Source: a virus
Reading direction: 5' to 3' (one strand)
Length of the DNA: 21,038 nucleotides
IMG/VR virus record: IMGVR_UViG_3300010318_000075
Coordinates: 1 to 21,038 of that record
In this document: in pieces, positions 1-21,038 of the stretch
Numbering within the stretch: the first letter of the stretch is position 1
Layout of the letters: every line of letters starts with the position of its first letter
Translations under genes and position numbers: made by a program
The notes under the pieces: generated by a model
The model's database searches: none
Seen by the model: only the letters and a program-made list of their open reading frames with translations
Told to the model about the DNA's origin: nothing

Positions 1-17
1 AATAGTTTAAAAGCCAT
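1..17 (-). CDS. First codons of a late gene cut by the window edge
   Basis: An ATG at 15-17 begins a reading frame (M-A-F-K-L...) that runs off the left edge. An exact TATAAATA octamer at 25-32 lies seven bases upstream, as at other late genes here. In T4 relatives the genes after the portal encode prohead core and protease proteins, but five codons cannot show which this is. Confidence 0.4.
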
Positions 18-24
18 ATAAAAT

Positions 25-32
25 TATTTATA
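25..32 (-). promoter_or_regulatory. T4-type late promoter octamer (exact TATAAATA)
   Basis: Reads TATAAATA on the minus strand, the T4 late promoter consensus, followed by seven bases and the ATG at 15-17. A T4-style start, five bases after the octamer, would fall two bases before the ATG. Confidence 0.6.
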
Positions 33-157
33 CAATAATAGCACTTTTTATAATTTTAATGCGATATAATACTATTAAATCTTAACAACATTACTACATT
101 GACATATATCTCTAATTTCCTCTTCATATATATCCCAACGTTCATCTATATACACCA

Positions 158-1333
158 CTACCCTACCACGAACAAAGTAGGTTCTGCACTTCCCATACCA
201 GGAGTTGCTCCTGTGAATAATTGTTCTTCTAATTTTTGTTTTTCCTGAATACCCTGCGTCATTAAATCTGTCGAAAATATTTGACCACCAAAAAGTTGTA
301 ATTGTCCATACTTACCACGAACATTGGCTACAGCAATTTTTGTTAACGCGAGAGCATACTCATACACCCAAAATTCCTTAATAATATCGCGAATTGGGCG
401 TTCCACATATGCTGATATTACACCATAAAAACGTGTATTTGCATTAGGCTGCGGATACATAGTCATGTACTGTGTTCTTTCATCAAATTTTAATTCACGC
501 TTTAGCGCGAGCATTTTTTCACGAGTATCTAACCAGTTCTTAAGCGTGTACCACGAAACTAAATCAAATCCATAATTACCCATTGCATAGCTAAAATATG
601 TTTGCTGTGCAAGTGTTTGTTCAATGGTAAATAAAGTGTTAATGCCTGTCGTACTTCCCTCTTCAAAATCTGTAACAGCTATAACTTTTCTATAATCCAT
701 TACATCATAATCAAACATCGAATTGAATTGCTCAACATTTGTATTTGTATCACATGCGCCTTGTAGCGTCACGCTATTTGTAGTTCTTTGAGTTGGTACA
801 AATGCACCGGTAAGAGATATAGAATGTGTAGCTTCAAATGATGTTAAAATATCGGTATACGTTGAGAAATTAAATAGCTGATAGTTTGATATGCCATCCG
901 TAAATACAGAAGAAAGTGTAGGTATAGATGTAAAGTATTGTGCTGGAATTGCGCTCGTACTTATGTATTCTGTTTGAGGTGACTCTACGTAAAATGTAGT
1001 AGATTTAGAAGTAGTTTGAGAATTATATACCTGTGATTGTGTTAAATTAGTATTTGCTAACGTATATAAAACATCTAATCTTATACCCTTATTACGTTCA
1101 TACAAATTAGAATCAAATATCAAATACTCTTGTGTATATCCCGCGTATTTTGAAAATAACTCACACGCAATGCTTATATTTTCAAAAATTTGATCCTGAT
1201 GTACTTCAACCGCGACAAGAGGTGCACCTAATGATCTTACAATTCTATCTGCAAGTCTACAAAATGAATCAATTCGATTGTTAAGATTGGTGGATTGAAA
1301 AGCCGAGATGGGCGTTATAACACAAGTAGCCAT
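158..1333 (-). CDS. Putative virion structural protein, 391 aa
   Basis: This 391-aa protein has no signal peptide or membrane segment. It follows the portal gene by 11 bases in the same direction, which suggests a head, neck or connector component. The N-terminal part (about residues 20-90) is helical, with a pattern (DQIFENISIACELF, then YAGYTQEYLIF) like that of adaptor or neck proteins in marine T4-like phages; this is a resemblance, not a firm assignment. The middle (about 105-250) is rich in Ser, Thr and aromatic residues and is probably beta-rich. The C-terminal third is charged and helical. A CATAAATA element at 1342-1349 sits eight bases before the ATG, so it should be expressed late. 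Confidence 0.6.
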   Translation of the reverse strand: MATCVITPISAFQSTNLNNRIDSFCRLADRIVRSLGAPLVAVEVHQDQIFENISIACELFSKYAGYTQEYLIFDSNLYERNKGIRLDVLYTLANTNLTQSQVYNSQTTSKSTTFYVESPQTEYISTSAIPAQYFTSIPTLSSVFTDGISNYQLFNFSTYTDILTSFEATHSISLTGAFVPTQRTTNSVTLQGACDTNTNVEQFNSMFDYDVMDYRKVIAVTDFEEGSTTGINTLFTIEQTLAQQTYFSYAMGNYGFDLVSWYTLKNWLDTREKMLALKRELKFDERTQYMTMYPQPNANTRFYGVISAYVERPIRDIIKEFWVYEYALALTKIAVANVRGKYGQLQLFGGQIFSTDLMTQGIQEKQKLEEQLFTGATPGMGSAEPTLFVVG

Positions 1334-1341
1334 ATCTCATT

Positions 1342-1349
1342 TATTTATG
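1342..1349 (-). promoter_or_regulatory. Late promoter octamer CATAAATA
   Basis: One mismatch to TATAAATA. A T4-style start would leave a three-base leader before the ATG at 1331-1333. It overlaps the end of the portal gene. Confidence 0.5.
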
Positions 1350-3138
1350 ACGCTTGTGGTGGCTCCGGACCACCTGGAGGTGCTTCTTCTGGTGATTGAA
1401 ATCCGCCTGGCGGTGTTTCAAATTCTTGCGGTTCTTCCATAGCTGCCATTCCACCGCCAAAGTCAGGAGGCGATTCTATACCACCTCCCATTGGCATTCC
1501 TCCTCCTCCCTCACCGCCGGCTTCCGCAGCACCTTGACCCATAGCGAGCTTCCAGTAAGGACCAGCTTGTTGAATTTGAGCAAGTTCCCACTCAAACTCT
1601 TTGTCTTTACGAAGATGCTCTCTATTGACTTTAATATCAAGATCTGACCAGTTGAGAACTTTTTTCTGCAAGTATGTTGGTGAAATAGTAGGTCCAGATG
1701 CGAGATTATTATAATTTGATACTTTAAGCTCTAATCTTTGGCTCTCTCTAAGCTCATAATAATTTGTAGGTGGGTTAAATTCGATATCGATATAGTAATC
1801 TTTGAGATCCAGTTTCTTCCAAAGTCCCTTTAACATCAAATGTGTTATAAATCCTTTTTTAATGCCAGCGGCAAAAATCTGCTGCATACGAATAATAAAA
1901 CGAGCAAATTTCAACTCTTCACGCAAAATACTACTACCATCTGTAACTTGTGAGAGTGGATCTAAGCGATTAACTGGGACTTTAAGCGCTTCATAAAGTT
2001 TCTTCACAAAGTACATAAGATCAGTCAATTCACCGAGATTTTGTCCGCCCGCCAATTGATTGACACTAGTACCTTCACTACCCGCTCTTTTTGCAAACCA
2101 AAAACTATCTAGCATGCTCTGAGGATTAAATTTACGAACAACATCGTTTTGATCAACATCAAAGGTTTTGCTTGACCAATATTGAGATATTAATTTACGA
2201 AGATATGCTTCAGCTTTTGGTGGAGGCATATTGCCCACATCGACGTTGAAAACTAAGCGCTCAGGCGCACGAACAAGTCTGTATATAACAATAGAATCTT
2301 CAATTAATGATAATTGTCTATATGCACGTCTAGCATTTTCAATAAATGGCAGTCTTACAGTTTTGTTTTGATTCCATATTCCGCTGTGTATATACACAAC
2401 TTGATTCTCTTGCATAGGAATCATTTTCTCTTCTACTTTCTTTTTAGGATTAGTAGCATCAAAAATAGGTTTTCTATAGAGAAATCCCTTTACAATCATA
2501 TTTTGAATATTACTATAAACAGGATCGATAATTTCTGAAGGCACTTTGACTACACCTAAAACTCCTTTATCTAAATGCTCTTTGTGAATAATGTGTTCAA
2601 AGTAAAGCTCTCCCTCGGTTAGAAGTTCTCTAAAATACATCCACCCTTTATTTTCTAAATCAAAATACTGAACATATTTTTGAAATTCAAGTTGTAACTG
2701 CTCGTAATCAACAGCTTCTAACTGCTTATTACGAATTTTAAGAGTCATTACGTTGTTTTGATAATTTTTATTAATAGTCTCATCACATATTTCATCCAAT
2801 GCATTGGATACTTCAGCAAATGCTGCCATTATTCTATAGTCTTGAAGACGCGCACTCTTGTCTTCTTGAATATTAGCATACAGTAGATTGCCAAAATTGA
2901 CATCATGATACTCACCAAATACAGTCGAAAATAAATTAGATTGAGAGACAGAATGCTTAGAAAGCGCTTCATTTCTACGAATGCCCGTTTCTTCAAATGT
3001 CTTGTATTTTGGATTTTCCCGTTCTGTAAAATTCATTACATCAAATCCAGTATACGGCAATTTAGAAGAAATATATGACATTAACTGCCTTCCAAAAGTC
3101 TGCTGTACATTTGATTGACTGCTATATTTGTTGTCCAT
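1345..3138 (-). CDS. 20: Portal (head-tail vertex) protein, T4 gp20-like
   Basis: This 597-aa protein should form the dodecameric portal ring through which DNA is packaged and to which the tail attaches. The diagnostic region is about residues 290-400: RAPERLVFNVDVGNMPPPKA matches the conserved T4 gp20 block, followed by a Lys/Arg-rich stretch, then LAGGQNLGELTDLMYFVKKL and VPVNRLDP, in the same order as in gp20. The C-terminus (about 535-597) is a low-complexity Gly/Pro/Met/Glu tail not typical of T4 gp20. The length is close to the family's (T4 about 520 aa) plus that tail. The start ATG at 3136-3138 follows a TAAATA element by six bases. Confidence 0.93.
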   Translation of the reverse strand: MDNKYSSQSNVQQTFGRQLMSYISSKLPYTGFDVMNFTERENPKYKTFEETGIRRNEALSKHSVSQSNLFSTVFGEYHDVNFGNLLYANIQEDKSARLQDYRIMAAFAEVSNALDEICDETINKNYQNNVMTLKIRNKQLEAVDYEQLQLEFQKYVQYFDLENKGWMYFRELLTEGELYFEHIIHKEHLDKGVLGVVKVPSEIIDPVYSNIQNMIVKGFLYRKPIFDATNPKKKVEEKMIPMQENQVVYIHSGIWNQNKTVRLPFIENARRAYRQLSLIEDSIVIYRLVRAPERLVFNVDVGNMPPPKAEAYLRKLISQYWSSKTFDVDQNDVVRKFNPQSMLDSFWFAKRAGSEGTSVNQLAGGQNLGELTDLMYFVKKLYEALKVPVNRLDPLSQVTDGSSILREELKFARFIIRMQQIFAAGIKKGFITHLMLKGLWKKLDLKDYYIDIEFNPPTNYYELRESQRLELKVSNYNNLASGPTISPTYLQKKVLNWSDLDIKVNREHLRKDKEFEWELAQIQQAGPYWKLAMGQGAAEAGGEGGGGMPMGGGIESPPDFGGGMAAMEEPQEFETPPGGFQSPEEAPPGGPEPPQAS

Positions 3139-3144
3139 TGAAAT

Positions 3145-3152
3145 TATTTAGT
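3145..3152 (-). promoter_or_regulatory. Late promoter-like element (ACTAAATA) of the portal gene
   Basis: Matches the last six bases of TATAAATA and lies six bases before the portal ATG. A T4-style start would give a one-base leader. Confidence 0.45.
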
Positions 3153-3169
3153 CAATCCTAACAAAACAG

Positions 3170-4321
3170 CTACGCTGAAAATGTAAAATGAGTGTTATAT
3201 GCATCAAGTGTAGTACTGTAACCAGCTTCATTTATGACAACTATATTAAAATCACCTGATGCAGTTAAATTAGGAACATTAATTGTCATATAATTTTCGT
3301 TTACGTAATTATAGCTACTTAAAATATAGCAGCTAATAGTATCATAATATGTAAAATCGAGCGCGGTAAGCTGACCATAAAATGAATCGCTATTATTACT
3401 GCATAGCGCAACCGTTGTTGTGTATTGAAAATTTTTACCCGCTAATGTTATTACCGAGCCAATGTCTGTACTCGTAAGTAAAATATCATTAAGGATAGGC
3501 TTTCCTATACCAGTAGTATTTGCAAAAAAAACATCAGTAATTTGCGGTGTAGCTGAAATGTAGATAGACTCAGTAAAGCCTGGAAGATCTAATGCGCTAA
3601 GTGTGGCATAATCATCGTACGTGGTGTATAATCTATTATAAGGTGCTCCTGAAAGTGTTCTTGTAGCATAAAAATTTGCATCAATAAAGAATATATTTTT
3701 TGTATTAGATTGTGGTGCTTCAGGAAATAACCATCCCTTAATTGTAAAGCTTGTATCGCCACTAACTCTATAATTATCATTTGCATTTAACTCTTCTGGA
3801 TATCGCAAATCTATGCTTCCAGACCAATCTACTTCAGATCTAATTTCATACGTCTCAGTTAAATTAAAGGCGCTTGGTATTTTCCATACAATAATAATAT
3901 ATGGATTAGTATATGCTCCAAAATTCGAAATAATCTGCTCTATATCAGTTTGATATTTTGCTAATATACTAAGATTAACACTTATATTAATTGGAACAGG
4001 TGTATCTATTTTACTTGAAAATTCAGTAGATTTTTGTTCTAGCGTAGTAGGATAATAAAAGCCCTCAATTTTATTAAACACGCGAGATGGATCGCGCTGT
4101 ACCCTATTAATAGAAACACTAACAACAGGAAGAGTTATGTTTTTTGCTTTATTAACAATATCATATATTACACGCTGCTTCGGTGCATAGACATACCGCA
4201 CTTCAATTTGATCTGCTGTTGATCTGTCGTTATTAAATCTCTTAATAACACAATCATCAAATGCCGCAATAAATTGAGTAATAACATCTTTAATTTCAAA
4301 ATGAAATGCTTGATTATTCAC
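3170..4321 (-). CDS. Tail terminator/sheath stabiliser-like protein (gp15-like) with Ig-like C-terminus
   Basis: The N-terminal 240 residues follow the layout of T4 gp15, which caps the tail tube and sheath: a YVYAPKQRVI segment, then LPVVSVSINRV, an ISVNLSILAKYQTDIEQII segment, and TSFTIKGWLFPEAPQ, matching gp15's conserved SLTFEVNGWMYPP region. After about residue 245 there is an extra domain of about 130 residues (ATPQITDVFF, SVITLAGKNF, MTINVPNLTASGDFNIVVIN) with the look of an IPT/TIG immunoglobulin-like fold, a common phage surface decoration. The start codon is GTG at 4319-4321, placed six bases after AGTAAATA. It could instead be another gp3/gp15-family neck protein. Confidence 0.6.
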   Translation of the reverse strand: MNNQAFHFEIKDVITQFIAAFDDCVIKRFNNDRSTADQIEVRYVYAPKQRVIYDIVNKAKNITLPVVSVSINRVQRDPSRVFNKIEGFYYPTTLEQKSTEFSSKIDTPVPINISVNLSILAKYQTDIEQIISNFGAYTNPYIIIVWKIPSAFNLTETYEIRSEVDWSGSIDLRYPEELNANDNYRVSGDTSFTIKGWLFPEAPQSNTKNIFFIDANFYATRTLSGAPYNRLYTTYDDYATLSALDLPGFTESIYISATPQITDVFFANTTGIGKPILNDILLTSTDIGSVITLAGKNFQYTTTVALCSNNSDSFYGQLTALDFTYYDTISCYILSSYNYVNENYMTINVPNLTASGDFNIVVINEAGYSTTLDAYNTHFTFSA

Positions 4322-4327
4322 TACATC

Positions 4328-4335
4328 TATTTACT
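4328..4335 (-). promoter_or_regulatory. Late promoter-like element (AGTAAATA) before a GTG start
   Basis: Six bases separate this TAAATA-type element from the GTG at 4319-4321. The spacing agrees with the other late genes and supports GTG as the real start. It overlaps the last base of the upstream DUF1501 gene. Confidence 0.4.
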
Positions 4336-5576
4336 CACAACAAAATACTATTAATAGGTTTTCCTCTATCAGCTAATTTAAATGGCCTTCCTTCTGGCGA
4401 TACAAGTTCTTGTTCAATTGGAAGGTTTGCAGCGCGTGCAATTGTCGCGTTAAAATCCATAGGTGAAACTTGTCCCTCAACAACCTTCATACCTTTTTCA
4501 TCAGTAGTGCCGTATACTTGCCCGCCGCGAATGCCCGCACCAATTAAAACACCACTAAATGCACTTGGATGATGATCACGGCCATTATTAATATTAATAT
4601 TCGGTGTACGACCAAAATCAGTCGCAATAACTATTAATGTTTTACTTAATAACCCGGATGATTGAAGATCATTAATAAGTGCATTTACAGCTTTATCTAA
4701 TATTAGTAGTTTTGTTTCGAGTGCTTCAAAGTTATTAACGTGTGTATCCCATCCGCTATCCTGTACCTCGATAAACTTGCAGTTACCCCTCTCAATCAAT
4801 CTCTTTGCAAGACAACATCCCTGTCCAAAACGGCTATCACCATATTTCTCACGAATATGTTGACTTTCTTTTGATAAATCAAATACTTCTAAATCTTTAG
4901 AATTGAGAAGGCGAATTGTTTGATCATAAAATTCAGTGTAGCTCTTCTTCTGTGGATTCAATAAGCTTTGTGTTTCCGGTTCCATTTTTTTAAGAATGGA
5001 AACGCGCTTCGAAAACTCTTCAGTGCTCTTAATAGTTGAGTTATCAAGTCCACGAACAGGATCAGAAATTGGAACCGGTGCATACTTTTTAGGCATCCAG
5101 CCAGCTCCTGGATGATCAGCAGGTCCGCTTATAAGCACGTTTTGTGGAATGGTGTGTAGCTTTCCAGTATCTTGCAAATTGCACATCCAAGCGCCTAAAT
5201 TAGGATGAACAATAGTTCCAATCTTTTTAAAACTAGTACGTTGAATATATTGTGCTTGCTCGTGTGCTCCTGTGGTTACAGTCAAAGAACGTACAATTGC
5301 CATCTTATCTCCATGTTTTGCTATATTTGGCAAGTGCTGAGATATTTCATGACCAGCAGAAGTTCTAATTGTAGAGAATTCTCCCTTTACATCCTCATTA
5401 GTTTTTGGATCCCATGAGTCGAGATGACTCATTCCACCATTCATATAAAGATAAATAATGTGCTCTGCAGTCTTTGAATTTGCAGGAAGCGCGCCTCGCA
5501 CTTCAGGCATAATAGATACTCCTAAGCTAGTGTATGCAAGATTTAATATAAAATCACGACGAGTTGTTGTTTTCAT
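4335..5576 (-). CDS. DUF1501 family exported protein (alkaline-phosphatase-like fold)
   Basis: A 413-aa member of the DUF1501 family, typical of Planctomycetota and Verrucomicrobiota and related in fold to alkaline phosphatases and sulfatases. It opens with a Tat-type signal (TTRRDFI, Arg6-Arg7, then a hydrophobic stretch), as family members do. Family motifs are present: LYMNGGMSHLDSWDPK near residue 50, GWDTH, a DFGRTP motif, and GRDHHPSAFSGVLIGAGI, containing the likely metal-binding His and Asp residues. Its biochemical role is unknown even in bacteria. In those genomes it is usually paired with a DUF1549/DUF1553 gene, and that partner is also here, two genes upstream. Its ATG overlaps the stop of the small gene upstream (ATGA), so the two are translationally coupled. 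A bacterial-type exported protein inside a phage structural cluster is unusual. Confidence 0.9.
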   Translation of the reverse strand: MKTTTRRDFILNLAYTSLGVSIMPEVRGALPANSKTAEHIIYLYMNGGMSHLDSWDPKTNEDVKGEFSTIRTSAGHEISQHLPNIAKHGDKMAIVRSLTVTTGAHEQAQYIQRTSFKKIGTIVHPNLGAWMCNLQDTGKLHTIPQNVLISGPADHPGAGWMPKKYAPVPISDPVRGLDNSTIKSTEEFSKRVSILKKMEPETQSLLNPQKKSYTEFYDQTIRLLNSKDLEVFDLSKESQHIREKYGDSRFGQGCCLAKRLIERGNCKFIEVQDSGWDTHVNNFEALETKLLILDKAVNALINDLQSSGLLSKTLIVIATDFGRTPNININNGRDHHPSAFSGVLIGAGIRGGQVYGTTDEKGMKVVEGQVSPMDFNATIARAANLPIEQELVSPEGRPFKLADRGKPINSILL

Positions 5577-5782
5577 GGTTGTGCTGCTTTAAGTTTTATA
5601 TAATACTGCGGATCTTTCGCAAGGCGATCGCGTACAATTTTTTCCGCAATTTTTGGATCATCTGTATATTTCATTTCAATATCGATACCAATTTGTAAAT
5701 GTTTGTGAAACGATTTTTTATCGGTCATATTTTCTAATATGATATTATTATAATTGTTCCATATGTTTAAATTATCACTCAT
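5573..5782 (-). CDS. Small DUF5661-like protein, 69 aa
   Basis: A 69-aa acidic protein with no signal peptide. The second half (IGIDIEMKYTDDPKIAEKIV, then RDRLAKDPQYYIKL) follows the DUF5661 pattern, in which a 'type E.EHT.DP..A..IA..HLAE.P.YY..L' segment is conserved in many phage and bacterial proteins of unknown function. It lies between the DUF1549 and DUF1501 genes, sharing one base with the former's stop (TAATG) and four bases with the latter's start (ATGA). The three genes form one coupled unit. A TATAAATA directly abutting its ATG is also the end of the upstream coding frame and may be chance. Confidence 0.75.
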   Translation of the reverse strand: MSDNLNIWNNYNNIILENMTDKKSFHKHLQIGIDIEMKYTDDPKIAEKIVRDRLAKDPQYYIKLKAAQP

Positions 5783-7545
5783 TATTTATAAAATTTAAAT
5801 TCTGTGGTATTTATAAGCGTCCATATAGCATCTTTTTCTGATACATTTGCAAGCATTGATTTTTCACGCACAGTTGATGGACGGCATAGGATAGCTTTGA
5901 AAAGAATCTCTACTTGCTCATTTGGTGTTTTATTTCTTATACGTTCAAATAAATATCCTGTTTCGCTAGATGCAATATCGACGATTTGTCCATTCATAAA
6001 AGAAATTACTTGTGTTACGGATCCTTCCGTGGATGATGTATCTATTAATTCTCTATCCGATCTGCCCAACTGTTCAAGAATTGTATTCATTGCACTTGTA
6101 TCGTTTATTTCAGATGCTCGCACAAGTGTGAGATTTTTATATTTTGGTGCATCGGTGTATTTATTTCTTATAACTGTGTTATATTGATCAACGCGATTTT
6201 TTACATTTTCAACATTAATATCCTCAATATCAATTTTCATTGTCTTAACATATTCACTATCGAAATTAGTTCTATATTTCTCAGGTAGCTCTACAACAAG
6301 TGCAAGCGTTGAGTCCCATAGTTGTTCAGCTGTCAGTCTGCGCTGAACCGGACCAATGAAAACAAAACGACTACTGTTAGCATTTTGACCTTCATAAAGA
6401 GCTCTTTCAAATAACTGCGTTTTACACAAAATGCGAATAAACTCTTTTGTATCATAATTTATTTTAATAAAAATGCTGGATAATAAGTTTAGCAGAGGAC
6501 TATTCAACTTACTACTATCTTGTATATTATCATATTCTCTAATTATATATTGACCAAAAATTTGACACCACATTCTATTCACAAAGTTTTTTGTAAATGT
6601 AGGATGTTTTGAACTTGTGAGCCAATTTACTGCGTCGACTCTCAGATCTTCACTCTTCGGTAGAACCTTTCCATCCAAGGTTTTTGCACTCACTGTACTA
6701 TTTGGCTTACCATCACTGTATTGATAATCATGTGGCAATTTAAGCGTTCTTGAGTTATCTAAAATTACAGATGCTTGAGTTGCGCGAAGAAAATTATTAA
6801 GTCTATTATTAAGTCCTCTATTTTTTTCAGGATCTTCTTTTATGAGTGCCTCGACATCAGTTCTTAACATTTTAAGCTTAGCGTTGTACTCTGTACTCGT
6901 TTTATTAAGGACAATTTGAGGAAAAAACGCTGCCATTTCATAAAATTGCATTTGTGAAATGTCTTGAAAAGGATCATCGTGGCACTGTGCGCAACTAATA
7001 TCTGTTCCTGCAAACACTTTGAATGTAGCAATTAAATTATCAAGTGGCATTCCATAATCTCTGTAGTAATACCCGGTAGCAGGATTATCATAATAGCTAC
7101 CTGAACTTAAAAGCAGATCCCTTACAAAAATATTATATGGTTTATTTTGCGCAATTGAATTCTTAATATACTCAATATATGGTATTCCATTGAAATTATT
7201 AATTGGTGAAAGTCTTTCTCTCAAACGTAGCGAATTAGCCCAATAATTATACTGAGAAGATACAAATCCGGGATGATTTATAAGAAAATCAATTAAACGC
7301 TTACGCTTATCTTTCACTTGTATCTTGTTAAAAGACTCATACTCAAAATATGTTGGAATTCTTCCAATAATTGTGAGGTAAGCTCGCTTAACAAAATCAT
7401 CATCACTAATAATGCTGTTGGGCTGTACTTTTGCTAATTTATATTGATCCATTAACACAGTATCTATTTGATTGCTATAATTCTGCGCTATTGATGAAGA
7501 AACACAAAAAAATATTACACAAACAAGTTCAATTACACCTTTCAT
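5782..7545 (-). CDS. Secreted DUF1549/DUF1553 protein with a CxxCH motif
   Basis: A 587-aa protein beginning with a Sec signal peptide (hydrophobic residues 4-20, cleavage likely near SIAQ). The DUF1549 region follows (about 30-210) and contains CAQCHDDPF at residues 185-193, a CxxCH that could bind c-type heme and that is characteristic of this planctomycete family. Next is a DUF1553-like region (about 300-430): VNWLTSSKHPTFTKNFVNRM, FGQYI, then QRRLTAEQLWDS. Many planctomycete members are longer and carry extra N-terminal cytochrome domains; this is the compact form. Its function in bacteria is not established; it is commonly encoded beside DUF1501, as here. The gene starts after a TAAATA-type late element at 7561-7568 with a leader of about ten bases, so it is probably expressed late with the virion genes. 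Confidence 0.9.
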   Translation of the reverse strand: MKGVIELVCVIFFCVSSSIAQNYSNQIDTVLMDQYKLAKVQPNSIISDDDFVKRAYLTIIGRIPTYFEYESFNKIQVKDKRKRLIDFLINHPGFVSSQYNYWANSLRLRERLSPINNFNGIPYIEYIKNSIAQNKPYNIFVRDLLLSSGSYYDNPATGYYYRDYGMPLDNLIATFKVFAGTDISCAQCHDDPFQDISQMQFYEMAAFFPQIVLNKTSTEYNAKLKMLRTDVEALIKEDPEKNRGLNNRLNNFLRATQASVILDNSRTLKLPHDYQYSDGKPNSTVSAKTLDGKVLPKSEDLRVDAVNWLTSSKHPTFTKNFVNRMWCQIFGQYIIREYDNIQDSSKLNSPLLNLLSSIFIKINYDTKEFIRILCKTQLFERALYEGQNANSSRFVFIGPVQRRLTAEQLWDSTLALVVELPEKYRTNFDSEYVKTMKIDIEDINVENVKNRVDQYNTVIRNKYTDAPKYKNLTLVRASEINDTSAMNTILEQLGRSDRELIDTSSTEGSVTQVISFMNGQIVDIASSETGYLFERIRNKTPNEQVEILFKAILCRPSTVREKSMLANVSEKDAIWTLINTTEFKFYK

Positions 7546-7560
7546 AATATTACTGTATTA

Positions 7561-7568
7561 TATTTATT
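7561..7568 (-). promoter_or_regulatory. Late promoter octamer (AATAAATA), DUF1549/DUF1501 operon
   Basis: One mismatch to TATAAATA. A T4-style start would fall about ten bases before the ATG at 7543-7545. It lies in the divergent region 7546-7640, opposite a second late element for the plus-strand gene. Confidence 0.5.
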
Positions 7569-7626
7569 CAAAAATCAATACTTTATGTAAAAAATATTAT
7601 CGAGGCAATTATTATCCAATACCTTC

Positions 7627-7634
7627 AATAAATA
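7627..7634 (+). promoter_or_regulatory. Late promoter octamer (AATAAATA), plus strand
   Basis: Followed by six bases and the ATG at 7641, giving a predicted one-base leader. It is one of two plus-strand examples of the rule that late octamers abut start codons. Confidence 0.5.
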
Positions 7635-7640
7635 TACTAT

Positions 7641-7967
7641 ATGCCAATTCCAACAACAAACGACGGAACAACGTATTATAATATCAATCAATGTAAGTCA
7701 TTTCGTGTAGCACTTACAACAGCTCTTTCATCTTTTCCTAGCCAGGTATGCTCGGAAGTTATTGTAAAAAACACTTCAGGGCAAGACATTTTGATATACG
7801 ATCAAAACTTCTTTGACGATACAAACAGCTTCGCCTTATCTGCTGATAATGAATTTACATTTAGAGGTGTAACGAATTCAGATCAAATTAGCGCAAAAAC
7901 AACAGGTGGCGCAGGATCAATTAGCATAAGAACACAGTTCTTTTCTATTGCTGTGCAGCGTCCTTAA
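7641..7967 (+). CDS. Small late protein, 108 aa, possibly virion-associated
   Basis: A 108-aa protein with no signal peptide or membrane segment, rich in Thr, Ser and aromatic residues and probably beta-structured. The segment VIVKNTSGQDILIYDQNFF and the closing SISIRTQFFSIAVQ resemble small beta-sandwich decoration or fibre-associated proteins seen in marine phages, but no named family is recognised. It is one of only two plus-strand genes here. Its stop is directly adjacent to the stop of the convergent metalloprotease gene (7967/7968). A late element precedes it, so a structural role is reasonable. Confidence 0.65.
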   Translation: MPIPTTNDGTTYYNINQCKSFRVALTTALSSFPSQVCSEVIVKNTSGQDILIYDQNFFDDTNSFALSADNEFTFRGVTNSDQISAKTTGGAGSISIRTQFFSIAVQRP

Positions 7968-8450
7968 TTATTTATTTTTTTCTCGTGCAATAAAAAATTG
8001 GCGATACTTATACATCTCTTTTAGTGAAATTTTTGTCTGTGATTGAAATTCACCGTGCATAATATCATCTGGATTAGTTGAATGTGGTAAATCCATAATA
8101 TGCCCTATTTCATGAAGTAGTGTGGTAATAAGTGGAATCTTTTTACTGCAAAACCTTGCAAAAAAACCACCAGTGTGCCATTTTGTATTTATATCAAGCA
8201 CAATATCCCAATTTCCGGGTCCCTTTTTATCTCTACACTCCGCTACACGCGTAGGATATTTTTGCTTATCAATTGTACCATCAAAAAAAATTCGGCACTG
8301 CAACTCTCCATAGCCGTATTTAAATTCTACCAACCCAGCCATGGTTCGATTCCACTCACTCATCGCTTTTTTAAGAGCAACTATTATTTTTGTTTGAGTG
8401 AGATTGCTTGGAATGTGTGAAGGTAAAAATACACAACTTACTGTAGTCAT
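7968..8450 (-). CDS. Matrixin-like zinc metalloprotease, 160 aa
   Basis: The catalytic signature HEIGHIMDLPH (His113, Glu114, His117, His123) is the HExxHxxGxxH-type zinc site of metzincins, and DDIMH about eight residues later fits the Met-turn. Upstream, IIVALKKAMSEWN and a WDIVLDINTKWHTGGFFARF segment match the matrixin (M10) layout. There is no signal peptide or propeptide, so it would act in the cytoplasm or be carried in the particle; possible roles are virion protein processing or cleavage of a host protein. The ATG at 8448-8450 is chosen over a start 14 codons upstream because CATAAATA lies exactly five bases before it and the longer form would run into the tRNA-like element at 8462-8530. 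Confidence 0.85.
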   Translation of the reverse strand: MTTVSCVFLPSHIPSNLTQTKIIVALKKAMSEWNRTMAGLVEFKYGYGELQCRIFFDGTIDKQKYPTRVAECRDKKGPGNWDIVLDINTKWHTGGFFARFCSKKIPLITTLLHEIGHIMDLPHSTNPDDIMHGEFQSQTKISLKEMYKYRQFFIAREKNK

Positions 8451-8455
8451 GTATA

Positions 8456-8463
8456 TATTTATG
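8456..8463 (-). promoter_or_regulatory. Late promoter octamer (CATAAATA) with start on the ATG
   Basis: Exactly five bases separate the octamer from the metalloprotease ATG, so a T4-type late transcript would begin on the A of the start codon. This decides the start choice for the gene. Confidence 0.55.
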
Positions 8464-8530
8464 ACGGCCCTGGCAAGATTGAGTACTTGCATAAACAGAT
8501 AAGCCTGCGCGTAAATTCCGCCACAGGGCC
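8462..8530 (-). ncRNA. Degenerate tRNA-like element with perfect acceptor stem
   Basis: The ends form a perfect 7-bp acceptor-like stem (GGCCCTG/CAGGGCC) followed by G and TCA rather than CCA. Next to it a TGGCGGAATT stretch resembles a Leu/Ser-type D arm (GCG/CGC), and GCAAG/CTTGC forms a T-like stem with an eight-base loop (TACTCAAT). The 18 bases where an anticodon arm should be do not form a 5-bp stem with 7-base loop. It is either a decayed tRNA or a tRNA mimic in the leader of the metalloprotease gene. Confidence 0.4.
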
Positions 8531-8540
8531 ATTTTAATAT

Positions 8541-9149
8541 TTATGCGCCTTGTTTTACTAACTCAACACTTCTATCTTCTAAAACATCAACAAAGGCAAC
8601 CCATCCGATTATTTTTTTATTTTTATTGAGTATTCTGCTCGCATATGCTCGTATCGGAATAATCACTCCAGTTCTTGATATCCAACGATATTCCATATTA
8701 AAATCGCGATTTTCTTTAATACAAGATTCCCACTCCAAAAAAACTTCCTCTTTATCTAATTGATGTACAAATTGTTTCCAATTATCACCTGCGACATCTA
8801 AAAATTCACACTCAAGAATAGCGCGCATATATTTATTAGCATATATACACATACCTAAATTATCACTCTGCCACACAGGACTTGTTAGTGTATCCCATGT
8901 AGATCGTGCCATTCCAATTGCGGTAATAGCTTCATTTTCTAATTTGTGTATCGATAATTGAATTTCGTGTATACGAGAGGGTGCTCGTACAGAGTTAATC
9001 ACCCATAAAACAAATACACGTAATGTCTTGCGCCACACACATGTAAGGGCTGCTAGTATAGTTGCTAATACAGCAAGCCATGCATTCCACCAATGTGGGT
9101 CAAATATATTATCTAGCGCATCTTTTGATGGTCCCGGTATGTTATCCAT
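8541..9149 (-). CDS. Membrane-anchored PAS domain protein, 202 aa
   Basis: The N-terminal part contains a strongly hydrophobic helix (about residues 19-48: WWNAWLAVLATILAALTCVW and onward) bounded by Lys/Arg, a membrane anchor. Residues 85-195 form a PAS/PAC domain: WQSDNLGMCIYANKYMRAIL, a core near FVHQLDKEEVFLEWESCI, and the PAC-like FNMEYRWISRTGVIIPIRAY followed by IIGWVAFVDVLED. No kinase, GGDEF or other output domain follows, so it would sense or dock rather than signal by itself. A late element (9158-9165) leaves a three-base leader. A membrane PAS protein made late might respond to lysis timing or membrane state; this is inference. Confidence 0.75.
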   Translation of the reverse strand: MDNIPGPSKDALDNIFDPHWWNAWLAVLATILAALTCVWRKTLRVFVLWVINSVRAPSRIHEIQLSIHKLENEAITAIGMARSTWDTLTSPVWQSDNLGMCIYANKYMRAILECEFLDVAGDNWKQFVHQLDKEEVFLEWESCIKENRDFNMEYRWISRTGVIIPIRAYASRILNKNKKIIGWVAFVDVLEDRSVELVKQGA

Positions 9150-9157
9150 TATCGTAT

Positions 9158-9165
9158 TATTTATA
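9158..9165 (-). promoter_or_regulatory. T4-type late promoter octamer (exact TATAAATA)
   Basis: Exact match. A T4-style start would give a three-base leader before the PAS gene ATG at 9147-9149. Confidence 0.6.
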
Positions 9166-9183
9166 TATAAAATATTGCGATAA

Positions 9184-9257
9184 TGGAGCTTTCAACGAGA
9201 ATCGCACTCGTATTTCATCCGTACCAAGGATGTGTAATGCTATTATACTATAAAAGC
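9184..9257 (-). tRNA. tRNA-Thr(GGU)
   Basis: Acceptor GCTTTTA/TGAAAGC with T73 and encoded CCA; anticodon arm CATCC-TTGGTAC-GGATG gives GGU. The D loop has A18-G19 (ATAGC) and the T loop is TGCGATT with G55: the non-canonical elbow type. Its 5' ten bases overlap the end of the 9248-9712 gene. Confidence 0.85.
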
Positions 9258-9712
9258 TTTTTCGCTATTTTAAAATCGCTATACTCTTCTGTTTTACATA
9301 TAGACTCGGATAATGTTCTATACCACCCACTACTATTTTTACATAGCTGTCCCTCCTCACCTGTCACCTCACATGTTTTATCACACAAGAATTCAGCAAA
9401 GCGAATCATTCCACTAACATCCGAATCACCACCTGTGCAATAAAATCTTAATCCACCAAATTTCTGCTTTATTTGATCAATCTTTACAAAACTGGGCTCC
9501 TCCTTTATAATCTCTCCTGTTTCAGAATCTTTTCGATAACGTACTGTGAGTAATACATAATCGTATATTGATCCGCACAGATTATCTATGATTTTTTCCC
9601 AACCAAGCGGTACATCCACACCGCACGGACAACTTAAAATATCACCACACTCATAGAACAGCTTGGGGTATTTTTGCTTTAATCGCTCTTCAAAATCTAT
9701 TTGCTCGCTCAT
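9248..9712 (-). CDS. Conserved phage protein of unknown function, 154 aa
   Basis: A soluble 154-aa protein of a type common in phages but not functionally named. It is recognised by LKQKYPKLFYECGD near the N-terminus, GWEKIIDNLCGSIYDYV in the middle and IKQKFGGLRFYCTGG followed by a Cys-bearing C-terminal part (LCDKTCEVTGEEGQLC then GWYRTL). In relatives the last part looks like a CxxC zinc site; here the spacing is partly eroded. The ATG at 9710-9712 is chosen because a longer frame would start inside tRNA-Leu. The gene ends within the 5' end of tRNA-Thr(GGU), so translation and tRNA processing compete for the same transcript. Confidence 0.7.
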   Translation of the reverse strand: MSEQIDFEERLKQKYPKLFYECGDILSCPCGVDVPLGWEKIIDNLCGSIYDYVLLTVRYRKDSETGEIIKEEPSFVKIDQIKQKFGGLRFYCTGGDSDVSGMIRFAEFLCDKTCEVTGEEGQLCKNSSGWYRTLSESICKTEEYSDFKIAKKLL

Positions 9713-9719
9713 TTTATTA

Positions 9720-9796
9720 TGGTACTCCGAGTGGGATTCGAACCCACAATCACCAAATTTTAAGTTTGGTGGCATTGCCAATTAGCCTACCGGAGC
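9720..9796 (-). tRNA. tRNA-Leu(UAA) with short variable loop
   Basis: Acceptor GCTCCGG/TCGGAGT, A73, encoded CCA; anticodon arm CCAAA-CTTAAAA-TTTGG gives UAA. D loop with TTGG and T loop TTCGAAT are canonical. The variable loop is only five bases (TGATT), whereas bacterial tRNA-Leu normally has a long variable arm. Confidence 0.9.
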
Positions 9797-10345
9797 ATTA
9801 ATTAATCTATTATCGTATATAACTGTACCTTTTTCGTTTTTATACTTTTCTAACTCTTCTTTTCTATTAGTAAGAAAATTTACTCGTTCATCATATGTAA
9901 TTGAATTACTCGTACAATCAACAAAACAATTAGGCGTCTCGTAAAGCCGTACACTGTATATTTTTAAATTCTTAGTTGTGAGTAATTTTTCACTTAACAG
10001 AAATATTTCTTTTGAGATGTTTTCTGCGGTTGGATTGCAAAATCCGCTTTTACCATTTAGTGTAACTGTCCATACCTTTGAATGTACTTGATCGCACGCT
10101 TCAAGAAAAACACTATCTGTTGGATTCGCAATAAACCCGTGGTCAAATCTATCTTCTATAAATTGCCCTACAATGCGCTTTATCTCCTTAAAGTCAATAG
10201 CATATCCAATATCTTCAATGTGGTCGTGTTTAAACGTAAGCTCATATTGATATAAATGACCGTGAAGATTTCTACACGCACTTGTTTGGTGTAGAACTCT
10301 GTGAGCTGCATCAAAAGTCCCTTTTCGTGTAATATATTGCATCAT
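9782..10345 (-). CDS. queD: QueD / 6-pyruvoyl-tetrahydropterin synthase family enzyme
   Basis: A 187-aa T-fold enzyme that probably converts dihydroneopterin triphosphate to 6-carboxy-tetrahydropterin, the early step to preQ0 and queuosine. Key residues are visible: the zinc ligands in FDAAHR and the HGH motif, the catalytic Cys four residues before that motif (CRNLHGH), the FDHGFI segment, NPTAENISKEIF, and the late Glu in RLYETPN. The ATG pair at 10340-10345 is preferred over an upstream GTG because that GTG lies within the hairpin at 10358-10388, and CTTAAATA ends exactly five bases before 10345. No other queuosine or deazaguanine gene is in the window. Its last 15 bases overlap tRNA-Leu(UAA). 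Q-modified tRNAs are those with G34; this array carries such Asp, Asn and His tRNAs. Confidence 0.88.
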   Translation of the reverse strand: MMQYITRKGTFDAAHRVLHQTSACRNLHGHLYQYELTFKHDHIEDIGYAIDFKEIKRIVGQFIEDRFDHGFIANPTDSVFLEACDQVHSKVWTVTLNGKSGFCNPTAENISKEIFLLSEKLLTTKNLKIYSVRLYETPNCFVDCTSNSITYDERVNFLTNRKEELEKYKNEKGTVIYDNRLINAPVG

Positions 10346-10350
10346 CAATA

Positions 10351-10358
10351 TATTTAAG
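10351..10358 (-). promoter_or_regulatory. Late promoter-like element (CTTAAATA) before queD
   Basis: Five bases separate it from the ATG at 10343-10345, placing a T4-style start on the A of the start codon. It abuts the terminator-like hairpin. Confidence 0.45.
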
Positions 10359-10388
10359 TGCGGAGTGTCTGAAATAGACACTCCGCAC
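10358..10388 (-). terminator. 13-bp perfect hairpin between the DUF932-like gene and queD
   Basis: GTGCGGAGTGTCT pairs perfectly with AGACACTCCGCAC around a five-base loop. It lies 13 bases after the stop of the DUF932-like gene and just before queD. There is no clean U run (only TTAAATATATT follows), so it may be a weak terminator or an mRNA-end stabiliser that insulates the late queD promoter. Confidence 0.6.
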
Positions 10389-10401
10389 AGATTAGAGCAA
10401 A

Positions 10402-11421
10402 TTAATTTTTGCCTGCGTAAATATCAATCGTTCTTGTGCTAAGATCAGGGCCTTTAGTAAACATATCACTTGCAGCCTTATTAAGGTTTAGCGATTTACG
10501 AGATCCAATATTTTTTCTTCTGTGTGTTGCAGCATATGTTGCGATATTGAAGATATCATATGCATTTTGATCAGTTGCAACAAACCGCTGTTGCTTTACT
10601 GTTTTATCAAGCACTGCAACACCTCGCTTACCGTAATCGTTAATAATGCGTTCATAAAATGGCATGAGTTCATCAACACCATTTTTTGATAAACAGTCTG
10701 CTACTGCCTTGACCTCGTGAAACGAAGCACGTGTATTTCTTAATGCATTAACACGATCTGTAATGCTCTTACTTGCTGTCTTTCCTTTTGTATAGCTAAT
10801 GAACTGCTTATCAATGTTAGATGATTTACCTAGAACGCGTGTTGCAAGACGCTCACGTGTTGTCATGCCATTAGTACAAAGAAGGCGAAGGTAAAAATCA
10901 GTAAATGATTGTGTATCATATCCAATAGAGATTGTAGTTCCAAAATTCCAATCATCACCAATACCACATTCAATTATTTCATCAACGTTTGAATTAATGC
11001 TAACAGTAGCGTTATGGCTGTTAAAGGTAATATCGTGAAAAGAACGATCCGTATCTTCAAACGCATTCATAAGAGCATCGATTCTATTAGAAAAATCTAA
11101 ATTCTCTTCTTCACGCGGCGCCTTCTTTAGAACACTAACAACTTGATTATTATTATCAACAATAGCGCCAAGACGCTTATTCTTATCAATAGTGCTAAGA
11201 GCATCTTGTAAATCGGTCCACTTATTTTCGTGCGAATCGATAACCTTTCTTGAAAGAGTATTTTTAATGCCAAGGAGATCTAATAGTTGTGTATCTTGAA
11301 CAACTTTATGTCCTTTGATAAAAACTCTCTTGTCTCCACAAGCAATATCACGAACATTAAATGGAATAACTCTGTGGCGTTGAACTGTCTTTTTAACTGA
11401 ATCAATTGTATTTTTACTCAT
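10402..11421 (-). CDS. DUF932-like phage protein, 339 aa
   Basis: A 339-aa soluble protein. The central FTDFYLRLLCTNGMTTRERL resembles the conserved 'F..RLVCTNGM' core of DUF932 proteins, common on phages and plasmids and of unknown molecular function. The N-terminal VFIKGHKVVQDTQLLDLLGI and ENKWTDLQDALSTIDKNKRL are also typical of large-phage relatives. There is no signal peptide or catalytic motif that I recognise. The ATG at 11419-11421 is preferred because a longer frame would begin inside tRNA-Leu(CAA). No late octamer precedes it; an AT-rich TATATTTTG sits just upstream, so it may be an earlier-class gene. It ends 13 bases before the hairpin. Confidence 0.65.
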   Translation of the reverse strand: MSKNTIDSVKKTVQRHRVIPFNVRDIACGDKRVFIKGHKVVQDTQLLDLLGIKNTLSRKVIDSHENKWTDLQDALSTIDKNKRLGAIVDNNNQVVSVLKKAPREEENLDFSNRIDALMNAFEDTDRSFHDITFNSHNATVSINSNVDEIIECGIGDDWNFGTTISIGYDTQSFTDFYLRLLCTNGMTTRERLATRVLGKSSNIDKQFISYTKGKTASKSITDRVNALRNTRASFHEVKAVADCLSKNGVDELMPFYERIINDYGKRGVAVLDKTVKQQRFVATDQNAYDIFNIATYAATHRRKNIGSRKSLNLNKAASDMFTKGPDLSTRTIDIYAGKN

Positions 11422-11481
11422 ATACAAAATATAATATAAACAGTTTATTTGGCAACTCTTTTTTATTCCATGTTCAAAAAA

Positions 11482-11558
11482 TGGTAGCTGAGGTGGGATT
11501 CGAGCCCACATAAAATAGATTTTGAATCTATCGCGTATACCAGTTCCGCCACTCAGCT
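11482..11558 (-). tRNA. tRNA-Leu(CAA) with short variable loop
   Basis: Acceptor AGCTGAG/CTCAGCT, A73, CCA; anticodon arm ATAGA-TTCAAAA-TCTAT gives CAA. The D arm (TGGCGGAACTGGTATACGC) looks Leu-like, but the variable loop is only TTTAT. T loop CTCGAAT keeps U55 and has C54. Confidence 0.9.
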
Positions 11559-11561
11559 ATA

Positions 11562-11650
11562 TGGAGGACATACAGAGGATCGCACTCTGCGTAAGAATTT
11601 AATCTATGCGGTTTTGCAGACCGCTGCGTTCACTAGCTCGCTCTATGTCC
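11562..11650 (-). tRNA. tRNA-Cys(GCA) with long variable arm
   Basis: Acceptor GGACATA/TATGTCC with T73 (the Cys identity base) and CCA; anticodon arm GCGGT-CTGCAAA-ACCGC gives GCA. An 18-base variable region (ATAGATTAAATTCTTACG) can form AGA/TCT, so this 89-nt gene looks class II, which tRNA-Cys normally is not. D loop CTAGTGA and T loop TGCGATC are the A18-G55 elbow type. Confidence 0.85.
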
Positions 11651-11680
11651 ATTTACACCTGCCCGGTTAGCTCTACATGC

Positions 11681-11890
11681 TTATTGTGTTAAATTATGTA
11701 TTTTTTCAAGACGCTTTTCAAGATTACGAATACGTCTAATCGAAACAGCGAGCGCTATTTGACTTTGTGGTTTATTCAGATCTTTTACACGCGTATTGAA
11801 TTTACCATCCTCAATTACGCTATAATTAAGATAATCACAGCAGAGCCAATCACCCCACTTATTTGTTAACTTTTCATTCAGTATTTTCAT
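11681..11890 (-). CDS. Small phage protein, 69 aa
   Basis: A 69-aa basic protein of unknown function. The second half (SQIALAVSIRRIRNLEKRLEK) is a likely coiled helix. Its start overlaps the end of the upstream 69-aa gene by 17 bases, so the pair is probably translated together. It lies between tRNA-Cys and tRNA-Ala. No family is recognised. Confidence 0.6.
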   Translation of the reverse strand: MKILNEKLTNKWGDWLCCDYLNYSVIEDGKFNTRVKDLNKPQSQIALAVSIRRIRNLEKRLEKIHNLTQ

Positions 11891-12083
11891 CTTCTACTTC
11901 AAAATAGTTTAGAGTTAAATCATTATAAACAGCGTCAAAAATAAATCCCCTCATATCATCATCTCCCAGTTGATCAATTAGATTTTTGTAGATTGCATCT
12001 TGCTGCTCGCTAAGCGCAAAAATTTTAACACGCGCTTCATCAATCAGTTCCTTTTCTTTTTTGCTTATTTTTGTTTTTACCAT
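11874..12083 (-). CDS. Small acidic phage protein, 69 aa
   Basis: A 69-aa protein with a Lys-rich start (MVKTKISKKEKELIDEARVK) and a very acidic end (FEVEDENTE); mostly helical and soluble, with no recognised family. The start at 12081-12083 has no Shine-Dalgarno or late octamer upstream and follows tRNA-Ala by about 28 bases, so it may be read from the tRNA transcript. Confidence 0.6.
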   Translation of the reverse strand: MVKTKISKKEKELIDEARVKIFALSEQQDAIYKNLIDQLGDDDMRGFIFDAVYNDLTLNYFEVEDENTE

Positions 12084-12111
12084 TATACTTAACTATATTA
12101 TGATGAAATGT

Positions 12112-12188
12112 TGGTGGAGGTGAGGAGGTTCGAACTCCTAGATCTTTCGAGTGCAAGTCGAATGCTTTACCAATTAAGCTACACCCCC
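12112..12188 (-). tRNA. tRNA-Ala(UGC)
   Basis: Acceptor GGGGGTG/CACCTCC contains the G3-U70 wobble, the Ala identity signal, with A73 and CCA. Anticodon arm TTCGA-CTTGCAC-TCGAA gives UGC. D loop AATTGGTA and T loop TTCGAAC are canonical. Confidence 0.93.
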
Positions 12189-12195
12189 TGAGTTG

Positions 12196-12630
12196 CTACT
12201 CATTAGAAATTTTCTTCATCTTCAACTCATTTCTTACTTCCATTAAAAGCTTACCAAGATGATTCTCACCCTTACCATCCTTAACGGTCTTGCCCCAATA
12301 TTTATCACCCCAATTATTCCACTCAACAATCTCTTCATCTCCTGTATCTAACAGTTTTTGACCTTGTTTAGTATCAAGACGAAATTTGTGCTTTAATGCG
12401 AGACGCATTATTGCAAATTTCGTCTCATCATTCCAGTCATCCCTTACTGTTAGTTTTCGGCCCAGTTTTTTTGCCTTAAACGGCGTGACAGCTGCTATTT
12501 GTTTATGATCTTCAGGATCAAGAGATTTTTGTGCTTGATAGAAGTTTTCCACTGATCGGTATTTAATACCATTATGAAACAATGGATCTTCGAACAAAAT
12601 CATATTTGAAAACCAGTTCTTAATAAACAT
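12196..12630 (-). CDS. NADAR domain (YbiA-like) protein, 144 aa
   Basis: A single-domain NADAR protein of normal length. Diagnostic parts in order: FSNM, the KYRSVENFYQAQK segment, AKKLGRKLTVRDDWN, MRLALKHKF, TGDEEIVEWNNWGDKYWG and NHLGKLLMEVR. NADAR enzymes are linked to ADP-ribose or NAD-derived metabolites; characterised members remove ADP-ribose from nucleic acids or cleave riboflavin-pathway intermediates. In a phage it could reverse an ADP-ribosylation-based defence or work in NAD salvage; this is inference. It is preceded by an A-rich leader of about 40 bases and an 18-bp hairpin. It ends eight bases before tRNA-Ala. Confidence 0.88.
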   Translation of the reverse strand: MFIKNWFSNMILFEDPLFHNGIKYRSVENFYQAQKSLDPEDHKQIAAVTPFKAKKLGRKLTVRDDWNDETKFAIMRLALKHKFRLDTKQGQKLLDTGDEEIVEWNNWGDKYWGKTVKDGKGENHLGKLLMEVRNELKMKKISNE

Positions 12631-12634
12631 AATA

Positions 12635-12671
12635 TTTTTTTTTGTTTTTTTTTTGTTTTTTTTTTGTTTTT
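12635..12671 (-). promoter_or_regulatory. Poly(A) leader with C every 11 bases, upstream of NADAR
   Basis: On the coding strand this is A9-10 blocks separated by single C residues, with the three C positions exactly 11 bases apart (12644, 12655, 12666). It ends four bases before the ATG. Such a leader would be unstructured and could enhance initiation without a Shine-Dalgarno; as DNA it is a phased A-tract and probably bent or stiff. Confidence 0.55.
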
Positions 12672-12716
12672 TTTTATTTTATATATTCGACAGCAATTCG
12701 AATATATAAAATAAAA
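12672..12716 (-). repeat. 18-bp perfect inverted repeat with 9-base loop
   Basis: Arms 12672-12689 and 12699-12716 are perfectly complementary, and nearly all A/T except a CG at the loop end. It begins one base after the CCA of tRNA-Val(UAC) and runs into the poly(A) leader. It lacks a U run on the coding strand, so it is not a normal terminator; a 3' processing signal for the tRNA or a protein/replication site is possible. Confidence 0.7.
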
Positions 12717-12717
12717 T

Positions 12718-12791
12718 TGGTACGGAATAGAGGTTTCGCGCCCCTTTCTCTTGGATGTAAGCCAAGCGTTCTACTATTGAACTAATCCCGC
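12718..12791 (-). tRNA. tRNA-Val(UAC)
   Basis: Acceptor GCGGGAT/ATTCCGT, A73, CCA; anticodon arm CTTGG-CTTACAT-CCAAG gives UAC. D loop AATAGTA (A18-G19) with T loop CGCGAAA (C54, G55) is the non-canonical elbow type. Its 5' 18 bases overlap the end of the 12774-13187 gene. Confidence 0.88.
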
Positions 12792-13187
12792 ATTTATCTT
12801 ATCAAATTTTACTAATTTTATTTCTTCTAATTTCGAACGTGTAAATATTAAATCAAATTCTACCCATACATTCTTTTTAGTATTATACTCGTAAACATTT
12901 AAAATCGCATGTACAGGATATTGCTCCCACCACGGCTCGCCAACCTCTTCAATGTGTCCCAGTCTATCAATCATACTCTCTGCACCTTCATCACCGTCAA
13001 CCCACCGTGTTTCACAAAAACGTCTTTCAAGAATGTTATCTTTTGTAACACGATACTCACTTAAAGTGCAGTCAAGTCCCTTCGTCTGCCCCACAAAGTA
13101 TTCTTCGAGATTAGATATATAATCTATAATACTCGAATCTTTTGGCAGCATCTCAACAGGTATACTAATTGTGTCAAACATTCCCAT
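12774..13187 (-). CDS. Conserved phage protein of unknown function, 137 aa
   Basis: A 137-aa soluble protein starting MGMFDTI, an opening shared by a family of small phage proteins without known function. It also has a VGQTKGLDCTLSEYRVTKDN segment and Trp-rich middle (EPWWEQYPVHA). The start at 13185-13187 lies five bases after GATAAATT, a diverged late element, and follows the previous gene by three bases. The last six codons overlap tRNA-Val. Confidence 0.65.
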   Translation of the reverse strand: MGMFDTISIPVEMLPKDSSIIDYISNLEEYFVGQTKGLDCTLSEYRVTKDNILERRFCETRWVDGDEGAESMIDRLGHIEEVGEPWWEQYPVHAILNVYEYNTKKNVWVEFDLIFTRSKLEEIKLVKFDKINAGLVQ

Positions 13188-13190
13188 ATA

Positions 13191-13679
13191 CTAATTTATC
13201 CAGTGCGGTTTATTTTGCTTCCATTTGTGAAGTTCTTTCTTATCAAAGATATAATACATTCTGTATTTTTCAACTGGAGAAACAATATTAAAATTTGGCT
13301 GTTTTCTACACACCGCATTTTCAGCAATTGCAATTGCAAAATCTGTTTGATCAATTTGATCAAATTTAATTTTATCTACATTTTCTCTACACCAGTCTAC
13401 TACTGCTTTTGACTTGTGAATTTTGCCGTATCTCTCTGTATACTCTTCACATAAACAGTCTACATGTTCTAGCAGCCATTCAAAATTTAATCGAGACTGT
13501 CTTGCCCAGATACACGATGGGTGATTTTTGTGAGTAGGTTTATATGGAGCATCGTACCCTTTCATATGAAAGGCTGTGCAGAGAATTTGACATGACTCAA
13601 CAATCATTTTTACAACGTGCTTATCGCACAGCCATTTTGCAGATTGTCTCGGGCAATCAGAAAGTGCAAATATATTCAA
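13191..13679 (-). CDS. Conserved phage protein of the MNIF...CDKHVVKM family, 162 aa
   Basis: A 162-aa protein belonging to a widespread but uncharacterised group in T4-like and cyanophages. Conserved parts: MNIFALS, CDKHVVKMIVESCQILC, PYKPTHKNHPSCIWARQS, YTERYGKIHKSK and VEKYRMYYIFDKK near the end. Invariant His, Cys and Lys residues suggest an enzyme or metal site, but none is established. The start codon is TTG at 13677-13679; family members begin exactly at MNIF, which supports it. A CTATTTATCA sequence precedes it rather than a clear late octamer. Confidence 0.72.
   Translation of the reverse strand: MNIFALSDCPRQSAKWLCDKHVVKMIVESCQILCTAFHMKGYDAPYKPTHKNHPSCIWARQSRLNFEWLLEHVDCLCEEYTERYGKIHKSKAVVDWCRENVDKIKFDQIDQTDFAIAIAENAVCRKQPNFNIVSPVEKYRMYYIFDKKELHKWKQNKPHWIN
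13193..13200 (-). promoter_or_regulatory. Diverged late element (GATAAATT)
   Basis: Differs from TATAAATA at two positions but lies exactly five bases before the ATG at 13185-13187, the same spacing as other late genes. It overlaps the end of the upstream coding region. Confidence 0.3.
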
Positions 13680-13702
13680 TGATAAATAGTGTTAATTGTT
13701 AA

Positions 13703-13777
13703 TGGGCTCTCTACTGGGAATTGAACCCAGTTAGGACGTCTCACAAACGTCGGCCTTACCATTAGGCTATAGAGAGC
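13703..13777 (-). tRNA. tRNA-His(GUG)
   Basis: Acceptor CTCTCTA/TAGAGAG with an encoded extra G(-1) opposite C73, the hallmark of tRNA-His, then CCA. Anticodon arm GACGT-TTGTGAG-ACGTC gives GUG. D loop AATGGTA and T loop TTCAATT are canonical. Confidence 0.93.
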
Positions 13778-13790
13778 ATTTGAAAGTTAA

Positions 13791-14594
13791 TTATTGTTTA
13801 ACCCACCCATATTTTTTATATGCTGGATAGTTAACTGGTTTAATTTGCTTTGTTATATTATCTTTTTGTATTGTAATTGTAGTGTCAAGATTGTATCTAA
13901 ATTTATTAGCACACTTTCTAGTACAAAATCTTTTTCTTTTATCTTTTGAATGCATTAATTTCTTACAACCACAGCACACAATAATGTGCTCTTTAGGCAT
14001 TAAATCAACCCTATTTTTAAGTTTCTTTTCTTTTTTAGGTGTAATTATTTTACACTTAACTACTTTACAAGATTCTTTGCGTGATATCTTATCAAGTTTT
14101 AGTTTTAAGTTATCCCAATTAATGACTCTACCTTCTAGCCATCCATTAGGTATAATCTCATCTATAGATATTTTCTTGCTAATCTTTAAGTCAGGGTTAA
14201 AAATCCACTTTGTATTCCATTGCGGATTTTTTTCACCAATTAGTTGATTAGAATAAAAAATAGAAAGTTGCTGTTTTAAACTTTCATAAGTTCTCGAATT
14301 AAATTTTACACGTTGCTGTGTATTGCTACTACAATTAGCCATCATAACATATGCTTTAAGCAGTTTATAAAATGCACTTTTAACTGACTCATACATTTTT
14401 ACTAAAAGTAAATGGCAGATATAATGTTCTCTTGCTGTTAAATTTATAAGATTGTTGCTATTATCCAAACCACCTAAGCATCTTGGTAAAATGTGATGAC
14501 GCTCATAATATCCGTTTGGTGGATTTATTTTTCTAAACTCAATTATTTGTCTATACCATTTATGGTATTTGGTTGTACCTTCTAAGCTGTTCAT
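13791..14594 (-). CDS. HNH homing endonuclease with C-terminal zinc-finger-like region
   Basis: A 267-aa probable freestanding homing endonuclease. The N-terminal HNH motif is ERHHILPRCLGGLDNSNN (His33, His34) followed by NLTAREHYICHLLL. A DNA-binding segment of the GEKNPQWNTKWIFNP / IIPNGWLEGR type follows (about residues 130-175), and then a C-terminal Cys cluster (CCGC...FCTRKCANKF). It lies between tRNA-His and tRNA-Arg with no intron around it, as expected for endonucleases that spread into tRNA arrays. The start is five bases after ACTAAATA, so it may be transcribed late. Confidence 0.88.
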   Translation of the reverse strand: MNSLEGTTKYHKWYRQIIEFRKINPPNGYYERHHILPRCLGGLDNSNNLINLTAREHYICHLLLVKMYESVKSAFYKLLKAYVMMANCSSNTQQRVKFNSRTYESLKQQLSIFYSNQLIGEKNPQWNTKWIFNPDLKISKKISIDEIIPNGWLEGRVINWDNLKLKLDKISRKESCKVVKCKIITPKKEKKLKNRVDLMPKEHIIVCCGCKKLMHSKDKRKRFCTRKCANKFRYNLDTTITIQKDNITKQIKPVNYPAYKKYGWVKQ

Positions 14595-14599
14595 ATAAA

Positions 14600-14607
14600 T
14601 ATTTAGT
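14600..14607 (-). promoter_or_regulatory. Late promoter-like element (ACTAAATA)
   Basis: Exactly five bases before the HNH gene ATG at 14592-14594; predicted leaderless transcript. Confidence 0.45.
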
Positions 14608-14635
14608 CTGCTTAGAAGTTTTTATTGAAATAAAA

Positions 14636-14723
14636 TGGAACGCTGTGGAGGAATTGAGCCTCTTGACTTCCATCCCACTATTTAACGTCGTTGGTTTAGA
14701 AGACCAATGTGGGGACACAGCGC
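14636..14723 (-). tRNA. tRNA-Arg(UCU) lacking a D arm
   Basis: Acceptor GCGCTGT/ACAGCGT, T73, CCA; canonical Arg anticodon arm TTGGT-CTTCTAA-ACCAA; T arm GAGG-CTCAATT-CCTC. Only nine bases (GTCCCCACA) separate acceptor and anticodon stems, so no D arm can form, while the region before the T arm is about 27 bases. CCCAC in the linker is complementary to GTGGG in that variable region and may form a replacement helix. Confidence 0.7.
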
Positions 14724-14737
14724 ATTTGTTTAAATGT

Positions 14738-14812
14738 TGGCGAGACTACCCGGTAACGCTCCGAGGTTTTCGACGTGACAAGCCGATGTAATAACTTCTA
14801 TACTATAGTCCC
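14738..14812 (-). tRNA. tRNA-Asp(GUC)
   Basis: Acceptor GGGACTA/TAGTCTC, G73 (Asp identity), CCA; anticodon arm TCGGC-TTGTCAC-GTCGA gives GUC. The D loop lacks GG (AGAAGTT) and the T loop is AGCGTTA: G55 and an inverted A54/U58 pair. Confidence 0.8.
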
Positions 14813-14816
14813 AATC

Positions 14817-14891
14817 TGGTGCCTCTAGTTAGACTCGCACTAACACCCTACTGCTTATGAGGCAGTCGTTCCACTTTTGAACTATAGAGGC
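14817..14891 (-). tRNA. tRNA-Met(CAU), elongator-like
   Basis: Acceptor GCCTCTA/TAGAGGC, A73, CCA; anticodon arm ACTGC-CTCATAA-GCAGT gives CAU. It could be elongator Met or an Ile tRNA with modified C34. D loop AAAAGTG with T loop TGCGAGT (G55) is the non-canonical elbow. Confidence 0.85.
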
Positions 14892-14902
14892 ATGTAAAAT
14901 AC

Positions 14903-14976
14903 TGGAGCTCCATGACAGAATCGAACTGTCAACTGAAAATTACAAATTTCCCGTTTTACCATTAAACTAAAAGAGC
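14903..14976 (-). tRNA. tRNA-Thr(UGU)
   Basis: Acceptor GCTCTTT/ATGGAGC with one U-U mismatch, T73, CCA; anticodon arm GGAAA-TTTGTAA-TTTTC gives UGU. D loop AATGGTA and T loop TTCGATT are canonical. Confidence 0.85.
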
Positions 14977-14981
14977 AATTA

Positions 14982-15057
14982 TGGTTGCGGAAGAAGGATT
15001 TGCACCTACGACCTACTGGTTATGAGCCAGCCGAGCTAACTACTGCTCCATTCCGCA
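14982..15057 (-). tRNA. Initiator-like tRNA-fMet(CAU)
   Basis: The D arm TGGAGCAG...AGCTCG, the GGCTCATAACC anticodon region, the AGGTCG variable loop and the ending CCGCAACCA match the bacterial initiator closely. The first pair is T1-A72 rather than the usual C1xA72 mismatch, but still weak. T loop TGCAAAT has G55 and the D loop AGTAGTTA has A18-G19, replacing the GG and TTC of host initiators. Confidence 0.82.
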
Positions 15058-15064
15058 TTTTTAT

Positions 15065-15244
15065 TTATTCTTGTTTTGGTTGATTATTTCCGTAAATTGA
15101 GGTATGTGTGAAAAGTTCTTCTCTTATTTTTGAATCGGCAACTACACTCCATCCAAAATTAGTTAGCTTTTTTTCAATAAAAGTCATATCATCATATGAT
15201 AGATCGAGTTTATCGTGTATTTCTTTTAAAAGATCTGTAAGCAT
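15065..15244 (-). CDS. Small hypothetical protein, 59 aa
   Basis: A 59-aa frame from the ATG at 15242-15244 to a TAA at 15065-15067, filling the gap between tRNA-Lys(CUU) and tRNA-fMet. The protein begins MLTDLLKEIHDKLDLSYDDM and contains FGWSVVADSKIREELF; it is helical and acidic, with no recognised family. The ATG lies 13 bases after the CCA of tRNA-Lys, so the tRNA transcript may provide its leader. Coding is inferred from the exact fit between two tRNAs and from composition. Confidence 0.55.
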   Translation of the reverse strand: MLTDLLKEIHDKLDLSYDDMTFIEKKLTNFGWSVVADSKIREELFTHTSIYGNNQPKQE

Positions 15245-15257
15245 AAAGATAAAAATT

Positions 15258-15332
15258 TGGTACTTCCACTCGGACTCGAACCGAGACTAACGAGTTAAGA
15301 GCCCGCTACTCTACCAATTGAGTTATGAAAGC
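15258..15332 (-). tRNA. tRNA-Lys(CUU)
   Basis: Acceptor GCTTTCA/TGGAAGT, A73, CCA; anticodon arm GCGGG-CTCTTAA-CTCGT gives CUU. D loop AATTGGTA and T loop TTCGAGT are canonical. A 69-base AT-rich spacer (15333-15401) with long T runs separates it from tRNA-Asn. Confidence 0.9.
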
Positions 15333-15401
15333 GTTTTTATATTATAAATTGGTATTTTTTAAAATCAACATTTTTTTTTATTTTTTTACTATATTAAAAA
15401 C

Positions 15402-15494
15402 TGGCACTGCAGGATGGGTTCGAACCATCATACCGTTCAAGACGGATTACAAGACATTAACAGTGTCTCCTCTTACCAGTTAGAGTACCGCAGT
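15402..15494 (-). tRNA. tRNA-Asn(GUU) with long variable arm
   Basis: Acceptor ACTGCGG/CTGCAGT, G73 (Asn identity), CCA; canonical anticodon arm AGACA-CTGTTAA-TGTCT. A 22-base variable region contains a clear stem, CCGT/ACGG with loop CTTGA. tRNA-Asn is normally class I; a second, ordinary tRNA-Asn lies at 18730-18805. Elbow canonical (CTGG, TTCGAAC). Confidence 0.85.
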
Positions 15495-15499
15495 AAAAA

Positions 15500-15578
15500 T
15501 GGTGCTCTTAGTGGGATTCGAACCCACACCAAACATGCGCCCTCAACGCATGGCCTCTACCAGTTGGGCTACAAGAGC
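15500..15578 (-). tRNA. tRNA-Leu(GAG) with short variable loop
   Basis: Acceptor GCTCTTG/TAAGAGC, A73, CCA; anticodon arm ATGCG-TTGAGGG-CGCAT gives GAG. The variable region is about seven bases, again without the class II arm. Elbow canonical. Confidence 0.88.
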
Positions 15579-15583
15579 AAATA

Positions 15584-15657
15584 TGGTAGGAAATAAAGGA
15601 CTTGCACCTTTTTCTTCGACGTGTCGTGCCGACGCTTTACTCTTAAGCGAATCTCCC
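15584..15657 (-). tRNA. tRNA with GAC anticodon (Val?) and C33
   Basis: Acceptor GGGAGAT/ATTTCCT, A73, CCA; D arm GCTT-AAGAGTA-AAGC; T loop TGCAAGT (A18/G55 elbow). The anticodon stem TCGGC/GTCGA equals that of tRNA-Asp here, but the loop is ACGACAC, giving GAC with C33 instead of the near-universal U33. Decoding ability is uncertain. Confidence 0.65.
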
Positions 15658-15987
15658 AACTAAAACTTTATTATCAACAAGATGCACAAACGGCGCATTC
15701 GTTATCTCCTTACCCTCACAAACAAACTGACTGTTTTTATAAGGGTTATAAGTTACAACTTTACAAGCTGTAGAATCGCCTCTTTCACATAATGTACCTT
15801 CAATAAACGCATGTACATTTTTGCGGTGCTGCTTTAGCACACGCTCTCTACCCTTCTGACTAACTCTAAAAACAGCATCACGTAAAAATAGATTATCACT
15901 GTGCATCAACAGAAGCCAGTGTTTTTTTCTACGCGATAAAACACTAAATGTTTGTTTGTGTATGTTTCTATATACACGTATTTTCAT
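15643..15987 (-). CDS. Conserved small phage protein, 114 aa
   Basis: A basic 114-aa protein of a type common in large phages. Features: an opening MKIRVYRNIHKQTFSVLSRR, then LRDAVFRVSQKGRERVLKQH and RKNVHAFIEGTL, the last being the recognisable family block. Function unknown. The ATG overlaps the last base of the CCA of tRNA-Leu(UAG), so mature-tRNA processing would leave an mRNA with essentially no leader. Its last 15 bases overlap the next tRNA. Confidence 0.68.
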   Translation of the reverse strand: MKIRVYRNIHKQTFSVLSRRKKHWLLLMHSDNLFLRDAVFRVSQKGRERVLKQHRKNVHAFIEGTLCERGDSTACKVVTYNPYKNSQFVCEGKEITNAPFVHLVDNKVLVGRFA

Positions 15988-16063
15988 GGTACTCGCGGAG
16001 GGATTCGAACCCTCAACATTATGATCCTAAATCATACGCCTCTACCAATTGGGCTACACGAGC
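15987..16063 (-). tRNA. tRNA-Leu(UAG) with short variable loop
   Basis: Acceptor GCTCGTG/CGCGAGT, A73, CCA; anticodon arm TATGA-TTTAGGA-TCATA gives UAG. The variable loop is five bases (ATGTT). D loop AATTGGTAGA and T loop TTCGAAT are canonical. Confidence 0.9.
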
Positions 16064-16074
16064 GAATATGTTAA

Positions 16075-16151
16075 TGGCATGGCGTGCGGGATTCGAACCC
16101 AGCGTTTTCCGAGTGAAAGTCGGGGATCCTAGCCAACTAGATGAACGCCAC
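16075..16151 (-). tRNA. tRNA-Glu(UUC)
   Basis: Acceptor GTGGCGT/ACGCCAT, G73, CCA; anticodon arm with CCGA-CTTTCAC-TCGG core gives UUC. D loop AGTTGG and T loop TTCGAAT are canonical. Confidence 0.88.
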
Positions 16152-16200
16152 ATTTACAAAAACAATATATTATCATTCTAAGTTTGTTCAACTTTTTTTT

Positions 16201-16584
16201 CTAAAATTTCATATTACAGACAGTAATATGCAATCCGAGGTATTTTTTACCATCCTTAATGCTGAGTATTTGTTTTATTTCCTTTTCAAGATCAAACTTG
16301 ACTGGCATCCAAAAGTTGACTCTGCTTCTAAACATTCGCTCTGGATCGTATTCAAATTCTACCTTACGACCATTTAGATGCGCAACTGCTTTAAAATCAC
16401 AGATTTTATGAATATCTGGATTAACAATTGTGATGTGAGCTTTGTACTTTGGTAATTGTGTTTTTACTGTATTATAGTGGTATTTTGTTATGTGCCACTG
16501 ATAATATTTACACACATCGATGTGCGTGTTGATACGCACTCCTTTATTTGAAACTGCAATAGTTCCATTTCCTTTGATGTACAT
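16201..16584 (-). CDS. 2H phosphoesterase-like protein, 127 aa
   Basis: A 127-aa protein with two H-x-T motifs, His50-Ile-Thr52 (KAHITIVNPD) and His119-Ile-Thr121 (GLHITVCNMK), about 69 residues apart. This is the signature of 2H phosphoesterases (LigT/cyclic phosphodiesterase fold), which act on 2',3'-cyclic phosphates or cyclic oligonucleotides. In phages the fold includes the anti-CBASS protein Acb1, and related enzymes take part in RNA end repair. Here it sits in a tRNA array between tRNA-Ile and tRNA-Glu, so tRNA repair or anti-signalling are the two obvious roles; neither is shown. It is short for the fold, so a divergent or unrelated protein remains possible. Confidence 0.5.
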   Translation of the reverse strand: MYIKGNGTIAVSNKGVRINTHIDVCKYYQWHITKYHYNTVKTQLPKYKAHITIVNPDIHKICDFKAVAHLNGRKVEFEYDPERMFRSRVNFWMPVKFDLEKEIKQILSIKDGKKYLGLHITVCNMKF

Positions 16585-16606
16585 GTTTTTTTTACTTTGT
16601 ATTGGA

Positions 16607-16709
16607 TGGTAGGAGTGGTGGGAATCGAACCCACATTACGCCGGCTTATCTGGCCGGTGCTGTACAAGATTATAAGTCCTGCCCTAAGGCCAATATTAGC
16701 AACACTCCC
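16607..16709 (-). tRNA. tRNA-Ile(UAU) with 30-base variable region
   Basis: Acceptor GGGAGTG/CACTCCT, A73, CCA; canonical loop CAGGA-CTTATAA-TCTTG gives UAU. A 30-base variable region contains a strong hairpin, CCGGC-CAGATAA-GCCGG, itself shaped like an anticodon arm (5 bp, 7-base loop). Alternative reading: this hairpin is the anticodon arm (GAU with A33) and the D loop holds an insertion. Confidence 0.75.
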
Positions 16710-17272
16710 GCAGCATAAAAATTATTGAAGGTTTCAACGACTCCTACAAACGTATTCTGTATTTTCTAGAACGCCTATTCGGCAACGGCATACAGAATTC
16801 TTTAGCCGAAAGTGGTCGCCGGGTTAACTCGTAATTATTCCTCTCTCTCCCGTCTGATGGGATACAAACGATACTTCATACGCCGGCCATTTAGAAATTA
16901 ATGTGGGTGAGATTCCTGACTACTCACAAGTTACATTCACGCTATGTTATTCAGTCACTACCTAATAGGGTAATTACTCCTATTATTACTAGTAGAGAGG
17001 GTTGGTTGCCTCCAAGACAATACAGCTATCAGTATAAAAATACGATTTGTTGTCTTCTTACGTCACTCAGAGTTGTACGACTCTGGCTATTTTAACCTTA
17101 CACAGCGATGAACTCTTCAACCTGCTTCACATCTTTTCAGATGTTACACAGTACATTATGGGCTAGCGACCCATTATTCTGTCACCACGAATTCAAAAAA
17201 TTTCAAAGAACTATCAGATTTTTAAATGTAGATGCTTTTTCTATTCTATCAACTTATTTTTTTAACGAAATA
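16710..17272 (-). ncRNA. Candidate large structured noncoding RNA (~560 nt)
   Basis: This stretch between tRNA-Ile(UAU) and tRNA-Thr(CGU) has no convincing gene but many helices: 16754-16762 with 16790-16798 (9 bp perfect), 16907-16911/16923-16927, 16964-16969/16979-16984, 17014-17020/17050-17056 enclosing a GTAT-AAAA-ATAC hairpin, 17068-17073/17080-17085, 17129-17134/17139-17144, and 17058-17062-type small hairpins such as ATGGG/CCCAT at 17058-17074. TTACACAG is repeated at 17098 and 17144, flanking a hairpin. It looks less AT-rich than its surroundings. Size and position beside phage tRNAs recall the ROOL and GOLLD RNA classes, but I cannot confirm a match. Strand assumed from the tRNAs. 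Confidence 0.55.
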
Positions 17273-17348
17273 TGGAGGTCATAGTCGGAATTGAACCAAC
17301 AACCTGCACATTACGAAAGTGCTACTCTACCAATTGAGTTATATGACC
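17273..17348 (-). tRNA. tRNA-Thr(CGU)
   Basis: Acceptor GGTCATA/TATGACC, T73, CCA; anticodon arm GCACT-TTCGTAA-TGTGC (one U-U) gives CGU. D loop AATTGGTA and T loop TTCAATT are canonical. Third Thr isoacceptor in the window. Confidence 0.9.
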
Positions 17349-17364
17349 GTTAATTCAAATTATC

Positions 17365-17450
17365 GAGAACAAAAGACACGTGTGAACTCGAACACACCTA
17401 GAGCCTTCGCCGGCCCTGTTCAACCTATAAACTTCGATGCTTTTGTTCTC
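17365..17450 (-). ncRNA. tRNA-like element closed by an 11-bp stem
   Basis: GAGAACAAAAG pairs perfectly with CTTTTGTTCTC over 11 bp, longer than any acceptor stem. Inside are a D-like arm (GTT-TATAGGTTG-AAC), an arm AGGGC/GCTCT with an eight-base loop lacking U33, and a T-like arm GTGTG/CACAC with TTCGAGTT. No CCA follows. It is tRNA-shaped but unlikely to decode; a mimic, decoy or decayed gene. Confidence 0.5.
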
Positions 17451-17453
17451 TGT

Positions 17454-17492
17454 TAGTTGACTATTTGAGCTTCGAACCCCGTTTATCAACTA
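17454..17492 (-). ncRNA. 39-base minihelix with a T-loop-like sequence
   Basis: A perfect 7-bp stem (TAGTTGA/TCAACTA) encloses GGGGTTCGAAGCTC, which resembles a T arm. It looks like an acceptor/T-arm minihelix without D and anticodon arms, lying directly beside the previous tRNA-like element. Confidence 0.35.
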
Positions 17493-17527
17493 TTCCGGAA
17501 TTTTTAAAACTTCTAAAAAAAATATAG

Positions 17528-17651
17528 CGCTGACAGCAGGATTCGAACCTACACCACGTCGTTAAAAGCGAAGTAACTCAATTCTACACTACAGTTAAGA
17601 GAACAGGCAAATAGAGAAATTTTACGTGCTCTGCCGTTGAGCTATGTCAGC
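17528..17651 (-). tRNA. Interrupted tRNA-Lys(UUU) with ~53-base insertion
   Basis: Acceptor GCTGACA/TGTCAGC, D arm GCTC-AACGGCA-GAGC, canonical Lys loop CTTTTAA, 3' anticodon strand CGACG, T arm GTAGG-TTCGAAT-CCTGC. The 5' anticodon strand is split: CGT after the D arm and CG just before the loop, separated by about 53 bases. Removing them restores a perfect CGTCG/CGACG stem and a 71-base tRNA. CCA is not encoded (CTA). A complete tRNA-Lys(UUU) lies at 20837-20911. Confidence 0.65.
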
Positions 17652-17653
17652 AA

Positions 17654-17730
17654 TGGTAACTCTGGATGGATTTGAACCATCGTCTTCTGTTTCAGAGACA
17701 GATATAATAACCAGGCTATACCACAGAGTA
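17654..17730 (-). tRNA. tRNA-Gln(CUG)
   Basis: Acceptor TACTCTG/CAGAGTT (first pair U-U, weak as typical of tRNA-Gln), A73, CCA; anticodon arm TCTGT-CTCTGAA-ACAGA gives CUG. D loop with CTGG and T loop TTCAAAT are canonical. Confidence 0.85.
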
Positions 17731-17824
17731 TGGCGGAAGACTGTGGACTTGCACCACATGACTATTATTTGTAGTCACATTTCGTTTAGCAAACGAATCC
17801 AGCAACTTTGCTGATTAATCTTCC
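17731..17824 (-). tRNA. tRNA-Ser(GCU), class II
   Basis: Acceptor GGAAGAT/GTCTTCC, G73, CCA; anticodon arm TTCGT-TTGCTAA-ACGAA gives GCU. A proper long variable arm with TGACTA/TAGTCA is present, as expected for Ser. D loop AAAGTT with T loop TGCAAGT is the A18-G55 type. Its 5' ten bases overlap the endonuclease gene. Confidence 0.88.
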
Positions 17825-18432
17825 AACTTACTAATAAAATCTTTTCTCCATACTATGAGTTTCTCAGGAAAGGCACCCCACTTTGCTCTATCTAAATCAG
17901 TCTCGTAGCCTTTTACCTCAATGTATGAATTCCACTCGACAACAAAAAAATCAGGCTGATATGTCGAATCTCTACCATCCGGTTTAATATAATTAAAACG
18001 TTTTTTATTACGGCTCCACGTCACACCGATACTGTCCAAATATCTCGCAGCTTTAAGTTCCCACGTTCCGTCGACTTTAATTTTACCTGCAATAGCTGAA
18101 TTGTACTCATATTTTTTACACCGGCCACATGTTGACTCCCACCCGCTCATATAAAGTTCTTTTTTCTTTTTAGAAATACTCTGTCTATATTCATCAGAGT
18201 ATTTTTTTCTCGGCTTATGAAGCCCGAGACGCTTTGTTTTGTTGTATGTTTCTCTCGCTTGCGCTACTCGAGTATCCTCCTTAGTGAGACCTTTATTCCA
18301 TGGAATGCGGCCTTTTTTTGCACCACAAGATCTTTTTCTCCTTTTAGGGTTGCTTTCACATGAAATTTCATGCGCTACAAGACCTCCCCTATTGGCAACG
18401 ACTCTATTACAAAACATGCATTTAAAACTCAT
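17815..18432 (-). CDS. Zinc finger/NUMOD/PD-(D/E)XK homing endonuclease, 205 aa
   Basis: A mosaic mobile endonuclease. Residues 5-25 form a C2HC-type zinc finger (Cys5, Cys8, His21, Cys25). A NUMOD3-like segment follows (KGRIPWNKGLTKEDTR, then YSDEYRQSISKKKK), then a Cys pair, and a PD-(D/E)XK nuclease core: WELKAARYLDSIGVTWSR, Pro160-Asp161 in YQPDFF, and Glu172-Val-Lys174 in YIEVKG. It probably cleaves tRNA-gene DNA to spread itself, as freestanding enzymes in phage tRNA arrays do. The ATG at 18430-18432 is chosen since a longer frame would start inside tRNA-Pro. The gene ends within tRNA-Ser. Confidence 0.85.
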   Translation of the reverse strand: MSFKCMFCNRVVANRGGLVAHEISCESNPKRRKRSCGAKKGRIPWNKGLTKEDTRVAQARETYNKTKRLGLHKPRKKYSDEYRQSISKKKKELYMSGWESTCGRCKKYEYNSAIAGKIKVDGTWELKAARYLDSIGVTWSRNKKRFNYIKPDGRDSTYQPDFFVVEWNSYIEVKGYETDLDRAKWGAFPEKLIVWRKDFISKLED

Positions 18433-18439
18433 ACTAACA

Positions 18440-18516
18440 TGGTAGCGTAGGCGAGAATCGAACTCGCGACTTCTTGCTCCCAAAGCAAGCGCTCTACCAA
18501 GCTGAGCTACTACACT
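18440..18516 (-). tRNA. tRNA-Pro(UGG)
   Basis: Acceptor AGTGTAG/CTACGCT, A73, CCA; anticodon arm CTTGC-TTTGGGA-GCAAG gives UGG. D arm GCTCAGCTTGGTAGAGC and T loop TTCGATT are canonical. Confidence 0.92.
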
Positions 18517-18521
18517 GTATA

Positions 18522-18598
18522 TGGTGCGCCTACGGAGAATTGAACTCCGTCTTAAAGTTTGGAAGACTCCCGTGCAGAACCGTTAACACTTTAGACGC
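18522..18598 (-). tRNA. tRNA-Gly(UCC)
   Basis: Acceptor GCGTCTA/TAGGCGC, A73, CCA; anticodon arm GGAGT-CTTCCAA-ACTTT gives UCC. D loop with CGGT and T loop TTCAATT are canonical. Confidence 0.88.
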
Positions 18599-18609
18599 AG
18601 ATTAAATTG

Positions 18610-18721
18610 TAGCTCTTGAGGACTCGAACCCCATCTCTCACACGCGTGTGAGCGCTTTCCGTGTGTCAGCACGTCGCTGTATTAAAGATCTGACAATCTT
18701 TTGTAGCGCCAAATTAAGCTA
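18610..18721 (-). ncRNA. Enlarged tRNA-like element without a D arm
   Basis: Ends form a 7-position acceptor-like stem with one mismatch (TAGCTTA/AGAGCTA). The 3' part has a good T arm (TGGGG-TTCGAGT-CCTCA). Between them are AAAGAT/ATCTTT, CAGC/GCTG, and a 16-base palindrome CTCACACGCGTGTGAG (18637-18652). No D arm fits; GCGCT after the acceptor is complementary to AGCGC in the long region before the T arm, the same layout as the two Arg tRNAs. No CCA. Confidence 0.45.
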
Positions 18722-18729
18722 TTGAGCAG

Positions 18730-18805
18730 TGGCACACGAGCTTGGGATCGAACCAAGTTCAATAGGGTAACAACCTACCGGCCCAACCGTGGTGCCTTCT
18801 CGTGT
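18730..18805 (-). tRNA. tRNA-Asn(GUU), ordinary form
   Basis: Acceptor ACACGAG/CTCGTGT, G73, CCA; anticodon arm GTAGG-TTGTTAC-CCTAT gives GUU; short variable loop. D loop with CGGTTGG and T loop TTCGATC are canonical. Duplicates the specificity of the long-armed copy at 15402-15494. Confidence 0.88.
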
Positions 18806-18820
18806 TTTTAAATTTAAATA

Positions 18821-18894
18821 TGGCAGCTCCTGCTGGTATTGCACCAACTTCATCTGGGTCAAAGCCAGATGCATTACTTTTATGCTAAGGAGCT
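18821..18894 (-). tRNA. tRNA-Gln(UUG)
   Basis: Acceptor AGCTCCT/AGGAGCT, G73, CCA; anticodon arm TCTGG-CTTTGAC-CCAGA gives UUG. D loop AAAAGTA and T loop TGCAATA are the A18-G55 type, unlike the other tRNA-Gln in the window. Confidence 0.88.
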
Positions 18895-18907
18895 ATTTTT
18901 TGTAAAG

Positions 18908-18981
18908 TGGCACGGAGTAGAGGAATTGAACCCCTATAAGTAGTTTTGGAGGCTACCGTTCTGCCGTTGAACTAACTCCGC
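18908..18981 (-). tRNA. tRNA-Trp(CCA)
   Basis: Acceptor GCGGAGT/ACTCCGT, G73 (Trp identity), CCA; anticodon loop CTCCAAA on a GTAG/CTAC stem gives CCA. D loop AACGGCA and T loop TTCAATT are canonical. Confidence 0.9.
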
Positions 18982-18991
18982 ATTTAAAAAT

Positions 18992-19102
18992 CTATTTTAT
19001 TGTTATACTATATGCACCATTTTGCATATCTGTTATCGAAAATCCTAATTCAGAAACAATATCTCTTACCTTATCTGCAGCACTATATCTGCTTACGGAG
19101 CA
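18992..19102 (-). pseudogene. Fragment resembling the C-terminus of cysteinyl-tRNA synthetase
   Basis: An open frame without a start codon ends in TAG at 18992-18994 and encodes YSAADKVRDIVSELGFSI followed by TDMQNGAYSITIK. This resembles the C-terminal helix and tail of CysS (pattern 'A..AD.IRD.L.ELGI...DT..G'). Only about 35 residues remain and a stop precedes them. The 5' part can also be read as a tRNA 5' fragment (GCTCCGT-AA-GCAG-ATATAGTG-CTGC). It is probably decayed DNA. Confidence 0.35.
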
Positions 19103-19114
19103 TTAAATTAATGC
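19100..19114. repeat. 15-base perfect inverted repeat
   Basis: GCATTAA-A-TTAATGC, symmetrical about one base, in the gap between the 19149-19529 gene and tRNA-Trp. It could be an operator or weak hairpin at the end of the upstream gene; no U run follows. Confidence 0.4.
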
Positions 19115-19148
19115 TTATTTTTATAGTATATATCTATATGTATACTAG

Positions 19149-19529
19149 TTATTGCTGAAACGCCTTGCCTAATAAAGGTCTCTGTTGTGGGCTAGCAACA
19201 GCTCCTGAGCTGAGCTTTTCAACTTCTTGTTTGAATTGATCTAAGCTTTTGAATTGTTTTTTATCTAAACTTGCAAGTATTTGCTGATCATTTGGCATAG
19301 GATATCTAAAAGATGTTCCTAAAACTTTATTTGCATCACCTAAAACAGAAACTGTAACCGTTCCATTATAGACTGCTACGCGTGCAACATCTTTTCCATT
19401 GATGTATACCATATATTGGTCTGCGTTGCTTGGTGATTTACCTTGCTGCTGCAATTCAACTTTTTCTTTAAAGAGTACGCTCTTAACATACATTTCCGCG
19501 AGGATATCTTGATCTTTTTTTATGAGCAT
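19149..19529 (-). CDS. Late protein of unknown function, 126 aa
   Basis: A 126-aa soluble protein with a helical N-terminus (DQDILAEMYVKSVLFKEKVE), a short beta-rich centre (YMVYINGKDVARVAVYNGTV, VSVLGDANKVLG) and a helical, Gln-rich end. No family is recognised. An exact TATAAATA at 19535-19542 lies five bases before the ATG, so it is expected to be a late, leaderless transcript and may be a minor virion or assembly protein. It is isolated from the structural cluster. Confidence 0.65.
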   Translation of the reverse strand: MLIKKDQDILAEMYVKSVLFKEKVELQQQGKSPSNADQYMVYINGKDVARVAVYNGTVTVSVLGDANKVLGTSFRYPMPNDQQILASLDKKQFKSLDQFKQEVEKLSSGAVASPQQRPLLGKAFQQ

Positions 19530-19534
19530 ATTAA

Positions 19535-19542
19535 TATTTATA
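19535..19542 (-). promoter_or_regulatory. T4-type late promoter octamer (exact TATAAATA) on the ATG
   Basis: TATAAATA, five bases, then the ATG at 19527-19529: a T4-style start would fall on the A of the start codon. Confidence 0.65.
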
Positions 19543-19575
19543 TATTTTCTGAAAAATTTTTGAATAATAGAAAAA

Positions 19576-19655
19576 TGGTAGGCATGGCAGGAATTGCACC
19601 CGCGTGTTTCTAATTAACCTTTCAACGCGTTCGTAGCGCGAGGGTATACATGCCC
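19576..19655 (-). tRNA. tRNA-Arg(ACG) lacking a D arm
   Basis: Acceptor GGGCATG/CATGCCT, A73, CCA; canonical Arg loop CTACGAA on a CGCG/CGCG stem; T arm GCGGG-TGCAATT-CCTGC (G55). Only seven bases (TATACCC) join acceptor and anticodon stems, so there is no D arm, while the variable region is about 21 bases and includes GGT, complementary to ACC of the linker. Same layout as tRNA-Arg(UCU). A34 would normally be edited to inosine. Confidence 0.7.
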
Positions 19656-19664
19656 TTCTGATTA

Positions 19665-19908
19665 TTAATCAAGATCAGCTATTGCTCGTTTATAGATTAG
19701 ATCTGCTCGCTTCATATTAACCTCAACACTGTTTTCAGGATGAGTGCTTTCCTGCGCATTAAAAATCTCTACCCATAGAGATGCATCTTTATAATCTGCA
19801 CAAGTTTTTTTTGCATTGTGCTAATAAAAAATTAGCATGACTATGTTTTTCATTACTATATCCTTTATAAGTGGTAGCAAACATTGCCCACAATTCCTGA
19901 TTACTCAT
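19665..19908 (-). pseudogene. Small phage gene broken by a frameshift in an A8 run
   Basis: From the ATG at 19906-19908 the frame reads MSNQELWAMFATTYKGYSNE and reaches the run of eight A residues (19805-19812), then stops soon after. Dropping one A continues into a good second frame (CADYKDASLWVEIFNAQEST, ending in LIYKRAIADLD) to the TAA at 19665-19667. The joined product would be about 80 aa. Possible causes: a true mutation, a homopolymer sequencing error, or slippage on A8 that restores the product. It follows the 45-aa gene by seven bases. Confidence 0.55.
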
Positions 19909-19915
19909 ACTCTGA

Positions 19916-20053
19916 TTATTCTTTAATTTGTTGCTTTATTTCTTTTTGTTCTGCTTTTCTGTGAGCTGACCAGAAGACGCGCTTGCCAAATTTTCTAAGA
20001 TGCTTGGCCCACTCTTTTGGCTTTATTAGCTGCCCCTTCTTAACATTACTCAT
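19916..20053 (-). CDS. Small basic phage protein, 45 aa
   Basis: A 45-aa Lys/Arg-rich frame from the ATG at 20051-20053 to the TAA at 19916-19918, reading MSNVKKGQLIKPKEWAKHLR and FGKRVFWSAHRKAEQKEIK. The pattern 'KGQL..P.EWAKHLR....R.FW..HRKAE' is known from many phage hypothetical proteins. It may bind nucleic acid, given its charge. It starts seven bases after the CCA of tRNA-Ile(GAU) and leads into the frameshifted gene. Confidence 0.65.
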   Translation of the reverse strand: MSNVKKGQLIKPKEWAKHLRKFGKRVFWSAHRKAEQKEIKQQIKE

Positions 20054-20060
20054 AATAAAA

Positions 20061-20135
20061 TGGTACTCTAGGTAGGACTTGCACCCACAACTTTTCGCTA
20101 ATCGGGCGAAATTTCTACTGTTGAATTACTAGAGC
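20061..20135 (-). tRNA. tRNA with GAU anticodon (Ile?) and C33
   Basis: Acceptor GCTCTAG/CTAGAGT, A73, CCA; anticodon arm TTCGC-CCGATTA-GCGAA gives GAU but with C33 and U37, both abnormal. D loop AACAGTA and T loop TGCAAGT are the A18-G55 type. A normal tRNA-Ile(GAU) lies at 20922-20993. Confidence 0.65.
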
Positions 20136-20172
20136 ATGTGTGATAAAATATTAAAATTAAACTTAAGTCTGT

Positions 20173-20194
20173 GGATTAAAGATAGTTTTAATCC
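20173..20194. terminator. 8-bp hairpin upstream of a plus-strand gene
   Basis: GGATTAAA and TTTAATCC pair perfectly around a six-base loop, five bases before the late octamer at 20200-20207. It could separate the plus-strand gene from the opposing minus-strand tRNA transcription. Confidence 0.45.
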
Positions 20195-20199
20195 GTGCA

Positions 20200-20207
20200 T
20201 ATAAATA
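20200..20207 (+). promoter_or_regulatory. T4-type late promoter octamer (exact TATAAATA), plus strand
   Basis: TATAAATA then five bases then the ATG at 20213: predicted start on the A of the start codon. It decides the start over an upstream GTG at 20195. Confidence 0.65.
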
Positions 20208-20212
20208 ATGTT

Positions 20213-20842
20213 ATGCAGCTATTTGAAAAGTTTTTACAAAGTCAATTCTATACGAGAAGATCGCCCAATTTGATTAAACTAGGCTTTAACTTCAATAATG
20301 ACGTAAATGCAGAATTTCTCAAAATTCAATCAATGTTATACTCTGAATATCATATTAATGGCGAATCAATGCTGACATTAATGAAGAAATTTAATATACC
20401 TAGTTCAAAAACTATGGATATTATTTTTCGTATTTTTGATATTAAATCACGATCTTTTTCTGAAAGTACAATAAATGCACTTCAAACTCAACGTGCTACA
20501 CCAAGAGTAAATCCATCATTTGTTGTCATATACCACACCTCATGGACTGGTGAAATTTTCTGCTTAAGATCTTCGTATGAGGTTGAATACGCAAAAATCC
20601 TAGACAAACAAAAAATAAAATATGTCGTAGAAAGCTTGCGCATTAAATATTATAGTACTGTAGAAAATCGATACAGAATTGCCGTGCCTGATTTTTACTT
20701 ACCTGAATCTAACACAATTGTAGAGATAAAATCTACTTACTGGCTCAATTCAGAAGAAATGAGAAATAAGCGAGACGCATATATTGAATTAGGTTATAAG
20801 TTCAAGTTAATTTTAGAGCATCAAGAGGTAAGTGAATGGTGA
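20213..20842 (+). CDS. PD-(D/E)XK homing endonuclease-like protein, 209 aa
   Basis: A 209-aa plus-strand protein. The C-terminal half is a PD-(D/E)XK nuclease: CLRSSYEVEYAKILDKQKI (the helix before the active site), Pro159-Asp160 in VPDFYLP, Glu171-Ile-Lys173 in IVEIKS, then KRDAYIELGYKFKLI. The N-terminal half is helical and may bind DNA (LMKKFNIPSSKTMDIIFRIF resembles a helix-turn-helix). It shares its nuclease core type with the gene at 17815-18432 but lacks that gene's zinc finger and NUMOD parts. It is inserted against the direction of the tRNA array, and its last six bases overlap the 3' end of tRNA-Lys(UUU) on the other strand. Confidence 0.8.
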   Translation: MQLFEKFLQSQFYTRRSPNLIKLGFNFNNDVNAEFLKIQSMLYSEYHINGESMLTLMKKFNIPSSKTMDIIFRIFDIKSRSFSESTINALQTQRATPRVNPSFVVIYHTSWTGEIFCLRSSYEVEYAKILDKQKIKYVVESLRIKYYSTVENRYRIAVPDFYLPESNTIVEIKSTYWLNSEEMRNKRDAYIELGYKFKLILEHQEVSEW

Positions 20843-20911
20843 ACCCTGGCGGTAATGCTCCGCCTTCTAGAAGTTAAAAGCTTCTTGCATCACTATTAAT
20901 GCTTAGGGTCC
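20837..20911 (-). tRNA. tRNA-Lys(UUU), complete copy
   Basis: Acceptor GGACCCT/AGGGT-TC, A73, CCA; anticodon arm AGAAG-CTTTTAA-CTTCT gives UUU. D loop TAATAGTG (A18-G19) and T loop AGCATTA (A54, G55, U58) are non-canonical. It could replace the interrupted tRNA-Lys(UUU) at 17528-17651. Confidence 0.85.
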
Positions 20912-20921
20912 ATGATCCATA

Positions 20922-20993
20922 TGGTCCTTCCACGTGGTTACGATCCACGGTCTTACGATTATCAGTCGTATGCTACCATTGAGCTATAGAAGG
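20922..20993 (-). tRNA. tRNA-Ile(GAU)
   Basis: Acceptor CCTTCTA/TGGAAGG, A73, CCA; anticodon arm TACGA-CTGATAA-TCGTA gives GAU with normal U33. D loop has GG and U55 is kept, but the T loop ATCGTAA carries A54 and U58, the reverse of the normal U54-A58 pair. Confidence 0.85.
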
Positions 20994-21005
20994 AGGGTTA
21001 AAATA

Positions 21006-21038
21006 TGGTGCGAAATGTGGGAGTCGAACCCACTCAAG
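21006..21038 (-). tRNA. tRNA 3' end cut by the window edge
   Basis: CCA, A73, acceptor 3' strand ATTTCGC and a complete T arm (GTGGG-TTCGACT-CCCAC) are visible. The anticodon is outside the window. Phe and Tyr are the only amino acids not yet seen in the array. Confidence 0.85.

Follow-up and report, generated by a model that had tools for sequence, protein, structure and literature searches.

A PVC-type DUF1549/DUF1553 and DUF1501 gene pair as host-derived cargo of uncultured T4-like phages

Gene content of the locus

The window, i.e. the whole stretch of DNA analysed here (21,038 nt), comes from an uncultured virus, of whose genome it is a piece of 21 kb. Three minus-strand ORFs running from 7545 to 4335 encode a DUF1549/DUF1553 protein, a 69-aa protein and a DUF1501 protein, and are present exactly where a preliminary description of the sequence had placed them (Table 1). 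They are regarded as a coupled unit because the ORFs overlap by 1 and 4 nt. A homologue of the 69-aa ORF also separates the pair genes in two other loci (L011/L028). Downstream of the unit and on the same strand lie genes for a gp15-like protein, the portal and an Ad2-like adaptor, in that order, again in agreement with the preliminary description. The other flank is occupied by a divergent 108-aa ORF that matches nothing in Pfam or PHROG and is kept in relatives carrying the cassette at the same site as the window. GC content is even along the window (31-43%), the right-hand half of which contains 23-25 tRNA genes among small ORFs. PADLOC gave no match, and NCBIfam gave none for the window or for its type A and type B relatives.

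Table 1. Features of the window discussed in the text (positions refer to the whole window)
Feature	Position	Strand	Evidence or remark
Late-type motif ATAAATA, separated by 15 nt from the DUF1549 ATG	7561..7567	-	over-represented before ORFs of four related phages
PSCyt2/DUF1549 + PSD1/DUF1553 protein of 587 aa with Sec-type signal and a single c-heme motif	5782..7545	-	PF07583 E 2.5e-31, PF07587 E 1.8e-26
Putative Sec-type signal peptide of DUF1549 protein, ~residues 1-21, SIA/Q	7483..7545	-	sequence, judged by eye
c-type heme attachment motif CAQCH at residues 185-189	6979..6993	-	invariant in homologues
Exact TATAAATA in 3' end of DUF1549 gene; the 69-aa gene starts 25 nt further on	5808..5815	-	exact match
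Second TATAAATA copy, overlapping the DUF1549 stop	5783..5790	-	exact match
69-aa DUF5661-like protein, overlaps both neighbours	5573..5782	-	PF18905, 27.1 bits vs cut-off 27
Type A DUF1501 protein of 413 aa with twin-arginine signal and predicted alkaline-phosphatase fold	4335..5576	-	PF07394 E 3.7e-96
Twin-arginine signal region of DUF1501 (MKTTTRRDFILNLAYTSLGVS)	5514..5576	-	R6 31/31, R7 30/31 phage A rows
gp15-like tail sheath stabiliser (context only)	3170..4321	-	PF16724 E 1e-17
T4-type portal gp20 (context only)	1345..3138	-	PF07230 E 3.1e-95
Head-tail adaptor Ad2-like (context only)	158..1333	-	phrog_211 E 3e-18
108-aa divergent ORF flanking the cassette	7641..7967	+	cluster 10, found in 9 loci

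The two proteins

Both domains of the 587-aa protein are recognised well above their gathering thresholds (PF07583, 109.7 bits against 29.8; PF07587, 93.5 against 28.5). A hydrophobic stretch is found at the N-terminus of the phage DUF1549 homologues whose alignment covers this region. All 30 phage homologues and all 70 bacterial ones have the CAQCH motif, and heme attachment is predicted. The model of the protein is entirely helical (pLDDT 84.7), and a structure search yielded no clear fold relative; phycobilisome linker domains bear a weak likeness (Z 6.9) to its C-terminal part.

The DUF1501 protein matches PF07394 over the complete profile (1-390 of 390; 323 bits against a gathering value of 27), and its N-terminus, MKTTTRRDFILNLA, contains a twin-arginine motif. 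The signal peptides of both proteins were judged from sequence and conservation. The claim of the preliminary description that export signals and the CxxCH motif are intact is thereby borne out, with a twin-arginine and a Sec-like N-terminus predicted and CAQCH kept across homologues. The invariants of bacterial DUF1501 proteins (R6, R7, H51, D53, D56, H105, D277, H279, E/D320 and H335 in window numbering) are kept in phage type A, and a separate lineage, DUF1501-B, keeps nearly all of them, with H51 in 13/14 rows and D53 in 11/14, the other three having E. Comparison of the closest copies gives dN/dS ratios of ~0.06 for DUF1501 (0.048/0.81) and ~0.08 for DUF1549 (0.075/0.93), values that point to strong purifying selection on both genes, which by sequence appear functional.

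The DUF1501 model, of moderate confidence (mean pLDDT 64.9), has an alkaline-phosphatase fold. It resembles ENPP6 (VIA Z 18.0, 243 residues, 3.4 Å) and PafA (VIA Z 17.3), and shares the fold of the alkaline phosphatase superfamily, which includes ENPP, PafA, sulfatases and LtaS, with Z values of 15-18. Profile similarity to sulfatases and LtaS is weak; identity within the superfamily is 10-15%, with no close relative among solved structures. D/H/E residues are conserved, and the protein probably hydrolyses phosphate or sulfate esters in a metal-dependent reaction. To our knowledge, no substrate is known for any DUF1501 or PSCyt2 protein, bacteria included, so that the enzymatic role of the pair is one that we infer.

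Occurrence in viral contigs

The locus is genuine phage DNA. Scans of IMG/VR found no fewer than 30 further viral contigs, the longest of 225 kb, in which the two genes are intact and adjacent, always with DUF1549 before DUF1501. Relatives with an intact pair include contigs of 184, 197 and 225 kb, and several pair-bearing contigs share the gp15-portal-Ad2 neighbours of the window. Neither protein had a match in INPHARED or PHROGs, and a literature search returned no paper naming DUF1501 together with DUF1553.

An assembly chimera or a prophage boundary, in which bacterial DNA would be joined to a phage contig, is hardly conceivable given this distribution. Such joins do exist, as in L134, a 'Roseibacillus' contig in which phage DNA of 33% GC is fused to DNA of 58% GC. 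However, no fewer than 30 contigs of many different samples have the pair, with flanks in common, and the even GC of the window differs from the 54-64% of five of the bacterial loci checked. The explanation was rejected on these grounds, as was the possibility raised earlier that the genes are broken in all related phages, since relatives with the pair intact exist and only one, L102, was found with it broken.

Bacterial origin and probable hosts

The nearest bacterial relatives, among the matches listed, are 41-49% identical and belong mostly to Verrucomicrobiota (Verrucomicrobiaceae, Akkermansiaceae, Opitutales), with some Planctomycetota. The order DUF1549 then DUF1501 is the rule in bacteria and is the same in phages. 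In the DUF1549 tree, a branch with an SH-aLRT of 94 has the 24 phage rows on one side, and this branch lies inside a set marked 95* that includes 18 Verrucomicrobiota rows, mostly Verrucomicrobiaceae, and two Planctomycetota rows. When the sampling of the DUF1501 tree was widened with the best matches of 780 PVC genomes, the type A phage branch remained and its support as a single clade weakened to 65. A protein of the 'Roseibacillus' contig, nested among phages in the first DUF1501 tree, was discarded owing to the chimeric nature of this contig. As in the phages, an A-type pair and a B-type DUF1501 occur together on L194, a Verrucomicrobiaceae contig, where ~9 kb spans both.

These trees indicate a bacterial origin of the pair, with a donor in the PVC superphylum. 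A Verrucomicrobia donor is favoured but not proven, and the A-type pair was probably captured once. The 'planctomycete-type' label of the preliminary description should rather be PVC-type: the nearest relatives listed are mostly Verrucomicrobiota, Planctomycetota also being possible.

The pair also hints at the host group, as suggested earlier, and the uncultured T4-like phages that carry it probably infect PVC bacteria. CRISPR data add no proof: 2430 unique Verrucomicrobiota spacers searched against 3.3 Mb of phage DNA gave no credible match. The sole match (30/34, above the reversed-spacer control) was discounted, as it falls in an RNA-like element common to several viral contigs with no detected similarity to the pair-bearing phages.

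A cassette at several positions

The position of the pair differs between phage groups. In group I, as in the window, it lies upstream of gp15 among virion genes. In group II it is part of a helicase-SSB-clamp-primase cluster, where its neighbours are an ORF called c9 on one side and the 5'-3' exonuclease gene on the other, and in group III it adjoins clamp-loader genes (the SSB, clamp and clamp-loader genes are what we take these to be from reading their sequences). A further phage, G003, has it at yet another position. The linkage to virion genes seen in the window is thus one of several arrangements and not general, and the pair is not a fixed part of the virion gene cluster.

The group I phage G001 and the group II phage G002 are 92% identical in DUF1501-A and 86% in DUF1549, while their portal, clamp and primase proteins are 55%, 35% and 47% identical and most core genes ~35-57%. 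Because the pair is so much more similar than the core, it moves between phages as a cassette. In G001, G003 and G004 the c9 and 5'-exonuclease genes are adjacent, with nothing at the site that the pair fills in the group II phage G002. No endonuclease or transposase was seen in the cassette interior, and no transport or sugar genes were seen travelling with it.

Loss also occurs. In L102/G004, a 204-kb phage record, the first ~50 codons of DUF1549 are fused in frame to the last ~85 codons of DUF1501. The joint is a 10-nt shared word, ATTAATGATG; both pair genes have been removed at once and a second DUF1501 is retained. No pair is found in the records of the related T4-like phages G010-G016, which may be incomplete. 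Because of this clean loss, and of its absence from these records, the pair is dispensable.

Further captures of DUF1501

Many of the phages have added a second DUF1501. The DUF1501-B lineage, a further capture, occurs in 23 contigs. A third type, DUF1501-C, occurs in 15 contigs, five of those checked having a T4-type portal, and is accompanied in three contigs by a PSCyt2 protein of ~990 aa. In L513 (131 kb, T4-type portal), the contig in which this partner was read, the 990-aa protein has the architecture PSCyt1-PSCyt2-PSD1 and directly follows DUF1501. DUF1501-C was captured separately, and since captures recur, the function is arguably useful to these phages.

Two minor observations concern these additional types. 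DUF1501-C has one NCBIfam match below the cut-off, judged to be due to chance. A holin-like ORF precedes DUF1501-B in group I; a lysis cassette was considered and dropped, the PHROG match of this ORF being weak (E 0.0068) and Pfam giving none.

A late-type motif precedes the pair

A late-type promoter was said to precede the unit, and an ATAAATA motif is indeed found in front of the DUF1549 start codon, although no exact TATAAATA occurs upstream of this first gene. Exact TATAAATA matches in the window number 8, against 4.2 expected. In four large phages, ATAAATA occurs upstream of ORFs 30-42 times on the same strand and 7-13 times on the opposite strand.

The shorter word TAAATA was scored within 40 nt upstream of gene starts. 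It precedes 16/20 DUF1549 copies outside group III, among them all eight copies situated inside the replication module, compared with 0/54 of the flanking replication genes. It is found before 19 of the 20 gp15, portal, Ad2 and prohead genes and before one of 76 replication genes; capsid genes, although virion genes, lack it (0/6). Fisher values for these contrasts are 1e-13 and 3e-10, and are overstated because the rows are related. In group III the motif differs, being TAAGTAT in 6/7 cases. The word AATAAATAA before DUF1501-A was not counted as a motif, as it derives from the coding end of DUF1549, '(N/Y)K stop'.

The motif is thus specific, at the level of sequence, to a class comprising virion genes and DUF1549, as a T4-type late promoter would be. 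A late-type promoter thus seems to be part of the cassette itself, and the pair seems to be expressed late.

Possible role of the pair

The DUF1549/1553 and DUF1501 pair is host-derived cargo, which these T4-like phages probably acquired in an ancestor from a PVC bacterium; strong selection has kept it, and it passes from phage to phage as a cassette. The mechanism proposed is as follows. Late in infection, the DUF1501 protein would leave the cytoplasm by the Tat route and the DUF1549/1553 protein by the Sec route, the latter receiving one heme from the host. Both proteins should work outside the cytoplasm because of their Tat and Sec signals and the heme motif. They would act jointly, either in the periplasm of the host or in its outer envelope, and most likely change an envelope polymer or glycan, and thereby help release or block re-adsorption or superinfection. 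The chances that this host-derived pair is exported late and acts on the host envelope, in release, anti-adsorption or exclusion, are judged to be about even. A broader proposition, advanced tentatively and with chances rather below even, is that phages of PVC bacteria took up DUF1501 several times, in some cases together with its cytochrome partner, and use it late in infection as an exported system that depends on heme and modifies the envelope.

Auxiliary metabolism comes second to the envelope role. Here, the exported pair would process periplasmic sulfated or phosphorylated oligosaccharides and supply carbon, sulfate or phosphate for phage production, which is possible though on balance unlikely. 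The alkaline-phosphatase fold of DUF1501, common to sulfatases, speaks for it. So does the genomic setting in freshwater Verrucomicrobia, where PSCyt genes, some of them with carbohydrate-binding modules and with products predicted to be periplasmic or cytoplasmic, often neighbour sulfatases (PMC5615132). The late-type motif suits nutrient supply less well, however, and no transport or sugar genes were seen to accompany the cassette; it is because of late timing together with export that the envelope role is favoured.

Incorporation into the particle, raised in the preliminary description, is very improbable. In the window and its group I relatives the pair does lie directly upstream of gp15, portal and Ad2 and is preceded by a virion-type motif, but near-identical copies occur in the replication module (G002) and others elsewhere (G003, group III), so that this proposal loses its sole support and the neighbourhood its value as a functional clue. 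Moreover, related phages exist without the pair, and the export signals and heme motif that are kept would be needless in a particle assembled in the cytoplasm. Selfish or incidental cargo, carried through easy transfer with little effect on infection, is improbable too, if slightly less so. It would account for the variable position and for the loss in L102, but accords poorly with dN/dS of 0.06-0.08 and intact invariants across deep divergence, with several captures, and with a cassette in which no endonuclease or transposase was seen.

Relation to known systems

The phage pair resembles the PSCyt2-PSD1 and DUF1501 pairs of Planctomycetota and Verrucomicrobiota: the genes come in the same order, and the proteins have the Pfam domains, the invariants of both families, and the twin-arginine and heme motifs in common. 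It differs by a shorter DUF1549 protein (587 aa, against 626-911 in bacteria), by CHDDP in place of CHDHP beside the heme motif (29/30 phage DUF1549) and by D in place of E320 (19/31 phage DUF1501-A). With these two substitutions, the activity may differ from that of the host enzymes.

Like the auxiliary or 'moron' genes of T4-like phages, the pair is host-derived, as the trees indicate, non-core and variable among related phages, changeable in position and under purifying selection. Unlike them, it makes a system, uncharacterised in the host too, of two proteins predicted to be exported, one of which has a c-type heme motif. The soxD product is a c-type cytochrome. Phage-encoded sox and dsr genes (PMC8190135) offer a parallel, i.e. 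a phage-borne exported redox protein needing heme attachment by the host; they serve a known sulfur pathway, whereas the PVC-type domain pair has no assigned pathway.

In bacteria, PSCyt2/DUF1501 pairs are described as uncharacterised (PMC5615132, PMC4452313). Seven Verrucomicrobia-type bacterial genomes carry 39-67 PSCyt2 genes, compared with one or two DUF1501 genes per T4-like phage record. Set against the dozens of pairs per PVC genome, the minimal, single-copy and strictly conserved phage version offers a stripped-down system for substrate finding. A late envelope system, if confirmed, would provide the first functional handle on a highly expanded gene family of Verrucomicrobia and Planctomycetes. 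The pair is, in addition, a marker for a large group of such phages, uncultured and T4-like, from lakes and the sea.

Capture and loss of the pair

In other T4-like phages, a second capture of a full-size pair, separate from that of the pair in the window, is represented by contig L513, where a DUF1501 gene (456 aa) is followed by one encoding a 990-aa PSCyt1-PSCyt2-PSD1 protein; this type of pair is also present in the contigs of L514 and L520. Record G869 possibly carries a decayed PSCyt2 trace. Loss is documented in the relative L102, in which a clean, in-frame deletion has left the beginning of the DUF1549 gene fused with the last part of DUF1501, the junction being a 10-nt word common to both sides; the second DUF1501 is retained. 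The 'Roseibacillus' contig L134 looks chimeric: about 4.95 kb of phage DNA at 33% GC, including the pair and a lysozyme-like ORF (the latter read by eye), adjoins DNA at 58% GC.

Coordinates of the features
Feature	Location	Strand	Remarks
DUF1501 + PSCyt1-PSCyt2-PSD1 pair	L513:2998-7333		contig of 131,532 bases
In-frame deletion in DUF1549/DUF1501 pair	L102:8401-8802
GTDB 'Roseibacillus' contig	L134:1-8567		PBAI01000036.1
FMN-reductase-like protein, weak	L014:5430-6203		PF03358, 23.2 bits vs cut-off 24
Matrixin-type metalloprotease	window 7968-8492	-	PF00413
PAS-domain protein	window 8541-9149	-	hydrophobic segment at N-terminus
Large tRNA array	window 9184-20993	-	ARAGORN, Rfam
QueD-like gene	window 9782-10381		in stretch of tRNA array
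NADAR-domain protein	window 12196-12630	-	PF08719, E 5.5e-26
RNA-like element	L328:9400-9580		conserved; G001 about 29.4 kb
RNA-like element	L345:12850-13000		conserved; G002

Neighboring genes

In some group I phages (pair upstream of gp15), the FMN-reductase-like gene lies immediately upstream of DUF1549, and its product is a possible redox partner. In L012, L013 and L015, homologues of the window metalloprotease, for which the PHROG search gave no match, lie close to the cassette, and an ORF resembling the PAS-domain protein (by eye) occurs near the separately captured DUF1501-C (L214:9361-9912). Small ORFs are interspersed among the tRNA genes of the array (23 by ARAGORN, 25 by Rfam), and the NADAR-domain protein weakly resembles T4 gp30.3.

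RNA-like element

Immediately preceded by a tRNA, the element GACTCAGCRGCGTGGACAGTGACACGC...GCTGGTGCAATTCCAGCCTGAGTC, conserved between the large T4-like phages G001 and G002, is possibly an undescribed phage non-coding RNA. ARAGORN found no match in it, and the sole Rfam match was a sub-threshold tRNA (E 0.016) at its downstream side. Its core word is contained in 14 viral contigs, in most of which no similarity to these phages was detected, and a Verrucomicrobiaceae CRISPR array holds a related spacer.

Follow-up and report, generated by a model that had tools for sequence, protein, structure and literature searches.

Two phage tRNA-Arg genes with a relocated D arm: evidence for a probable permuted-core class of tRNAs

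The window analysed here (the whole 21,038-nt stretch of IMG/VR record IMGVR_UViG_3300010318_000075) carries two minus-strand genes, for tRNA-Arg(UCU) at 14636-14723 and tRNA-Arg(ACG) at 19576-19655, that lack a D arm at its usual position. What kind of RNA do such genes specify? The source of both is a T4-like phage; a search with the protein encoded at 10402-11511 of the window found no relatives. The UCU gene is ordered GCGCTGT-GTCCCCACA-TTGGT-CTTCTAA-ACCAA-27 nt-AGAGG-CTCAATT-CCTCC-ACAGCGT-T-CCA and the ACG gene GGGCATG-TATACCC-TCGCG-CTACGAA-CGCGT-21 nt-GCGGG-TGCAATT-CCTGC-CATGCCT-A-CCA. The local D-arm hairpin between acceptor and anticodon stems is absent, and the linker found there (9 nt in UCU, 7 nt in ACG) pairs with the variable region. 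Coordinates, linker lengths and encoded CCA were all found again as in the original prediction, as was the complementarity between linker and variable region (CCCAC/GTGGG in UCU, ACC/GGT in ACG). The same prediction had called the acceptors normal and the T arms textbook; UCU is better read as having a 4-bp T stem and an 8-bp acceptor that includes G8-C65, a pair retained in 24/24 distinct rows of the type B alignment to which this gene belongs. The parts of both genes are listed in Table 1.

Table 1. Parts of the UCU (type B) and ACG (type A) genes in window positions, with the basis for each assignment.
Gene	Feature	Position	Strand	Basis
ACG	Whole gene, type A permuted-core tRNA (proposed), encoded CCA	19576..19655	-	Homologues; model R1
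ACG	Acceptor 5' strand	19649..19655	-	Compensatory changes relative to L015:188-267 and A1
ACG	Linker ACC, D-stem 3' strand	19643..19645	-	Covaries with 19617-19619
ACG	Anticodon arm, loop CTACGAA	19625..19641	-	Stem alignment
ACG	GGT, D-stem 5' strand	19617..19619	-	Covariation
ACG	Relocated D loop TAATTAGA (A14 A15 .. A18 G19 A20)	19609..19616	-	Aligns with TAAYTGGA/T of relatives
ACG	T arm, loop TGCAATT	19587..19603	-	Stem alignment
ACG	Acceptor 3' strand	19580..19586	-	Pairing alignment
ACG	Discriminator A; CCA	19579; 19576-19578	-	Gene sequence
UCU	Whole gene, type B permuted-core tRNA (proposed), encoded CCA	14636..14723	-	Homologues; model R2
UCU	Acceptor 5' strand, 8 nt including G8 (pairs with C65)	14716..14723	-	Two-sided changes at pairs 1-8
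UCU	Linker CCCAC, D-stem 3' strand	14709..14713	-	Covaries with 14674-14678
UCU	Anticodon arm, 5 bp, loop CTTCTAA	14691..14707	-	Double changes at 5/5 pairs
UCU	GAC, 5' strand of extra variable-region helix (pseudoknot)	14687..14689	-	Covariation in relatives
UCU	GTGGG, D-stem 5' strand, after the anticodon arm	14674..14678	-	Covariation
UCU	Relocated D loop ATGGA (G18 G19 A20)	14669..14673	-	GGA unchanged throughout type B, whose anticodons are all Arg
UCU	GTC, 3' strand of extra helix	14665..14667	-	Covariation in relatives
UCU	T arm, 4 bp GAGG/CCTC, loop CTCAATT	14648..14662	-	Stem alignment
UCU	Acceptor 3' strand	14640..14647	-	Pairing alignment
UCU	Discriminator U; CCA	14639; 14636-14638	-	Gene sequence

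Relatives of both genes are numerous. Type B gave blastn matches in 343 phage records and scans for type A returned some 240 IMG/VR stretches, nearly all of these matches being unannotated. Judged by these sequences, the UCU and ACG genes are real and conserved, and their kind, far from confined to the window phage, forms a large family with two branches. As expected of functional tRNAs in the broad sense, acceptor, anticodon and T stems covary in both types, and both have U33 and CCA. As exceptions, changes in the T stem of type B are confined to one side and most Ile members have no encoded CCA. No match to either type was found in plasmids, none to type B in E. coli genomes, and none in 198 Bacteroidota genomes scanned without a positive control. 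Phage tRNA-Ser genes matching a D-armless Ser query resembled precedents, but the two inspected have annotated lengths of 91 and 87 nt, which would accommodate an ordinary tRNA-Ser. No description of such tRNAs was found in the literature covered, which excluded preprint servers and subscription papers.

The proposed helix between linker and variable region found strong support from covariation among homologues of both types, a check that the original prediction had itself suggested. As many as 13 helix types occur among 173 distinct type A sequences, 155 of which form the full Watson-Crick helix (shuffled mean 44, maximum 62); where position 11 is not A, so that the search pattern does not fix the helix, 79/97 pair fully. 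In an alignment of 68 type A sequences the 3-bp helix is paired in 100% of cells, with double changes at 3/3 pairs; none of 500 shuffles reached its score, and RNAalifold recovers the helix unprompted. Seventeen type A sequences retain only two of the three pairs (GCC/AGC, CCC/AGG), hence the helix can be shorter. On a tree, helix type changes at least 48 times and amino acid at least 11 times. The 5-bp linker helix of type B is likewise 100% paired, with double changes at two pairs and the variants CCCAC/GUGGG, CCCUC/GAGGG, CCCGC/GCGGG, CCUGC/GCAGG, CCAGC/GCUGG and CCAAC/GUUGG, while the extra helix of the type B variable region occurs as GAC/GUC, AGC/GCU, ACU/AGU and ACG/CGU. The minimum-energy fold of the single UCU sequence gave another hairpin without the linker helix and is uninformative beside the alignment, which shows that helix. 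The sequence GTTAAxTAG does occur in both variable regions, as had been pointed out; the resemblance is coincidental, and the two copies are not homologous. The ACG copy takes in part of the D-stem 5' strand together with the D loop; the UCU copy sits for the most part upstream of its 5' strand (GUGGG), and most relatives lack it.

Besides one strand of this helix, the variable region holds what behaves as a D loop. When searched with a pattern fixing neither loop, D and T loops combined as G18G19 with U55C56 in 67 sequences, G18A19 with U55U56 in six and A18G19 with G55C56 in two, with no mismatched combination. The change of G19 to A is accompanied by C56 to U in 6/6 cases, and G18 to A is matched by U55 to G in the window ACG gene, in L089/L015 and in G001. 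The ACG gene, with A18 and G55, thereby lies outside the canonical G18-U55 pair. The combination changes seven times on a tree built without the columns concerned. The 19-56 covariation, which speaks for D-loop/T-loop docking as in a functional tRNA, rests on six plus two sequences, with branch support for a single independent pair. The invariance of U8, A14 and A15 was partly imposed, TAA being required by the search.

Because the variable region also contains the D loop, with G18, G19 and nucleotide 20, the D arm has been moved, not lost; "D-armless", the term first applied to these genes, is not their best description, and for the same reason animal mitochondrial tRNA is the wrong model. 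A truly D-armless RNA like mitochondrial tRNA-Ser(AGY), in which pairing with the variable region secures the linker and a D loop is lacking altogether, would agree with the empty D-arm site and with a linker helix that is real. It is nevertheless unlikely, since the conserved GG, the amino-acid-specific nucleotide 20 and the joint changes with T-loop positions 55-56 are the behaviour of a D loop.

Among type A members, all 88 for Arg have A at nucleotide 20 and all 81 for Ile have U. Canonical tRNA-Arg genes on the same contigs, taken as a control, have A20 in 118/123 cases. GGA occurs in each of the 23 distinct type B sequences tabulated, where it was a selection criterion, and is also invariant in A2. 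E. coli ArgRS has A20 as its main determinant (PMC9976931). A73 is present in all Ile members and CCA is encoded by most Arg members. The discriminator is U in 17/88 type A Arg genes and in several of type B, against the A/G73 expected for Arg. The permuted-core genes lie inside tRNA clusters, and a canonical tRNA-Arg in a close relative occupies the slot of the permuted gene: in G001 and L015 the latter is flanked by Trp(cca) and Leu(tag), and in G002 it is a canonical Arg(acg) that adjoins Leu(tag). ARAGORN found no canonical tRNA-Arg in the window or in the tRNA region of G001.

These observations also bear on whether the RNAs might act outside translation, as tRNA-shaped decoys or regulators, for instance by soaking up host anticodon nucleases. 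Defence-related functions occur among phage tRNAs, and an unusual core could keep some host enzymes from acting. Yet synthetase identity nucleotides are kept for each amino acid, the gene takes the slot of a canonical tRNA-Arg and most Arg members encode CCA, so that we give the decoy explanation a slightly smaller chance still than the truly D-armless one.

In canonical tRNAs, nucleotides 8-9 are followed by D5', D loop, D3', anticodon arm, variable region (V) and T arm. Since in the relatives the "variable region" comprises D5' and D loop and the linker is D3', the core would be circularly permuted, in the order acceptor, D3', anticodon arm, V, D5', D loop and T arm. Conservation, helices, tertiary covariation and the identity nucleotide are the observed parts of this arrangement. 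We consider it highly probable that the UCU and ACG genes encode working tRNA-Arg with such a permuted core; three-dimensional fold, charging and use in translation are what we infer from it. The D stem would close around the anticodon arm, D3' still running directly into the anticodon stem, and the D loop, following D5' as usual, would dock on the T loop (18-55, 19-56). A20 and the anticodon would be read by the host ArgRS, and during infection UCU would decode AGA/AGG and ACG would decode CGN.

Permuted segments are also what a precursor would show if it were spliced or rearranged into a canonical cloverleaf, as happens with the permuted tRNA genes of red and green algae and archaea, whose acceptor halves are rearranged at gene level and restored by processing. 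However, the two acceptor strands open and close the gene, CCA comes at the 3' end, no sequence intervenes and the helices account for all segments in transcribed order; given this gene layout we reject an intron or processing explanation as very improbable.

Standard tools largely miss these genes. ARAGORN detected neither. RF00005 scored the ACG gene, which has no canonical cloverleaf, at 23.6 bits, below the 29-bit gathering cut-off, and did not match UCU, whose sole Rfam match is weak (tRNA-Sec, RF01852, 23.4 bits against a gathering score of 47 bits). Some other type A members lie just above the RF00005 cut-off (30.8-34.3 bits), and no family described in Rfam covers permuted-core tRNAs of the UCU/ACG kind. 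Models R1 and R2 score the ACG and UCU genes at 83.1 and 90.1 bits, each gene's own sequence being in the training alignment. Rejection by tRNA finders would suit decayed pseudogenes or chance complementarity, a reading of negligible probability that covariation already refutes: hundreds of homologues carry compensatory helix changes, and three shuffled versions of the window contain no such structure.

More broadly, phages of Proteobacteria and Actinobacteria likely harbour a widespread natural class of permuted-core tRNAs for Arg, Ile and apparently Tyr, which host synthetases would charge via relocated identity nucleotides and which would replace canonical phage tRNAs in translation. Many tRNA genes that present annotation overlooks would thereby come to light, among them genes in phages of Acinetobacter, Vibrio, Escherichia, Salmonella and Streptomyces. 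Canonical tRNAs share a single chain order through the core; if the permuted core is correct, L shape and synthetase recognition would not depend on chain connectivity as long as helices, loop contacts and identity nucleotide are kept. With their rewired elbow, permuted tRNAs may be spared by host enzymes that recognise an ordinary D arm. Charging by ArgRS via the relocated A20 becomes directly testable, as does the idea that anticodon nucleases or enzymes modifying the D arm pass such tRNAs over; the topology might also be of use for orthogonal tRNAs.

Several known systems resemble parts of this arrangement. With algal and archaeal permuted genes the phage class shares a permuted segment order; there the 3' half is encoded ahead of the 5' half and the two are joined through a circular precursor, whereas here the acceptor 5' strand comes first and CCA last, and the permutation is internal and apparently kept in the mature RNA. 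Type B is like tRNA-Sec in its 8-bp acceptor stem and weak RF01852 match, but its anticodon is for Arg (UCU, not UCA, in the window gene), and it has a 4-bp T stem and neither a canonical D arm nor the tRNA-Sec variable arm. Animal mitochondrial tRNA-Ser(AGY) and nematode D-armless tRNAs (PMC7609411) similarly connect the acceptor and anticodon stems by a short linker instead of a D arm. Unlike mitochondrial type III tRNAs, which have no D loop anywhere, the phage tRNAs carry a downstream D loop with conserved GG and N20 and a D helix formed with the linker; D-loop/T-loop covariation, a large variable region and phage coding further set them apart. Canonical tRNA itself (RF00005) is likewise close, although most permuted members fall below its cut-off or are misread: the anticodon arm, T-loop motif, G18 G19, N20 and CCA are the same, the acceptor/T domain is 7/5 as in type A (8/4 in type B), and the same segments and helices are present with core segments 10-21 and 22-47 swapped.

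ARAGORN run on the window, which comprises a 21,038-base virus record, derives from a T4-like phage (portal PF07230, tail sheath stabilizer) and carries a dense tRNA cluster on its minus strand, called neither tRNA-Arg(UCU) nor tRNA-Arg(ACG). With the Rfam tRNA model, the ACG gene scored 23.6 bits, under the cut-off, and the UCU gene was not reported. A scanner with no D-arm requirement recovered both, and three shuffles of the window yielded no structure of comparable score. Upon re-reading the sequence, the two genes matched their original description exactly. Their scores with models R1 and R2, built from alignments of the ACG kind (type A) and the UCU kind (type B), are not independent, since both sequences are within the training alignments.

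A near-identical relative of the ACG gene, with the acceptor stem altered on both strands, is found in IMG/VR contig 3300032327_001717. Unannotated relatives of the UCU gene are present in Escherichia phage Av-05, Acinetobacter phages KARL-1 and Kimel, oyster phage HSd1 and Aeromonas phage AhSzw-1, the latter carrying two, one with anticodon CCU. Using the KARL-1 gene as query, blastn gave hits in 343 phage records; in 52 of these the match covered at least 80% of the query. Pattern scans gave at least 119 stretches for the ACG kind and at least 120 for a different-linker pattern, not all of them containing a member; matches listed in these scans and cultured phages make up a type A set of 173 distinct sequences from 224 loci. 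Nearly all homologues lie in unannotated gaps, the exceptions being EGole (annotated "tRNA-Leu"), Trina ("tRNA-OTHER") and certain ORFs that look spurious. In Streptomyces and Rhodococcus phages, the type A genes (loci L097, L098, L269 and L270) lie near a gene annotated as a nucleotidyltransferase, and all four lack an encoded CCA.

In type A, a 7-bp acceptor stem leads into the linker U8-A9-U-x-y-z-N and the anticodon arm, followed by a spacer (mostly NGAAA), z'y'x', UAA-YU-GG-N20..AU and a 5-bp T arm. Type B has an 8-bp acceptor and a 4-bp T stem, the order being linker GNN-CCCAC-A, anticodon arm and a variable region containing GUGGG-ANGGA; the strands of an extra 3-bp helix (variants AGC/GCU, ACU/AGU, ACG/CGU and GAC/GUC) lie on either side of this segment. 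The pairing partner of GUGGG lies outside the extra helix, which makes type B a pseudoknot.

The helix originally proposed between linker and variable region was borne out by covariation. Type A sequences show 13 combinations, including ACC/GGU, CUC/GAG, CCC/GGG, CGG/CCG, CCG/CGG, CGC/GCG, UCC/GGA, GCC/GGC, CAC/GUG and AAC/GUU; pairing is fully Watson-Crick in 155 of the 173 distinct sequences and reaches at least two pairs in all. Since the ACG-kind scan pattern itself fixed the helix, a fair test is confined to the 97 sequences without A at the first helix position of the linker, 79 of which are fully paired. In a gapless alignment of 68 sequences, all helix cells are paired and both-side changes occur at all three pairs, while shifting the partner strand by one column lowers pairing to 38-58%. 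RNAalifold proposed the helix unprompted. All rows of the type B alignment retain the five pairs, two of which show double changes.

The segment following the 3' strand of the helix appears to be a D loop, A14-A15-Y-U-G18-G19-N20, a reading of the sequences supported by three tests. The first concerned G19-C56 in 75 TATACCC sequences, where neither site was fixed by the search pattern: GG occurs with T-loop UC in 67, G18A19 with UU in 6 of 6, and A18G19 with GC in 2 of 2 (the window and its relative). Relative genome G001 provides a third member with the last combination. Secondly, among type A members, all 88 with an Arg anticodon have A at N20 and all 81 with an Ile anticodon have U; the rule recurs in canonical tRNAs of the same contigs, with A20 in 118 of 123 Arg tRNAs and mostly U or C for other amino acids. 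A20 is the main determinant for E. coli ArgRS (PMC9976931). Thirdly, on a tree built without the tested columns, helix type required at least 48 changes, the 18-19/55-56 state at least 7 and amino acid at least 11. Genes this short give poorly supported branches, leaving only three fully supported independent comparisons for identity and one for 19-56; all go in the predicted direction. "D arm relocated" describes these genes better than the initially proposed "D-armless". That both genes contain GTTAAxTAG proved to be a coincidence: in UCU the greater part of it precedes the 5' D-stem strand, and it is absent from most relatives.

These sequences are most simply read as having a circularly permuted core, in which canonical blocks [10-21] and [22-47] would be swapped. 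The linker would then represent the 3' D-stem strand and the end of the variable region the 5' strand plus D loop, preserving continuity both from the 3' strand to the anticodon stem and from the 5' strand to the D loop. Three new joins would result (9 to 22, 47 to 10 and 21 to 48). The canonical core contains base triples 9-12-23 and 10-25-45, with 21 stacked on 15-48; residues at all three joins are expected to lie close together there.

Permuted genes are placed within tRNA clusters, almost always retain U33 and, in 65 of the 88 type A Arg members, encode CCA. Their anticodons are UCU, CCU, ACG, UCG, CCG, GAU, UAU and CAU; in many hosts the codons for some of these are rare, the usual pattern for phage tRNAs. 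ARAGORN found no canonical tRNA-Arg in the window or in the tRNA region of G001 (224,703 bases). Where relative genome G002 has a canonical Arg(acg) adjoining Leu(tag), G001 and locus L015 have a permuted gene flanked by Trp(cca) and Leu(tag). On these grounds, the genes most likely encode translation tRNAs. A tentative guess at the cause of the permutation is that the tRNAs thereby evade host enzymes dependent on the D arm for recognition.

Unusual tRNA genes and other features of the window and of compared loci (L numbers, local positions)
Feature	Position	Strand	Remarks
tRNA-Arg(UCU), type B	window 14636-14723	minus	
tRNA-Arg(ACG), type A	window 19576-19655	minus	
tRNA-Lys(UUU)-like, ordinary D and T arms	window 17524-17656	minus	about 50 extra nt between D and anticodon arms
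tRNA with 33-nt D-loop insertion, apparent A33	window 16610-16709	minus	Rfam 39.5 bits; missed by ARAGORN
Possible degenerate or odd tRNA-like sequence	window 17376-17462	minus	long acceptor-like helix GAGAACAAAAG/CTTTTGTTCTC, partly beyond the folded stretch
DUF1501 and PSCyt2/PSD1 (DUF1549/DUF1553) proteins	window 4335-5576 and 5782-7545	minus	
Candidate permuted-core tRNA-Tyr(GUA)	L413:564-649; L183:6927-7015; L289:3894-3993; L302:3109-3206		linker/variable helices CCCAUC/GAUGGG, CCUCGC/GCGGGG, CCCCAC/GUGGGG, ACAUCA/UGAUGU
tRNA-Ser(GCU), seemingly without any D arm	L171:1027-1101; L177:6228-6302		ordinary hairpin variable arm
tRNA-Tyr(GUA)-like, 69-70 nt	L294:6112-6180; L314:7650-7719		linker 3 nt, variable region 14-15 nt
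Enlarged-variable-arm tRNA-Ile(UAU) and tRNA-Thr(UGU), 88-96 nt	L010:665-757; L012:2052-2146; L014:1632-1727; tRNA-Thr(tgt) of L012 and L014		

The DUF1501 and PSCyt2/PSD1 genes, whose proteins are known mainly from Planctomycetota, adjoin T4-like phage structural genes. Among the other unusual tRNAs, the tRNA-Tyr candidate of L413 seemingly combines A18G19 with T-loop GC, like the ACG gene of the window; the large variable arms, present in relatives, are unusual for Ile and Thr tRNAs, and the tRNA-Tyr(GUA)-like genes of L294 and L314 are D-armless in the strict sense. The tRNA-Ser(GCU) genes, their D arm seemingly absent, resemble mitochondrial tRNA-Ser.

Follow-up and report, generated by a model that had tools for sequence, protein, structure and literature searches.

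In 2025, RNA-only quaternary structures were demonstrated for OLE, ROOL, and GOLLD and described as a first among natural RNAs; what these RNAs do is poorly understood (PMC12286853). The cage that ROOL forms is homo-oligomeric and contains kissing loops (PMC12286853). manA was proposed in 2010 as a cis-regulatory riboswitch candidate (PMC2864571), and its function is still regarded as ill defined (PMC10832533). We analyzed a 21,038-nucleotide stretch of phage DNA (the window) in which a first-pass annotation, made from the sequence alone, had placed a candidate large structured RNA of 563 nt inside a tRNA array and had considered it either a diverged ROOL or GOLLD member or a new class. A structured RNA is present there, as covariation among its homologues demonstrates. 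It lies on the minus strand and spans ~300 nt at about 16,895-17,195, roughly half of the length proposed, so that extent, limits, and strand all had to be corrected.

Covariance model R1 matched the minus strand at 16,889-17,221, flanks included, with 298.6 bits. About 28 distinct homologues were identified in other phages. Sensitive blastn gave matches to the central part of the region in 15 Lak megaphage genomes (MK250015-MK250029, ~540 kb) and in a 735-kb uncultured phage that has been deposited twice, and degenerate DNA patterns built from the conserved core recovered more homologues from IMG/VR phages and from bacterial MAG bins (three contigs, L036, L037, and L040). Pattern matches without the rest of the RNA were excluded (L035, L038, and L039 from MAGs, and L028), and the resulting sequence alignment, A2, has 27 rows. 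The pattern search leaned on conserved letters and missed more distant members, and the conservation of GUGACGUAAGAA and CAAAUCG is therefore partly due to selection; the Lak and 735-kb phages were recovered by blastn independently of the patterns. One copy per record was found by R1 in 23 phage records and likewise in the 15 Lak records, and one record whose start falls inside the RNA gave only split pieces. Among 149 Bacteroidales genomes there was a single clear match, the seed itself. We found no earlier description of this RNA in the open-access literature; it may have been described elsewhere.

The absence of a convincing gene, noted in the first-pass annotation, was borne out by the 27 homologues, in which 151 of 161 indels have lengths not divisible by three and sense-strand open runs are short. 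An RNA on the plus strand was rejected, given its weaker fold and the position of a 64-aa plus-strand ORF where indels break any frame. A 63-pair structure was read from the alignment, and 94.6% of its 1,690 cells form standard pairs in the 27 sequences, with double-sided changes in 47 of the 63 pairs. The covariation score was 0.653, compared with 0.216 ± 0.010 after shuffling and 0.09-0.13 when partners were slid by 1-3 columns. The comparison of homologues for covarying pairs that had been recommended for this region thus gave a strong signal. Fold energy was far less informative: single-sequence z scores for the 563 nt were -1.6 on the minus strand and -0.95 on the plus strand, and the z score of the core, about -2, is reached by 15% of other window stretches. 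Since these energies are only mildly better than those of shuffled sequences, the local helices listed earlier prove nothing by themselves, and it is covariation, not fold energy, that settles the reality of the structured RNA. Lack of conservation, lack of covariation, or a coding signal had been named as grounds for abandoning the proposal; the homologues are conserved, their pairs covary, and no coding signal is present. That this is a functional RNA is, in our judgment, practically certain.

The conserved RNA (about 16,895-17,195, minus strand) is closed by P1 and reads, from 5' to 3', P1; P2/P2b; P10; P3 enclosing P4, P5/P6, P7, and P8/P9; P12; and P1'. In the window, the P1 5' strand GUGG (17,185-17,188) pairs with CCAC (16,903-16,906), and in several relatives P1 is perfect and long (9-14 bp). 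P1 varies too much in sequence to be aligned and was therefore tested separately: each RNA's own ends pair better, over up to 14 bp, than ends exchanged between phages (0 of 5,000 permutations). The P2/P2b arm (17,151-17,185) carries an internal loop with GAAUAA opposite UAA, a motif also found in the manA 5' arm, and is followed by P10 (17,130-17,143), a hairpin with a GNRA tetraloop that verifies one of the tetraloop hairpins seen previously. The long-range helix P3a/P3b (17,103-17,094 with 16,956-16,944) encloses the central domain (16,944-17,103) and repeats the GAAUAA/UAA internal loop of P2/P2b with the strands exchanged. The "flanking repeat" of the earlier reading is probably the duplicated GTGAC(A/T)GAATAA near 17,174 and 16,947, whose copies would probably be the GAAUAA strands of these two equivalent internal loops. 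Within the central domain lie P4 (17,068-17,085; loop core GUAC at 17,075-17,078), P5 (7 bp, strongly covarying) with the inner P6 (together 17,014-17,056, preceded by the conserved GUGACGUAAGAA), P7 (16,996-17,013), and P8 with P9 (16,958-16,995), the last having a 9-nt loop (16,970-16,978) with the palindrome UAAUUA (16,971-16,976). The P12 hairpin (16,907-16,927) has the conserved loop UAGUCAGGAAU, a motif as in the manA 3' hairpin. All of these features are on the minus strand. A lower AT content of the region had also been remarked on, and the difference is marginal (GC 37.7% vs 35.5% for the window; rank 311 of 410).

Between this RNA and the next tRNA lies a second structured element (16,718-16,892, minus strand), conserved only in close relatives of the window. 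The 9-bp perfect helix that had been counted toward the large RNA (ATTCTGTAT/ATACAGAAT, about 16,754-16,762 with 16,790-16,798) does exist and belongs to this second element, not to the ~300-nt RNA. Treating the whole 563 nt as a single RNA was rejected because its 3' third is clade specific. A candidate pseudoknot, UUCGGC with GCCGAA, occurs in the second element, where relatives show little variation. In L012 and L022 the 3' flanking hairpin has a CCA-like end, which hinted at a tRNA-like domain; L015 and L027 lack this end, and the idea was discarded.

P4 and P9 are candidate symmetric kissing loops. The P4 core is GGCC (14 sequences), GUAC (7), GGUC (3), GCGC (2), or GGCU (1), self-complementary in 27 of 27 when G-U pairs are counted; the P9 core is AAUU, AGCU, GAUC, CAUG, or ACGU, with single cases of GGCU and UGCU. 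Taking both loops together, all but one of 108 cells (99.1%) preserve core self-complementarity, compared with 73.9 ± 2.6% after shuffling, and cells with double changes number 27, compared with 7.5 ± 2.1. On a tree built without the P4 and P9 core columns, the core changed at least 10 times in P4 and at least eight times in P9; L006 and L007, which this tree places as close sisters, have GUAC and GCGC, respectively. The central 6 nt of the 9-nt P9 loop form a self-complementary stretch in 21 of 27 sequences (4.9% for random letters); in the other six the loop is not palindromic across the full 6 nt, and in L017 the 4-nt core is broken as well. The central bases are adjacent in the chain, which prevents them from pairing in cis, and pairing between the P4 and P9 loops of one molecule was ruled out because their cores are not complementary to each other, which leaves symmetric pairing between copies as the simplest interpretation. 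Loop symmetry thus suggests symmetric kissing between RNA copies, and the same covarying-palindrome argument, applied to OLE L9.3 and GOLLD L21a, has cryo-EM support (PMC12286853). Self-assembly of the RNA appears likely from these patterns, and two isologous contacts per monomer may allow a two-contact dimer, or rings or cages.

The partner of a self-complementary core may instead be another RNA or a protein. The RNA would then be a standalone monomer, for example a decoy, with its palindromic loops serving as protein or antisense binding sites. In trans-acting RNAs, loops are often exposed binding sites, and the conserved single-stranded GUGACGUAAGAA and CAAAUCG suggest a binding partner. 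A binding site would be expected to keep its letters, however, whereas these cores changed repeatedly and kept their self-complementarity, and we consider the monomer unlikely.

The RNA lies between two same-strand tRNA genes, tRNA-Thr (CGT) upstream (17,273-17,348) and a tRNA with a long variable arm downstream (16,610-16,709; Rfam tRNA, 39.5 bits), in an array of >20 tRNAs, all on the minus strand. A same-strand tRNA was present within 1 kb in 22 of 29 loci (window included) and no tRNA within 1 kb in the remaining seven; the homologue loci examined contained no tRNA on the opposite strand. Often <250 nt separate the RNA from the next tRNA, which leaves no protein gene at such loci to be controlled in cis. 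A boxA-like sequence, GUUCUUUGAAA, precedes P2 by 26 nt (17,201-17,211, minus strand) and may be an antitermination site. Such sequences (GUUCUUUGAAA/GAUCUUUGAAA) occur 20-31 nt before P2 in 11 of 27 homologues, compared with 0.14 expected from mononucleotide shuffles. Antitermination of the rRNA type would fit an untranslated transcript. In L011, L012, L015, L020, and L027 the boxA-like site is immediately preceded by a small hairpin (AGAGC...GCTC), an order that recalls nut-type antitermination signals. A promoter scan returned promoter-like sites at chance level, and a terminator scan returned an excess mostly on the plus strand that includes the RNA's own hairpins.

Several neighbors of the RNA were recorded in their own right. 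In the window (16,610-16,709, minus strand) and in L008, L011, L012, L015, L016, L020, L022, and L027, the tRNA 3' of the RNA (92-100 nt) combines the anticodon UAU (Ile) with a body that has a long variable arm. Long variable arms in bacteria are usual for Leu, Ser, and Tyr tRNAs, which makes the charging of this tRNA of interest. Homing or HNH-type endonuclease genes lie inside the tRNA array of the window at 13,791-14,594 (phrog_655) and 17,815-18,483 (phrog_15137), both on the minus strand. Just 3' of the RNA, L005 and L025 share a conserved frame of ~10 codons with an in-frame TAG (ATG-A.A-CAC-TAG-GTT-AA.-...-GTT-CCA-CC.-TAA); the two phages also encode a CTA-anticodon tRNA, and the frame is possibly read through by TAG recoding. 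L013 and L026 have in common a second element about 50-250 nt 3' of the RNA (GGAATACC.AGATGCC ... GACGGCATACC), for which Rfam gave no match above the gathering cut-off.

A manA-type cis-acting leader or riboswitch controlling the next gene would account for ends that resemble those of a riboswitch candidate (PMC2864571) and for the start codons found within about 100 nt 3' of the RNA in L011 and L021. It is an improbable reading: the next gene is mostly a same-strand tRNA, commonly at the short distance given above, the downstream feature varies between phages, the closing helix P1 makes the molecule self-contained, and the palindromic loops would be left unexplained. A ribozyme or processing element that matures the tRNA array transcript would suit a compact multi-helix fold among same-strand tRNAs, but no ribozyme, RNase P, or intron family matched, seven of 29 loci lack a tRNA within 1 kb, and there is one copy per genome whatever the array size; we rate it very improbable. 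Chance structure in a noncoding spacer, to which the barely unusual fold energy of the window might point, is refuted by overwhelming covariation and by conservation across distant large phages and has next to no probability left.

As a whole, the explanation that we favor, and hold with reasonable confidence, is that this phage RNA stands alone, forms homo-oligomers, belongs to an enlarged sister class of manA that in large phages fills the niche of ROOL and GOLLD, and would support phage translation. A noncoding RNA of ~300 nt would be transcribed with the tRNA array, its ends closed on themselves by a helix, and the boxA-like site would let RNA polymerase transcribe the untranslated stretch. 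Copies would then join through the symmetric kissing loops P4 and P9 into dimers or into larger rings or cages. The assembly might support phage translation by binding tRNAs, ribosomes, or a translation factor or by sheltering them, a service conjectured from the company of tRNAs and of tmRNA in relatives and the weakest step of the scheme. A standalone trans-acting RNA is very likely, and the role in translation is doubtful.

The search of the window against known families at loose thresholds that had been advised gave no Rfam match to ROOL, GOLLD, RNase P, or an intron; no ribozyme family in Rfam matched the RNA, and neither ARAGORN nor Rfam detected a tmRNA in it, standard or permuted, with a tRNA-like domain and a tag reading frame. 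In this region the only hit was a sub-threshold one to manA (RF01745) on the minus strand at 16,900-17,207, with 25.7 bits (E = 1.2e-4) by cmscan and 28.5 bits in a whole-window search, compared with a gathering cut-off of 55.2 bits. Homologues scored 12-25 bits against the manA model, true manA in cyanophages scored 123-184 bits, and the manA and R1 models find each other only weakly. Both RNAs occur in phages and have in common the P1 closing ends, the 5' arm GUGACUGAAUAA-stem-UAAGGU, and the 3' hairpin GGUA..CAG.AAUCC (P12). The middle of the new RNA is larger and unlike that of manA (P3-P9, with two palindromic loops): the manA middle domain, with its GGUGGU and ACCA elements and model hairpins, is absent, and the central model region aligns poorly, with the covarying P3-P9 in its place. 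By the manA definition, the new RNA is not a member. Neighborhoods differ too, since marine manA loci lie near tRNAs in five of 58 cases (3.7 expected), with no general enrichment, compared with 22 of 29 for the new RNA.

Scanning for the 5' motif common to both RNAs yielded at least 120 loci, of which at least 105 are manA by the GGUGGU/ACCA signature. L111, inside a tRNA array, scored 51.8 bits with manA, just below the cut-off, and 38.3 bits with R1, and is a natural intermediate between the two. RNAs with manA-like ends but different middles were seen in L111 (501-674, minus strand), L129, L101, L142 (1,452-1,629, minus strand), L160 (1,962-2,140, plus strand), and L182 (1-151, minus strand); those of L101, L111, and L129 are inside tRNA arrays, and those of L142 and L182 are on contigs with tmRNA. 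In a Bifidobacterium megaplasmid, manA, tmRNA, and a tRNA array lie near one another (PMC10832533). From the manA-like ends and the intermediate L111, we read the new RNA as a large sister class of manA and conclude that the ends of the two have a common ancestry, the middle having been exchanged or expanded. More tentatively, and with the odds somewhat against it, very large phages could encode in their tRNA islands a new class of natural RNA that self-assembles and that belongs with manA to one superfamily serving translation; the members of this superfamily, from phages and mobile elements, would share their ends and have interchangeable middles, and manA would be trans-acting and not a riboswitch. 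The link makes a trans-acting role of manA worth asking about.

Among other described RNAs, the HIV-1 dimer initiation loop has 9 nt, with a central 6-nt palindrome flanked by 2 nt on the 5' side and 1 nt on the 3' side; the geometry of the P9 loop is alike, as an analogy only, with no relation implied. ROOL (RF03087) is likewise an ornately folded phage RNA near tRNA islands, but it measures about 570-660 nt, compared with about 300 nt here, and has no Rfam match to the new RNA. None was found in 20 phage records carrying the new RNA and none in the window record, and the single ROOL match lay on a different contig of one MAG bin. GOLLD (RF02032) occupies the same niche, and its covarying palindromic loop L21a is a symmetric bridge (PMC12286853). 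It differs in sequence and size (model of 416 positions, many members >800 nt) and by the lack of an Rfam match, and it was not found in these phages in an RF02032 search run without a positive control. A diverged ROOL or GOLLD member is thus not what the window contains, whereas a new class in their niche is supported, one that fits no Rfam family, covaries strongly, and has manA-like ends and palindromic kissing-loop candidates. OLE is a bacterial, not a phage, RNA and has no sequence match to the new RNA. Its loop L9.3 carries a tetranucleotide palindrome that switches among GGCC, GAUC, and AGCU, which was taken as evidence of a dimer contact (PMC12286853). A shorter candidate, of ~300 nt, with two separately covarying symmetric contacts would offer an easy test of whether phages commonly make such assemblies. 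The mark of the ornate homo-oligomeric RNAs, covarying self-complementary loops able to pair only in trans, is found in the new RNA as well.
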